From a virus, in the IMG/VR virus record IMGVR_UViG_3300045740_000062, positions 1-45,546 of that record: 45,546 nt of DNA, one strand, 5' to 3'. Below the pieces are notes generated by a model, which made no database searches, was not told the DNA's origin, and was given only the letters and a program-made list of their open reading frames with translations. The translations under genes and the position numbers were made by a program. This document shows positions 1-45,546 of this stretch, in pieces. Numbering within the stretch: the stretch's first letter is position 1; each line of letters begins with the position of its first letter.

Positions 1-689
1 TGACATACACCGAGTTAGTTGCCGCTATTGAAGCGTACACAGAGAACACGGAAGCGAATTTCATCGCTGAGATTCCTGTTTTTGTGAAGCAGGCCGAGCA
101 GCGCATCTATAACTCGGTGCAATTTCCTTCAATTAGAAAAAACATTCTTGGCGTCACAGAGATCAATAATAAATATTTATCTTGCCCGGATGATTTTCTT
201 GCGTCATATTCTTTGGCAGTGATTGATGCCAGTGGTAACTACGAGTACTTGCTCAACAAAGATGTGAACTTCATCCGTCAGGCGTATCCAAATCCAACGA
301 CTGACACAGGTATTCCAAGATACTACGCGCTCTTTGGGCCAACAGTAAACGGCGGGACTATCACAAACGAACTGTCGTTTATTTTAGGACCTACGCCGGA
401 CGCTGCTTACAGTGTTGAGATGCACTACTATTACTATCCGCAGTCAATTGTGAATGCGGGTTCTACATGGCTTGGTGATAACTTTGACACTGTTCTCCTA
501 TATGGTTCTTTGGTTGAGGCTTACACCTACATGAAGGGCGAGAACGACATGATGTCGTTGTACAACCAGAAGTACATGGAAGCACTTGCACTGGCCAAAC
601 GTCTGGGCGACGGTCTTGAACGCAGCGATGCGTACAGGTCGGGTCAGTACCGACAGGCTCCTTTGCCGCAGAATAACGGGGTTCAGTAA
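1..689 (+). CDS. Head-tail adaptor-like virion protein (5' end cut by one base)
   Basis: The frame is open from the first base. The window begins with TG ACA TAC ACC, so the start codon is very probably an ATG whose A lies just outside, giving about 229 residues beginning MTYTELVAAIEAYTE. The protein is mostly helical in its first half, with a helix-rich start (FVKQAEQRIYNSV), a central DDFL..YSLAV segment and a helical end (MMSLYNQKYMEALALAKRLGDG). This layout resembles the adaptor family typified by phage SU10 and T7 gp11, which joins the portal ring to the tail. The family call is from remembered sequence character, not a search. Its stop overlaps the next ATG (TAATG at 687-691). It leads the tail-gene cluster, as an adaptor gene would. 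Confidence 0.62.
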   Translation, partial: TYTELVAAIEAYTENTEANFIAEIPVFVKQAEQRIYNSVQFPSIRKNILGVTEINNKYLSCPDDFLASYSLAVIDASGNYEYLLNKDVNFIRQAYPNPTTDTGIPRYYALFGPTVNGGTITNELSFILGPTPDAAYSVEMHYYYYPQSIVNAGSTWLGDNFDTVLLYGSLVEAYTYMKGENDMMSLYNQKYMEALALAKRLGDGLERSDAYRSGQYRQAPLPQNNGVQ

Positions 690-1111
690 TGGCGTTTACT
701 GGAAATTACTCCTGCAACACCTTGCGGTCTGGTCTGGCCAACGGCACGATCAATTTTGCCACGGACACGTTCTATCTGGCGCTGTACACCAACACAGCGT
801 CTTTGGATTCAACCACCACGGCATACACAACCACAGGCGAAGCCTCTGGCGGCAACTACGTTGCCGGGGGGCAGATCGTGACCGCCACCGTTAACAGCGA
901 AGTCACAAGCACCGGTAGTACGGTGTATGTGAATTTTTCTTCCCCTGCATGGACGGGTGCCATAACTGCTCGTGGTGCGTTGATTTACACGCCCGGTGAC
1001 AACGGCGCAGTCTGTGTTTTGGATTTTGGCTCGGACAAAACTTCTGTGAATACGTTCACGGTTGCCATGCCCGCAAACACTTCAACATCTGCTCTTATAA
1101 GGATTGTCTAA
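689..1111 (+). CDS. Small tail/virion protein, paralogue of the gene at 1321
   Basis: A protein of 140 residues, rich in Thr, Ser, Gly, Ala and beta-branched residues and poor in charge, as expected for an all-beta virion appendage. It shares an ordered set of motifs with the 151-residue product at 1321-1776: DTFYLALY near residue 26, TAYTTTGEASGGNYVAGG near residues 45-62, and a closing FTVAMPANTSTSALIRI. The two are therefore diverged duplicates. There is no signal peptide and no membrane segment. The start ATG overlaps the stop of the upstream gene, so translation is probably coupled. Function is unknown; a decoration or tail-spike accessory role is inferred from position only. Confidence 0.7.
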   Translation: MAFTGNYSCNTLRSGLANGTINFATDTFYLALYTNTASLDSTTTAYTTTGEASGGNYVAGGQIVTATVNSEVTSTGSTVYVNFSSPAWTGAITARGALIYTPGDNGAVCVLDFGSDKTSVNTFTVAMPANTSTSALIRIV

Positions 1112-1112
1112 C

Positions 1113-1310
1113 ATGGCACTCATCATCACCACCAAAGGCGAAATGGACGAATCTTTGCTTGAAAAGAGAGAGGGTTCTGTTGAAGACGATAACGAGTACA
1201 CGACTTGGGTCGAGTATTGGTTGGAGGGCGAACTTGTTCACCGCTCGGTGCATGTTCAATTGAAACAAAACGTTTTGGCGGACGGAATGGCCGCTATGCT
1301 TGGTCAATAA
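1113..1310 (+). CDS. Small hypothetical virion-region protein
   Basis: A protein of 65 residues starting MALIITTKGEMDESL, lying one base after the preceding stop. A TTG nine bases upstream would give three extra residues but the ATG at 1113 is the natural choice. The product is acidic in its first half (EMDESLLEKREGSVEDDNEY) and has an aromatic centre (TTWVEYWLEGELVH), ending AAMLGQ. It sits between two paralogous beta-rich proteins, which suggests that it belongs to the same structural set, perhaps as an assembly partner. I do not recognise a family. A good GGAG ribosome site for the next gene overlaps its end. Confidence 0.6.
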   Translation: MALIITTKGEMDESLLEKREGSVEDDNEYTTWVEYWLEGELVHRSVHVQLKQNVLADGMAAMLGQ

Positions 1311-1320
1311 GGAGTAAGAA

Positions 1321-1776
1321 ATGGCAAACTCACAAGCGATGTGTACCTCGTTTAAGAACGAGATTCTTCAGGCGTACCACAACTTCGGCACGACCGTGAC
1401 CCGTGCAGGTACTGGCGCTGATACGTTCAAAGCGGCTTTGTATCTGGCGTCTGCCTCTCTTGGCGCTGGCACAACCGCATACAGTTCAACCGGCGAAGTG
1501 ACGGGTACAAACTACACTGCTGGCGGTATCACTGTCACAAACGCAACGGCCCCCACAACCAGCGGCACAACTGCTTACTGGACGCCTTCTGGAAGTTTGG
1601 TGTACACCAACGTGACGCTTTCAACGGCTTTTGACACTGTGTTGATTTACAACAGCACACAAGGCAACCGTGCAGTAAGCGTCCACACGTTTGGTTCTCA
1701 AACTGTGACTGCTGGCACATTTACCTTGACAATGCCTACGAACGCCGCTGGTACCGCTCTGTTGAACATTGCGTAA
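1321..1776 (+). CDS. Small tail/virion protein, paralogue of the gene at 689
   Basis: A protein of 151 residues preceded by AAGGAGTAAGAA. It repeats the motif order of the 689-1111 product: DTFKAALYLAS, TTAYSSTGEVTGTNYTAGG, a central W-containing strand region and FTLTMPTNAAGTALLNI at the end. It carries about 25 extra N-terminal residues (MANSQAMCTSFKNEILQAYHNFG) that look helical. Composition is Thr/Ala/Gly-rich with little charge, as in phage beta-structured appendage proteins. I see no enzymatic motif. A tail-attached structural role is inferred from composition and from lying directly before four long tail paralogues. Confidence 0.7.
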   Translation: MANSQAMCTSFKNEILQAYHNFGTTVTRAGTGADTFKAALYLASASLGAGTTAYSSTGEVTGTNYTAGGITVTNATAPTTSGTTAYWTPSGSLVYTNVTLSTAFDTVLIYNSTQGNRAVSVHTFGSQTVTAGTFTLTMPTNAAGTALLNIA

Positions 1777-1785
1777 GGGGGCGTT

Positions 1786-2763
1786 ATGGCCCTTGTATTT
1801 GCGGATCGTGTCCAAGAGACAACAGCGACGACCGGCACCGGCACAATAACTCTTGGCGGTGCGGTTGCGGGCTTTCAGTCTTTTTCTGTTATTGGTAACG
1901 GGAATACCACCTATTACACAATTGTTAACGGAAACAACTGGGAAGTTGGAGTTGGCACGTACTCGTCTGCGGGCCCAACGCTTGCCAGAACGACGGTTTT
2001 ATCTTCGTCGTCTGGCGGATTGATTACGCTTTCCGGCACATCCACTGTATTTGTCACGCCTCCGGCGGGCAGAACAGTAATGCGAGACGCATCAAACATC
2101 CTGACGCTTTCTGCTGGAACGACCACTGTTCCCCCTTTGGATTTCACGGCAGGCACAAATTTGACAACCGCAGTTGCTGGGGCTATGGAGTACGATGGAA
2201 AAGTTGCGTACTTTACCCCTCAAGGGACGCAAAGAGGCGTTATTCCGGGGATGCAGATGTATGTGTTTAACAGCACATATGCGCTTTCATCGTTGGTCAC
2301 AACCGCTCAAGCATGGGTTAACGGATTAAGTTGTACGCTTTCTTCAAATACAACTTATTTGTTTAAGGCGTTTATCCCATTCATCAGAACCGGAACGGGC
2401 ACTGTTACTGTTTCGCATGGATTTGGTGGAACCGCCACCCTAACCAATATTGAATATCTGCTTCTTCGCTATTACGATACCGGAGGATTTACGGGCGTAA
2501 ACAACAACGCCGCGCTTGCCGGGATGGGTTTTTTTACATCGGCGGCAAACGGAACCACAATGACTGGTTCTAGTGCAACAACCACGTATCAGTGGTTGAA
2601 AATGGAAGGACAAGTTACAGTTAACGCTGGGGGTACGTTTACTCCCACTTTAACGAACTCAGCGACCGGTACGACAAACACCATTCAGGTTGGTGCTTAC
2701 TTTATGATTTACCCTGTTGGTGCAGGCGGTGCTAGTAACGTTAACGTTGGAACATGGGCATAA
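1786..2763 (+). CDS. Tail-appendage protein, first of four tandem paralogues
   Basis: A protein of 325 residues after a GGGGCGTT leader. Residues 1-105 form a module shared with the next three genes: FADRVQETTATTGTGTITLGGAV, then Q-S-F, a GNGNTTYYTI stretch, W-E-V-G-V-G-T-Y and a closing PAGRTV. Residues 120-325 differ from the other copies apart from a near-terminal WLKMEGQVTVNAGGTFTP element and a final hydrophobic strand plus WA. This is the pattern of receptor-binding or decoration proteins, in which a conserved N-terminal anchor carries an exchangeable outer domain. No enzyme motif is visible. The tail assignment rests on composition and context. Confidence 0.72.
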   Translation: MALVFADRVQETTATTGTGTITLGGAVAGFQSFSVIGNGNTTYYTIVNGNNWEVGVGTYSSAGPTLARTTVLSSSSGGLITLSGTSTVFVTPPAGRTVMRDASNILTLSAGTTTVPPLDFTAGTNLTTAVAGAMEYDGKVAYFTPQGTQRGVIPGMQMYVFNSTYALSSLVTTAQAWVNGLSCTLSSNTTYLFKAFIPFIRTGTGTVTVSHGFGGTATLTNIEYLLLRYYDTGGFTGVNNNAALAGMGFFTSAANGTTMTGSSATTTYQWLKMEGQVTVNAGGTFTPTLTNSATGTTNTIQVGAYFMIYPVGAGGASNVNVGTWA

Positions 2764-2766
2764 AAA

Positions 2767-3732
2767 ATGTTTGGCGTACTGCCGTTTGCTCAAACACCGT
2801 TTGCGGCAATTTCTTCTGTATCGAACGCTTCGACGTTTGTTGTTACTGATCGCATACAAGAAACCACAACAACGACTGGCACGGGCACAATAACACTTGC
2901 TGGGGCGGTTCTGGGGTACCAATCTTTTGCTGCTGTTGGCAACGCAAACACCACCTATTATGCAATTGCGCACCAAACACTAAATGAGTGGGAGATTGGG
3001 GTTGGTACGTATACTGCCAGTTCAACCACTCTGTCAAGAACAAGAATAATAACAGGTAGTTCAGGGCCATCCGGACTAGTGAATTTTAGCGCGGGCACAA
3101 AAACTGTTTATTGCGTTCAACCAACGGCATCAAGTTCTCAGCCATCCGGTTTGTTGTATCAAGACGATAACGGGTACACCTATCAAACTAGCGGTGCTAG
3201 TGCTCAACTTTTTCCCCAATATGCGGTCATATCGAATGGCTCCGCAATAACAATCCCCAGCGCAATCGGAACTGCCAATATTTTTCAATCCACGCCTTCC
3301 ATCACGCTTAAATCAAACACGTACTACATGTTTGATGCAAATTATGTGATGTATAAAACTTCACTTGGCTCTGCTTCCACAATATCAGTTTTGTTTGGCG
3401 GAACGGCAACTTTATACGGCGTTGCGTACACGGGCAATTTTGTTGGCTTGGGGACAAATACCAATGGAACAACATACGATACAGCACCTATTCATTTTGC
3501 AGGTAACTCGGCAAGTGCGGTCGCTGTAAAAAGCGGCATGAATGCGCTTAACTCTTGGTCTATAAGAATGCAAGGTACTGTGCGCGTCAATGCAGGAGGC
3601 ACGCTAACCCCGCAAATTTCTTTTAGTGCTGCCTTGGGAACCAACGCTTTTGTTGCTCCCGGATCACATTTTAAGATTGCGCCACTAGGCAGTTCTGCTT
3701 CAAACGCAGACATCAACATTGGGTGGCAATAA
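2767..3732 (+). CDS. Tail-appendage protein, second paralogue, with an MFG leader
   Basis: A protein of 321 residues starting three bases after the previous stop. It carries a distinct leader (MFGVLPFAQTPFAAISS) before the shared module (VTDRIQETTTTTGTGTITLAGAV, WEIGVGTYTASSTTLSR). The same type of MFGxxPFA leader opens the repeat protein at 5511, so this gene looks like a join of two modules. The outer domain ends with IRMQGTVRVNAGGTLTP, the common closing element of the family, and NIGWQ. A short DNA stretch in the shared module (2878-2903) is identical over 26 bases to 4650-4675 in the fourth copy, which points to recent duplication or exchange. Confidence 0.72.
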   Translation: MFGVLPFAQTPFAAISSVSNASTFVVTDRIQETTTTTGTGTITLAGAVLGYQSFAAVGNANTTYYAIAHQTLNEWEIGVGTYTASSTTLSRTRIITGSSGPSGLVNFSAGTKTVYCVQPTASSSQPSGLLYQDDNGYTYQTSGASAQLFPQYAVISNGSAITIPSAIGTANIFQSTPSITLKSNTYYMFDANYVMYKTSLGSASTISVLFGGTATLYGVAYTGNFVGLGTNTNGTTYDTAPIHFAGNSASAVAVKSGMNALNSWSIRMQGTVRVNAGGTLTPQISFSAALGTNAFVAPGSHFKIAPLGSSASNADINIGWQ

Positions 3733-3733
3733 C

Positions 3734-4597
3734 ATGGCTTTTATTGTCAATGATCGCGTTAGAGAAACAACGGCAACTACAGGCACTGGCACAGTAACAT
3801 TGGCAGGTGCCGTGTCTGGGTATCAGTCTTTTTCTGCAATTGGCAACGGAAACAATACGTACTACACAATAGCTAATAGAACTGCCTCTGAGTGGGAGAC
3901 TGGGGTTGGCACATACACATCTAGCGGCACAACACTTTCAAGAGATTTTGTCATATCTTCCAGCGCTAATGGCGGCATTGTAGATTTTAGCGCTGGCACA
4001 AAAGACGTGTTTTGTTCTGTTCCCGCCGCCAGAACTTTGACAAGCAACGCTTCAAATCCAACTGCCGGAACATTTAACGCAGTCAAAGGGATTGTTCCTT
4101 CATACATAATTTACTCAAACGGAGCCAACGTATCTCTTTCAGCCACTAGCGCAGCGCAAGCCATATATCCATCACTTGCACAGTTGAGTTTGTTTTCTTC
4201 CACGCAGTACCAGTTTGAGTACATGTTTATTTTTAGCAAAACAACTACTACAACAAGTCATACTTGCGGTTTTGGTTTTTCCACTAATGGAGTTGGAAAT
4301 AGCATTTGGCATACAGGGTATGCGCTTTCTAACACTACCGCGCCAAGTTCTGTTGGGATTGCGCCTTGGTCGTACACAAGCAACACTTTTGCAATACAAG
4401 TCCTGTCTGGCAGTCTTGCGGCGGCAACCACGTTTTTTGCAGTAACAGGCGTCGGCACACTGAACACGGGGCCAGCCTCTCCCGGCTTACTAACTCCACA
4501 GTTTAAAACGTCTACGTCTATAGCGGGGTATTCTGTTTTGGCGGGTTCTTATATAAAATTAACACCCGATCTTGGTGTTTACGGGGCATGGGCATAG
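3734..4597 (+). CDS. Tail-appendage protein, third paralogue
   Basis: A protein of 287 residues. The ATG at 3734 lies one base after the previous stop; an upstream in-frame TTG is not needed because the shared module begins directly at MAFIVNDRVRETTATTGTGT. The module then follows the family pattern (GNGNNTYYTIANR, WETGVGTYTSSGTTLSR, PAARTL). The outer region (residues about 115-287) is unlike the others and lacks the clear VNAGGTLTP element, though it keeps a hydrophobic final segment (SVLAGSYIKLTPDLG) and ends in WA. It is therefore the most diverged outer domain of the four. A receptor-binding or decoration role is inferred. Confidence 0.72.
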   Translation: MAFIVNDRVRETTATTGTGTVTLAGAVSGYQSFSAIGNGNNTYYTIANRTASEWETGVGTYTSSGTTLSRDFVISSSANGGIVDFSAGTKDVFCSVPAARTLTSNASNPTAGTFNAVKGIVPSYIIYSNGANVSLSATSAAQAIYPSLAQLSLFSSTQYQFEYMFIFSKTTTTTSHTCGFGFSTNGVGNSIWHTGYALSNTTAPSSVGIAPWSYTSNTFAIQVLSGSLAAATTFFAVTGVGTLNTGPASPGLLTPQFKTSTSIAGYSVLAGSYIKLTPDLGVYGAWA

Positions 4598-4601
4598 TAG
4601 T

Positions 4602-5507
4602 ATGGCATTTGTTCTTGCAAATCGCGTATTAGAGACCTCGACCACAACGGGCACGGGCACAATAACACTTGCTGGCGCTGTTTCTACATACCAGTCGTTT
4701 TCTTCTGGTATTGGCAACGCAAATACCACGTACTATGTAATTGCGCATCAGTCTGCTTCCGAGTGGGAGATGGGGATTGGCACATACACAAGTAGCGGAT
4801 CAACACTCTCAAGGGATACGGTAATAACTTCCAGTAATTCTGGTAGTTTGGTGAACTTTAGCGCAGGAACAAAAAACGTTTATTGCGATTCGCCTGCTTC
4901 TAGAACTGTGTTCCAAGATAACAACGGCTACATTATTACGACTTTGCCAAGTTCGACTGCTGGCGTAATAGAAATGCCGTATTACAACAGTTTTCCTATT
5001 GGAATTACTTCGATTCTTGTACCTGTAGGCGGCGATACACTGTCATTTTTTAATTATGTCCGTGTTGCATCAAATACACTGTATTCTTTTGAGGCGCAAT
5101 ATCCATCATGGTTTCAAGGCGGCGCGGGCGTAGTTAGCACCACCCTGTCCTCAACATGGGATGGCACGGCCACCTACGATGTTTGTTATACAGGTTTAAA
5201 TGGACGTTCTATTGCGGCTGCAACGGAACAGTATGCACTGGCGGCAGGTGTAGCGTTTGCTTCCGCAAGCAAAACTGCTTTTGTTTCTACGCAGGCAACA
5301 TCAGGAACAGGTAATACAGCGATGGGATTTTTTATTCGTGGCACTGTTCGGGTTACGTCTGGAGGATGGGTTCGGCACGGCTTTGTGGTAAACGCAGCGA
5401 CTGGTGCCAATGTAGGCACAGTTTACCCAAATGCGGGATATTTCCGCATGTCCCCTCTTGGCCCTGTTTCTGGTAGCGCAGACCTCAATATTGGTGGGTG
5501 GGCATAA
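4602..5507 (+). CDS. Tail-appendage protein, fourth paralogue
   Basis: A protein of 301 residues. The ATG at 4602 is preferred over an upstream TTG because it starts exactly at the shared module (MAFVLANRVLETSTTTGTGTITLAGAV), four bases after the previous stop. The module ends with PASRTVFQDNNGY, which also matches the second paralogue after its module (YQDDNGYTY). The outer domain closes with IRGTVRVTSGGWVRHG and FRMSPLG, then LNIGGWA, matching the second copy best. The four genes run head to tail with gaps of 1-4 bases and so are co-transcribed, which means that several variants are probably present in one virion rather than alternatives being switched. Confidence 0.72.
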   Translation: MAFVLANRVLETSTTTGTGTITLAGAVSTYQSFSSGIGNANTTYYVIAHQSASEWEMGIGTYTSSGSTLSRDTVITSSNSGSLVNFSAGTKNVYCDSPASRTVFQDNNGYIITTLPSSTAGVIEMPYYNSFPIGITSILVPVGGDTLSFFNYVRVASNTLYSFEAQYPSWFQGGAGVVSTTLSSTWDGTATYDVCYTGLNGRSIAAATEQYALAAGVAFASASKTAFVSTQATSGTGNTAMGFFIRGTVRVTSGGWVRHGFVVNAATGANVGTVYPNAGYFRMSPLGPVSGSADLNIGGWA

Positions 5508-5510
5508 GCC

Positions 5511-7310
5511 ATGTTTGGCCTGTATCCCTACGCAGAACTGTCGTACAGTGCGGCGCAGGCAGTTGCGGGCGGCCCAGTCACAATTGCTATTACTGGTGTT
5601 AGTGCCACGGGGTCTGTTGGCACAGTCGTAGCCTCGGAAGCGCCATCGGGCGCAAGTGTTACAGGAACGGGTTCCGTCGGAACTGTAGGTATTTCTGTAG
5701 ACGTTGAGATTTCTGGTACATCTGCAACTGGCTCTGTTGGGACTGTTGTTTTTAATCAAATTGCCGATCTTTCAGGGGTTTCGGCCACAACTTCTGTTGG
5801 CACAGTTGTAGCATCAGAAGCGCCATCAGGTGCAAGTGTTACGGCTACCGGCAGTGTTGGCGATGTAGTGGCAACGCCTTTGTTTAGTTTGTCTGCGGTT
5901 TCAGCAACAGGCTCCGTTGGAGATGTAAGTTACGGCGGGGTAAGCGTAGAACTCTCGGGCGTTACGGCGGTTGGGACTGTTGGCAATGTGCTGGTGCCAT
6001 TGAATGGCGTGGTTGCTACCGGGTCGGTTGGCAACACGACCGCCAGCATTTCGATTGAGTTGTCTGGTGTTGCTGCTACCGGCTCCGTTGGGGACATCAC
6101 ATTTGGCGGCGTTAGTGTTACGTTGACTGGAGTGTCGGCAACCGGCGTGGTTGGAGACGTTAGTCCTGTTGTTTCTGCGGACATTTCTGGTGTTGTTGCC
6201 ACAGGTTCTGTTGGGGACACTAGTCCTGCTGTTTCTGCGGAACTATCCGGAGTTACGGCTACCGGAAGTGCTGGTACTGTTGTTGCAGAAGAAATACAAA
6301 CCGGTGCCAGTGTTTTTGGGTATGGGTTTGTTGGCAACCCAGAGGCGGCGGTTTCTATTGAGTTGTCTGGCGTTTCTGCGACAGGCACTGCGGGCGATAT
6401 AACTTTTGGAGGAATTGGCGCTGATTTGACCGGGGTTGAAGCCATCGGTAGCGTCGGAGATGTCAGTGTTTCCGTTTCTGTTGATTTAGTTGGGGTTGCC
6501 GCAACCGGCATTGCAGGCGATGTTGCCAACGGACCAAGAGATTTTGCGCTGTCTGGTGTTACGGCCACGGGGGATGTTGGCTCTGTCTTTGCAGAAGTCT
6601 CTGTTTTAGGCGCGGGAGTCACGGCCACGGGTACGGTTGGGGACCTGGACCGATCCACGGTTGTTGATTTGACCGGCGTGACGGCCACGGGTTCGGTTGG
6701 GACGCTTGTTGGAAATGTGTCTTTTGAACTGACTGGAGTAACGGCATCCGGTTCGGTTGGCTCGGTTGTTTTTGTTCCAGAACTTAGCCCAGTTACTGCG
6801 TCCGGCTCTGTCGGGAACGTGTCTGGGAATGTGTCTGTTGGGCTGTCCGGCACGACCGCAACAGGCTCGGTTGGGGACGTTGTTTTCTACCCCCAGTTAA
6901 CGCCTGTTACAGCAACCGGTAGCGTTGGAGCGGTTGTCGCAAATCTGACAGTTTCACTGACAGGTACCACGGCCACAACGTCCGTTGGGGATGTTGTTTT
7001 TAACAAAATTGCCGCTGTTTCAGGGGTTTCTGCCAGCACATCCGTTGGAACAATACCGGTTGGCGTGCGCTTGGTTGAGATCACGGGTGCTACCGCGCTT
7101 GGATTTGTCGGTAATCTTGGCAATGTGTACTGGAGTTTGCTTGTCACAACTGAAAACGCTAATTGGCAGGACCCAAACACCACCCAAAATCCGGCATGGG
7201 TAAATCCAAGTGACAATCAAGACCCAAACTGGCAAAATCCCAATAACACGCAAAACCCTGATTGGGGGCCAACAGAAACGTTTTCTGTTCCTGATTGGGA
7301 AACTGTTTAG
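5511..7310 (+). CDS. Tail protein built of about 26 short beta repeats
   Basis: A protein of 599 residues with three parts. Residues 1-22 are an MFGLYPYAELSYSAAQ leader like that of the gene at 2767. Residues about 25-540 contain roughly 26 copies of a unit near 20 residues long with core L-[ST]-G-V-[TS]-A-T-G-S-V-G-[DTN]-V, for example around residues 27-40, and with spacers of 6-20 residues. The last 45 residues are Asn/Trp/Pro-rich, with several N-P-x-W repeats. Regular G-x-V-G spacing suggests a beta-solenoid or bead chain, so the product may be a long stalk or adhesin. There is no charge cluster, signal peptide or catalytic motif. The repeat family is not one I can name. Confidence 0.72.
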   Translation: MFGLYPYAELSYSAAQAVAGGPVTIAITGVSATGSVGTVVASEAPSGASVTGTGSVGTVGISVDVEISGTSATGSVGTVVFNQIADLSGVSATTSVGTVVASEAPSGASVTATGSVGDVVATPLFSLSAVSATGSVGDVSYGGVSVELSGVTAVGTVGNVLVPLNGVVATGSVGNTTASISIELSGVAATGSVGDITFGGVSVTLTGVSATGVVGDVSPVVSADISGVVATGSVGDTSPAVSAELSGVTATGSAGTVVAEEIQTGASVFGYGFVGNPEAAVSIELSGVSATGTAGDITFGGIGADLTGVEAIGSVGDVSVSVSVDLVGVAATGIAGDVANGPRDFALSGVTATGDVGSVFAEVSVLGAGVTATGTVGDLDRSTVVDLTGVTATGSVGTLVGNVSFELTGVTASGSVGSVVFVPELSPVTASGSVGNVSGNVSVGLSGTTATGSVGDVVFYPQLTPVTATGSVGAVVANLTVSLTGTTATTSVGDVVFNKIAAVSGVSASTSVGTIPVGVRLVEITGATALGFVGNLGNVYWSLLVTTENANWQDPNTTQNPAWVNPSDNQDPNWQNPNNTQNPDWGPTETFSVPDWETV

Positions 7311-7323
7311 CAAGGAGTAAGTA

Positions 7324-9276
7324 ATGACCACATCGTACACACCGCTTCTTGGGCTGGCGCTGCCGGTTACAGGAGAACTATCTGGAACTTGGGGTGACAC
7401 AGTTAATAACTACATCACCTCTTATCTGGATGCGGCGATTGACGGCACACAGACAATTAGCGGTAGTCAAACAGCGGTTTCGCTTTCGATTACAAACGGC
7501 TCATCCCTTGTTCAAGTTGGCAGTTCTGGGACAACCGGCTCTGCACAGTACGCGATTATTAACTGTACCGGCAACCCTGCTGGGCAACTGACGATCACGG
7601 TGCCCCCGTCCAGCCGCAATTACATCGTCATTAATGCCACCTCTACCAGTCAGACTGTTCGTGTTGTTGGTGTTGGCCCGACAACTGGCGTTGTCTTGGC
7701 CGCAAACGAGAAAGCAATTTTGGCTTGGAACGGCTCCGATGTCATCAAAGTGGTGTCCACATCGATTGCGAGTTTGACAGGTGTGTTGCCGGTGGTAAAC
7801 GGCGGAACGGGGCTTTCTTCCGGAACTTCGGGCGGCGTTTTGGCTTTTACCGCATCAGGAACCATTGCTTCTTCTGGGGCTTTGGCGTCAAACTCATTGG
7901 TCGTTGGCGGTGGTGCTGGTGCCCCTCCGTACACCACAAGCACAGGCACGGGGGTAGTGGCTGCAATCAGCGTGCCGGTTGACTCCACTAACGGTTTGGT
8001 AACTACCAACGGCTCTGGCACCCTTACAAATAAGACCATTAGCGGTCTGAGCAACACTATTACCAATGTCAGTTTGACTTCTGGTGTTACAGGTGTACTT
8101 CCGGTGGCAAACGGCGGTACAGGAGTAAGCACTGCGGCCAGTAACGGTCAATTGCTAATTGGAAACGGTACTGGTTTTTCTTTGGCAACGCTGACTGCGG
8201 GCACTGGATGTACTATCAACAACTCCGCTGGTGGCATCACAATTAACGCAACCGGCTCTGGCGGCTCTGTAACGTCCGTAGGGATGACGGTGCCATCGTT
8301 TTTGTCGGTGTCTGGTTCTCCCGTTACAACAACTGGTACTTTGGCTGTGTCTTATTCTGGTACGGCGCTTCCAGTTGCAAACGGCGGTACTGGCGTTACG
8401 ACTTCTACTGGGTCTGGTTCTGTTGTGCTTTCAACTAGCCCTGCCTTAACCACCCCTAACTTGGGGACGCCTTCTGCGGCAACTTTGACAAACGCAACTG
8501 GCTTGCCTTTGTCTACTGGTGTTACAGGCACGTTGGCAATTGCAAACGGCGGTACTGGATTAACAACCACACCTGCTAACGGCGCTTTGGATATTGGTAA
8601 CGGCACTGGGTTTACCCGAACCACGCTGACCGCAGGGTCTGGTATTTCAGTTACAAACGGCGCTGGTTCGATCACAATTGCGGCTACTGGGGGTGGCGGA
8701 ACGGTTACTTCTGTGGCTGTATCCGGTGGCACAACTGGTCTAACAACCTCCGGTGGACCAATTACAACTTCTGGCACCATCACTTTGGCAGGCACCCTTG
8801 CAATTGCAAACGGTGGTACTGGGGCAACAACTGCCTCTGCCGCCGCAACTGCTCTGGGTCTTGGCACTGGGAGCAACGTCCAGTTCAACTCACTTGGCGT
8901 TGGTACTGCTGGTTCTGGAACCGCTGGTGAAATTCGTGCAACAAACAACGTAACCGCCTACTATTCTTCAGATCGTAAGTTTAAAGAGAACGTCAAAAAT
9001 ATTGAGAACGCGGCGTTTAGAGCCAGCGTTATTGGCGGCAAGACGTTTGACTGGACTGATGAGTACATTGCCGAGCACGGCGGCGAAGATGGCTACTTTG
9101 TGCAAAAGCAAGACTTTGGCGTGATTGCTCAGGATGTCGAATCGGTCTTCCCAATGGCAGTAAAGAAACGACCAGATGGGTCACTTGCGGTGGACTACCA
9201 AAAACTGAGTGCGCTGGCGCTTGCCGCAATCGCTGAACTGACCGCCAGAATTGAGGCGTTGGAGACTAAACAATGA
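7324..9276 (+). CDS. Tail fibre with C-terminal S74 self-cleaving chaperone domain
   Basis: A protein of 650 residues after CAAGGAGTAAGTA. The N-terminus (LLGLALPVTGELSGTWGDTVN) is typical of environmental phage fibres. The middle carries five copies of a LPVANGGTG element, the usual fibre repeat. Residues about 545-650 form an intramolecular chaperone (peptidase S74 family): SDRKFKENV places the catalytic Ser549 five residues before Lys554, followed by DFGVIAQDVESVFP, VDYQKL and a terminal coiled coil (ALAAIAELTARIEALETKQ). In known members the chaperone trimerises the fibre and then cuts itself off at this serine, leaving residues 1-548 in the virion. It overlaps the next gene by ATGA. Confidence 0.9.
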   Translation: MTTSYTPLLGLALPVTGELSGTWGDTVNNYITSYLDAAIDGTQTISGSQTAVSLSITNGSSLVQVGSSGTTGSAQYAIINCTGNPAGQLTITVPPSSRNYIVINATSTSQTVRVVGVGPTTGVVLAANEKAILAWNGSDVIKVVSTSIASLTGVLPVVNGGTGLSSGTSGGVLAFTASGTIASSGALASNSLVVGGGAGAPPYTTSTGTGVVAAISVPVDSTNGLVTTNGSGTLTNKTISGLSNTITNVSLTSGVTGVLPVANGGTGVSTAASNGQLLIGNGTGFSLATLTAGTGCTINNSAGGITINATGSGGSVTSVGMTVPSFLSVSGSPVTTTGTLAVSYSGTALPVANGGTGVTTSTGSGSVVLSTSPALTTPNLGTPSAATLTNATGLPLSTGVTGTLAIANGGTGLTTTPANGALDIGNGTGFTRTTLTAGSGISVTNGAGSITIAATGGGGTVTSVAVSGGTTGLTTSGGPITTSGTITLAGTLAIANGGTGATTASAAATALGLGTGSNVQFNSLGVGTAGSGTAGEIRATNNVTAYYSSDRKFKENVKNIENAAFRASVIGGKTFDWTDEYIAEHGGEDGYFVQKQDFGVIAQDVESVFPMAVKKRPDGSLAVDYQKLSALALAAIAELTARIEALETKQ

Positions 9277-10295
9277 CAATGAACTCATCGGGGCCGATCA
9301 GCCTTGGGGGTTCCACGGCTGGACAGTCCATAAACCTAGAACTTAGTCAATCCGCTACTGCGCAAGTGTCATTGAATGACTCAAACGTCAGAACGCTTGC
9401 TGGTGTAGCCAGCGGTGCGATTACGATGCCCACTGACTTTTATGGGAAATCAAATACTTTGTCTGTTGACTTTACGATTGTTGCGGGCGGAGGCGGAGGC
9501 GGTCACAACTATGGGGCAGGTGGCGGAGGGGCCGGAGCACTTAGGTATATTTCTGGGCAATCTCTAACTTCTGGTAGTTATGCTGTGACTGTGGGCGGTG
9601 GAGGCGCTGGCGGAGTGAGTATGTATGCCCCGGGAAGTAACGGAACAGATTCAATATTTAACGGGCAGACATCAACTGGTGGTGGCGGTGGCGGATCTTG
9701 GGTTAACTCCGCAGGTACGGCTGCTGTGGGGGCCAATGGCGGGTCTGGGGGCGGGGGCACTGCAAGTGAGCCTTTCGGGGCTGTTTATTTAGGAGGCACA
9801 GGAACTACGGGCGGTAATAATGGAGGGTCTGGCACAAATGGGGTTTACGGTAAAACCGCGCTTCGTGCTGGCGGCGGGGGTGGGGGCGCTAGTGTGGCGG
9901 GGGCAAACGGAGCCGTTGACAGCATTAACGGAACAGAAAATCCCGGTAACGGTGGCAACGGTACATCTGACACAATAACCGGAACCACCCGGGCTGGCGG
10001 TGGTGGCGCATCTGGATACACTATTGGTTATGGTTCTGGCGGTGCTGGCGGTGGCGGTAGAGGCGCAAATACTAGTTTTCCAACTCCCGTCAACGGTACG
10101 GCAAACACGGGCGGTGGTGGCGGAGGCGGCGGTGGTTATCTGCCGTTAAATGGTGCTAATGGCGGCTCAGGCATTGTACTTATCCGCTACCCAAGTTCCT
10201 ATGGCGCTGGCAAATGTACAGGCGGCACGCAGACACTTAGTGGAGGGTACTACATCCACACCTTCACTGGTTCTGGAACTTTCACGGTGAACTAA
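9273..10295 (+). CDS. Glycine-rich tail protein
   Basis: A protein of 340 residues starting inside the stop of the fibre gene (ATGA); a second ATG two codons on is possible. Residues 1-60 contain a module (GPISLGGSTAGQSINLELSQ, then LNDSNVRTLAG and ITMPTDFYGKS) found at the head of many phage tail proteins. From about residue 67 to 310 the chain is extremely Gly-rich, with runs of five to seven glycines interleaved with Ala, Ser and Asn, which matches the phage Gly-rich domain thought to form polyglycine-II-like rods at the fibre tip. The end (GIVLIRYPSSYG, then HTFTGSGTFTV) is the usual closing strand pair of that domain. Likely a fibre tip or adhesin (inference). Confidence 0.8.
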   Translation: MTMNSSGPISLGGSTAGQSINLELSQSATAQVSLNDSNVRTLAGVASGAITMPTDFYGKSNTLSVDFTIVAGGGGGGHNYGAGGGGAGALRYISGQSLTSGSYAVTVGGGGAGGVSMYAPGSNGTDSIFNGQTSTGGGGGGSWVNSAGTAAVGANGGSGGGGTASEPFGAVYLGGTGTTGGNNGGSGTNGVYGKTALRAGGGGGGASVAGANGAVDSINGTENPGNGGNGTSDTITGTTRAGGGGASGYTIGYGSGGAGGGGRGANTSFPTPVNGTANTGGGGGGGGGYLPLNGANGGSGIVLIRYPSSYGAGKCTGGTQTLSGGYYIHTFTGSGTFTVN

Positions 10296-10296
10296 T

Positions 10297-10713
10297 ATGG
10301 CACACTTTGCACAAATCGATGAAAATAATATAGTGGTAGATGTGTTGGTTGTTAATAACTCCGACATTGATAATCTGCCGTTCCCAGACAGTGAGCCGGT
10401 AGGTATTGCCTATTTAAATTCTTTTTTGCCGCCAGCAACTTACGTTCAAACATCGTACAACGGGACTTTCCGGGTAAGGTATGCTGGTTTTGGGTATGTG
10501 TTTTACCCAAACTCCCAAGCAACCCCATATGGCGGTTTTGGTAATCAAAAACCGTATTCTGACTGGGTTTGGAACGACGCCGAGTGTCTTTGGGTACCGC
10601 CTGTTCCGTATCCAACAGACGGAAAAGTTTACTATTGGGAGCAGGAACCTGCACACGCTTGGATTCTGTCCCCAGCACAACCGCCTACCCCACCCACAAT
10701 CATTGGAGCGTAA
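10297..10713 (+). CDS. Small tail protein (MAHFAxIDENN type)
   Basis: A protein of 138 residues. Its beginning, MAHFAQIDENNIVVDVLVV, is a recurring opening of small proteins encoded next to fibre genes in cyanophages and other environmental tailed phages. The centre is aromatic- and Gly-rich (RVRYAGFGYVFYP, FGNQKPYSDWVWNDAECLWVPP) and the end is Pro-rich (ILSPAQPPTPPTIIGA). These features fit a compact beta protein bound to the tail or baseplate. No catalytic residues are evident. It begins one base after the glycine-rich gene and so belongs to the same transcript. The family's exact role is not established to my knowledge. Confidence 0.72.
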   Translation: MAHFAQIDENNIVVDVLVVNNSDIDNLPFPDSEPVGIAYLNSFLPPATYVQTSYNGTFRVRYAGFGYVFYPNSQATPYGGFGNQKPYSDWVWNDAECLWVPPVPYPTDGKVYYWEQEPAHAWILSPAQPPTPPTIIGA

Positions 10714-10715
10714 AC

Positions 10716-11078
10716 ATGCGAGGCCCTGCCGTCACTATCAGTTGCGTGTCAAATGTGTTTGTCAAGCAGATGCACTTCCAGTTTGCCGGAGATCGGGAAG
10801 AAGGCCATGCACATTTGTTCGATCACCTCACCCTACTTGCCTCTGGTAGGCTGAAACTCACCGCTCTTGGGAAAGAAACCGAGTTCAAAGCACCCCACCA
10901 CATCTTCATAAAAGCAGGCGTGGTTCATGAGTTGGAGGCGCTTGAGGACAACACGGTGGTGCATTGCATCCATGGCATTCGGGAAAAAGGGTGCGAAGAC
11001 ATCGTTGACCCTGCCTCTTTGCCGACTTACATGGCTGGAATCAATGAAAGCCAGTATCCGTTTGTTCAGGAGACGTAA
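10716..11078 (+). CDS. Cupin-fold protein
   Basis: A protein of 120 residues starting at the ATG two bases after the preceding stop; the frame is open further upstream, but that part is only a shadow of the upstream gene. The pattern HFQFAGDREEGHAHLFDHLTLLASGRLKLTAL, FKAPHHIFIKAGVVHELEAL is that of a single-domain cupin: a first motif with clustered His (GHAHLFDH, residues about 28-35) and a second with G-x5-H near residue 70. His and Glu in these places could bind one metal ion. Substrate is unknown; phage cupins can be structural or sugar/oxygenase-like. It lies between tail genes and the lysis group. A virion or host-surface sugar role is speculative. Confidence 0.68.
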   Translation: MRGPAVTISCVSNVFVKQMHFQFAGDREEGHAHLFDHLTLLASGRLKLTALGKETEFKAPHHIFIKAGVVHELEALEDNTVVHCIHGIREKGCEDIVDPASLPTYMAGINESQYPFVQET

Positions 11079-11085
11079 TTGAATC

Positions 11086-11574
11086 ATGGATCCAATCACA
11101 ACCGCAATGGCTGCATTTGCGGCTGTGCAAAAAACGGTCGAGGTTATCAAGAAGGCCAAGGCCACTGTCGATGATGTTGCCAGTCTTGGGCCGCTGTTGG
11201 GCCAGTATTTTGGAGAGAAACAAAAGACAGTAAAAGCGCTTGATCAGGCCAAGAAACAAGGCGGTTCGTCTTTGTCGCAGGCCATACAGATTGAGTTGCA
11301 GTTACTGTCGCAGAAGAAATTTGAAGAAGAACTCAAGATGATCTTTTTCCAGACCGGCCATGCCGATGTTTGGAACAACATCATGAAACGAGTTCAGGAG
11401 GGCGAAGAGGCCGAGCGAGAAGCCAGACGCAGAGCCAACGATGCCGCCCGAGTCAAGGCCAGAAAGATGGCAGAGTTGGTGAATTTGGTGATTGGGATTG
11501 TGTTGATTGTGCTTCTGGTACCGCCGTTGATCTGGTTGGTGATTCAGGGCATCATGTTTGCAAAGGACAAATGA
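11086..11574 (+). CDS. Membrane-anchored coiled-coil protein of the lysis region
   Basis: A protein of 162 residues. The first 130 are helical and increasingly charged, with a long amphipathic segment (VQEGEEAEREARRRANDAARVKARKMAELV) that looks like a coiled coil. Residues about 133-156 form one strong transmembrane helix (VIGIVLIVLLVPPLIWLVIQGIMF) followed by a short basic tail (AKDK), so the bulk of the protein is probably on one side of the inner membrane. It overlaps the next, also membrane, gene by ATGA and precedes holin and lysozyme. It may be a lysis accessory or an ejection-related protein; the sequence does not decide. Confidence 0.65.
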   Translation: MDPITTAMAAFAAVQKTVEVIKKAKATVDDVASLGPLLGQYFGEKQKTVKALDQAKKQGGSSLSQAIQIELQLLSQKKFEEELKMIFFQTGHADVWNNIMKRVQEGEEAEREARRRANDAARVKARKMAELVNLVIGIVLIVLLVPPLIWLVIQGIMFAKDK

Positions 11575-11936
11575 TGGAAGAAAACAAATCCGCCGAGACA
11601 GCCAAAGAAGTCGCTGGTAAATCCATCGGCAGGTTTGGCCTCTTCTACATCACCCTGATCGTCCTGATTGGGGTTGGTTCGTCTTACTTCCTGTCTGATT
11701 CGGCTATTACCGCAGTAATGACCATGATTGGTGGCGCGTTAGTCGCCTTGATCAACATGATGAACGGGATTGCTGGCACTGCCGAGAAGCAGGAGAAGCC
11801 TGAATTCAAAGTGATCCAAACCCTGATTGAAAAACTGGATCGGTTGGACAAGCCAGAGCAACCCATGAAAGTGACTGTTCAGGGCGACAAAGTTACCGTC
11901 ACCAAAGGCGACGACTCCATAACCACAGGAGGCTGA
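11571..11936 (+). CDS. Small two-helix membrane protein, possible holin partner
   Basis: A protein of 121 residues beginning at ATGATG within the stop of the preceding gene; either ATG could be used. Two transmembrane helices are visible, FGLFYITLIVLIGVGSSYFL (about residues 21-40) and AVMTMIGGALVALINMMNGIA (about residues 47-67), followed by a soluble, charged C-terminal part (FKVIQTLIEKLDRLDKPEQP and a Val/Lys strand pair). The size, helix number and position immediately before a recognisable 3TM holin suggest a second holin or antiholin. I cannot name a family, so this stays an inference from topology and context. Confidence 0.6.
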   Translation: MMEENKSAETAKEVAGKSIGRFGLFYITLIVLIGVGSSYFLSDSAITAVMTMIGGALVALINMMNGIAGTAEKQEKPEFKVIQTLIEKLDRLDKPEQPMKVTVQGDKVTVTKGDDSITTGG

Positions 11937-11937
11937 C

Positions 11938-12453
11938 ATGCTGACACTGTTCTCTACACTCATTTCGTTCCTGATTGGCGGCCTGCCCAAACTGTTGGAT
12001 TTCTTCCAAGACCGGGGGGACAAAAGCCATGAAATTGCTCTGGCGCAACTCCAGATTCAGCGGGAGATGGAACTGCGCAAACTGGGCTTTGAGGCTCAAG
12101 AGCGGGTCGAACACATTAAGACCGAGCAGGTCGAATTGGAAACCAAGGCCAGCGTGACTCAGGCAGTTATTGGTGCGCAACAGGCAGAACTCCAAGCCCT
12201 GTACGCCCATGACACGGCGCTCAATGAGGGCACAAGCCAGTGGATGCGGAACCTGCGTGCCAGCGTGCGGCCTGTGATCACCTACGGGTTTTTCCTACTG
12301 TTGTGCGGTATTGACGCGGCCCTGATTTACCACGGGTTTACCAATAATGTCGGCTTCCAAGAGATGGCCGACCAACTCTGGGACGATGAAACCCAAGCCC
12401 TGTTTGCCAGCATCATAGCGTTCCACTTCGGCGGCAGGGCGTTTGGCAAATGA
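11938..12453 (+). CDS. Holin of the 3TM (GTA) type
   Basis: A protein of 171 residues. It has an N-terminal hydrophobic helix (LFSTLISFLIGGLPKLLDFF), a long charged helical middle (residues about 27-95, including KTEQVELETKASVTQAVIGAQQAEL), and then the family's signature block: SQWMRNLRASVRPVITYGFFLLLCGIDAALIYHG and, at the end, IIAFHFGGRAFGK. This arrangement matches the holin family described from gene transfer agents (GTA_holin_3TM). It would form inner-membrane lesions that release the lysozyme encoded next. The gene overlaps the lysozyme start by four bases, so the two are translationally coupled. Confidence 0.82.
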   Translation: MLTLFSTLISFLIGGLPKLLDFFQDRGDKSHEIALAQLQIQREMELRKLGFEAQERVEHIKTEQVELETKASVTQAVIGAQQAELQALYAHDTALNEGTSQWMRNLRASVRPVITYGFFLLLCGIDAALIYHGFTNNVGFQEMADQLWDDETQALFASIIAFHFGGRAFGK

Positions 12454-12926
12454 ATGTATCCCCCAAGGCCATAGCCATGATCAAACACCATGAGGGTGTA
12501 AGACAAAAGCCGTACAGATGTCCAGCAAAACTCTGGACTATAGGGGTTGGCCACGTTCTTTATCCTGAGCAGGGCAAACTGCCCATTGACCAGCGGGACG
12601 CCTTCAACATCAAAATTGAGGATTTCCGAATCTTCAGCATGGAGGAAGTGGATGCCATACTTCGAGCCGATCTGGATCGTTTTGAGCGAGGTGTGGAGCG
12701 GTATGTCACTGTCCCACTTACACAAGGCATGTTTGATGCTCTTGTGTCTTTCAGTTTTAACGTCGGTCTGGGAACACTCCAGCGTTCGACGCTTCGTCAG
12801 AAACTCAACCGGGGCGATAAAGAGGGCGCTGCTGAAGAACTCTTGAAGTATTGCATGGCTGGTGGGAAAATACTCAAAGGGTTGCAAAATCGTCGAATCG
12901 ACGAACGTGCCCTGTTCCTGTCGTAG
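12450..12926 (+). CDS. Endolysin, GH24 (T4-type) lysozyme
   Basis: A protein of 158 residues that cleaves the MurNAc-GlcNAc bond of peptidoglycan. The catalytic block is HHEGVRQKPYRCPAKLWTIGVGH, with Glu15, Cys24 and Thr30 in the exact E-x8-(D/C)-x5-T spacing of the family; the cysteine in the second place is a known variant, as in P21-type lysozymes. Further family marks are QGMFDALVSFSFNVGLGTLQRSTL, KYCMAGGKILKGLQNRR and ER..L at the end. No signal peptide or N-terminal SAR helix is present, so release depends on the holin. No spanin gene was recognised beside it. It sits within the structural arm rather than at its end. Confidence 0.93.
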   Translation: MNVSPKAIAMIKHHEGVRQKPYRCPAKLWTIGVGHVLYPEQGKLPIDQRDAFNIKIEDFRIFSMEEVDAILRADLDRFERGVERYVTVPLTQGMFDALVSFSFNVGLGTLQRSTLRQKLNRGDKEGAAEELLKYCMAGGKILKGLQNRRIDERALFLS

Positions 12927-12934
12927 GATAGACC

Positions 12935-15040
12935 ATGCCTTTACAAAAAATTCTTTTTAAGCCCGGCGTCAACCGAGAAAACACTCGGTACACAACTGAG
13001 GGCGGGTGGTATGAGTGCGACAAAATTCGGTTCCGTCAAGGCAATCCAGAAGTCATTGGTGGCTGGCAAAGGATTTCCATCAACACGTACTTAGGTATTT
13101 GCCGTTCCATGTGGAACTGGGTGACACTTGGTTTTTTGAACCTGCTCGGCCTCGGCACAAACCTGAAGTTTTATATTGAAAAAGGCGGTGTTTACAACGA
13201 CATCACCCCGTTGCGTAGCACCGTCACGCTTGGCACAAACCCTTTTGCTTTGACGGCATCAACCACTTGCACCGTGACAAGCACAGCGCATGGCTGTCTT
13301 AATGGTGACTTTGTAACTTTTAGTGGGGCCACAAATATTGGTAGTGCAGGTACAAACATTACCGCCTCTGTCCTTAATCAAGAGTTCCAGATCACGCTTG
13401 TTAGCGCAAACACTTACACCATTGAACTACCCGTGGTGCCAAATGCTACCGCACTTGCAGGATCGCCCGGTGGTGGGGCCGCTGTTGTTGCTGAGTATCA
13501 GATTAACGTGGGGCAATCGACTGCGGTGCCGTACACCGGTTGGGGCGGGGGCGCTTGGGGCGCAGGTACTTGGGGTGTTGGCGGCACATCGCTGGCAAGC
13601 ATCCGGCTTTGGAGCCAAATAAATTACGGCGAAAACCTTGTGTTTGGCTACCGCACGGGGCCTTTGTATTATTGGACGGCGGCGTCTGGCGTCACAAGTC
13701 GGGGGGTTGCTTTGCGTTCACTTGGCGGAACGGCAACTTTTACAATTGCGTCTCCAACAGTCGTGACATCGACGGTTTTGTATAACGAAGGTGCCGCGCT
13801 TTCTTTCAGCACCACCGGGGCGTTACCTACAGGAATTGGCACTGGCGTTACGTACTATGCTTTTAATGTTGACGGCCTGACATTTAATTTGTTGGACGCC
13901 AACGGCAACATTGTCAATACATCAGGTACGCAATCCGGCACCCACACAATTACGCCTGTGGACATTCCGATTGTTCAAAACACTTTTACGGTATCCGACA
14001 CGTCACGTTTTTTGATTGCGTTTGGTTGTAACGATTACGGTTCATCCGCGCTTGATCCCATGCTGATTCGCTGGTCGGCACAAGAAGACCTGTTTAACTG
14101 GACACCCGACGCAACTAATCAAGCGGGCAGTATCCGAATCTCTCATGGTTCTGAGATCATAGCCACAGTGCAGACACGGCAGGAAATTATCATTATTACT
14201 GACGCATCTGTCTATTCGTTCCAGTATATCGGCCCGCCGTATGTTTGGCAGTCGCAACTTTTGGGCGACAACATCTCTATCATGGGGACAAACTCTGCCG
14301 CCATTGCATCTGGTGTGGTGTACTGGATGGGCGTGGACAAGTTCTACGCTTACGATGGCCGAGTGCAAACCTTGAACTGCGACCTGCGTCGGTACATTTT
14401 TTCTGATCTGAACTACACGCAAAGACAACAGGTTTTTGCTGGCACCAATGAAGGCTTCAACGAAGTCTGGTGGTTCTACTGCTCGTCTGGGCAATCCACA
14501 ATCGACAGGTATGTTGTCTACAACTATGTGGAAAAAATCTGGTACTACGGGACTATGGCCAGAACGGCTTGGTTGGACTCAGGTCTTAGGGATTACCCTC
14601 AGGCAGCCACATACAGCGCCAATATTGTTGACCATGAGAACGGCATAAACAACAATGAAACTGGTACTGTGCAGTCGATCAATGCCTACATCTCTTCATC
14701 TGAATTTGACATTGGGGACGGGCACAACTTTGGGTTTGTGTGGCGCATCTTGCCCGACCTGACGTTTGAAAACTCTTCAAATGAACCTGCCACTGGCGCA
14801 TCGCCAACTGTGACAATGGAGTTGTACGGTTTGACCAATTCTGGCTCAGGTGTCACAAGCGACGCGCAACAACCGGTCTCAAAAACCAACGCCTACTACA
14901 TCACTGAAGAGTTTACGGGCCAGATTTACACCCGTTTCCGTGGTCGCCAAATGATCTTTAAGATCAGTTCTGCTCAGATCAACACGGCTTGGCAGTTAGG
15001 CGCTCCTCGAATCGACATCCGTCCGGATGGAAGGCGCTGA
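12935..15040 (+). CDS. Tail tube/nozzle-like structural protein
   Basis: A protein of 701 residues beginning MPLQKILFKPGVNRENTRYTTEGGWYECDKIRFRQGNPEVIGGW, a frequent opening among environmental podovirus-like genomes. Repeated short beta segments carry W and G-rich turns (YTGWGGGAWGAGTWGVGG near residues 195-215), a central propeller-like stretch (LFNWTPDATNQAGSIRI, QEIIIITDASVYSFQYIG, VVYWMGVDKFYAYDGRVQ), and a closing FRGRQMIFKISSAQINTAWQLGAPRIDIRPDGRR. These are features of beta-propeller nozzle or stabilisation proteins such as T7 gp12 and P22 gp10. Together with the adaptor at the left edge it supports a short tail. The assignment is by character, not by search. Its stop overlaps the next ATG. 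Confidence 0.62.
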   Translation: MPLQKILFKPGVNRENTRYTTEGGWYECDKIRFRQGNPEVIGGWQRISINTYLGICRSMWNWVTLGFLNLLGLGTNLKFYIEKGGVYNDITPLRSTVTLGTNPFALTASTTCTVTSTAHGCLNGDFVTFSGATNIGSAGTNITASVLNQEFQITLVSANTYTIELPVVPNATALAGSPGGGAAVVAEYQINVGQSTAVPYTGWGGGAWGAGTWGVGGTSLASIRLWSQINYGENLVFGYRTGPLYYWTAASGVTSRGVALRSLGGTATFTIASPTVVTSTVLYNEGAALSFSTTGALPTGIGTGVTYYAFNVDGLTFNLLDANGNIVNTSGTQSGTHTITPVDIPIVQNTFTVSDTSRFLIAFGCNDYGSSALDPMLIRWSAQEDLFNWTPDATNQAGSIRISHGSEIIATVQTRQEIIIITDASVYSFQYIGPPYVWQSQLLGDNISIMGTNSAAIASGVVYWMGVDKFYAYDGRVQTLNCDLRRYIFSDLNYTQRQQVFAGTNEGFNEVWWFYCSSGQSTIDRYVVYNYVEKIWYYGTMARTAWLDSGLRDYPQAATYSANIVDHENGINNNETGTVQSINAYISSSEFDIGDGHNFGFVWRILPDLTFENSSNEPATGASPTVTMELYGLTNSGSGVTSDAQQPVSKTNAYYITEEFTGQIYTRFRGRQMIFKISSAQINTAWQLGAPRIDIRPDGRR

Positions 15041-15681
15041 TGACAAACCGCATCATCAACCCCGCACCGCCCAGTTTGCCGCTGGGCACGGATCAGTACG
15101 ACCGCCGATACCAAGATCAGTATTCAAACATTCTGCGCCTGTACTTCAACCAACTCAAAAACTCGCTTGGGTTATTGTGGGGCGACAGAGGCGGTCAATA
15201 CTTGCAGTTCCCTTACGCTGCCATACAGCGCAACACAGATAAGACGTTCACGGCCAACACTCCTACTCAGATTACGTTTGAACAAAACGATTTCCTGAGC
15301 GGCTGTTCAAATGATGGAACTGATGGCATCCATGTAAGCCAAGCCGGTATCTATAATTACCAGTTTAGTGTACAGTTTGCCAACACGGATACGCAGATTC
15401 ATGCCGCTTGGATTTGGCTTCGAGTGAATGGTGTGGATGTGCCGGGCACTGCCAGCCGTTTTGATGTCCCGGCAAAACATGGGTCAAGCGATGGCTATTT
15501 GATTGCGGCCTGTAACTTTTACGTCCAACTCAAAGCCCAAGACTATGTTGAGTTGTACGCTGCCGTCTCCAATGCAGGTGTCTACATGGAGGCGTATCCC
15601 GTGCAAACTTCCCCCTTCGCCCGGCCGTCCATCCCGTCGGTTGTGGCCACACTTTCATTTGTTTCTGCGGTAAGCGCATGA
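15040..15681 (+). CDS. C1q/TNF-like jelly-roll virion protein
   Basis: A protein of 213 residues; the ATG at 15040 overlaps the stop of the nozzle-like gene and is preferred over upstream codons inside that gene. Residues 1-60 (LPLGTDQYDRRYQDQYSNILRLYFNQLKNSL) are helical and may be an oligomerisation stalk. Residues about 75-200 have the alternating strand pattern of a C1q/TNF jelly roll: FTANTPTQITF, GIHVSQAGIYNYQFSVQFANTD, IWLRVNGVDVPGT, then DYVELYAAVSN. Such heads usually trimerise and bind ligands, and in phages they occur on small spikes or head fibres. No catalytic motif is present. Confidence 0.7.
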   Translation: MTNRIINPAPPSLPLGTDQYDRRYQDQYSNILRLYFNQLKNSLGLLWGDRGGQYLQFPYAAIQRNTDKTFTANTPTQITFEQNDFLSGCSNDGTDGIHVSQAGIYNYQFSVQFANTDTQIHAAWIWLRVNGVDVPGTASRFDVPAKHGSSDGYLIAACNFYVQLKAQDYVELYAAVSNAGVYMEAYPVQTSPFARPSIPSVVATLSFVSAVSA

Positions 15682-15707
15682 TACGATTTGGATAAAAGGA
15701 GTTAAAA

Positions 15708-17663
15708 ATGGCTGGTGTATCAGTTCGATATGATGAAAGCGGAAACCCTAGTTACTACGCTTCTGTGCCCATGGGCGAAGATAGTGAAGGCGCTCCTATT
15801 TATGAATACGTCAAAGTACCCGCATCCGCAGTCAAAACAGAAACAGTTCAGGTTCCGTATGATTTTGAAACTGGCGGTGGTGGTGGATCGTATCAGCAAT
15901 ACACAATTCCATCAGATGTTTACCAGAAAGCAATTGATTCTGTAACTCCAACTGCTATTCCTAAAAACTATACGCGGCCAGAGGATGTTCAAAAAAGTGG
16001 GGCATTTACTACCCAGTCCGGCGCTGGTGAAAACGTCAATGATTTTTCTTACGGGCAACTCGGAAATATTTATGACGCCATCAACTCTGGCGCTTACAAG
16101 ATTAACGAAGACAAAACAAAAATGTTTACGCCCTACGGGACGTATTCGTTACGATCAATTGGAAATGGGTTGTATGATATTCCTATTGGTGCAAAGTCGG
16201 GAGCGTATAACGTAGCGATTGGCGTAAATGACAAAGGCCAAGCAATATTTAACAAGAATTTTTTAGACAACGGTGCAGTTCGTTACGTTGGCGGGTCGCC
16301 CGGCGGTGGATTGACCAGTCTGGTTCGTGATATTGGGCCTGTTGGAAATATTGCTTTGGCGGTGGCTACTGGTGGTTTGTCTATTCCAGAACAGATTGCC
16401 GCTCAAACCGCTTACAACATGGCTGGCGGTGCAAAATTTGAAGATGCTTTGACACGTGGCGCTTTAACAACTGGAATTAATCAAGGCATAGGTTCTTTGA
16501 CTGGTGGCGCTGATCTTGGTTCTACAAACCCTGCTGACTATGCTGGTTTGCAAAGCGGTCTTGGTGGTGGCGAATTTTATGATTCGCTTGGCGTTGGAGC
16601 CGATGACATCATGACCAGCATTGGTGGCGCTGGTCAGATGGGCGGTGCTACAACTGGCGGAATTGGTGATTTGGTAACTTCAACAACACTGCCAAAAACA
16701 GATTACAGCCTATCTAGTGGAAAAGAAGGGCTTGGGCTAAAGGCCAGCGCGCCAACTACCACCGTTCCAGATTTTTCTGAATTCTCTGAAGTCGGCGGTG
16801 TTGATTACGGCATTTATGAACCCGGCTCTGGTGGTGGCTTGGGTTTAAAGCCGGGCGTCGCAGGCAATTTAGCGTCTATGGGTGGCGGTCAAGGTTTGAC
16901 TGCGCCAGCGTTTGGTCAGCCGGGTTCAATTGTGAGCGAAGGTGGGATCAACACCGGTCTTTTGACGGCAGAAGGATTGGGCGGAAATCTTGGAAAAGAA
17001 CTTGCTGCTATCAATACCGGCGTCCCAACAACAGATACGGGTATTGCGGGGTCAACCGGCAACATAAATACAATTTACGGGCAGGGTGAGGGCGCATTCC
17101 CCGGCACTGAACCGGGAACAGTAGCGTTAGACCAAAGTATGGCAGGGATGGGTGCTCTTACCACCGCTGGAGGCATTGGGCTTGCTGATGCACTTAAATA
17201 TGCCGGCGTTGCTGCATTGGCTTCTACTTTGCTTGGCGGAGGCAAAACTGCCGGTGGCGGTGGCGGGGGTGGCCCGGATCAAACCCCTGTAGGCGCTGGA
17301 CTCAGCCAAGATTACAAGCCGTATCGCTACATGCCGTATGCGGCTGGGGGCGTCACTGCGTTGGCTGGGGGCGGCTACAACCTTGGCGGTTACTCCGATG
17401 GTGGTCGTTTACTGCGCGGTCCCGGCGATGGGGTGTCTGACGACATCCCCGCTATGATTGGCAACAAACAGCCTGCTCGGTTGGCCGATGGAGAGTTTGT
17501 GGTTCCTGCGCGGATTGTGTCTGAGTTGGGCAATGGTTCGACCGAGGCTGGCGCACGCAAACTGTACGCAATGATGGATCGTATCCAAAGCGCCCGTAAA
17601 AAAACTATGGGCAAGAAGCAATTTGCCAAAGACACCAAGGCTGATAAGCAGTTACCCGCATGA
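15708..17663 (+). CDS. Glycine-rich internal-virion-type protein
   Basis: A protein of 651 residues with a strong AAAGGAGTTAAAA leader. It opens with a Tyr/Pro-rich region (VSVRYDESGNPSYYASVPMGEDSEGAPIYEY), continues with long low-complexity Gly/Ala/Thr stretches (residues about 170-540), and ends with a conserved block: YAAGGVTALAGGG, GPGDGVSDDIPAMIGNKQPARLADGEFVVPARIVSELGNGSTEAGARKLYAMMDRI. That end block recurs in large virion proteins of many environmental tailed phages, which is why I place it with ejection or internal core proteins. No enzymatic motif is seen. It overlaps the acetyltransferase gene by ATGA. Confidence 0.62.
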   Translation: MAGVSVRYDESGNPSYYASVPMGEDSEGAPIYEYVKVPASAVKTETVQVPYDFETGGGGGSYQQYTIPSDVYQKAIDSVTPTAIPKNYTRPEDVQKSGAFTTQSGAGENVNDFSYGQLGNIYDAINSGAYKINEDKTKMFTPYGTYSLRSIGNGLYDIPIGAKSGAYNVAIGVNDKGQAIFNKNFLDNGAVRYVGGSPGGGLTSLVRDIGPVGNIALAVATGGLSIPEQIAAQTAYNMAGGAKFEDALTRGALTTGINQGIGSLTGGADLGSTNPADYAGLQSGLGGGEFYDSLGVGADDIMTSIGGAGQMGGATTGGIGDLVTSTTLPKTDYSLSSGKEGLGLKASAPTTTVPDFSEFSEVGGVDYGIYEPGSGGGLGLKPGVAGNLASMGGGQGLTAPAFGQPGSIVSEGGINTGLLTAEGLGGNLGKELAAINTGVPTTDTGIAGSTGNINTIYGQGEGAFPGTEPGTVALDQSMAGMGALTTAGGIGLADALKYAGVAALASTLLGGGKTAGGGGGGGPDQTPVGAGLSQDYKPYRYMPYAAGGVTALAGGGYNLGGYSDGGRLLRGPGDGVSDDIPAMIGNKQPARLADGEFVVPARIVSELGNGSTEAGARKLYAMMDRIQSARKKTMGKKQFAKDTKADKQLPA

Positions 17664-18109
17664 GTGATTTGACCTGCGCCCAAGAGCGGATGTCGGCAAA
17701 TGCGGCAGATATTGCCGTGTTGACCGGTCTGCACTGGAAAGAACTGTATCACTCAAGCGAAGGGTACTCGCCTGACTTTGCGTCCATGCTTTTGTCTGAA
17801 CAAAACGGCGGCGCGGCTTACTTTACCTTACGCACCCCAGAGGGTAAACTAGCGGGACACGCAGGTTTCATGGTGTATCGCAACCCGTTTTACGGGAAAC
17901 TGATTGCCATGGACATCTTCTATTACATCCTGCCGGAGTTCAGGGGGTCTTTTGGCATGTGTAAATTGCTCAAATTTGCTGGGGCTACTATGCGATCTCA
18001 AGGCGTAGATCAAGTTGTTGTGAGCCATCAGCAAAACAATGACCTTTCTTCCATTCTCAAACGCGCTGGCTATGTAAAGGCTGGCGAAACGTATTTCTAC
18101 GAGGGTTAA
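17660..18109 (+). CDS. GNAT-family N-acetyltransferase
   Basis: A protein of 149 residues that would transfer acetyl from acetyl-CoA to an amine. The fold is visible as a helical start, the strand pair AAYFTLRTPEGKLAGHAGFMVY, the core strand LIAMDIFYYILPEFRGSFGMCKLLKFAGATM, where RGSFGM (about residues 94-99) is the acetyl-CoA pyrophosphate loop in R-G-x-x-G-M form, and the closing VDQVVVSHQQNNDLSSILKRAGYVKAGETYFYEG. It is translationally coupled to the genes on either side, both encoding probable virion proteins. The target is unknown; acetylation of a virion or host protein is possible but not shown by the sequence. Confidence 0.82.
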   Translation: MSDLTCAQERMSANAADIAVLTGLHWKELYHSSEGYSPDFASMLLSEQNGGAAYFTLRTPEGKLAGHAGFMVYRNPFYGKLIAMDIFYYILPEFRGSFGMCKLLKFAGATMRSQGVDQVVVSHQQNNDLSSILKRAGYVKAGETYFYEG

Positions 18110-18112
18110 ATC

Positions 18113-19351
18113 ATGGCCGGTCTTTGCCCCACCTCTGCAACACAAACAACCCAGACCACGGCAGGCTTGTCTCCGTGGTCACAGCCTTATGTCAGTTCTA
18201 TGTTGGGGGCGGCGCAACAGCAAGTCTTCAACACCGACCCTGCAACAGGCAAAGTGACTGGCATCGTCCCGTACCTTGCTTATGGCGCACCAGTTGCGGG
18301 TTCTCCCTACATGGCTGGCATGGGTCCCGGCGAACAGGCCGCCGCGCAGGCTTCTGTGGCCGCTCCGAGTCAACTTCAACAGACCGCTTATGGTGCCGCT
18401 CAAGGGATGCAAACGCCGGGTCAGTTTGGCACGGCTACAGACATTGGCACAACCGCCGGGATGGGGTTGTTGAACACGGCTGGTCAGGCTCAAGGTTTAC
18501 AAAATCTGGGTATGCAGGCCGTCCAGCAAGGGCAACGCTACGCTCAAGACATTACTGACCCTACCCGCACCGCTCAGTTTATGTCGCCGTACATGCAAAA
18601 CGTGGTCAATGTCCAGCAACAGCAAGCCCGTCGTCAGGCCGATATAGCCAGCCAAGCACTAGGTGCGCAAGCGGCCCGTTCTGGTGCTTTTGGTGGAGCA
18701 CGAGACGCTATTCAGCGTGCTCAGGCGAACGCAGAGTTACAGCGAAACCTGCAAGGGATTCAGGCTACTGGCCTTCAATCGGCGTTCCAAAACGCTCAAG
18801 CCCAGCAAGCGGCGGCGCAACAGCAGGCTATGACAGGTTTGCAGACCGGCATCCAAGGTTATGGACAAGGCATATCGGGACAAACGGGTGCATACGGACA
18901 AGCCGCTCAAACTGCTCAAGGTTTGGGGCAACTAGGTGGTCAACAGTTGGGTGCCCAACAGTCGATTGCCAACCTTCAGAACGTGCTGGGTCAGCAGGAG
19001 CAGGCCAATCGGCAGGCGGTCATTAACCAAGCCATGCAGAACTTCCAACTCCAGAAGATGTACCCGCAACAGCAGTTGCAGTATCTGAGCAGTATGTTGT
19101 CTGGGTTGCCCGTCAGTTCCCAAGGTTCTGTCAGCCAAATCCCCGGCCCCAATTTGCTGTCACAACTAGGCGGTGCCGGTCTAGCGGCGGCGGGGGCTTA
19201 CGGCTTGTACAACAAGATGACAAACCCTCTCAGTATTTTTGGTGGTGCCTCTGGCGGGTTGCCGCAAGACTTTGAGAAAAAACAAGCACCTCCGCCTAAG
19301 AAAACCAAAGCGCCCATGGGTTTGCAGGCACTGGCACTCTCGAAAATGTAA
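18113..19351 (+). CDS. Gln/Ala-rich internal-virion-type protein
   Basis: A protein of 412 residues. After a short Thr-rich start (ATQTTQTTAGLSPWSQPYVSSMLGAAQQQV) the chain is dominated by Gln, Ala and Gly, with long helical runs such as QARRQADIASQALGAQAARSG and residues about 225-320 rich in QQAAAQQQA-like segments. A hydrophobic Gly/Ala helix near residues 350-368 (LLSQLGGAGLAAAGAYGLY) could insert in a membrane. The end is Lys/Pro-rich (KKQAPPPKKTKAPMG). This composition is usual for ejected inner-core proteins of short-tailed phages. No family name can be given with confidence. Four bases separate it from the acetyltransferase gene. Confidence 0.62.
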   Translation: MAGLCPTSATQTTQTTAGLSPWSQPYVSSMLGAAQQQVFNTDPATGKVTGIVPYLAYGAPVAGSPYMAGMGPGEQAAAQASVAAPSQLQQTAYGAAQGMQTPGQFGTATDIGTTAGMGLLNTAGQAQGLQNLGMQAVQQGQRYAQDITDPTRTAQFMSPYMQNVVNVQQQQARRQADIASQALGAQAARSGAFGGARDAIQRAQANAELQRNLQGIQATGLQSAFQNAQAQQAAAQQQAMTGLQTGIQGYGQGISGQTGAYGQAAQTAQGLGQLGGQQLGAQQSIANLQNVLGQQEQANRQAVINQAMQNFQLQKMYPQQQLQYLSSMLSGLPVSSQGSVSQIPGPNLLSQLGGAGLAAAGAYGLYNKMTNPLSIFGGASGGLPQDFEKKQAPPPKKTKAPMGLQALALSKM

Positions 19352-19360
19352 GGACGCGCC

Positions 19361-21139
19361 ATGATTAACGTCAATCAGATCACCAGTTATCTGTCAAAAC
19401 TGCAACCAGATTCGGCGTTGCAACGCTACGCCATGATGCACAAAGACGACCCGTATATCGTGTCGTTAGCACTGGCCGAGTCAAATCGCCGCAAAGACAC
19501 GCGCATGGGCGCGCAAATGACCACCCCTCAACAACCAAAAGTGGCGGATCAAGCCATTCAAGGTATGGCGGCAGTAGACCCGATGGGCAATTACGCTGGT
19601 ACGCCCATGCCTGAGACCGTTGGTATTGGCCAACTCCCTGCCAAAAACCTTGCCAAAATGGCGGGTGGCGGCATCGTAGCCTTTGCCGATGGTGGGGAGA
19701 CTGATGACGATTACATGTACCCCCCGGGTGAGGTTGTGGCCCGCATGGCGGATGGTGGGATGGTGCCGAGGTATCAAACAGGCGGGGTAATGGGCGACAT
19801 TCCCGGTTTTATTTCTACAGGGCGACCATTTGTTCCCCAGCCCGGGTACCCGGAAAGCCAAACGTACTTGGCACGAAAAATGGACGAACTGGTTGACAAA
19901 GTTCAGCGCGGTATTGCGTCCCCGCAAGAAAAAGCATGGGTCAGTTTGTTTGGTGATGCGGCCAAACAACGCGTGCAAGCACGTCAACAAACAGAACCTT
20001 TGCTTGCACCGGCTACACCCACTGCACCTTCCGCGCCTTCTGCCCCGCGCACTGCTCCCACTGCGGCTGATCTTGGTCCTGTGCCGGGTTCTGACGCTCG
20101 CAGTGTTCTTGGCGGTGCGCCTGTTGGTGCTTCTCCTACTCCTGCTCCTACTCCTGAACGTGCGCAACCCCCTGCCCCCACCACAGGCCGTCCGCCTGCT
20201 ACGGCTGGTTTAGCGTTGACCCCCGAAGCCGTCAAAGAGGAAATGACCAAAATGGGCGTGACGAGCGGCGTACCTCAAGAGATTACGTCAGGGATTGAGG
20301 CTTTGCGTAAGACACAAGAAGACCTAGCCAAACGCAATCTATCTGATATTGAAGCCGAACAAAAAGCCCGTGGCCCTGCTATGGCCGCATTTGAAAAGCG
20401 TTTGAAAGACAAGGAAGGCCGTCTGTCAAAAGAAGAAGGCACGCTTGGCCCCTTGGCGTTGTTGCAAGCCGGTCTCTCTATCATGAGCGGCACATCGCCG
20501 TTTGGCTTGTCGAATATCGGTGCCGGTGCCACTGTCGGCCTAAAAGCCTACACGGAAGGCGTGGACAAGTTGGAACGCGCCAGAGACAAAATCGACGAAG
20601 CGTTTGCCAAAATCGAGGAAGTGCGCCGCAACGAAGGCCGCATGGACGCCAAAGAACTGCGCGACGCCAAGAACTCTATCAACCAAGTCGAGGTTGAGGC
20701 TAAGAAACTGGGCCTCAGCGCCCTTGAGAAAAACTGGGGCTTCAACCGCCAAGACGCAACCAAAGGCTTAGAGTTGCTGTTTCAAAACCGTCGGACTGCG
20801 GTCGAACAAGAAGGGTTGGATCGACGCACTGGTATGGAAATTAGTGCTCGAAAAGAAATTGCAGGCATGCCCACCGCCGACGTTCGGACATACGAAGCCT
20901 TGGGCGCGGCCGCGCCGGGAAGCGCCATCCGCACTGGGTTTGATTTGGCCAAAATTGCCGCCATGCGCGAACGTGCTACTGAGACGTGGTCCAAACTGGC
21001 CTACCCGGCTGGGGGCCTGCCTAACGAAGCGTTTTTGCGTCGGTACCCTACTCCGCAGGCATACGCCGAAGAGGCGTTGCAACAAGCCGCTGGTGGGGGT
21101 GGTGGAAGTGGTGGGACTCCGGCAATTCGTACTCGCTGA
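19361..21139 (+). CDS. Internal-virion-type protein with Pro-rich linker and coiled coil
   Basis: A protein of 592 residues. Residues 1-60 are helical (VNQITSYLSKLQPDSALQRYAMMHKDDPYIVSLALAESNRR), residues about 95-150 hold Gly-rich turns (MAGGGIVAFADGGETDDDY, VARMADGGMVPRYQTGG) also seen in the end of the protein encoded at 15708, and residues about 210-285 are a Pro/Ala/Thr linker. From about 290 to 480 it is a long charged coiled coil (AALRKTQEDLAKRN region, RARDKIDEAFAKIEEVRRNEGRMDAKELRDAKNSI). It ends in a Gly-rich tail. The layout suggests an extended internal or ejection protein acting with the giant protein downstream. Confidence 0.62.
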   Translation: MINVNQITSYLSKLQPDSALQRYAMMHKDDPYIVSLALAESNRRKDTRMGAQMTTPQQPKVADQAIQGMAAVDPMGNYAGTPMPETVGIGQLPAKNLAKMAGGGIVAFADGGETDDDYMYPPGEVVARMADGGMVPRYQTGGVMGDIPGFISTGRPFVPQPGYPESQTYLARKMDELVDKVQRGIASPQEKAWVSLFGDAAKQRVQARQQTEPLLAPATPTAPSAPSAPRTAPTAADLGPVPGSDARSVLGGAPVGASPTPAPTPERAQPPAPTTGRPPATAGLALTPEAVKEEMTKMGVTSGVPQEITSGIEALRKTQEDLAKRNLSDIEAEQKARGPAMAAFEKRLKDKEGRLSKEEGTLGPLALLQAGLSIMSGTSPFGLSNIGAGATVGLKAYTEGVDKLERARDKIDEAFAKIEEVRRNEGRMDAKELRDAKNSINQVEVEAKKLGLSALEKNWGFNRQDATKGLELLFQNRRTAVEQEGLDRRTGMEISARKEIAGMPTADVRTYEALGAAAPGSAIRTGFDLAKIAAMRERATETWSKLAYPAGGLPNEAFLRRYPTPQAYAEEALQQAAGGGGGSGGTPAIRTR

Positions 21140-21145
21140 TGACAA

Positions 21146-21165
21146 ATGCCCGCAGTTGCGGGCAT
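21146..21165 (+). other. Perfect inverted repeat, intergenic hairpin
   Basis: Nine bases (ATGCCCGCA) are followed by GT and the exact reverse complement, a 20-base perfect palindromic hairpin in the 84-base gap between two virion genes. No T-run follows, so it is at best a weak terminator; it may protect the upstream mRNA end or reduce read-through into the giant gene. The hairpin begins with an in-frame ATG for the next gene, but that ATG has no ribosome site and would be buried in the stem. Confidence 0.7.
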
Positions 21166-21223
21166 AATTACTTGTGCGCAAACTCACGGCCCTCGCACAG
21201 CCACTCAAAAATTCGGTGCAGAC

Positions 21224-24200
21224 ATGGTTGATTACGTCAAGTTGCCAGATGGCTCTTTGTTTCCCCGCAACGAGGGTGAGAGTTATGGAGACGCAGTACG
21301 TGCGGCGTACGCAAAGTACCCTGAAGCCTTTGGCGGTGAACCAGTTGCCCAACAAAAGAAAAGCGGTGTTACAGGCGCACTGGGGCTAGGGCTTGAGTCG
21401 CTGGCTTCCAGTTTTCGTACTGCCGCAGGGGCCATCACTGACCCCGAACAAGCCGCACGAGAAGCACTTGTTCGTCAGCAAGCACTAGGTGAGAAGTACG
21501 CCGAGCCAACAAGCCTTGAGCGAGTCAAGAAAGCCTACGAAGAGCAGGGCCTGCTCTCTGCCGCTAAAGAGGTGGCCTCCCAAATCCCCACAGCAATTGC
21601 TGAACAGGCCCCCCAGTTGGGCACCATGTTTGGGGGCGCACGTCTTGGCGCTATGGCCGGTTCTGCGATCGCTCCCGGTGTGGGTACGGTTGCAGGTGGT
21701 GTGTTGGGTGCTGGTGCCGCGCTCCTTCCTCAGTTTTTCGGTTCCAACATTGAGCGGCAAGCCGCAGAGCAGGCCAAGCGCGGTGAACCGATAGACATTA
21801 ACCGAGGCACGGCACTAGGGGCGGCGGCTGGCCAAGCCGCGTTGGAGGCCGCTGGTACTGCGTTTACTTTGGGTGGTCGGCTCGTCAGCAAACTCACCAA
21901 GATTCCTGAAGAAGCACTGCTGTTGGGTAAAGGCAACGCCCAGAAACTGGCCGATGAGCGCCTGCGTGATGTGATTCTTAAAGGCACAGGCCGTGGCTTT
22001 GCCGCCGAGTTGCCGGTAGAAATTGCCCAACAAATGGCCGAGCGGGCGCAGGCTGGCCTGTCCTTGACCGATGCCGATGCCCTGACCGAGTATGGCCAGA
22101 CTGCCTATCAGGTGGGTCTGCTCTCCCCGCTGGGTATCGCTGGCCGTGTGTCTGACCGTGCGGGTGCCCGTGAAGAAGTGGCTCGAACCAAGGCGGAAGA
22201 AGCCGCCCGGGCGGCACAGGAGGCCGAAGCGGCCAAGAGCACGCCTGAAGCGTTAACAAAACTTTACGACAACTTTACACAACTGCAACAGCGTCGGGAT
22301 GCGTTGAATGCACAACTTGAAAAACTCAAGCCTGCCAAGGGTGCGACGGAGGAGCAACGCCAAGCCTATCAGACCGCCAAGGCCGAGCGCGATACTTTCA
22401 TGCGTGAAGAGTTTGTTCCCGTGGCGCAGGAATACAGCAAGCGCAAGGGTGCCATTGAGAAGATGATGGCAGAGCGCCAAAGCGCGTTAGAGACGGCGGT
22501 GGAACAGCCCACTGCCAAACTACCGTTGCCCAGCGATTTGCCCGAAGCAAAGCCTTTCCAATTGTCGCCCACAGCCCGTTTGATGGACGATTTTGATCGC
22601 ATCCGCGCCCAGCATGACCAGATTACAACCAAGTTGGCTGAAGGCCCTGATCTGGATACGCAGGCTACCCTGAACGAACAACGCCGCCAGTTGGAAGCCC
22701 GCATGGCCGAGTTGGCCCCCGCTATTGAAGAGCGTGGTGGTATCACCGACACACAGGCAGACTTTGAGAAGAAGATGAAAGAGGCGGACAAGCAACGCCT
22801 CAAACTGCTGGCCGAGGGTGACTTTGACGGCGCGGACAAAGTAGCCGCCAGAATCAAGGACATGCAGGCACGGCTTCCGTTCTTCCAAGAACTTGCCAGT
22901 GCCCGTGCCACACCCCAAGGCGAGACGCAAAATCTTTTTGCCGAGGCACCTGCCCCCGTCAAAACAGAAGCCCAGTTGGAACAAGAGCGCCAGACTCGGG
23001 AAGAAGAAAAAGCCACAGCCGCCTACATGCGCGGCGAAACCCTTGCGCCTGTTGAAGCCAAAGCCGCCCAAGTCATCCAGCCCAAACAACTGGAAACTGT
23101 GGAAAAGGCCAGAACGCAAGCGGCCACCGCCAACCAAGAACTTGCAACAGCCGCCAAGACCAAAGACACAGACGCCATCTATGCGGCGTTGGATAAGGTC
23201 AATCAGGCAGAGAATGCCACTTCTCGCGCTCAAGCAGACGTGGGTCGCCCTACCCTGAAGCCTGCCATCATTGACATTTTTGATCCGGCCAACATCATTC
23301 GTAACGCCATCCAAAACGGCGACACCAAACTGCTCAGTGACATGGCGGCGCACTCAGACCGGACTGCGCTTACACAGGCACTGGATAAAAACACAGATGA
23401 GCGCACACGACTGATCAACGTGCTGGAGAGCAAACTGGACTTGGCCGGTACCAAGCGCGAACGCGCTGACCTGTTTAGCCAGATTTACGATAGCAAACAA
23501 CAAGCCCAGTTCAAGAACGGCACGTTCTTGGACAAACGCCTTCAAGACATTTACGACAAGGGTGGCCCTGCCGCCGTCGAATCCGAGTGGGTGGCCGACA
23601 AGGTTGAGCCTTTGATGAAGAAGGTCACGACCCCACAAGGCAACGCCAAGAAGTCGTTGTATCAGCAGTTGGTTGAGACTGCCGCCGAACATGCCGAGGC
23701 TGTGGCGCAACTTGAGTCTGGTATCGCAACGCCCACCATGCGTGAGAAGACGGCGGCACTGCAAGCCAAACTTGGCAAGGGCGAGGCTCCAGCCGAACGC
23801 CCGATGAACGAGTCCGAGAAGTACCAACTCCAGCGCCGCATCACGGCTCTTGAGAATAAGTACAAGATGATCGAGGGCAAAGTCACCCCGATCCGTGACG
23901 AGATATTGAAGACCTACAGTAGCCTGTACAAGACAGTGCCGCTGGAGAAGCCGAGTGTGGCCAAGGCTAAAGAACGCGCAGAAGCCGAGGCCGAGGCACG
24001 CAAGCCCAAAGCAAAGTCCCGCACAGCATCCGTTGCCGCCCGTCTGGCGCGTGGCGACGTGCGCCCCGAAGCCGAGTCGTCACCTGAGATGCGCAAACTG
24101 GCCATGGATTTGGGTGAGCAAGCGCCCGAGTACGAGAAGTTTAGCGCGGACATGTTGAAGCGGGCAAAGGCGCTGGAGGCCAAATACGGCAAAAACGACC

Positions 24201-27200
24201 CGGCTGTGACCACGTTCCGCCTCAACATGGCTGACGAACTCAAGGCCAAAGCGTTGGCGTTGGGCAAGAAAACGCCTGAGTACAAGGCTACGCTGAAAGA
24301 GCAGATTGCGTATTTGCAGGAGGTGTTCCCCACCGCTGGTAAGCAGGAAGTACCGACCAAGCGCACGGGTGCCGTGACTCGCAAACAGTCCGCCGCACCT
24401 TCTCGTTTGGTTACATCGTCCCCTGAGAGTCGTGCCACATCTGAAGCCGAAGCCCTGCGCGAACGCCGTCGTTTGTTCAAAGATTTTGAAGAAGCCATTG
24501 CATCGGAGAAAACTGCGTACCGGTTTGGGGAAAAAGAACTTGAGCAAGTGATTGACCCCGCCGAAGCACAAAAAGTTATTGATGGGTTGAAACTGCCTGA
24601 GAACGTCAAGTTTGTCTACGCCGCTACCCCCGGCCAAATCCCTGTGCGCATACTACGCCAAATCCAGAAAGACGGCGTTGATCCCACCACTAATATGATG
24701 CAGGGCGCTGTGTTCCGGGATGGCACCGTGCTTGTGGTAGGCGACCAGCACGCCAACATCAAGGACTTGGAAGAGACGATTGCCCACGAGTTGATCGGCC
24801 ACTATGGCGTGGATACCGTGATCGGTTTGAACCGTCTGCAAGAGTACGCCAACAACACCGACGTGTTGAAACTGGCTGAACAGGTAGGCGGCTCTAAATT
24901 GCAAGCCGAAGTTAAGGCCACCATGGACGCCATGCGCGACCAAGGTGAACCAGAATCTGTTCAAAAACTCCAAGGTATTCGCGAGTTGATTGCGCACACT
25001 GAAGAGGTGCGCATGTCCGAGGGGTTCCGTGACCGCGCCAAGCGTTGGTTGAAAGAACTGATTGGCATGGTGCGTGAAGGTCTGCGTAGCATGGGCCTCA
25101 AGAATTACGCCGAAGCGTCTGCGTCGGATGTGTTCTACATGCTCCGTGCTTCCCGCCGTGCGTTTGCCTCTGGCCAGATTGGGCCATACCGGGGTGCCGA
25201 CGGAAGGACTGCCTTCCGTCTGAAGCGTGAACCCTCGTCCTCCGTGGTGGCAACCGAGCCTTCGTTTGCTGACAAGTTTTTGGGCAACGTCATGGGTCTG
25301 GCTGGCCGTGTGCAGTTTGTTGACCAGTACGCCGCGCTCGATGCCGCTATTAAAAAGGGGCTGACCGAAGGCCAGATCACGTCGCTGGAGGCAGTCAACG
25401 CCCAGTACCTCATGCGCTTTGCCCAACAGCGTAGCCAGTATGCCGGTCAGTTCCTGACCAACGGGCCGTTGAAACTGGAGTTGACACGCAAGGACGGCAT
25501 AACCACCAGTCTCTTCCGTAGCACCAAGGGCGTCAACATGATTGACGTGGCCAACGCCCTGAACGAAGCCAAGTTGGCCAACTCGACTGAGCAAGAGAAC
25601 ATGTTCACGGTCTATCTGGCTGGTGAGCGTGCCAAGCGCGTGGGGTGGGAGAAACTGAACTTCAGCGATTCCGCCAAGGCCAAGGCCGAGTACGACAGCA
25701 TCGTGGCCAGACTGGACGCTGACCCCAAAGCCAAGGCGGCGTTTGAGAAAGCCAAGAAACTGTACCAAGAGTACAACGCAGGACTGCTTGACTTCCTCGT
25801 TGAGACTGGCGTTATGACGCCGGGCAAAGCCGCCGAACTCAAGGCCATCACTTACGTGCCGTACTACCGCGTTAACAAGAACGGTGAAGTGCAGTTGATG
25901 ATTGACCGCGAGACGCCTGTGCGCATCTCCAACATCAAGGACGAGCCACAACTCCAAGCCCTTGTCGGCGGCAACGAGCAGATCATGCCGGTGTTTACCA
26001 GCGCCGTGCAAAACACATTCATGATTGCCAACATGGGCCTGCGCAACCAGACGGTAAAAGAGACCTCGTTCTTGTTGCAAAAACTTGGTGTGGCCAGCCG
26101 TGTTGCACCGGGCAAAGGCCCTGCCAATGCCAACGTAGTGCGGTTCAAAAAGAACGGCGCTGACTACTATGCCCTGATCGACACCGACTTGTACGGCATC
26201 CCCGCCGACTTGATTGTCAAGGGCATGGAAGGTATCAAGACCACCACCCCCGCCATCGTGCGTTTGATGGGTCTGCCTGCCAATGTGCTTCGCAAATTTG
26301 TGACCCGCATGCCTGCGTATGCTGTGCGCCAGATCATTCGTGACCCTTTGAACGCATGGCTGACCACCGGTACTGACGCCACTCCTGTGCTCTCGTCCAT
26401 GAAGGAACTGGCCACCATGGTGGCTGGGCGCAACGAGACCGAGAAGAAACTCATGGAGACCGGCGCTATCAGTAGCAACGTGTTCTCGGGTGACGAGCAA
26501 GACATGGCCAAGTTCTTGAAGGACATCTCTGCTGGCAAATCGTTGTGGGACAAGACGATGGCCAAGGCCGATGCGTTTGCCATGCAGGGCGACGCCGCTA
26601 CCCGCGCCGTTATTTACAAGGACTCAATTGCCAAAGGCATGTCTGAGCAAGAGGCACTGCTTCGCACACTGGAGTCCATGAACTTCAGCCGCCGTGGTGT
26701 GTCGCCCAGCATGCAGATGCTGTCGGTGATGATCCCCTTCTTCAACGCCCAGATTCAAGGTCTGGACGTGATCTACCGAGCGTTTAAAGGCGACATGCCG
26801 TTTAGCGAACAACTCAAGATCAAAGAAAAGATGATGGCGCGTGGTCTGTTGATGGCCATGGGCACGCTGGCCTATGCCGCCTTGATGAGCGACGACGAAG
26901 CGTACAAACGCGCCAAGCCAGAAGAGCGGTTTGCCAACTGGTTCGTGTACGTGCCCGGGGTGTCAGAGCCTGTGCGTGTACCGATCCCGTTTGAATTGGG
27001 CTTCTTGTTCAAGGCTCTGCCCGAGGCCGTCTACGGCATGGCGGCAAACGACGAGAAGGGCGGGAAAACCCTGTCTGGTCTGGGCAAACTGTTGGGACAA
27101 ACCAACCCGTTCAGCCTGCCCCAAGCGGTCAAGCCCATTACCGAGGTCGTGCTCGGCAAGTCGTTCTTCCAAGGTGACATTGAGTCTGCGCGGGAGAAAG

Positions 27201-27775
27201 AGCAACTGGCCACCGACCGCTATCGCGCCAACAGCACGGAGATTGCCAAATTGTTGGGGCAAGTTACAGGCAAAGCAGGTGTCTCTGCCATCCAGATTGA
27301 CTACTTGATCCGTGGCTACTTCGGTGGTTTGGGTATTGCCATAGTGCAGATGGCCAACCCAATACTGGCGGCGGATCAGAAAGAGATCGCCCAACCCTCG
27401 ACCAAGCCCAGCAAACTGCCGTTCATTGGCGGTCTGTTCCAGCCTGTCGAAGGTCGGGGCACATTGGACGAAGCCTACGACCGCATGCAAGAGATCAGGC
27501 AGATCAAAGGCACGTTCAACCGCCTACGCGAAGACGGCAAAACCGCCGAAGCCCAAGCGTTTGCCCAGACCTATGCCAACGATCTGGCGCAAGCCTCAGT
27601 CTCTGGGTCGGTGCAAAAACGGTTGGGCGAACTGGCCAAGCAAGAGCGCATCATCAAGGCTGATCCAAAACTGACCACCGAGCAAAAAGACGAGCGGCTG
27701 GAACGGCTTGACCAGATCAAGATACGCTACGCCCGCCAGTTCTTGGCGATCAGCGATAGAACCACACGCCCATAA
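21224..27775 (+). CDS. Giant internal-virion-type protein with HELIGH metallopeptidase motif
   Basis: A protein of 2183 residues. The ATG at 21224 is preferred over one 26 codons upstream because the product then opens MVDYVKLPDGSLFPRNEGESYGDAVRAAYAKYPEAFGG, a common opening of very large phage proteins, and because the upstream ATG lies in a hairpin. Residues about 130-175 are a Gly-zipper hydrophobic region (GARLGAMAGSAIAPGVGTVAGGVLGAG) able to insert in membranes. Residues about 325-1000 are charged coiled coil. IAHELIGHYGVD puts a zinc-protease HExxH at residues 1188-1193. Further on are TYVPYYRV, AYAVRQIIRDPLNAW and a helical SMQMLSVMIPFFNAQIQG region typical of polyvalent phage proteins. 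It is the likely ejected protein that opens a path through the cell envelope. Confidence 0.72.
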   Translation: MVDYVKLPDGSLFPRNEGESYGDAVRAAYAKYPEAFGGEPVAQQKKSGVTGALGLGLESLASSFRTAAGAITDPEQAAREALVRQQALGEKYAEPTSLERVKKAYEEQGLLSAAKEVASQIPTAIAEQAPQLGTMFGGARLGAMAGSAIAPGVGTVAGGVLGAGAALLPQFFGSNIERQAAEQAKRGEPIDINRGTALGAAAGQAALEAAGTAFTLGGRLVSKLTKIPEEALLLGKGNAQKLADERLRDVILKGTGRGFAAELPVEIAQQMAERAQAGLSLTDADALTEYGQTAYQVGLLSPLGIAGRVSDRAGAREEVARTKAEEAARAAQEAEAAKSTPEALTKLYDNFTQLQQRRDALNAQLEKLKPAKGATEEQRQAYQTAKAERDTFMREEFVPVAQEYSKRKGAIEKMMAERQSALETAVEQPTAKLPLPSDLPEAKPFQLSPTARLMDDFDRIRAQHDQITTKLAEGPDLDTQATLNEQRRQLEARMAELAPAIEERGGITDTQADFEKKMKEADKQRLKLLAEGDFDGADKVAARIKDMQARLPFFQELASARATPQGETQNLFAEAPAPVKTEAQLEQERQTREEEKATAAYMRGETLAPVEAKAAQVIQPKQLETVEKARTQAATANQELATAAKTKDTDAIYAALDKVNQAENATSRAQADVGRPTLKPAIIDIFDPANIIRNAIQNGDTKLLSDMAAHSDRTALTQALDKNTDERTRLINVLESKLDLAGTKRERADLFSQIYDSKQQAQFKNGTFLDKRLQDIYDKGGPAAVESEWVADKVEPLMKKVTTPQGNAKKSLYQQLVETAAEHAEAVAQLESGIATPTMREKTAALQAKLGKGEAPAERPMNESEKYQLQRRITALENKYKMIEGKVTPIRDEILKTYSSLYKTVPLEKPSVAKAKERAEAEAEARKPKAKSRTASVAARLARGDVRPEAESSPEMRKLAMDLGEQAPEYEKFSADMLKRAKALEAKYGKNDPAVTTFRLNMADELKAKALALGKKTPEYKATLKEQIAYLQEVFPTAGKQEVPTKRTGAVTRKQSAAPSRLVTSSPESRATSEAEALRERRRLFKDFEEAIASEKTAYRFGEKELEQVIDPAEAQKVIDGLKLPENVKFVYAATPGQIPVRILRQIQKDGVDPTTNMMQGAVFRDGTVLVVGDQHANIKDLEETIAHELIGHYGVDTVIGLNRLQEYANNTDVLKLAEQVGGSKLQAEVKATMDAMRDQGEPESVQKLQGIRELIAHTEEVRMSEGFRDRAKRWLKELIGMVREGLRSMGLKNYAEASASDVFYMLRASRRAFASGQIGPYRGADGRTAFRLKREPSSSVVATEPSFADKFLGNVMGLAGRVQFVDQYAALDAAIKKGLTEGQITSLEAVNAQYLMRFAQQRSQYAGQFLTNGPLKLELTRKDGITTSLFRSTKGVNMIDVANALNEAKLANSTEQENMFTVYLAGERAKRVGWEKLNFSDSAKAKAEYDSIVARLDADPKAKAAFEKAKKLYQEYNAGLLDFLVETGVMTPGKAAELKAITYVPYYRVNKNGEVQLMIDRETPVRISNIKDEPQLQALVGGNEQIMPVFTSAVQNTFMIANMGLRNQTVKETSFLLQKLGVASRVAPGKGPANANVVRFKKNGADYYALIDTDLYGIPADLIVKGMEGIKTTTPAIVRLMGLPANVLRKFVTRMPAYAVRQIIRDPLNAWLTTGTDATPVLSSMKELATMVAGRNETEKKLMETGAISSNVFSGDEQDMAKFLKDISAGKSLWDKTMAKADAFAMQGDAATRAVIYKDSIAKGMSEQEALLRTLESMNFSRRGVSPSMQMLSVMIPFFNAQIQGLDVIYRAFKGDMPFSEQLKIKEKMMARGLLMAMGTLAYAALMSDDEAYKRAKPEERFANWFVYVPGVSEPVRVPIPFELGFLFKALPEAVYGMAANDEKGGKTLSGLGKLLGQTNPFSLPQAVKPITEVVLGKSFFQGDIESAREKEQLATDRYRANSTEIAKLLGQVTGKAGVSAIQIDYLIRGYFGGLGIAIVQMANPILAADQKEIAQPSTKPSKLPFIGGLFQPVEGRGTLDEAYDRMQEIRQIKGTFNRLREDGKTAEAQAFAQTYANDLAQASVSGSVQKRLGELAKQERIIKADPKLTTEQKDERLERLDQIKIRYARQFLAISDRTTRP

Positions 27776-27823
27776 GGCCGTTTTTAATACCGACCTTGGT
27801 CTTGGCGTTGAATATGCGATGGC

Positions 27824-27849
27824 GCAGGGCTTGGGCAAGCCCTGCTTTT
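27824..27849 (+). terminator. Intrinsic terminator of the virion arm
   Basis: GCAGGGCTT (27824-27832), a four-base loop and AAGCCCTGC (27837-27845) form a nine-base GC-rich stem followed directly by TTTT, 48 bases after the stop of the giant gene. The T-run is on the plus-strand side only, so it should act on plus-strand transcripts. It lies at the convergence of the two transcription arms. Confidence 0.72.
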
Positions 27850-27870
27850 CGCACCGCCTCCGTATCCAGA

Positions 27871-27890
27871 CAGGGGACAAAGAACCCCTG
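27871..27890 (-). terminator. Short hairpin after the primase-helicase gene, weak terminator candidate
   Basis: CAGGGG and CCCCTG flank an eight-base loop, five bases beyond the stop of the minus-strand primase-helicase gene. No clear T-run follows on the minus strand, so this is a weak candidate. The larger hairpin at 27824-27845 lies further along the same minus-strand transcript and could add to termination. Confidence 0.35.
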
Positions 27891-27894
27891 ACCC

Positions 27895-30864
27895 TTACTG
27901 ACGGATTGCCACGGGAATAATCGGCTGTAGGATGGCATCGTCCATCTCGCTGACTCGGCGGCTGATCTTGATGGCTGACACCCGCATGGGTGGGCCATCG
28001 GTCTTGGCCAGCATATCTTTGCGCTGGATGTGGGACACGGCAAACATCTCTGAAATTTGCTTGGTGAAGGTGGCGTAACTGAAACTCATGGTCGAGCAGT
28101 ACGACCTGAGCAACCGCTCCTCGATGTAGAAGTCGATCTGGCCGACCACTACGCCATGTTCCACCCGCCCCATGACCTCGGACTTGGTGGTGTTCTTGCC
28201 CACCAGCGACCCGTCGCTGAACGCCGCCCCGACACCCGCCGACTCGCCATAGCGCACCACGACCAGTTTGCCTTGGTACTCTTGGATGTAGGCGTTCAGG
28301 ACATCTTCTGCCGTGCGCTTGCCGCTCACGATGCTGGCACGCTGGCTGACAAAAATCCCCCGCAGAACCTCGATGATTTCCTTGAGCGGGATGTCCACCA
28401 GCCCCGAGTGCTGGCTGTTGAAGAGGATGCCAGCGGCGATGATCGTGCCAGCCCCAACCATCCAGAACCGCTCGTCGTTGGGCGCTTTGAACTCGGTGTA
28501 CATCTGCGCCACAGTCTTGGGCACAAGGCCGCGCAGTTGGTCGATGTTGTCCACCATGTACTGCACCAGCACATCGCCAGCCACGGCGTAGTTGTTCTGC
28601 AAAGACTTGATGATCTCGATCTCGTCAGCGTCCCACTCCAGTTTCTCGTCCATCGCCATCTCGATCAGGCGGCGCAGTTCACCCTCGGATGAGTGCAGAC
28701 GGGTGCTGGTCATATAGTCAACGGCAGGGCGGTTGGACGACATTAGGGCAAACGATGCCCATGTGGACAGGTTCAGGCGCTCACGGTTGGTGCCTGACTC
28801 CATGCGTTCCTTGCCACGCCCCTCGGACATGCTGAACAGAAAGGCGGGGAACCACTCGAAGTCTGTGCGGTTGTTGGTGGTGATCTCGTCCGTGATCAGG
28901 GGCATACTACGTAGTAACCCTAACCTCTGTTGCATGGCCACCGCCGATGTGCCAGACCCTGTGCGGTAGTGGATTGGGTGCCCCCAGATCGAGGCGGCGG
29001 CATCTAAGGCTAGGGATTTACCCGTACCCGACTCCGCCGATGTGGCGTGCATAGTCACACCAAAGAGGCCCGTGAAGCGCATGAGCGGCGCGGCGGCACC
29101 GGCCAGCAGAACGGTCAAGTGCTTCCACATCTTGCGCCTGATCATCATCTGGATGACCCTGCGCCATGCGTCCAGATCGCCTGTGGGCTTGGTGTTGGCC
29201 ACGATGTTCTCAAGCCCGGGCATCGGCACCACCACTGGGTCGGCCTTGGGGCTGTATATACATCCAGCAAACACGAACGAGTCGTCGTCTTGCCAGCCGT
29301 AGGATGAGGGGATTTTGATGGGGTTCTTCTCGATGCTCAGTTTCTCGATGCTGGCGCGGACATAGGCGTACAGGTTGTTGTCATTACCGGCACCAAACGC
29401 GGCCATGATGTTCTGGCTGGCCAGATATTTGATCGTCTCGTCCTTGCTGGCCACGCACTTTTGGGGGAGCAGAACTTCTTGGACTTGCTTGCCGCGCACG
29501 GCCAGCATGTGGACTTCGTGGGTTCCGGCGTTGCTGAGAATCTCGACTGGGAAGAGGTCGTATGCCAACAGCATCAGGTGTTGTTTGACCGAGTTGCCCT
29601 GATCGTCGGTGGTGTCCTTCTCAATGAATACTCCACCTTGACGCCCGTATGCGAAACCTTTGGGGGGTTCGGGGCGTAGCATCTTGTGGGGCTGTGCGCT
29701 CTGTGGGGTTTGGACTTCGATCTCCACTTCCTGTGTGACTGCCGCCAACTCCCGTCCCCAGAGCAGTGGGTTGGTGATCTTTCCACGGTGAGGGCAGTTG
29801 CCACACACTCCCGGGTTTGCATCGTTCATCGCCTCGCATGAATACGGCCCCTTGATCTCGTGCAATTTCTGATACATCCGATCATGGCTGTACGGGTGCA
29901 TGTCACTGAGCCAGATGGCGGCTTTCTCGCCGTCTTCGCACACCTTTGTCCAACTCAGCAAGCCACGCCACAGCGGCTCCATCCCATCATCGGATGCGTT
30001 CTCGGCGTAGTATGCCAGTTGTCCGCAACCGTTGCCGTTTTTGGTTCGCATGACGATTGGTTTGAACTTGGTCACGCTGTTGCCGATGATGGCCTGTGCC
30101 GTGGGAGAAAGAGAAGTGACACTAGTTGGCCGCACCCCGGCCAGAGCCAAGGACGAAGAGGGGGGCTTCTTTACAAACTCTTTACCGAACCCCTGTGCGG
30201 TCAGGACAGCATCAATGTCGTCCACGGCGAAGCGATCCCCCGCTGACATGAACCTGACACGGGTTGCCCCACGCACAGCCTTGCCGTTCTTGATGCCGGT
30301 ATTGGTCGAGTCGAACACCCGCAGAACCCGAGACGCATCGCCTGTCACGGCGGCATCGATCTTCAGGCCCTTGGCAAAGCACATCTCTTTGAAGCGTTGC
30401 GCCAGCGGGTACCAGTCTTCCTTGAACAGCATCTGATCCAGCGGCCAGTAGGCATGCACCCCACCGCCAGAGTGGACGAGCCACGGGTCGCCAAGGGCAG
30501 ATAGCCCGGTGTCTTCGCAAAACTTTACAAGAGCGTGCATCGCCGCCTTGGCGCTCGGGTACGACTTGGCCTTGATCTCGCCTTCTTCGTTGGGGATGTC
30601 CTTGGGGTGGTTGCAGTCAAGGTCTACCGCCAGCACTTGACTGGCGTGCATGTTGGGCTTGGTTCGGTCTTTGTTGGTGCCGAATGTGCCCAGCGCGAAG
30701 TATGTGTCGTAGTTTTTTGCCGCCCACTTCTCAACGGTGGGCATGATCTCCTCAAGGGTTTCCCCAAAGACGTGTTGTTTTTTCTTTGTTGTCAGTTCGA
30801 CCGCGCAGTAGTATCCATTACCCGGCGACGGCAAAACCTCCGCTAGAAACTCAAGCGGTGTCAT
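27895..30864 (-). CDS. AEP primase fused to a DUF927-like/superfamily 3-type helicase
   Basis: A protein of 989 residues with an AAGGACAACC ribosome site. The N-terminal part carries archaeo-eukaryotic primase marks: VLAVDLDCN with Asp81 and Asp83, HSGGGVHAYW with His131 and His137, and DASRVLRVFDSTNTG near residue 176. A Cys group follows at about residues 345-365 (C-x9-C-x2-C in NPGVCGNCPHRG). The C-terminal part is an ATPase: SAESGTGKS with Lys616 as Walker A and MPLITDE with Asp659-Glu660 as Walker B, then a sensor-like SNRPAVDYM. It would prime and unwind DNA at the fork, working with the family A polymerase. It is the last gene of the minus arm. No separate primase or helicase of T7 type was found. 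Confidence 0.86.
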   Translation of the reverse strand: MTPLEFLAEVLPSPGNGYYCAVELTTKKKQHVFGETLEEIMPTVEKWAAKNYDTYFALGTFGTNKDRTKPNMHASQVLAVDLDCNHPKDIPNEEGEIKAKSYPSAKAAMHALVKFCEDTGLSALGDPWLVHSGGGVHAYWPLDQMLFKEDWYPLAQRFKEMCFAKGLKIDAAVTGDASRVLRVFDSTNTGIKNGKAVRGATRVRFMSAGDRFAVDDIDAVLTAQGFGKEFVKKPPSSSLALAGVRPTSVTSLSPTAQAIIGNSVTKFKPIVMRTKNGNGCGQLAYYAENASDDGMEPLWRGLLSWTKVCEDGEKAAIWLSDMHPYSHDRMYQKLHEIKGPYSCEAMNDANPGVCGNCPHRGKITNPLLWGRELAAVTQEVEIEVQTPQSAQPHKMLRPEPPKGFAYGRQGGVFIEKDTTDDQGNSVKQHLMLLAYDLFPVEILSNAGTHEVHMLAVRGKQVQEVLLPQKCVASKDETIKYLASQNIMAAFGAGNDNNLYAYVRASIEKLSIEKNPIKIPSSYGWQDDDSFVFAGCIYSPKADPVVVPMPGLENIVANTKPTGDLDAWRRVIQMMIRRKMWKHLTVLLAGAAAPLMRFTGLFGVTMHATSAESGTGKSLALDAAASIWGHPIHYRTGSGTSAVAMQQRLGLLRSMPLITDEITTNNRTDFEWFPAFLFSMSEGRGKERMESGTNRERLNLSTWASFALMSSNRPAVDYMTSTRLHSSEGELRRLIEMAMDEKLEWDADEIEIIKSLQNNYAVAGDVLVQYMVDNIDQLRGLVPKTVAQMYTEFKAPNDERFWMVGAGTIIAAGILFNSQHSGLVDIPLKEIIEVLRGIFVSQRASIVSGKRTAEDVLNAYIQEYQGKLVVVRYGESAGVGAAFSDGSLVGKNTTKSEVMGRVEHGVVVGQIDFYIEERLLRSYCSTMSFSYATFTKQISEMFAVSHIQRKDMLAKTDGPPMRVSAIKISRRVSEMDDAILQPIIPVAIRQ

Positions 30865-30878
30865 GGTTGTCCTTCGGG

Positions 30879-31052
30879 TCAGTGGGGGATGTGCTCGGAG
30901 AGGTCGGTGACTGTGCCTTTGAGTTCGGCGTTTTCGTCAATCAGTTTGGCGATGCGACTGCACAACTCCAGCACCAGCGGGTTGTCGTGCTCAATGTAGG
31001 CTTGGCGGATCAACTCTTCGTCCGTCATGTTGGCAAATTGTACTCGTGACAT
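30879..31052 (-). CDS. Small acidic hypothetical protein
   Basis: A protein of 57 residues (MSRVQFANMTDEELIRQAYIEHDNPLVLELCSRIAKLIDEN...). The ATG at 31052 is chosen because GGAG lies nine bases before it; another ATG four codons upstream is possible. The sequence is a two-helix type, with TDEELIRQAYIEHDNPLVLEL and ELCSRIAKLIDENAELKG as probable amphipathic helices and a possible short coiled coil. It overlaps the upstream HTH gene by 28 bases and precedes the primase-helicase gene by 14 bases. Function is unknown. Small proteins of this kind are common among phage replication genes. Confidence 0.6.
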   Translation of the reverse strand: MSRVQFANMTDEELIRQAYIEHDNPLVLELCSRIAKLIDENAELKGTVTDLSEHIPH

Positions 31053-31303
31053 ATTTTTCTCCATGCCTCGTCGGCGGTGCGCGAGGACTTCATGATCAGC
31101 AACATCAGTTCGACACGGTTCTGGTAGGCGACAAAGACATCTTTGCCAACGAACCAGTTGTACACGGTCTGGCGGGTGACACCAAGCGCCTTGGCAATCT
31201 TGGTGACAGGAAAGTCGAGATGGATCGCCCATCGACCCAACTGGTTGCCCGGGGTCTTAGGTGCGGCCAGCACGGCGTCAATTGTTTTTTGTGAATAGGC
31301 CAT
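31025..31303 (-). CDS. HTH DNA-binding protein
   Basis: A protein of 92 residues. Residues about 31-52 (FPVTKIAKALGVTRQTVYNWF) are a clear helix-turn-helix: a first helix, a Gly-Val turn and a recognition helix with TRQTVYNW, close in style to transposase-like and Cro-like HTH regions. The remaining C-terminal part (VAYQNRVELMLLIMKSSRTADEAWRKICHEY) is helical and could dimerise. It has no nuclease or ATPase motif, so a transcription regulator or a DNA-binding replication accessory is most likely. It is preceded by an 88-base non-coding leader, one of the longer ones in this arm, which may be where its own control sits. Confidence 0.75.
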   Translation of the reverse strand: MAYSQKTIDAVLAAPKTPGNQLGRWAIHLDFPVTKIAKALGVTRQTVYNWFVGKDVFVAYQNRVELMLLIMKSSRTADEAWRKICHEYNLPT

Positions 31304-31336
31304 GGTTGTTTTGGGTGGGGGTACTCGCTACACGGG

Positions 31337-31351
31337 GCCCAGATACCGGGC
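31337..31351 (-). other. Small hairpin in the leader of the HTH gene
   Basis: The 88-base gap 31304-31391 has no gene. Within it a six-pair stem with one G-T pair and a three-base loop can form (GCCC...GGGC). It has no T-run and no clear promoter hexamers around it. It might be an operator or an mRNA structure before the HTH gene, but the support is weak. Confidence 0.25.
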
Positions 31352-31391
31352 AGGTTTCCTTTGACCGAATCCGCTTTCCCCCCGATTCTCC

Positions 31392-31607
31392 TTATTTTTT
31401 AGTCGCCAACAAAGCGCAGGTGACTTTCTCTGCTTCCGATTGGTCGTACAAGGCACACGCCGCCACCATCGGGTCAGCGCCGTTCTTTACGGCTTCTGCC
31501 CACTTGTCACGGCGATCCATATTGCCCACTGTACATGACCCAATCATCGACAGAAACACTGCGACTGTGGCCCAGAGAAAATGACGATTGTCGATTTCAT
31601 CGAACAT
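31392..31607 (-). CDS. Small membrane protein
   Basis: A protein of 71 residues. The ATG at 31607 (MFDEIDNRHFLW) is preferred over a TTG four codons upstream because GAGGTG lies just before it. Residues about 10-26 (LWATVAVFLSMIGSCTV) form one transmembrane or signal-anchor helix; the following SCTVGN could be read as a lipobox-like C but lacks the usual L-x-x-C form. The rest is soluble (NMDRRDKWAEAVKNGADPMVAACALYDQSEAEKVTCALLATKK) with two Cys that could pair. It starts nine bases after the stop of the ssDNA-binding-like gene. No family is recognised. Confidence 0.6.
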   Translation of the reverse strand: MFDEIDNRHFLWATVAVFLSMIGSCTVGNMDRRDKWAEAVKNGADPMVAACALYDQSEAEKVTCALLATKK

Positions 31608-31615
31608 GGCGCACC

Positions 31616-32584
31616 TCAACCTTCGTCGTCCCAGTCAGCCACGATGTCGGCCAACTTTGACTTCTTGGGAGGCACGGCGTTGGGCTTCTCACCACCCTTG
31701 CGCACCTCGGGTTCACCGCCTTCGTCCTCGGCCTCGACCTTGGCTTTCGCCTTGGCCTTGGGAGGCGGCGGGGCTTCTTCCTCTTCTTCAGTCTCGACCT
31801 TGGGCGCGGCCTTGGTGGGCTTGCCCGGAATCGCCAGTTCAGTCTTGGGCTTGACACCATCGGCTTGCGCAACCGTCATGGTCACGGCACGCTTGGCATC
31901 TTCGCTGTCGGCTTGCTTCTGAACAATGTCGTACTCGTCTTCTTCCAACCAGCGCACGGGCGTGAAGAACAGTTTGGGCGCTTCGGCCTTCGTGTCGAAC
32001 TTCATGCGGGTGATGATCTGCTCGGGGTTGACAGGCGGGGTCTGCACCGCAAGGAAGCGGGCATAGGCTTGCAAGGGGCGCTTGTCGCCATCTTCTTTCC
32101 CAAAGATGCTCGTGGCAGGGAGTGTCAGTTGCAACACATCACCTTCGAGGTTGTTGGCCAGAGCCACAGCAAGGCGCTGTTGGAAGCGGCAGGCACGGCT
32201 GTTGCCGTTGCCCGAGCCTGCTTCGTTCTGGGGGCAACCCATGCAGGTTTTGTGTTGGGGTGTCTTGATGGAAGCATCGGGCCTCTCACCGTCGTTGCTC
32301 CAGCAGTCGGGGCCGCTGATGCGCTCGGGGTCGTAGGCACCTTCATAGAAGATACGGCTGACTTTGGGCGCGGCTTTGACGATGACGACATCAAGATGGC
32401 GGTCATCAATCGAGGCAATCTCTTTGCCGCCAGCGACGAGTCGGAAGACCCCGCCTTTGATAGAGATGCGCTTGACCGAAGAACCAGTACCGCCGCCGGT
32501 CAAGGCTTTGGCGGTATCAGACAACTCGTTGTTACGAGCGAAGGCGGGAACATTGGATGACGAAAAAAGCGTGATATTGCTCAT
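31616..32584 (-). CDS. Probable ssDNA-binding protein with a Cys4 cluster and acidic tail
   Basis: A protein of 322 residues; the ATG at 32584 is preferred over a GTG four codons upstream. Residues 35-90 are strand-rich (VKRISIKGGVFRLVAGGKEI, HLDVVIVKAAP), residues 94-132 hold four Cys (C94, C114, C117, C132) that could bind zinc, and residues 195-230 are again strands. From about 245 the chain is a low-complexity Pro/Lys/Glu region that ends in IVADWDDEG, like the acidic tip by which ssDNA-binding proteins recruit partners. Lying between replication genes, it is the best candidate for the phage SSB. T4 gp32 also has a zinc site, but I see no direct similarity. Confidence in the role is moderate. 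Confidence 0.6.
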   Translation of the reverse strand: MSNITLFSSSNVPAFARNNELSDTAKALTGGGTGSSVKRISIKGGVFRLVAGGKEIASIDDRHLDVVIVKAAPKVSRIFYEGAYDPERISGPDCWSNDGERPDASIKTPQHKTCMGCPQNEAGSGNGNSRACRFQQRLAVALANNLEGDVLQLTLPATSIFGKEDGDKRPLQAYARFLAVQTPPVNPEQIITRMKFDTKAEAPKLFFTPVRWLEEDEYDIVQKQADSEDAKRAVTMTVAQADGVKPKTELAIPGKPTKAAPKVETEEEEEAPPPPKAKAKAKVEAEDEGGEPEVRKGGEKPNAVPPKKSKLADIVADWDDEG

Positions 32585-32592
32585 GGTTAAAC

Positions 32593-33003
32593 TCACTTTG
32601 ACTTGGTTACACGAATGTCGAACTCGGTGTGCGAGTTCAGTCCCGGCGGGACTGCGCCGGGGTTCTCTTCCAGAAAGGTCGCCATGTTTGACTGGCTGAT
32701 GCGCTTCTCCAGCAAATCGACGACCTCATGTTCAAGAATAAACTTCTTGAACGAGTCCCAGTCGTTCGTGTTGTAGCGCGTCTTGGTCATCAATGAGACC
32801 GTTCCGTAAGATGTGTTCACAGACTTCAGCCCCAAGGCTTTCATCTGATCCTTGATGGCAAACCGCACTTCGTCTTGCTGTGCCTTGAGTGCTTCCACTT
32901 TCGTGTCGTACTCTTTGGTCAGCGCCTCGATCTGCGATTTGATCTTGGTGTGGATTTTGACGAGACGATCAATTGGTATCGCCTCAACTTCAGTATCTTC
33001 CAT
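32593..33003 (-). CDS. Coiled-coil replication/recombination accessory protein
   Basis: A protein of 136 residues starting at the ATG directly after the recurrent AGGAGAAAGCAA leader. Residues about 10-60 are a charged coiled coil (RLVKIHTKIKSQIEALTKEYDTKVEALKAQQDEVRFAIKDQMKALG). The second half, SVNTSYGTVSLMTKTRYNTNDWDSFKKFILEHEVVDLLEKRISQSNMATFLEENPGAVPPGLNS, is a compact domain that recurs beside phage recombination genes and resembles in style Gp157 or Gam-like nuclease inhibitors. That resemblance is an impression only. It is encoded between the SNF2 helicase and the ssDNA-binding-like protein, so it probably acts on DNA ends or forks. Confidence 0.6.
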   Translation of the reverse strand: MEDTEVEAIPIDRLVKIHTKIKSQIEALTKEYDTKVEALKAQQDEVRFAIKDQMKALGLKSVNTSYGTVSLMTKTRYNTNDWDSFKKFILEHEVVDLLEKRISQSNMATFLEENPGAVPPGLNSHTEFDIRVTKSK

Positions 33004-33024
33004 TTGCTTTCTCCTGTTGTGTTT

Positions 33025-33044
33025 GTCTAGAGTTAGACAGTCTA
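33025..33044 (-). promoter_or_regulatory. Operator-like alternating repeat with weak promoter match
   Basis: The pentamer GTCTA and its complement TAGAC alternate three times (33025-33029, 33034-33038, 33040-33044), giving two overlapping inverted repeats in the 70-base gap upstream of the coiled-coil gene. On the minus strand the last copy overlaps TAGACT, which lies 16 bases after TTGCAG (33061-33066), a poor but possible sigma70 pair. The arrangement suggests a repressor site over a promoter. Confidence 0.42.
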
Positions 33045-33073
33045 CCCGAAAAATAAATCTCTGCAACCCCCTT

Positions 33074-34633
33074 TCAAGAATTTATTTCAGCCTCAAACAT
33101 TGCTGTCAGAAGATCGTTGTCATCGACCTTGGCCGTCAGCGCCTTAAACATTTTGCGTTCAATTGGAGAACTCTGGATATGCACCACAGTCACCTTGTCA
33201 CTGTTCTGCCCCTTGCGGTCAGCGCGTGCAATACATTGGATGTACTGCTCAACAGACATCAGTGGGCCGTAGAACACCACGGTGTCAGCGGCGGTTAGGG
33301 TAATCCCGTGTGCAGTGGCTTGCGGTTGCATCACCAGTATGCGTGGGTCTGGCGTGTTCTGGAATCGCTGGATGATGTCGGCGCGTTTGGTTGCGCTCAC
33401 AGCGCCGTGGATGACCTCGGCAGTAATGCCGCGTTTGATCAGGTGCGCATGAATGGTGTCGATGCTTGAGCGGAACATGGCAAAGATGATGACCTTGCGC
33501 TCAGTCTCTTCAAGAATTTCCTCCAGCACATTCAAGCGTGGGCTGGCATCGAACTCGACCACTTCCTTGTCGTCGTTGTAGGCGGCACCACAACTGATCT
33601 GCAAGAGTTTGCTCACCACAGTAGCGGCGTTGACCGCTGTGATGGTTGTCCCTGCGGCGCTCACCAACATCTGTTCTTTGAGCAGGGTGTAGTACTTGTT
33701 CTGTTGCGGTGTCAACGGTATCTCGCGGGTCAGCGTCATGACTGGCGGCAAGTCCAAGCACTGCTCTTTGGTGAACCTGATGGCGGGTTGCAAGGCATTG
33801 AACACCTGCTCACGCGCATCCTTCTTTGGCATCCACTTGAACATGGTGGCCTTGTACATGACCTGATCGCGCCATGCGGTGAAGAACTTCGGTACACCAT
33901 CTGGGTTAACAAGTTTGGCCAAGCCAAACGCATCGGCAGGTGACTGCGATGCGGGTGTGCCCGTCATCATCCAGAGGTACGTGTTGGCACCGATGATTGC
34001 CTTCAGCGTCTTCCATCGCTTTGTGGTGGCGGTCTTGTAGGCGTTGGCCTCATCAATGATCACCAGATCGAAGCGCCCGTCATTCTTGATCTCGTCTGCG
34101 ATCAGGTTCAAGCCTTCGTAGTTGCACACCACGAACTCGTAGTCAGACTGAATCATCTCGATGCGCTTGGCGGCTTGCGGGTGGTGTGCGACGATGGCCG
34201 AGCGGTGGATGATGGAGTTGTTCAAGTCAGACATCCACGCCGAGTGCATGATCGACAGTGGGCACAGGATGAGCACACGGCGCACCAGACCGCGGGTCAT
34301 CAAGTAGTCAGCCGCCCACAGTGCCGATAGTGTCTTGCCAGTGCCGGGGTCGTTAAAGACGAAGGCACGTTTGTTGAGCGTGAGGAAGGCGGCAGTATCG
34401 ACTTGGTGAGCCATGGGCTTGTAGCGCCCCGGCCAGTTGTAGCGGCGTGTGATGGGCGAGGGCACATCCTTAACGCCGAGGTTGCGAAGCACTCTCGCTT
34501 CATCTAAGCCCCAGTACACGGCGATCTTGTAGGTGTCGCCTTCTTGCTCAATGATCTTGTGCTTGGGGATGATGCTGTACTTGTCGGGGTTGCGTGTGCG
34601 AAAGACAACCGCCTTGTCTTCTAGGATTTCCAA
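33074..34633 (-). CDS. SNF2-family (superfamily 2) DNA helicase
   Basis: A protein of 519 residues starting at TTG after AGGAGAAAGCATT, the same leader as other genes here; no ATG fits. The N-terminal RecA lobe has Walker A FNDPGTGKT with Lys100, VLILCPLSIMHSAW, and the Walker B box VIIDEAN (Asp194-Asn197), so DEAN replaces DEAH. MMTGTPASQSPADAF is motif III. The C-terminal lobe has KVIIFAMFRSSID, HGAVSATKRADIIQRF, and QYIQCIARADRKGQ as motif VI with its two arginines. SNF2 proteins in phages are thought to remodel protein-DNA complexes or forks. It lies between the small DNA-metabolism genes and the coiled-coil protein, within the replication operon. Confidence 0.93.
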   Translation of the reverse strand: MEILEDKAVVFRTRNPDKYSIIPKHKIIEQEGDTYKIAVYWGLDEARVLRNLGVKDVPSPITRRYNWPGRYKPMAHQVDTAAFLTLNKRAFVFNDPGTGKTLSALWAADYLMTRGLVRRVLILCPLSIMHSAWMSDLNNSIIHRSAIVAHHPQAAKRIEMIQSDYEFVVCNYEGLNLIADEIKNDGRFDLVIIDEANAYKTATTKRWKTLKAIIGANTYLWMMTGTPASQSPADAFGLAKLVNPDGVPKFFTAWRDQVMYKATMFKWMPKKDAREQVFNALQPAIRFTKEQCLDLPPVMTLTREIPLTPQQNKYYTLLKEQMLVSAAGTTITAVNAATVVSKLLQISCGAAYNDDKEVVEFDASPRLNVLEEILEETERKVIIFAMFRSSIDTIHAHLIKRGITAEVIHGAVSATKRADIIQRFQNTPDPRILVMQPQATAHGITLTAADTVVFYGPLMSVEQYIQCIARADRKGQNSDKVTVVHIQSSPIERKMFKALTAKVDDNDLLTAMFEAEINS

Positions 34634-34651
34634 AATGCTTTCTCCTGTGTT

Positions 34652-34897
34652 TTAGAAGTTTTCTGCGAAGAACTTACCCACTGCGTTATCGAACTTTTGC
34701 AGATCAAAATCGCCGCCTTCTCCGTGGTGTGACATGATGGTGATACGGTCGCCAAACCGTGCCATGTTGAAGGTAGGAAGCGCCAGTATGTTGACTCGGT
34801 TCTTCTGCGCTTCCTCCCAAACAAACCTTGCGTTGTTGATGCCGATTAGTTTTTGCTCGGCATCGCTGATGGTGTTCCACCATTCTTCAAATGTCAT
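34652..34897 (-). CDS. Conserved small phage protein (MTFEEWW type)
   Basis: A protein of 81 residues with an AGGAGACAACAA leader. It opens MTFEEWWNTISDAEQKLIGINNARFVWEEAQKNRV and ends FDLQKFDNAVGKFFAENF. The WW pair and the helical start are characteristic of a small protein I have seen beside replication genes in environmental phages, with no assigned role. A central strand (DRITIMSHHGEGG) holds two His. It overlaps the HNH gene by four bases at its start, so it is coupled to that gene's translation. No catalytic motif is obvious. Confidence 0.68.
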   Translation of the reverse strand: MTFEEWWNTISDAEQKLIGINNARFVWEEAQKNRVNILALPTFNMARFGDRITIMSHHGEGGDFDLQKFDNAVGKFFAENF

Positions 34898-35118
34898 TTG
34901 TTGTCTCCTCTGTTGGATGAACGAGAACGCAAACGGGTGTTACCCGGCGTTGACTTGCCGCCTTTGCGCATGGGCACCACATGGTCGATGTCTTTGCCCT
35001 TGCGCTCGATGCCTTTCTTGTCATAAGCACGCCGAGCCTTCTGCCGCTCGATCTGATCTTTGTCCTCGCCGCGCTTCTTTTGAAGTTGATACTCGTGCTT
35101 CCAGTCTCTGGTTGCCAT
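34894..35118 (-). CDS. HNH-type nuclease, minimal
   Basis: A protein of 74 residues. The first 40 are a very basic helix region (WKHEYQLQKKRGEDKDQIERQKARRAYDKKG). Residues 43-72 match the HNH beta-beta-alpha-metal core: DIDHVVPMRKGGKSTPGNTRLRSRSSNRG, with Asp45-His46, Asn60 and Asn69 as the H, N and third (here N) positions. It lacks the structural Cys pairs of larger HNH enzymes. Stand-alone HNH proteins of this size in phages may nick DNA, assist packaging or resolve branches. It is encoded two bases from the RecB-like nuclease gene, which suggests joint action in DNA processing. Confidence 0.8.
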   Translation of the reverse strand: MATRDWKHEYQLQKKRGEDKDQIERQKARRAYDKKGIERKGKDIDHVVPMRKGGKSTPGNTRLRSRSSNRGDNK

Positions 35119-35120
35119 GA

Positions 35121-35792
35121 TTAGTTCCTTCTCGGTTTGTGATGTTCACATGTCTTGACCGGGCACCACCCGCACAGTGGTGTCGGCTTGGGGTTCCACA
35201 CCCCAGTCTCGTGCGCTTGTTCGATGCGGGCAACGCGCTCCCGATAGTCCCACCAATACTCTTCGGCTTCGCCCACCATGAAACTGGCCTTGGCGATGTC
35301 GTTCTTGACCACAAAGAGCAGAGCACCAGACACCCGACGGATGTGCGGGAAGTGCGCAAACACCATGAGCGCCATGAGTTTCAACTGCTCTCGGTCGGGG
35401 TACTTGTTGTTGCCTGACTTGTAGTCCACGACTTTGGCCGTCAGGTTATCGTCGTCAATGATGAGCAAGTCAGCGATGCCGCGCACCCACACATCTTTGT
35501 CGAGGAACCCGCAAGGCTTCAAGTCTTTGGTCACGCCCATCTTGTACTCGCAGAGTTTGCGCCCGGGCTTGGCCTTCAACGCGTCGAGGGTGTCTTGGAG
35601 AAAGGCAAACTGCGGGGGCAGTGGCGTATCGTCCTTGATGTAGTCCTCTGCCGCCGTGTGCAGTTCCTTGCCGTAGATGGTCGCCTCGGTGTCGGTGAAC
35701 GGGTGGTTCTTGAGCACCTTGACTTCGTAGTACCGACGGGGACAGCCCTCATAGTCTTTGAGGGCTGAGTGGCTCCAAGTCACATTTTTCAA
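35121..35792 (-). CDS. RecB/Cas4-like PD-(D/E)xK exonuclease with an iron-sulphur Cys set
   Basis: A protein of 223 residues. The frame is open upstream inside the previous gene, but the TTG at 35792, one base after that gene's stop and seven bases after GAGG, gives MKNVTWSHSALKDYEGCPRRYYE; a GTG three codons later is an alternative. Catalytic residues are His45 (YGKELHTAAE), Asp108 (GIADLLII) and Asp123/Lys125 (VVDYKSG), in RecB-nuclease order. Cys17 and Cys207, Cys210, Cys215 (CGWCPVKTC) occupy the four positions that hold the 4Fe-4S cluster in Cas4 and AddB. It would trim DNA ends for recombination. No CRISPR array or other cas gene is in the window. Confidence 0.87.
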   Translation of the reverse strand: MKNVTWSHSALKDYEGCPRRYYEVKVLKNHPFTDTEATIYGKELHTAAEDYIKDDTPLPPQFAFLQDTLDALKAKPGRKLCEYKMGVTKDLKPCGFLDKDVWVRGIADLLIIDDDNLTAKVVDYKSGNNKYPDREQLKLMALMVFAHFPHIRRVSGALLFVVKNDIAKASFMVGEAEEYWWDYRERVARIEQAHETGVWNPKPTPLCGWCPVKTCEHHKPRRN

Positions 35793-35793
35793 T

Positions 35794-36102
35794 TCAAAAC
35801 CTCGCTGTTCGGATCGCCGCTGACAGGCGGCTGGCAAACTCTTCGACGAACGACTCACGGTTGTTGAGTTGGTGTTCGCCCATACTGTGCAGTATGGCAT
35901 GGGTCAACTCGTGCCAGAAGGTTTCCTCCAGTGCCGACAAGCGAAACGGCACACCATGGTGCGACCGCTTGGCCAACTCGATGCGTTGCTCGTCGTAGTA
36001 GACGCGCCCCATCTCGCTTCGGTTCTTCATGGACTCGACCACATCCACGCTGTACCATCGGGTGCCAACCCGTATTTTCTTCGGCAGTTTTAGTGTCTTC
36101 AT
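35794..36102 (-). CDS. Minimal HExxH zinc metallopeptidase-like protein
   Basis: A protein of 102 residues starting at the ATG after the recurrent AGGAGAAAGCAA leader. Residues about 10-45 form strands (KIRVGTRWYSVDVVESMKN, MGRVYYDEQRIELAKR), then the active helix LEETFWHELTHAILHSMGE places His64, Glu65 and His68 as the metal and catalytic residues. A downstream Glu at 83, 87 or 88 (NRESFVEEFASRL) would be the third ligand. This matches the SprT/ImmA-like small protease plan, here without an HTH domain. Its target could be a host repressor or a virion precursor; the sequence does not say. Its stop lies one base before the TTG of the next gene. Confidence 0.82.
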   Translation of the reverse strand: MKTLKLPKKIRVGTRWYSVDVVESMKNRSEMGRVYYDEQRIELAKRSHHGVPFRLSALEETFWHELTHAILHSMGEHQLNNRESFVEEFASRLSAAIRTARF

Positions 36103-36121
36103 TTGCTTTCTCCTTTCAATT
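36100..36121 (-). repeat. Duplicated gene junction, copy 1 (copy 2 at 38377-38398)
   Basis: These 22 bases are identical to 38377-38398. Each copy contains, in minus-strand order, the TGA stop of one gene, a 13-base spacer with AAGGAGAAAGCAA and the ATG of the next gene... read on the transcript, the copy runs from the downstream gene's end to the upstream gene's start. The identity of a whole junction suggests copying of the translation-start cassette rather than chance. Shorter matches occur before several other genes of this arm. Confidence 0.7.
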
Positions 36122-38077
36122 TTTGGCCAAGCCGTAGCGTCGGTGAGCGCCAACTTCTGAGTTGAGCGGTATCCCCGGCAAATACTTCGGCTCCTGAACC
36201 ATCTGTTCCCATACCCACACTTTTGCTTCTTCAACTTCGTCGTTTGGAACGACTGCGATCAACTCGTCGTGGACTGTGCCAGCCACGAAATAACGTTTGT
36301 TCACGCGCAACATACCATCGGTCATCACAATCCGAGCAACTGCCTGAACGATGTTGTTGGTGATCTTACCAGCGTAGAGTTTGGTGGGCGTTGCGCCCTC
36401 CACGCCGTAGACCCAACCGTCCTTTTCTTTGCGCAGATTGGGGTACCGGATCGACATGCCATTGGGCAATACGATCTCCTCCTTTTTGAAGGTGATACAT
36501 TTATACACCAACTCGTCGCCCCCCGCAAGGCATGTCTCCAACGCCCGCCCGCACATGTCCCAGAACGACACCACGGGGTGCGAAGTCATGCGGTAAATGT
36601 CTATGATCTTCTTGGCGGCGATAGCGTGAATCAATAGTTCCCGGTCGGTACAGGTGTGGGGAATGGCTTCGAGTTTCTTTACATTCTCGTCCCACGACAG
36701 GAAGCGGTCGATGTAGTCGGAGGTCACGCCCAGTTTCTTAGCAAAGTCTTTTGTGTAAAGAACCGGCGGTGCGCCAAGGAAACCCACCAGCAACTGGGCG
36801 GCAAAGGACGCCCATCCCAACCCGTAGCCACACCCGAGCAAAGCCGACTTGGCTGACTGGCGAAGGTCTGGGTGGGTTTCTTTCGTGAGGCCGGGGATGT
36901 TGAACATCTGCGCACCGAACGCGGCATAAGCGTCAGCGCCAGAGCGGAAGATGTCGAGGAGGTCTTGGTAATCTGCAAACCACGCGAGAACTCGTGGCTC
37001 AATCTGCGATAGATCGCCCACGACGAGTTGGTGCCCATCGGGAGCCATAATTGCTTTGCGCAGGAATGACCCGCGCTTGAGGTTTTGCATGTTGATGGCT
37101 GACCCTTTGGCCGCTGTCCATCGTCCTGAGAGAGCGCCGTAATAACTAAGAGGAACCGGAAGTGCTCCGCGTTCCGAAATGTCAAGGAACCGTTGGGCGC
37201 GGGTGCGCTCGGTTGTTGACTTAACTTTAAGGCGTGCCTCGCAAAGGAGGGCAACATCTTCTCGTTCACCGTTGAGTAGCGCCTGAAAAAGGGCATCATT
37301 TTTGGCAAGCGCCAGTGTTTGTTTACCGGTTGTTTTGCTGGTCTTGTACGGGGGAGTAACCCCCATGCTCTGAAGTATGTTTGCAAACTGTTGATTCGAC
37401 GCCAGCGAAGACTCGTCCACGCCCAACTGTTTGAGTAGTCCATCTCGCTTTGTCCTTTCATCATCCAGCGCAACGATTAGCATCTCTTGGTCGAGTTCCA
37501 AGCACGCCTGCGTGTACATCTTCAGGGTCATGTCGATCAGGCGCAACTCTGATGCGGGGTAGCCTTGGCTCAGTCGATGGAAAATTCTCTCGCACAGATA
37601 TACGTCGTGCTTGCAATAGTCTGCAAGTTCAGATTCCACGTCTTCGTCCAACTCGGACAGACCGTCTGTCGAATGTACGGCTTGCCCTTTGGCGGGAAGA
37701 TCAAAATCTGCCGCAAGTTTGGCGAGACTATTGCCAACCTCCACGCCGCGAAGAGCACGCGCCATCGATAGGGAGTCGAAGATGAAGCAGGGGGTAACGC
37801 CGTACCGCCACGATAGTATTGAAACATCGAACTGTGCGTTGTGGGCAAGCACTGCGGTTCGGCTCCAGTCCACTCCATCGAAGTATTCAGGTAGGTCGCG
37901 TCCTCCAATCCACTGAATCGGGTCATCACTTCCATACTCGTGGGTGCAACACCCAAATGCTTTGAATCGAGAATCACGGATGTACTCCTCAGTTGTCATC
38001 TTCGAGAGCGTGTAGTCTGACTTGTCCCATCTGGTTTCAAAGTCAATGGTTAGTATGCGGTCATAGGGTCTGCTCAT
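36116..38077 (-). CDS. polA: Family A DNA polymerase with 3'-5' exonuclease
   Basis: A protein of 653 residues starting at an ATG that overlaps the stop of the upstream gene (ATGA). The exonuclease domain has LTIDFETRW (Asp12, Glu14), HNAQFDVSIL and YCKHDVYLC. The polymerase domain has motif A GDLSQIEPRVLAWFA (Asp355), motif B RQSAKSALLGCGYG (Arg406, Lys410, Tyr418) and motif C VHDELIAV (His603, Asp604, Glu605). Aligned on R-x3-K-x7-Y-G, the residue matching Phe762 of E. coli Pol I is Leu414. There is no 5' nuclease domain. It is the phage replicative polymerase, acting with the AEP primase-helicase. The gene is the longest in the middle of the operon. Confidence 0.95.
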   Translation of the reverse strand: MSRPYDRILTIDFETRWDKSDYTLSKMTTEEYIRDSRFKAFGCCTHEYGSDDPIQWIGGRDLPEYFDGVDWSRTAVLAHNAQFDVSILSWRYGVTPCFIFDSLSMARALRGVEVGNSLAKLAADFDLPAKGQAVHSTDGLSELDEDVESELADYCKHDVYLCERIFHRLSQGYPASELRLIDMTLKMYTQACLELDQEMLIVALDDERTKRDGLLKQLGVDESSLASNQQFANILQSMGVTPPYKTSKTTGKQTLALAKNDALFQALLNGEREDVALLCEARLKVKSTTERTRAQRFLDISERGALPVPLSYYGALSGRWTAAKGSAINMQNLKRGSFLRKAIMAPDGHQLVVGDLSQIEPRVLAWFADYQDLLDIFRSGADAYAAFGAQMFNIPGLTKETHPDLRQSAKSALLGCGYGLGWASFAAQLLVGFLGAPPVLYTKDFAKKLGVTSDYIDRFLSWDENVKKLEAIPHTCTDRELLIHAIAAKKIIDIYRMTSHPVVSFWDMCGRALETCLAGGDELVYKCITFKKEEIVLPNGMSIRYPNLRKEKDGWVYGVEGATPTKLYAGKITNNIVQAVARIVMTDGMLRVNKRYFVAGTVHDELIAVVPNDEVEEAKVWVWEQMVQEPKYLPGIPLNSEVGAHRRYGLAKN

Positions 38078-38379
38078 GCATGGCCCCGCTTCTTGAGTTG
38101 CTCGACCATGCACTCGGCAATCTCGAACGCCTCTTCAGCAACCAACTCGCCCCATGTGTACTTGCCGCCATCCTCTTTGCCAAGGTCGATCTGCGCCTGC
38201 ACCCCAGAATAAACGCTGTGGGTGAAAATTTCATCGTCTACTTCATAGGGGTTGTCTCTGCCATTGTTCAGGTGCGTGGCTTGGTTGCGGTTGGTGGCGG
38301 CCTCAGTCACGGCTCTGGCCTGAATCATGGCCTGCATGGCGGCGATGGCCGCTTGTTTCAAAAAGTCAATGTCGCTCAT
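38074..38379 (-). CDS. Hypothetical early protein upstream of DNA polymerase
   Basis: A protein of 101 residues after the recurrent AGGAGAAAGCAA leader. It starts with a helical, Ala-rich segment (FLKQAAIAAMQAMIQARAVTEAATNRNQATH), then a short acidic middle (NPYEVDDEIFTHSVYSGVQAQIDLGKEDGGKYTWGELVAEEAFEIAECMVEQLKKRGHA). The pattern KYTWGELVAEEAFE and the terminal helix are suggestive of a small conserved phage protein with unknown role. Its stop overlaps the polymerase start, so its translation is coupled to that of the polymerase. No catalytic motif is visible. Confidence 0.65.
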   Translation of the reverse strand: MSDIDFLKQAAIAAMQAMIQARAVTEAATNRNQATHLNNGRDNPYEVDDEIFTHSVYSGVQAQIDLGKEDGGKYTWGELVAEEAFEIAECMVEQLKKRGHA

Positions 38380-38398
38380 TTGCTTTCTCCTTTCAATT
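38377..38398 (-). repeat. Duplicated gene junction, copy 2
   Basis: Identical over 22 bases to 36100-36121. It holds the ATG of the hypothetical gene ending at 38379, its AAGGAGAAAGCAA leader and the TGA of the preceding gene in the transcript. See copy 1. Confidence 0.7.
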
Positions 38399-38668
38399 AA
38401 ACATTTCCTTGGGTGGTGCGTCTTTTGTGTTTAGGTAGCCGAAAAAATCGTTGGATGCTTCCAGCAGTTTCGCCGCCTCCATACTGTCGCAGTTCATTGT
38501 GACCACGTTGTCGATGCTGTCCCCAGTACCGAAGATGATCACGGCGCAGTCTTTACTGCCTTTGTCGTAGCACCTGACAAACTCATAAATCAGAGAGCGC
38601 AGGTGTTCGCGCTGGCCTTCGCTCATGGCGTTGACCCGCTCTTCTATTTCTTTCTCTATCTCGTCCAT
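38393..38668 (-). CDS. Hypothetical small acidic protein
   Basis: A protein of 91 residues with GGGAGGTACTAGC before its ATG. The start is helical and acidic (MDEIEKEIEERVNAMSEGQREHLRSLIYEFVRCY), followed by a strand pair that surrounds a GTGDSIDNV turn (DCAVIIFGTGDSIDNVVTMNCD) and a helix (SMEAAKLLEASNDFFGYLNTK). The layout is that of a small alpha/beta protein. It overlaps the VRR-NUC gene by 13 bases, a longer overlap than most here. No family is recognised and no active site is evident. Confidence 0.65.
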   Translation of the reverse strand: MDEIEKEIEERVNAMSEGQREHLRSLIYEFVRCYDKGSKDCAVIIFGTGDSIDNVVTMNCDSMEAAKLLEASNDFFGYLNTKDAPPKEMFN

Positions 38669-38949
38669 GCTAGTACCTCCCGTAGTTCGTGCATGTTGGT
38701 CTCGTTGATCACCAAGGCGATGCCGCCCCGTGATCTGATCTTCTGTAAGTGACTATCTTGCAGAGCCGTTGGCTTGTTGTCCCCCGCCTTGGCCTCGACT
38801 GCGATGAACCGACCGCCTGAACAGATCAGAAAGTCGGGCACGCCCGAGTTGCCGTAGCCTGTGCCGATGGGCATGGCATAGTACGCGCCAGCGTCATCGA
38901 GCATCTTCTTGATCATCTTCTTAACCTTCACCTCCGGTGTTGCCGCCAT
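38656..38949 (-). CDS. VRR-NUC nuclease
   Basis: A protein of 97 residues, a stand-alone VRR-NUC domain of the PD-(D/E)xK superfamily. The core is SGVPDFLICSGGRFIAVEAKAGDNKPTALQDSHLQKIRSRGGIALVI, with Asp39, Glu52 and Lys54 as the catalytic set and Gln64 in the conserved helix. A basic N-terminal helix (KVKKMIKKMLDDAGAYY) precedes it. Known members cut branched or flap DNA, and in phages they probably resolve replication intermediates. The start ATG follows AGGAAGTTCAAG and lies within the end of the DUF3310 gene, overlapping it by 29 bases. Confidence 0.9.
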   Translation of the reverse strand: MAATPEVKVKKMIKKMLDDAGAYYAMPIGTGYGNSGVPDFLICSGGRFIAVEAKAGDNKPTALQDSHLQKIRSRGGIALVINETNMHELREVLAWTR

Positions 38950-39163
38950 CTTGAACTTCCTTCAACTTTTGCATGTAGTGACGGGCTTTACCCGCATCGT
39001 CAGTACCGTCCTTGCGCCCGGCACGAAGGGAATATTTGATCACATTGCCTTTCAAGAAGCCAATGAATTCTTCACGGGTTAACACTGCCTCCATCACATG
39101 CCACGGCTGGATGGGCATCTCCTTGTAATGGGTTCCGCTTACTTGCAATTCATCTGCTCTCAT
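38921..39163 (-). CDS. DUF3310 protein
   Basis: A protein of 80 residues with the CGGAGGCTTTGCT ribosome site. It shows the DUF3310 plan in full: QVSGTHYKEMPIQPWHVMEAV, then LTREEFIGFLKGNVIKYSLRAGRKDG, and DDAGKARHYMQKLKEV. This family is widespread in phages beside DNA replication or nucleotide genes and is sometimes labelled nucleotide-kinase-like, but its activity is not established. It overlaps the following VRR-NUC gene and starts within the stop of the upstream small reading frame by ATGA, so it is part of a tightly coupled group. Confidence 0.9.
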   Translation of the reverse strand: MRADELQVSGTHYKEMPIQPWHVMEAVLTREEFIGFLKGNVIKYSLRAGRKDGTDDAGKARHYMQKLKEVQDGGNTGGEG

Positions 39164-39243
39164 AGCAAAGCCTCCGGTGCGTCATCCAGCGCTTTTTGTT
39201 TGCGCTGGCGTTTGTTGAGTTGTTGTAAGGCACGGCCTGTCAC
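39160..39243 (-). CDS. Very small basic reading frame or the shifted tail of the zinc-ribbon gene
   Basis: From a GTG at 39243 this frame encodes 27 residues (MTGRALQQLNKRQRKQKALD...), basic and helical. The GTG overlaps the stop of the zinc-ribbon gene (GTGA) and its own stop overlaps the DUF3310 start (ATGA), the coupling style of the whole arm. Only AAAGG, too close to the GTG, could serve as a ribosome site. Alternatively it is the true C-terminus of the zinc-ribbon protein reached by a frameshift or separated by a sequence error. I favour neither strongly. Confidence 0.4.
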   Translation of the reverse strand: MTGRALQQLNKRQRKQKALDDAPEALL

Positions 39244-39443
39244 CCTTTGGAATGGGTTCCAGTCTGCCCATCGAATCGTGACCGCTTTGGTCTTGGCTCG
39301 GTCAGCACCACTTCCTTGGTCTTGAAGATGTGCGTGTTGAAGCACTCCCTCGTCCTGATATAGTGCCCGTCGATCATCCGTGTCATCACCACATCGCTCG
39401 TCGCTTTGCACAATGGGCAGGGCATCCCTGTTGTCTTTGGCAT
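39240..39443 (-). CDS. NrdR-like zinc-ribbon protein
   Basis: A protein of 67 residues from the ATG at 39443, six bases after GGGGTG; a GTG at 39452 or an ATG at 39425 are possible. The core MPCPLCKATSDVVMTRMIDGHYIRTRECFNTHIFKTKEVV follows the NrdR zinc-ribbon pattern (C-P-x-C, T-R, R-x-R-E-C, F-x-T-x-E), with Cys9, Cys12, Cys34 and His38 in place of the fourth Cys. NrdR represses ribonucleotide reductase genes; the phage version lacks the ATP-cone part, so it would at most bind DNA or a partner. A basic tail follows. It overlaps the upstream gene's stop and the 27-codon frame downstream. Confidence 0.66.
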   Translation of the reverse strand: MPKTTGMPCPLCKATSDVVMTRMIDGHYIRTRECFNTHIFKTKEVVLTEPRPKRSRFDGQTGTHSKG

Positions 39444-39448
39444 CCATG

Positions 39449-39913
39449 TCACCCCAATCTTCTTGTGCGTCCACCAGTTTTACTCTGTGCGCCTTTGTTC
39501 ACGCCCCAGTCTGTTGCTTGCCCACGGTTGTTGTACTCAAGCGTTCTCATACCCATGCGTTTGCGGTTTGTTTTCAAACGCCGCATCTCGTTAGCCAACT
39601 CTTTGTCTGCACTGCTCTTGAATGCCGTCTTCAGTGTGTCGTACTTGGACACGGACAGTTTCTTGAGCAACGCCACATCTTTTTCGGGCGGCTTGTCCCA
39701 CAACCAGTCGCTTATTTTTGGCAGGTGCTGCGCAACAAAGACACGCACATGCACACCCCAAGGAATGCCTTTGTCTGGTAGCCGTAACACCCCGCTTTCG
39801 GTAGCCCTCTGGCCGGTTATAGACAGGAACAAACTGAGTGCGTCTTGCAGTGTCCCGTGCTTGCGCCATGTCTTGATCAGACAGGCGTCCCAGTATTCTT
39901 GTGGTGTGCTCAT
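39449..39913 (-). CDS. Hypothetical basic helical protein
   Basis: A protein of 154 residues. It is helix-rich and becomes increasingly basic toward the end (LANEMRRLKTNRKRMGMRTLEYNNRGQATDWGVNKGAQSKTGGRTRRLG). The first half contains WDACLIKTWRKHGTLQDALSLFLSITGQRATESGVLRLP and KGIPWGVHVRVFVAQHLPKISDWLWDKPPEKDVALLKKLS. The basic tail suggests nucleic acid binding. The start overlaps the preceding stop (ATGA at 39910-39913). I do not recognise a family and see no catalytic signature; the alternation of Trp-rich and basic segments is its main feature. Confidence 0.65.
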   Translation of the reverse strand: MSTPQEYWDACLIKTWRKHGTLQDALSLFLSITGQRATESGVLRLPDKGIPWGVHVRVFVAQHLPKISDWLWDKPPEKDVALLKKLSVSKYDTLKTAFKSSADKELANEMRRLKTNRKRMGMRTLEYNNRGQATDWGVNKGAQSKTGGRTRRLG

Positions 39914-40119
39914 TGCCGTGGCTTCATTTGGTTTTCCATGAACTTGATGAACTCCTCATCCTCGGGGTCAACAGGCTTGGAATTTTCTTCCAGCGTCCCG
40001 TCGTTCACCATCTGTCGGATTTGGGCAATCATCTCTTGGAGTTCTTCCTGAGTGCCGTCAAAGTTGTCAAAGCAACCCGGTGCGAACTCGATCTTGAGTT
40101 CTTTCTTTTGTTCAGTCAT
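39910..40119 (-). CDS. Small acidic conserved phage protein
   Basis: A protein of 69 residues, acidic, with a start KKELKIEFAPGCFDNFDGTQEELQEMIAQIRQMVNDGTLEENSKPVDPEDEEFIKFMENQMKPRQ. The block FAPGCFDNFDGTQEELQEMI, a loop followed by a helix, is a recurring small phage protein; I know of no established activity. The start codon overlaps the stop of the preceding gene and its own stop overlaps the next start, both by four bases. The high Glu/Asp content could indicate a DNA-mimic or protein-binding role, but that is speculative. Confidence 0.66.
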   Translation of the reverse strand: MTEQKKELKIEFAPGCFDNFDGTQEELQEMIAQIRQMVNDGTLEENSKPVDPEDEEFIKFMENQMKPRQ

Positions 40120-40301
40120 TTCTTTACCTCTAACAATTCAATCATGGACTCGCCCATCACAAGACTGTGATTAGCGTTATCGTTTATGGCTTTCTCTATG
40201 GCGAGACGGATTGTCTCCAGTCTATCTGTCTCAAACTTGTGGTTGATTGCCACATCCACCCTGAATTTCAATTCGCACAACCCAATCGTTTCAAATTTCA
40301 T
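40116..40301 (-). CDS. Small hypothetical protein
   Basis: A protein of 61 residues after AGGAGAGAGAA. It has two strands (ETIGLCELKFRVDVAINHKFETD) and a long helix (RLETIRLAIEKAINDNANHSLVMGESMIELLEVKK), a small alpha/beta arrangement. Four-base overlaps join it to the genes on both sides. No motif indicates a function. Its support is the ribosome site, the coupled start and stop, and a normal amino-acid composition. Confidence 0.6.
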   Translation of the reverse strand: MKFETIGLCELKFRVDVAINHKFETDRLETIRLAIEKAINDNANHSLVMGESMIELLEVKK

Positions 40302-40516
40302 TTCTCTCTCCTGTGGATTCTTTTAAACGCCTCTGACATACCGCCCTCGGTCTTGTCGCTGATCAGCACTGTGGCTGAGTTGATGCCCTTGTCATAGACC
40401 TTCTGCAACCCTTCGCTTGAGGTCTGTGATCTGGTCTTGCCGTTCTTTAGCGGCTTGAATTCCTTGTCTTTGGCAAACACACTTGGCTTGCCTTTCCAGT
40501 CAAATGGACTTGTCAT
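40298..40516 (-). CDS. Small basic hypothetical protein
   Basis: A protein of 72 residues (MTSPFDWKGKPSVFAKDKEFKPLKNGKTRSQTSSEGLQKVYDKGINSATVLISDKTEGGMSEAFKRIHRREK). The ATG at 40516 is chosen over an upstream TTG because it forms the ATGA overlap used throughout this arm. The protein is basic and probably partly disordered at its start, with a single strand (SATVLISDK) and a closing basic helix. DNA or RNA binding is possible from charge alone. No family is recognised. Confidence 0.6.
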   Translation of the reverse strand: MTSPFDWKGKPSVFAKDKEFKPLKNGKTRSQTSSEGLQKVYDKGINSATVLISDKTEGGMSEAFKRIHRREK

Positions 40517-40698
40517 AGGTTTACGTTCCAATAATGCAACTTGGTCATCTCAAGCACACCAATTACGGTGGCAACAGTCATGTGGTCATACTTTGGAGAG
40601 TTCACCAGATCGCGTATGTCATTCATCAAGTCAATCCCCATTGCCTTTTGATCAGACGATGGTATGACGGTTAGCCTTGGTTTGTCTTCTTTGGTCAT
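40513..40698 (-). CDS. Small hypothetical protein
   Basis: A protein of 61 residues. The ATG at 40698 follows AGGGGGAACAA and overlaps the stop of the preceding gene, so it is preferred over an earlier codon that would extend into that gene. The sequence MTKEDKPRLTVIPSSDQKAMGIDLMNDIRDLVNSPKYDHMTVATVIGVLEMTKLHYWNVNL is a short strand plus two helices. The last helix (MTVATVIGVLEMTKLHYWNV) is moderately hydrophobic but not a clear membrane segment. Function unknown. Confidence 0.6.
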   Translation of the reverse strand: MTKEDKPRLTVIPSSDQKAMGIDLMNDIRDLVNSPKYDHMTVATVIGVLEMTKLHYWNVNL

Positions 40699-40955
40699 TT
40701 GTTCCCCCTTGCCCGAATTCGTTCTGCAATAGCTGTTGACGGATGAGGCCAACCGACTGCCCATTCATCTGCGATCTTGGCACACGCCTCACGCTCATGG
40801 GCAACGGCCATTTGAAAAAACTGCACCAATGAGGCGGCGTCCCCATCAAGGCCATCGTCTGTTGCGGTAAACCTTTTATTGCCGATGTACTCGTGCTTAG
40901 TCCAAGGAATGATGCCGCACTCCACGGCCATTTGGATAATTTCATCTTCGCTCAT
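40695..40955 (-). CDS. Small conserved phage protein
   Basis: A protein of 86 residues. It begins MSEDEIIQMAVECGIIPWTKHEYIGNKRFTATDDG, then LVQFFQMAVAHEREACAKIADEWAVGWPHPSTAIAERIRARGNK. The AHEREACAKI..E..... AIRxRG-like ending is very common in small phage and prophage proteins of Proteobacteria, where it has no assigned activity. The start overlaps the stop of the upstream gene (ATGA). The ending pattern is the only useful hint to host type in this region and is weak. Confidence 0.68.
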   Translation of the reverse strand: MSEDEIIQMAVECGIIPWTKHEYIGNKRFTATDDGLDGDAASLVQFFQMAVAHEREACAKIADEWAVGWPHPSTAIAERIRARGNK

Positions 40956-41386
40956 TTCAACGCCCCAGCGATCTTGTCCAGTTTCCCCGCCTTCTCCAGT
41001 TCTGCCAGCGTCTGCATGGCGGTGGCGGCGCGTTCCAACAGGTTGACATAGCGTTCGAGGTTGCTGAAGTTGGCGGTCTTCTCGACCTTGGCCAGCCCTG
41101 ATGCAAGGTCGTCGGCGGCTTTGCGCACATCACCTGAGCATTTCTTGGCGGCGGCAGACACCGCCGCTGTCTGGGCGTTGTATTTGTCGATTGCCGTGGA
41201 GAGCATGCGCTCTGCCTCGGACAGTGTCTTCGTTGCGTGTTGCATGTCGTTGCTCATTGTCTTTGCTCCTCTTGAAAAGTATGTTCCTGTTTCGCTCTCA
41301 ATCTCTTGGCCAACGATGTTGATGACTGACTTGAGTGTGTACGCTGGGCCGAAGCGATCAATCTTGGCCACCTCTAGCTTACTCAT
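40952..41386 (-). CDS. Helical protein with a possible internal second start
   Basis: A protein of 144 residues from the ATG at 41386, which overlaps the stop of the 47-codon gene. Residues 1-40 (MSKLEVAKIDRFGPAYTLKSVINIVGQEIESETGTYFSRGA) differ in character from residues 44-144, a continuous Ala-rich helical region (MSNDMQHATKTLSEAERMLSTAIDKYNAQTAAVSAAAKKC...). A strong AGAGGAG lies seven bases before the in-frame ATG at 41257, so a 101-residue short form is likely to be made too, or these are two genes without a stop between them. The helical part could form a coiled-coil bundle. No function is recognised. Confidence 0.6.
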   Translation of the reverse strand: MSKLEVAKIDRFGPAYTLKSVINIVGQEIESETGTYFSRGAKTMSNDMQHATKTLSEAERMLSTAIDKYNAQTAAVSAAAKKCSGDVRKAADDLASGLAKVEKTANFSNLERYVNLLERAATAMQTLAELEKAGKLDKIAGALK

Positions 41387-41522
41387 CGTCGTCCCCATCA
41401 TCTGCGCCAGTATCGAAGCAGTCCATGGCATCTTCGCGCATCTCACGCGCACGCTCTTTGGCCTTGTCCCACAGGTCTTGGATGAAGTCTCTATCAAAGT
41501 CCCCAGTTAAATCGTTTCTCAT
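41379..41522 (-). CDS. Very small acidic protein, 47 residues
   Basis: A short frame that reads MRNDLTGDFDRDFIQDLWDKAKERAREMREDAMDCFDTGADDGDDDE. GGAGGT sits seven bases before its ATG, at the end of the upstream gene, and its TAA overlaps the next ATG (ATGAGTAA). The chain is one amphipathic helix (FIQDLWDKAKERAREMREDAM) and an acidic tail of nine Asp/Glu in twelve residues. Coupled start and stop and a near-perfect ribosome site make it a convincing gene. The acidic tail might bind a basic partner. Confidence 0.68.
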   Translation of the reverse strand: MRNDLTGDFDRDFIQDLWDKAKERAREMREDAMDCFDTGADDGDDDE

Positions 41523-41523
41523 C

Positions 41524-42072
41524 TCAACCTCCAAATATTTTCTTCAACTCATCGTACAGCGCACGGGCTTGTACAACAGACAGGGTGTCGAGCAGGCTCT
41601 TCGGGTCAGCCGCCTTCTTAACCTCCACCTTGGTATCGACCTTGAGCGCGGCGATGCCTTCGCTCTTGGCAACTTTGACCTTCACAGGTTTAACCCCCCT
41701 CCTCACCATTGCCATTTGCGCCTTGGTAGAGGGCAGTGATTTGTATTCTTTGAGCAAGCAATACAGTCTGCCATCCTCTGTCTGGCTAAAGAAGTTGCAT
41801 CGAATGTATTGCCCAACAAGCGAGGATACAGATGCTTTATTGAACCCCTGTTTGCATAAGGCCTCCGTTACTTTTGCTCTTGTGATGCCCGGGTTTTTCA
41901 AGACAACATTAAATGTCTCGCGGCTCACATTGTTGGTGGGCACGAAGCGCACCTTGTTGTCAGGTGTCTTTGCAAAGTTTGTAGGCATTGTTGCTTTCTC
42001 CTTGAGTTGTGGTTGTTCATCTTGTGCCCACTCGTTGAGCACTGCGCTCAGGGCGGTCTTCATGTCAGGCAT
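41524..42072 (-). CDS. Winged-helix-like protein with a possible internal second start
   Basis: A protein of 182 residues from the ATG at 42072 (AAGGAGTACGCC leader). Residues about 55-110 (ETFNVVLKNPGITRAKVTEALCKQGFNKASVSSLVGQYIRCNFFSQTEDGRLYCLL) read as a winged helix: helix, TRAKVTEAL, recognition helix NKASVSSLVGQYI, and a strand pair. A Lys/Val-rich linker follows, then a C-terminal helix (SLLDTLSVVQARALYDELKKIFGG). The in-frame ATG at 41988 is preceded by AAGGAGAAAGCAACA, the common leader of this arm, and gives a 154-residue form starting MPTNFAKTP. A DNA-binding regulator is the best guess. Confidence 0.66.
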   Translation of the reverse strand: MPDMKTALSAVLNEWAQDEQPQLKEKATMPTNFAKTPDNKVRFVPTNNVSRETFNVVLKNPGITRAKVTEALCKQGFNKASVSSLVGQYIRCNFFSQTEDGRLYCLLKEYKSLPSTKAQMAMVRRGVKPVKVKVAKSEGIAALKVDTKVEVKKAADPKSLLDTLSVVQARALYDELKKIFGG

Positions 42073-42085
42073 GGCGTACTCCTTC

Positions 42086-42280
42086 TTACCTTTTTTCTTG
42101 GGGTGTTGGCGCATAGTGCATGTCCTTGCGCTCGATGGGTTTCCAACCAAACCTACGCCATGTCTGCGTCACATCCGTAGCGGCGGCGGGCGCGTACTTG
42201 AAGTTGGGGTCGAGGATACCCGTAGGGCGGTACTCGGTCTGCTCTCGGTGTTCCATCGTCACTGCTTTCAGTCGTTTCAT
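42086..42280 (-). CDS. Small hypothetical protein
   Basis: A protein of 64 residues with AAAGGAGGCATGCA before the ATG, which overlaps the stop of the upstream gene. It reads [64 protein letters not shown]. The segment [22 protein letters not shown], with an aromatic-basic cluster, is typical of small phage proteins whose role is not known. It is basic overall and has little predicted structure apart from one helix. No motif suggests catalysis. Confidence 0.64.
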
Positions 42281-42480
42281 TGCATGCCTCCTTTGATTTG
42301 GTCTTTGAGCCACGACACAAGCATGTGTGCATCGAGCACAGCATCCTTCACAGATTCAAAATACTCTGGCGCGAAGTGATCTTCAGGCGCATCAAGGTAT
42401 CGTGTCAGGTCATCTGCCGCCGCAGATAGCAGGGTGTGTACTTGGTCAACGGCTTCGAGGGTAGTTTCAGGTTTTCTCAT
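42277..42480 (-). CDS. Small acidic helical protein, first gene after a promoter
   Basis: A protein of 67 residues after AAGGAGAAAGCAA. The sequence ([67 protein letters not shown]) predicts three amphipathic helices. It is the first coding region after the promoter at 42501-42529, with a very short leader, and so is probably expressed early and strongly. No family is recognised. The position suggests a host take-over or regulatory role, but nothing in the sequence shows one. Confidence 0.64.
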
Positions 42481-42500
42481 TTGCTTTCTCCTTTTTTAAG

Positions 42501-42529
42501 ATGATGCCTGACACCCGCTAGGATGTCAA
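42501..42529 (-). promoter_or_regulatory. Sigma70-type promoter with overlapping palindrome
   Basis: On the minus strand TTGACA (42529-42524, a perfect -35 box) is followed after 17 bases by CATCAT (42506-42501, four of six matches to TATAAT). The imperfect palindrome at 42509-42528 (TGACA, CC, loop TAGC, GG, TGTCA) overlaps the -35 box and fills the spacer, a place where a bound repressor would block RNA polymerase. It lies in the 64-base gap before the gene at 42277-42480 and would start transcription near 42494. Confidence 0.62.
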
Positions 42530-42544
42530 GCGTTGGACAATATA

Positions 42545-42640
42545 TCACGGACGCCACACGAATAGATCAAGGGCAAGTACTATGACCGCACCAAGAAACA
42601 TCGCTACTTTAAACCAAATGGGTACTCCGTCTTCATTCAT
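42545..42640 (-). CDS. Single-helix membrane miniprotein, 31 residues
   Basis: A short frame that reads MNEDGVPIWFKVAMFLGAVIVLALDLFVWRP, with AAGGAGAAAACAA before the ATG and an ATGA overlap with the 58-residue gene upstream. Residues 9-28 form one clear transmembrane helix with a short acidic N-terminus and an Arg-Pro end, so the expected topology is N-terminus out or a small inner-membrane anchor. Such miniproteins in phages can modulate host membrane complexes, but no role can be read here. Codon use and the ribosome site support a real gene. Confidence 0.66.
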   Translation of the reverse strand: MNEDGVPIWFKVAMFLGAVIVLALDLFVWRP

Positions 42641-42813
42641 TTGTTTTCTCCTTGTGCTTTTGTGATGGCGGCGTGGGCTTCGGCTTCGATGGTCTTTGCC
42701 CAGTGCCCGCTGTCCATGAGCGAGATGTTCAAAATAGTCTGCAACGCCGCCAACAGTTCTTGATTCACCTCATACAGTCGGCGCAGTTCGTCGGCTTCTT
42801 GTTGTTCACTCAT
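42637..42813 (-). CDS. Small helical protein, 58 residues
   Basis: A frame that reads MSEQQEADELRRLYEVNQELLAALQTILNISLMDSGHWAKTIEAEAHAAITKAQGENK. The LLAALQTIL plus a later AEAHAAITKA pattern is widespread among small phage proteins with no assigned role. The start overlaps the stop of the gene at 42810-43094 and the stop overlaps the next start, both by four bases. The chain is almost wholly helical and acidic in its first half. Coupling at both ends makes it a solid gene call despite its length. Confidence 0.7.
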   Translation of the reverse strand: MSEQQEADELRRLYEVNQELLAALQTILNISLMDSGHWAKTIEAEAHAAITKAQGENK

Positions 42814-43094
42814 TTGCGTTTTCCTTTCTTCTTCACATCAAAGAACCCCAACCACTTCGCACCCTCGACTTGGGGCTGGAAGAAGTTGATGTCATAGGCG
42901 GCATCGTGGGGCAGGGGCACGAGGTATAAGTTATACCCATGCCCAAACCCATCCATGATCTTCATCACCTCACGCAAGTCACGCTCAGGCGTGGACAAGC
43001 ACCAGTCTTGCACGCTTGCGGCAAAGAAATGTTGATTGGCAGTAGCGGCTTGCTTCTTGGCGTAGCCGGTCATTTGGATTGTTTCACTCATCAT
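42810..43094 (-). CDS. Hypothetical protein
   Basis: A protein of 94 residues from ATGATG, overlapping the stop of the peptidase gene; either ATG is possible. It reads in part TGYAKKQAATANQHFFAASVQDWCLSTPERDLREVMKIMDGFGHGYNLYLVPLPHDAAYDINFFQPQVEGAKWLGFFDVKKKGKRK. A helix with ERDLREVMKIMD is followed by strands (YNLYLVPLP, YDINFFQPQV) and a basic end. The block YNLYLVPLP..A.YDINFFQPQVEGA recurs in small phage proteins I have seen, without known role. It is the third gene from the right edge and is coupled to the peptidase gene. Confidence 0.66.
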   Translation of the reverse strand: MMSETIQMTGYAKKQAATANQHFFAASVQDWCLSTPERDLREVMKIMDGFGHGYNLYLVPLPHDAAYDINFFQPQVEGAKWLGFFDVKKKGKRK

Positions 43095-44212
43095 GCATAC
43101 TCCTTATAAACAAGATCAAACAAAGTCGCCAGCGCAGTGCCAGCGTCCAACTGGTGCGTTAACTCCAATGCCTCGGTCAGCACACTGGGGTCACGCAACT
43201 TCTTCTTATTGATAAATCGTTTCGCCTGCTCAGGGTCTTCGGGGTACACCGACTCGGCCATCAGGTCAATGAGCCAGCCATCGTAGCCAGCCATGGCGTC
43301 ATAGATTGCTTCTTCGACCTCGATGCGTTCGTCATCATCGGGGAAATGCTCATAAAAACCAGAAGAAGAGTTGACATTAGTCGAAGAGAGCGCACCGAGG
43401 GTTGTCCACCCCTTGTTGTAGTGGCTATCCCAGTCGTTCATCTCCTGCACGCTGGGGTCGCGGTCAGTGGGCAGGGTATCCCAATCAATCTGAACAACCC
43501 GCTCGGCAAGCGCGGTGTAATGGTGGATGTCAAGGTTCTCGTTCTGCGTGTGCTCAGAATAGTAGCCCACGCTGATGTTTGTACACTCGGGGATGATGTC
43601 AGTGAACTCGGCAGTATCGGTGTACACACCTGTGTTGTCGGGCAGATACATCAACCGCTCGTCTTGGTTCAGGGCATCAGACAGCGCATCAGCGAACACA
43701 TCAGAACAGCACCGACCCCAGCCTTGGTGGGTGATCACTGAGTCGATACCCCTGCGGTCGAATGCCACAGCCCTATCAAAGTTTTTTAATAATTCCACAT
43801 GGTGTTTGGCCAAGTGCTTGGCACCGACACCACCGCACTCCTCACCCTGAGAGAAGATGTAATAACCGGGAGTGTTTGAATGTAAGAGGTGCATCAGCAT
43901 CGCACACCCTGCGCCATCATCGGCACCGAGCGGGGCGCCGTTGGCGAACCATTTGCCATGCGCCTTGATGAACTTGTTCGGGCCATCTTCGTGGTGGACA
44001 GTATCGACATGGGCGATAAAGAGAGTGCGGTGGTGGGTAGATGTGCGGTTGTCCACATGGATATTGCCTGCGGCGTCGATGGTTAAGTCAAGGTGTGCAG
44101 GGATGTGGTCACACAGCCAGCCAGTGAACATCATCGCACCCTCGCCACCATCGGGGCGCTTGAGTGACAGGGCACGGCACAGGGTCTTGTAGAGAATTGA
44201 TTTCTTGTTCAT
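43091..44212 (-). CDS. M20-type zinc peptidase (PepT-like)
   Basis: A protein of 373 residues. The two-metal aminopeptidase/tripeptidase signature is complete: FIAHVDTVH with His68 and Asp70, PLGADDGAG with Asp98/Asp99, FSQGEECGG with Glu124 (base) and Glu125, FDRRG with Asp152, and SVGYYSEHTQNENLDI with His221. Residues about 240-373 are an acidic addition (SVQEMNDWDSHYNKGW, FPDDDERIEVEEAIYDAM) with no clear lid domain, so the full M20 dimer domain seems missing. The ribosome site GAGGAG is formed by the last two codons of the upstream gene, three bases away. It may cut small peptides or amide-linked host compounds; the substrate is unknown. Confidence 0.84.
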   Translation of the reverse strand: MNKKSILYKTLCRALSLKRPDGGEGAMMFTGWLCDHIPAHLDLTIDAAGNIHVDNRTSTHHRTLFIAHVDTVHHEDGPNKFIKAHGKWFANGAPLGADDGAGCAMLMHLLHSNTPGYYIFSQGEECGGVGAKHLAKHHVELLKNFDRAVAFDRRGIDSVITHQGWGRCCSDVFADALSDALNQDERLMYLPDNTGVYTDTAEFTDIIPECTNISVGYYSEHTQNENLDIHHYTALAERVVQIDWDTLPTDRDPSVQEMNDWDSHYNKGWTTLGALSSTNVNSSSGFYEHFPDDDERIEVEEAIYDAMAGYDGWLIDLMAESVYPEDPEQAKRFINKKKLRDPSVLTEALELTHQLDAGTALATLFDLVYKEYA

Positions 44213-44215
44213 GGT

Positions 44216-45546
44216 TTACTCCTCGTTGGGTTCTTCAGTTTCAGGGGCGTGGTCAGGGTGGTACTTCTCGTCATCGATGATGACAGGATCGATCTTGTCC
44301 GAGTAGTAGTTGTCGGTCGCGTGGCACTGCCATGCGTCATCCTTGTGGACATACCCCTCGTCCTCGGTGCAGACACAGTTGTCAGTCAACTCGTATCGGT
44401 CGTTGTACTCGTCAAAGGCTATGCGCTCGTCATCGGTGTGGTACCACTCGTCAGCAGACTCGATATGCACAGCGTTGTCGATGTGCTCGTACTCGCCGTT
44501 CTCTAAACACACGATGTTGTTATTGTCGAGATAGTCCTCGTCATACCACTGGTCTTGCGACTCGACAAACACAGCGTAGGAACTGCGTACATAGTACTCG
44601 GCGCCTCGTCTGCCGATGACATAGGTGAACTCGTGGTCAAGACAGTACTCGCAGACATTGATGTCACTGCCATCAACCCAGTGCAACTCATCCTCGTGGC
44701 AACGCTCACCGCACTCGTCACAAGTTGTGCGGCTACCGCCCGATGGTGTGCCGTCAGTGTTGTCGCACTCGTACTCGCCGTCGCTGTCAAGCACCAAGTA
44801 CTCGCCCACAATGGCCACTTGCCGCTCGTTGCCGTCAATGTATGGGGCAAGGAAGTCGTTGGATGTGGGGTAGTACGCCATCTTCACACCCTCGTGCCAC
44901 TCGCTCTGGTGTCGATACCCCTGCGCCTTGAGCCATGCCTCCAAGTGCTCGTCAGCGTATGAATACCCGCCGTTGGGACAGCGTTTGTATGAGCGCACAA
45001 AATACTTGGTGTCGTCGTCACTGTTGCACAGCGCACGAGCGTCAATCGAGCCAGTCTCCGTCACCCGCACAGCCATGTGCCAGCCATACTTGGGATCGTA
45101 GACTTCATAGGGGTGACGGGCGTGGCCATCAGAACAACGCACATCATCACGCTCACGCCAGCACATACATGAGTATGGGCCGTTGTTGACTGCATGCACC
45201 ATCTCATCAGTCGTGTTCAAAAACCTAAACTCGCTACCAGTAGCGGTGTACTGCGCGGCGATGTCACGGATGATGTGGTCAGAGATGTCGAAGTGTCGGG
45301 CAAGATACTTGCCGATGGTGGTGATGGTCTGCTTGTCTGCGATGCCTGCCCGCTCGTCACGGGTATAGGCGATGCGGCCGGGGTCAGTGACTGCCTTGTG
45401 CGGCCACTCAAGCAACAACTGTTGCCAGTTGTATGGGTCAGCGTGCTCGAAGGCGTTGTGGATAGCAGGGTGCAGGTTGAACCTGCTTGCTAGGTCTCTG
45501 AACCATGGCCGCGAATCGGCCACGATACGGATAGCGGGTTGGAAGA
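44216..45546 (-). CDS. Large acidic protein with zinc ribbon and short Trp/Tyr-Asp repeats (5' end cut)
   Basis: At least 443 residues. A GTG at 45523 is possible, but the frame stays open to the window edge (FQPAIRIVADSRPWF), so the real start is probably outside. Residues about 20-240 (numbering from the GTG) contain a folded region with scattered Cys (YSCMCWRERDDVRC). A zinc ribbon follows: CDECGERCHEDELHWVDGSDINVCEYCLDHEF (two C-x2-C pairs). From about residue 310 on there are about seven units of 15-18 residues with core D-x-[WY]-Y-x-x-D (QDQWYDEDY, ENGEYEHIDN, ADEWYHTDD, NDRYELTD, EGYVHKDD, DNYYSDK, DEKYHPD). Asp and Glu are very frequent throughout. It is the first gene seen in the minus arm. 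I do not recognise a function. Confidence 0.7.
   Translation of the reverse strand, partial: FQPAIRIVADSRPWFRDLASRFNLHPAIHNAFEHADPYNWQQLLLEWPHKAVTDPGRIAYTRDERAGIADKQTITTIGKYLARHFDISDHIIRDIAAQYTATGSEFRFLNTTDEMVHAVNNGPYSCMCWRERDDVRCSDGHARHPYEVYDPKYGWHMAVRVTETGSIDARALCNSDDDTKYFVRSYKRCPNGGYSYADEHLEAWLKAQGYRHQSEWHEGVKMAYYPTSNDFLAPYIDGNERQVAIVGEYLVLDSDGEYECDNTDGTPSGGSRTTCDECGERCHEDELHWVDGSDINVCEYCLDHEFTYVIGRRGAEYYVRSSYAVFVESQDQWYDEDYLDNNNIVCLENGEYEHIDNAVHIESADEWYHTDDERIAFDEYNDRYELTDNCVCTEDEGYVHKDDAWQCHATDNYYSDKIDPVIIDDEKYHPDHAPETEEPNEE

Follow-up and report, generated by a model that had tools for sequence, protein, structure and literature searches.

The ribbon-ladder gene at the end of a 45,546-nucleotide IMG/VR virus record (the window, meaning the whole stretch of DNA analyzed) encodes a protein with a GNAT-like predicted core, a cysteine ribbon and a C-terminal ladder of acidic β-hairpins. 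Its constant neighbor is a gene for a PepT-like zinc peptidase with an intact active site, and the ribbon-ladder gene would be the larger member of a phage cassette of two genes that is probably expressed early. The explanation we favor, to which we give about an even chance, is that the pair forms an early host-directed system that modifies peptide or protein amino groups, in which the ribbon-ladder protein would be the transferase and the peptidase its companion. The gene and its N-terminal region are located as follows.

44216..45546, minus strand: coding sequence of the ribbon-ladder protein; 442 residues are readable, the 5′ end is cut by the record end and the stop is at 44216
45329..45544, minus strand: N-terminal helical region (residues 1–72), from AlphaFold2/DSSP and alignments

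The record is linear and the ribbon-ladder gene runs off its end, with an open reading frame at 44216..45544. The closest relative (L006, 71–72% identity to the window protein) has 454 residues and an AAGGAG start site, so the window protein lacks only about 10 N-terminal residues. The replication genes of the window (DUF927/primase-like, SNF2-type helicase and family A polymerase) lie at 27895–38113 on the minus strand, and a 2209-residue plus-strand ORF occupies 21146–27775 in the virion-gene half. The family A polymerase is about 31% identical to those of 60–64 kb Rhizobium and Pseudomonas phages. This resemblance, together with the location of close relatives of the ribbon-ladder gene on 60–65 kb contigs, indicates that the record is probably a fragment of a larger genome.

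A search with the window protein returned 40 homologous viral contigs. A profile search found relatives encoded in 110 of 148 candidate stretches; the best 80 of the 110 are listed, and this set overlaps with the 40 contigs. Two scans of contigs from bacterial and archaeal genomes found no cellular relatives, and the family therefore looks virus-specific from its sequence distribution. Pfam, NCBIfam, PADLOC, PHROGs and PDB sequence searches gave no significant family for the window protein, which agrees with the original prediction in that ribbon plus ladder could not be matched to a named family. PADLOC matched it to no known anti-phage defence family, and no experiment on any family member was found in the literature. 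In one clade (among others L008–L027, L033 and L036) the ladder is followed by a further C-terminal domain of some 100 residues (TMLTMDML...), which the window protein lacks.

The most conserved region of the protein is the core, which carries the motifs IGKYL, NGPxSCM, HPYxxYDPKYGWHM, ARAL, YFVRSY, WLxxQGY and APYIDG.

44759..45328, minus strand: conserved SCM core with a GNAT-like predicted fold (residues 73–262), from alignments, AlphaFold2 and profile comparison
45164..45172, minus strand: Ser-Cys-Met (residues 125–127), invariant in alignment A3 and likewise invariant in A5, the jumbo-phage alignment

Ser-Cys-Met, Arg-Ala, Asp-Arg-x-Tyr and Pro-Tyr-x-Asp are invariant even in divergent members. 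A minimal jumbo-phage member was modelled separately (pLDDT 90, pTM 0.79), and DSSP assigned it the order β1-α1-α2-β2-β3-β4-α3-β5, which is the GNAT topology. Foldseek comparison of both AlphaFold2 models (pLDDT 88 and 90) with the PDB returned mostly GNAT-superfamily folds (RimI, AAC(3), FemX, L-PGS and ATE1) at E values of 0.002–0.4; neither model had a PDB match at E 1e-3 or better, and TM-scores on the target did not exceed about 0.45. An acyl-CoA loop of the canonical form [QR]xxGx[GA] follows β4 in 0 of 57 window-family proteins and 1 of 89 jumbo-phage SCM proteins, which makes the use of acyl-CoA doubtful. Pfam searches at E ≤ 1 returned no acetyltransferase family. The weak fold scores, the missing CoA loop and the lack of an acetyltransferase profile match are the reasons for calling the core GNAT-like and not filing it as a GNAT member; the models support this predicted fold but do not prove it.

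An amidoligase link was considered and dropped. It came from a BFVD fold match named ‘Amidoligase enzyme’ (E 2.9e-3, rmsd 2.9 over 118 columns), and PF12224 is absent from the window. Across 39 records PF12224 gave one weak match, in a protein that has no ladder, and none over the curated cut-off. A jumbo-phage protein (L218:1447-2835) shows weak Amidoligase_2 similarity, and its tail resembles pentapeptide repeats.

The core is followed by the ribbon and the ladder.

44642..44722, minus strand: zinc ribbon, C275-C278 plus C298-C301, four invariant cysteines
44261..44629, minus strand: acidic hairpin ladder of eight β-hairpins (residues 306–428), from AlphaFold2, motif counts and repeat anchors

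The original prediction described two C-x2-C pairs and, after them, repeated strand-turn-strand units with an acidic face, and this anatomy is solid. The two knuckles, C275-x2-C278 and C298-x2-C301 (residues 275–301), are invariant in a 37-sequence alignment, and the four conserved cysteines suggest that the ribbon binds zinc. The window protein contains 3 copies of the strict motif D-x-aromatic-[aromatic/acidic]-x2-D compared with a mean of 0.21 in composition-matched shuffles (n = 5000), a count reached by 2 of the 5000; a looser form occurs 7 times against a mean of 1.47 and was matched by a single shuffle in 5000. These counts confirm the repeat. Its anchors are W333, Y352, W367, Y384, Y398, Y413 and Y428, spaced 14–19 residues apart. 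AlphaFold2 modelling of the whole protein (37 sequences, mean pLDDT 88) predicts eight consecutive strand-turn-strand hairpins at residues 306–428 with pLDDT 92–95, and 27% of the ladder is Asp plus Glu. Comparison with L006 gave dN of about 0.20 and dS of about 0.65 for the ladder, a purifying constraint comparable to that on the core. Asp residues sit at regular positions in every hairpin turn, as a repeat that binds calcium or another cation in the manner of RTX proteins would have them. This role is extremely unlikely: the window protein lacks the RTX-type Gly-rich nonapeptide, and the best recurrent Pfam resemblance of the family, itself weak and below the cut-off, is to the aromatic hairpins of choline-binding proteins (PF01473; 5 of 30 members, best E 0.0086).

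Profile comparison places the window protein in a phage superfamily with phrog_6980/13313. The window family (A3) aligns with the Autographiviridae proteins of these two groups through the core and ribbon (hhalign E 4.5e-32), and Ser-Cys-Met, RA, RxY, PYxD and the peptidase partner are shared. The jumbo-phage SCM family matches A3 at E 2.5e-5, with the same motif order, and the Autographiviridae family at E 1.4e-6 in profile-profile comparison, where an unrelated control scored 0.42. HMMER with the jumbo-phage SCM profile did not detect the window or Autographiviridae proteins, and the link to the jumbo phages rests on the profile-profile scores, shared motifs and shared partner. Four megaphage genomes (LR756501/LR756503/LR756504 and LR745206) show an unusual expansion, with 7–15 SCM-family and 5–6 peptidase matches each. 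At four loci (L134, L135, L137 and L138) the SCM gene adjoins an HSP70/DnaK-like gene on the opposite strand, with a conserved gene block upstream.

The segment after the core is exchangeable in this superfamily. Motif counting sorted the tails of 89 jumbo-phage SCM proteins into 28 with DnaJ-type CxxCxGxG zinc fingers, 34 short, 6 other and 21 ladder-like, the last being a regex count that includes some short tails that merely satisfy the regex. Members with long C-terminal DnaJ-type zinc-finger arrays at the ladder position include L153, L171, L176, L178, L182 and L184. The ladder alone found no match by tblastn against phages, a single-unit repeat HMM was too weak, and a strict regex recognized few jumbo-phage ladders; a position matrix combined with composition-matched shuffles did work. 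This test located the ladder in 8 SCM tails, including that of Cellulophaga gp37, at scores reached by 0 of 200 shuffles, and the zinc-finger tails behaved as negative controls.

A net charge of -29 over 135 residues of ladder, and a mean of -0.22 per residue in 63 family members, would suit a DNA mimic that acts against restriction or a repressor with the rest of the protein as its carrier domain, and an ArdA-like gene adjoins the homolog in phage Pasto. We consider this reading very unlikely. The charge of ladder-like tails in the superfamily spans about -0.04 to -0.26 per residue without loss of the hairpin pattern, Cys-rich zinc fingers occupy the same position in relatives, PADLOC and Pfam gave no match, and the constant partner is a peptidase. 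Since the ladder can be swapped for zinc fingers and its hairpin pattern is kept better than its charge, it is best read as an exchangeable binding arm rather than a stand-alone DNA mimic. The original prediction is thus partly supported. Its ribbon and ladder stand, but it missed the larger core at residues 73–262 and the peptidase partner. Its proposal that the ladder acts as the functional unit, as a cation binder or a DNA mimic, is not supported: the ladder makes up the C-terminal third of the protein, and conservation is highest in the GNAT-like core. At the ladder position relatives have a ladder of variable charge, DnaJ-like zinc fingers or nothing, and the zinc peptidase is the constant companion of the window family.

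The partner gene lies immediately downstream of the ribbon-ladder gene and carries signals of translational coupling.

43091..44212, minus strand: PepT-like (M20/M28, clan MH) zinc peptidase, phrog_4191, the partner gene with coupling signals
44219..44230, minus strand: C-terminal codons PN-EE of the ribbon-ladder gene, in which GAGGAG is the peptidase Shine-Dalgarno (GAGGAG-TAA-ACC-ATG)

This pairing is solid. The PepT-like peptidase is the next gene in all 62 window-family contig loci; at a few of these the contig stops inside the peptidase gene. The ladder-peptidase pair is also found in Klebsiella, Vibrio, Shigella, Pectobacterium, Bradyrhizobium and Rhizobium phages, and in Cellulophaga phi38:1 and jumbo phages an SCM gene and a peptidase gene are again neighbors, in the opposite order. 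For many jumbo-phage SCM paralogs, the flanking sequence that was retrieved contains no peptidase gene. The peptidase residues H68, D70, D98, E124, E125, D152 and H221, which make up the HxD, D, EE, D, H metal and catalytic set, are invariant in 65 of 65 sequences, and the phage peptidase should therefore be active. A DnaJ-like zinc-finger array is present on the peptidase itself in one megaphage version (L127:3902-6004, 700 residues). The ladder gene of the window ends in GAG GAG before its stop codon, and these two codons form the peptidase Shine-Dalgarno. Of 32 short-gap loci, 30 likewise have a Shine-Dalgarno-like sequence placed in the end of the upstream gene or overlapping it. This overlap explains why many members end in Glu.

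The terminal Glu bears on a LysW-like role, in which the protein would carry an amino acid on its C-terminal Glu for release by the M20-type peptidase, as LysK does with LysW. Two Vibrio phage homologs are annotated ‘biosynthesis protein’, one of them with a LysW note, and an acidic protein with a zinc ribbon, an adjoining M20/M28-type peptidase and a Glu end in many members fits that scheme. The reading was dropped as scarcely credible after three tests failed. Neither LysW (PF21344) nor a LysX/RimK ATP-grasp ligase (PF08443) was matched in 14 records in which the positive controls were detected, the window record among these being a fragment; and the terminal Glu codons are the peptidase Shine-Dalgarno, with members ending in Ile, Thr or Ala. 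The 39-record amidoligase search described above also yielded nothing over its curated cut-off.

The strict coupling of the SCM and peptidase genes could instead mean that the SCM protein is a non-enzymatic regulatory or targeting subunit of the peptidase, with the GNAT-like core a dead scaffold and the arm delivering or blocking peptide substrates. The lost CoA loop fits this proposal, as do array types that swap the way targeting domains do and the zinc-finger array borne by one megaphage peptidase itself. We regard it as unlikely. The invariant Ser-Cys-Met, Arg-Ala, Asp-Arg-x-Tyr and Pro-Tyr-x-Asp resemble an active site more than a scaffold, and the excess of SCM over peptidase matches in the megaphages suggests that many SCM proteins act without a peptidase.

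In the favored transferase-peptidase mechanism, the C-terminal arm of zinc ribbon and acidic aromatic β-hairpins would bind either the partner enzyme or a client, which would be a peptide or a protein. The core would transfer a group to, or take one from, an amino group of the client, and the co-translated PepT-like dizinc aminopeptidase would trim or release the product. By analogy with the phage GNAT Rac, the target may be a host protein. Early expression is supported by phiM1-like phages, in which both genes are among the conserved early ORFs (PMC6115819), and by the small early-type ORFs upstream of the ladder gene in longer relatives. A more specific version, which we judge distinctly unlikely, is a virus-only peptide-tagging cycle in which the transferase adds a residue or acyl group to amino groups, the aminopeptidase removes it and the swappable arms choose the clients. 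Such a transferase would be a GNAT fold without the CoA loop. It might take its group from aminoacyl-tRNA in the manner of FemX and ATE1, or work through a Cys-linked intermediate, and one possibility is that the 7–15 transferase matches per megaphage represent many client specificities.

Early regions of phages contain many proteins without an assigned function. One of them is shown here to be encoded in a conserved pair with an intact zinc peptidase and to have a predicted transferase fold as its core; the pair is maintained in unrelated phages that range from Autographiviridae of 43 kb to megaphages of 600 kb. The proposal offers a concrete, testable activity for hundreds of unannotated genes, including those of cultured Klebsiella, Vibrio and Pectobacterium phages, and the pair suggests enzymatic handling of peptides or protein ends by phages.

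The nearest known proteins are phrog_6980 and phrog_13313 of Drulisvirus, Phimunavirus and related Autographiviridae, of unassigned function, which are homologous to the window protein in the core and ribbon and have the same downstream peptidase, phrog_4191. The window protein differs in its longer ladder and N-terminus and does not match those PHROG profiles directly. The neighboring enzyme resembles PepT-like/M20-M28 aminopeptidases (TIGR01883, PF04389, PF01546; PDB 3gb0) in its full clan MH active site, but it belongs to a phage-specific family with its own C-terminal extension. Choline-binding (PF01473) repeats are, like the ladder, short hairpins with a Trp/Tyr-Tyr pair; the ladder is acidic, not Gly-rich and expected to be intracellular, and its match is below the cut-off. 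The predicted core topology and top fold matches are those of the GNAT superfamily (RimI, Eis-like and AAC(3), and the aminoacyl-tRNA-dependent FemX, L-PGS and ATE1), whereas the weak scores, the missing CoA pyrophosphate loop, the invariant Ser-Cys-Met and a hairpin segment in place of the fourth helix set the SCM core apart. Rac, a GNAT N-acetyltransferase of phiKMV-like phages, has an acetyl-CoA pocket, and the accessible part of its report does not describe a ribbon, ladder or phage peptidase partner (PMC7552054). The first 14 kb of phiKMV has no annotated peptidase. When Rac is expressed, the α subunit of host RNAP is cleaved through proteases that the study does not identify (PMC7552054). 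As a GNAT-like Autographiviridae protein tied to proteolysis, Rac is the nearest experimental precedent for the pair (PMC7552054).
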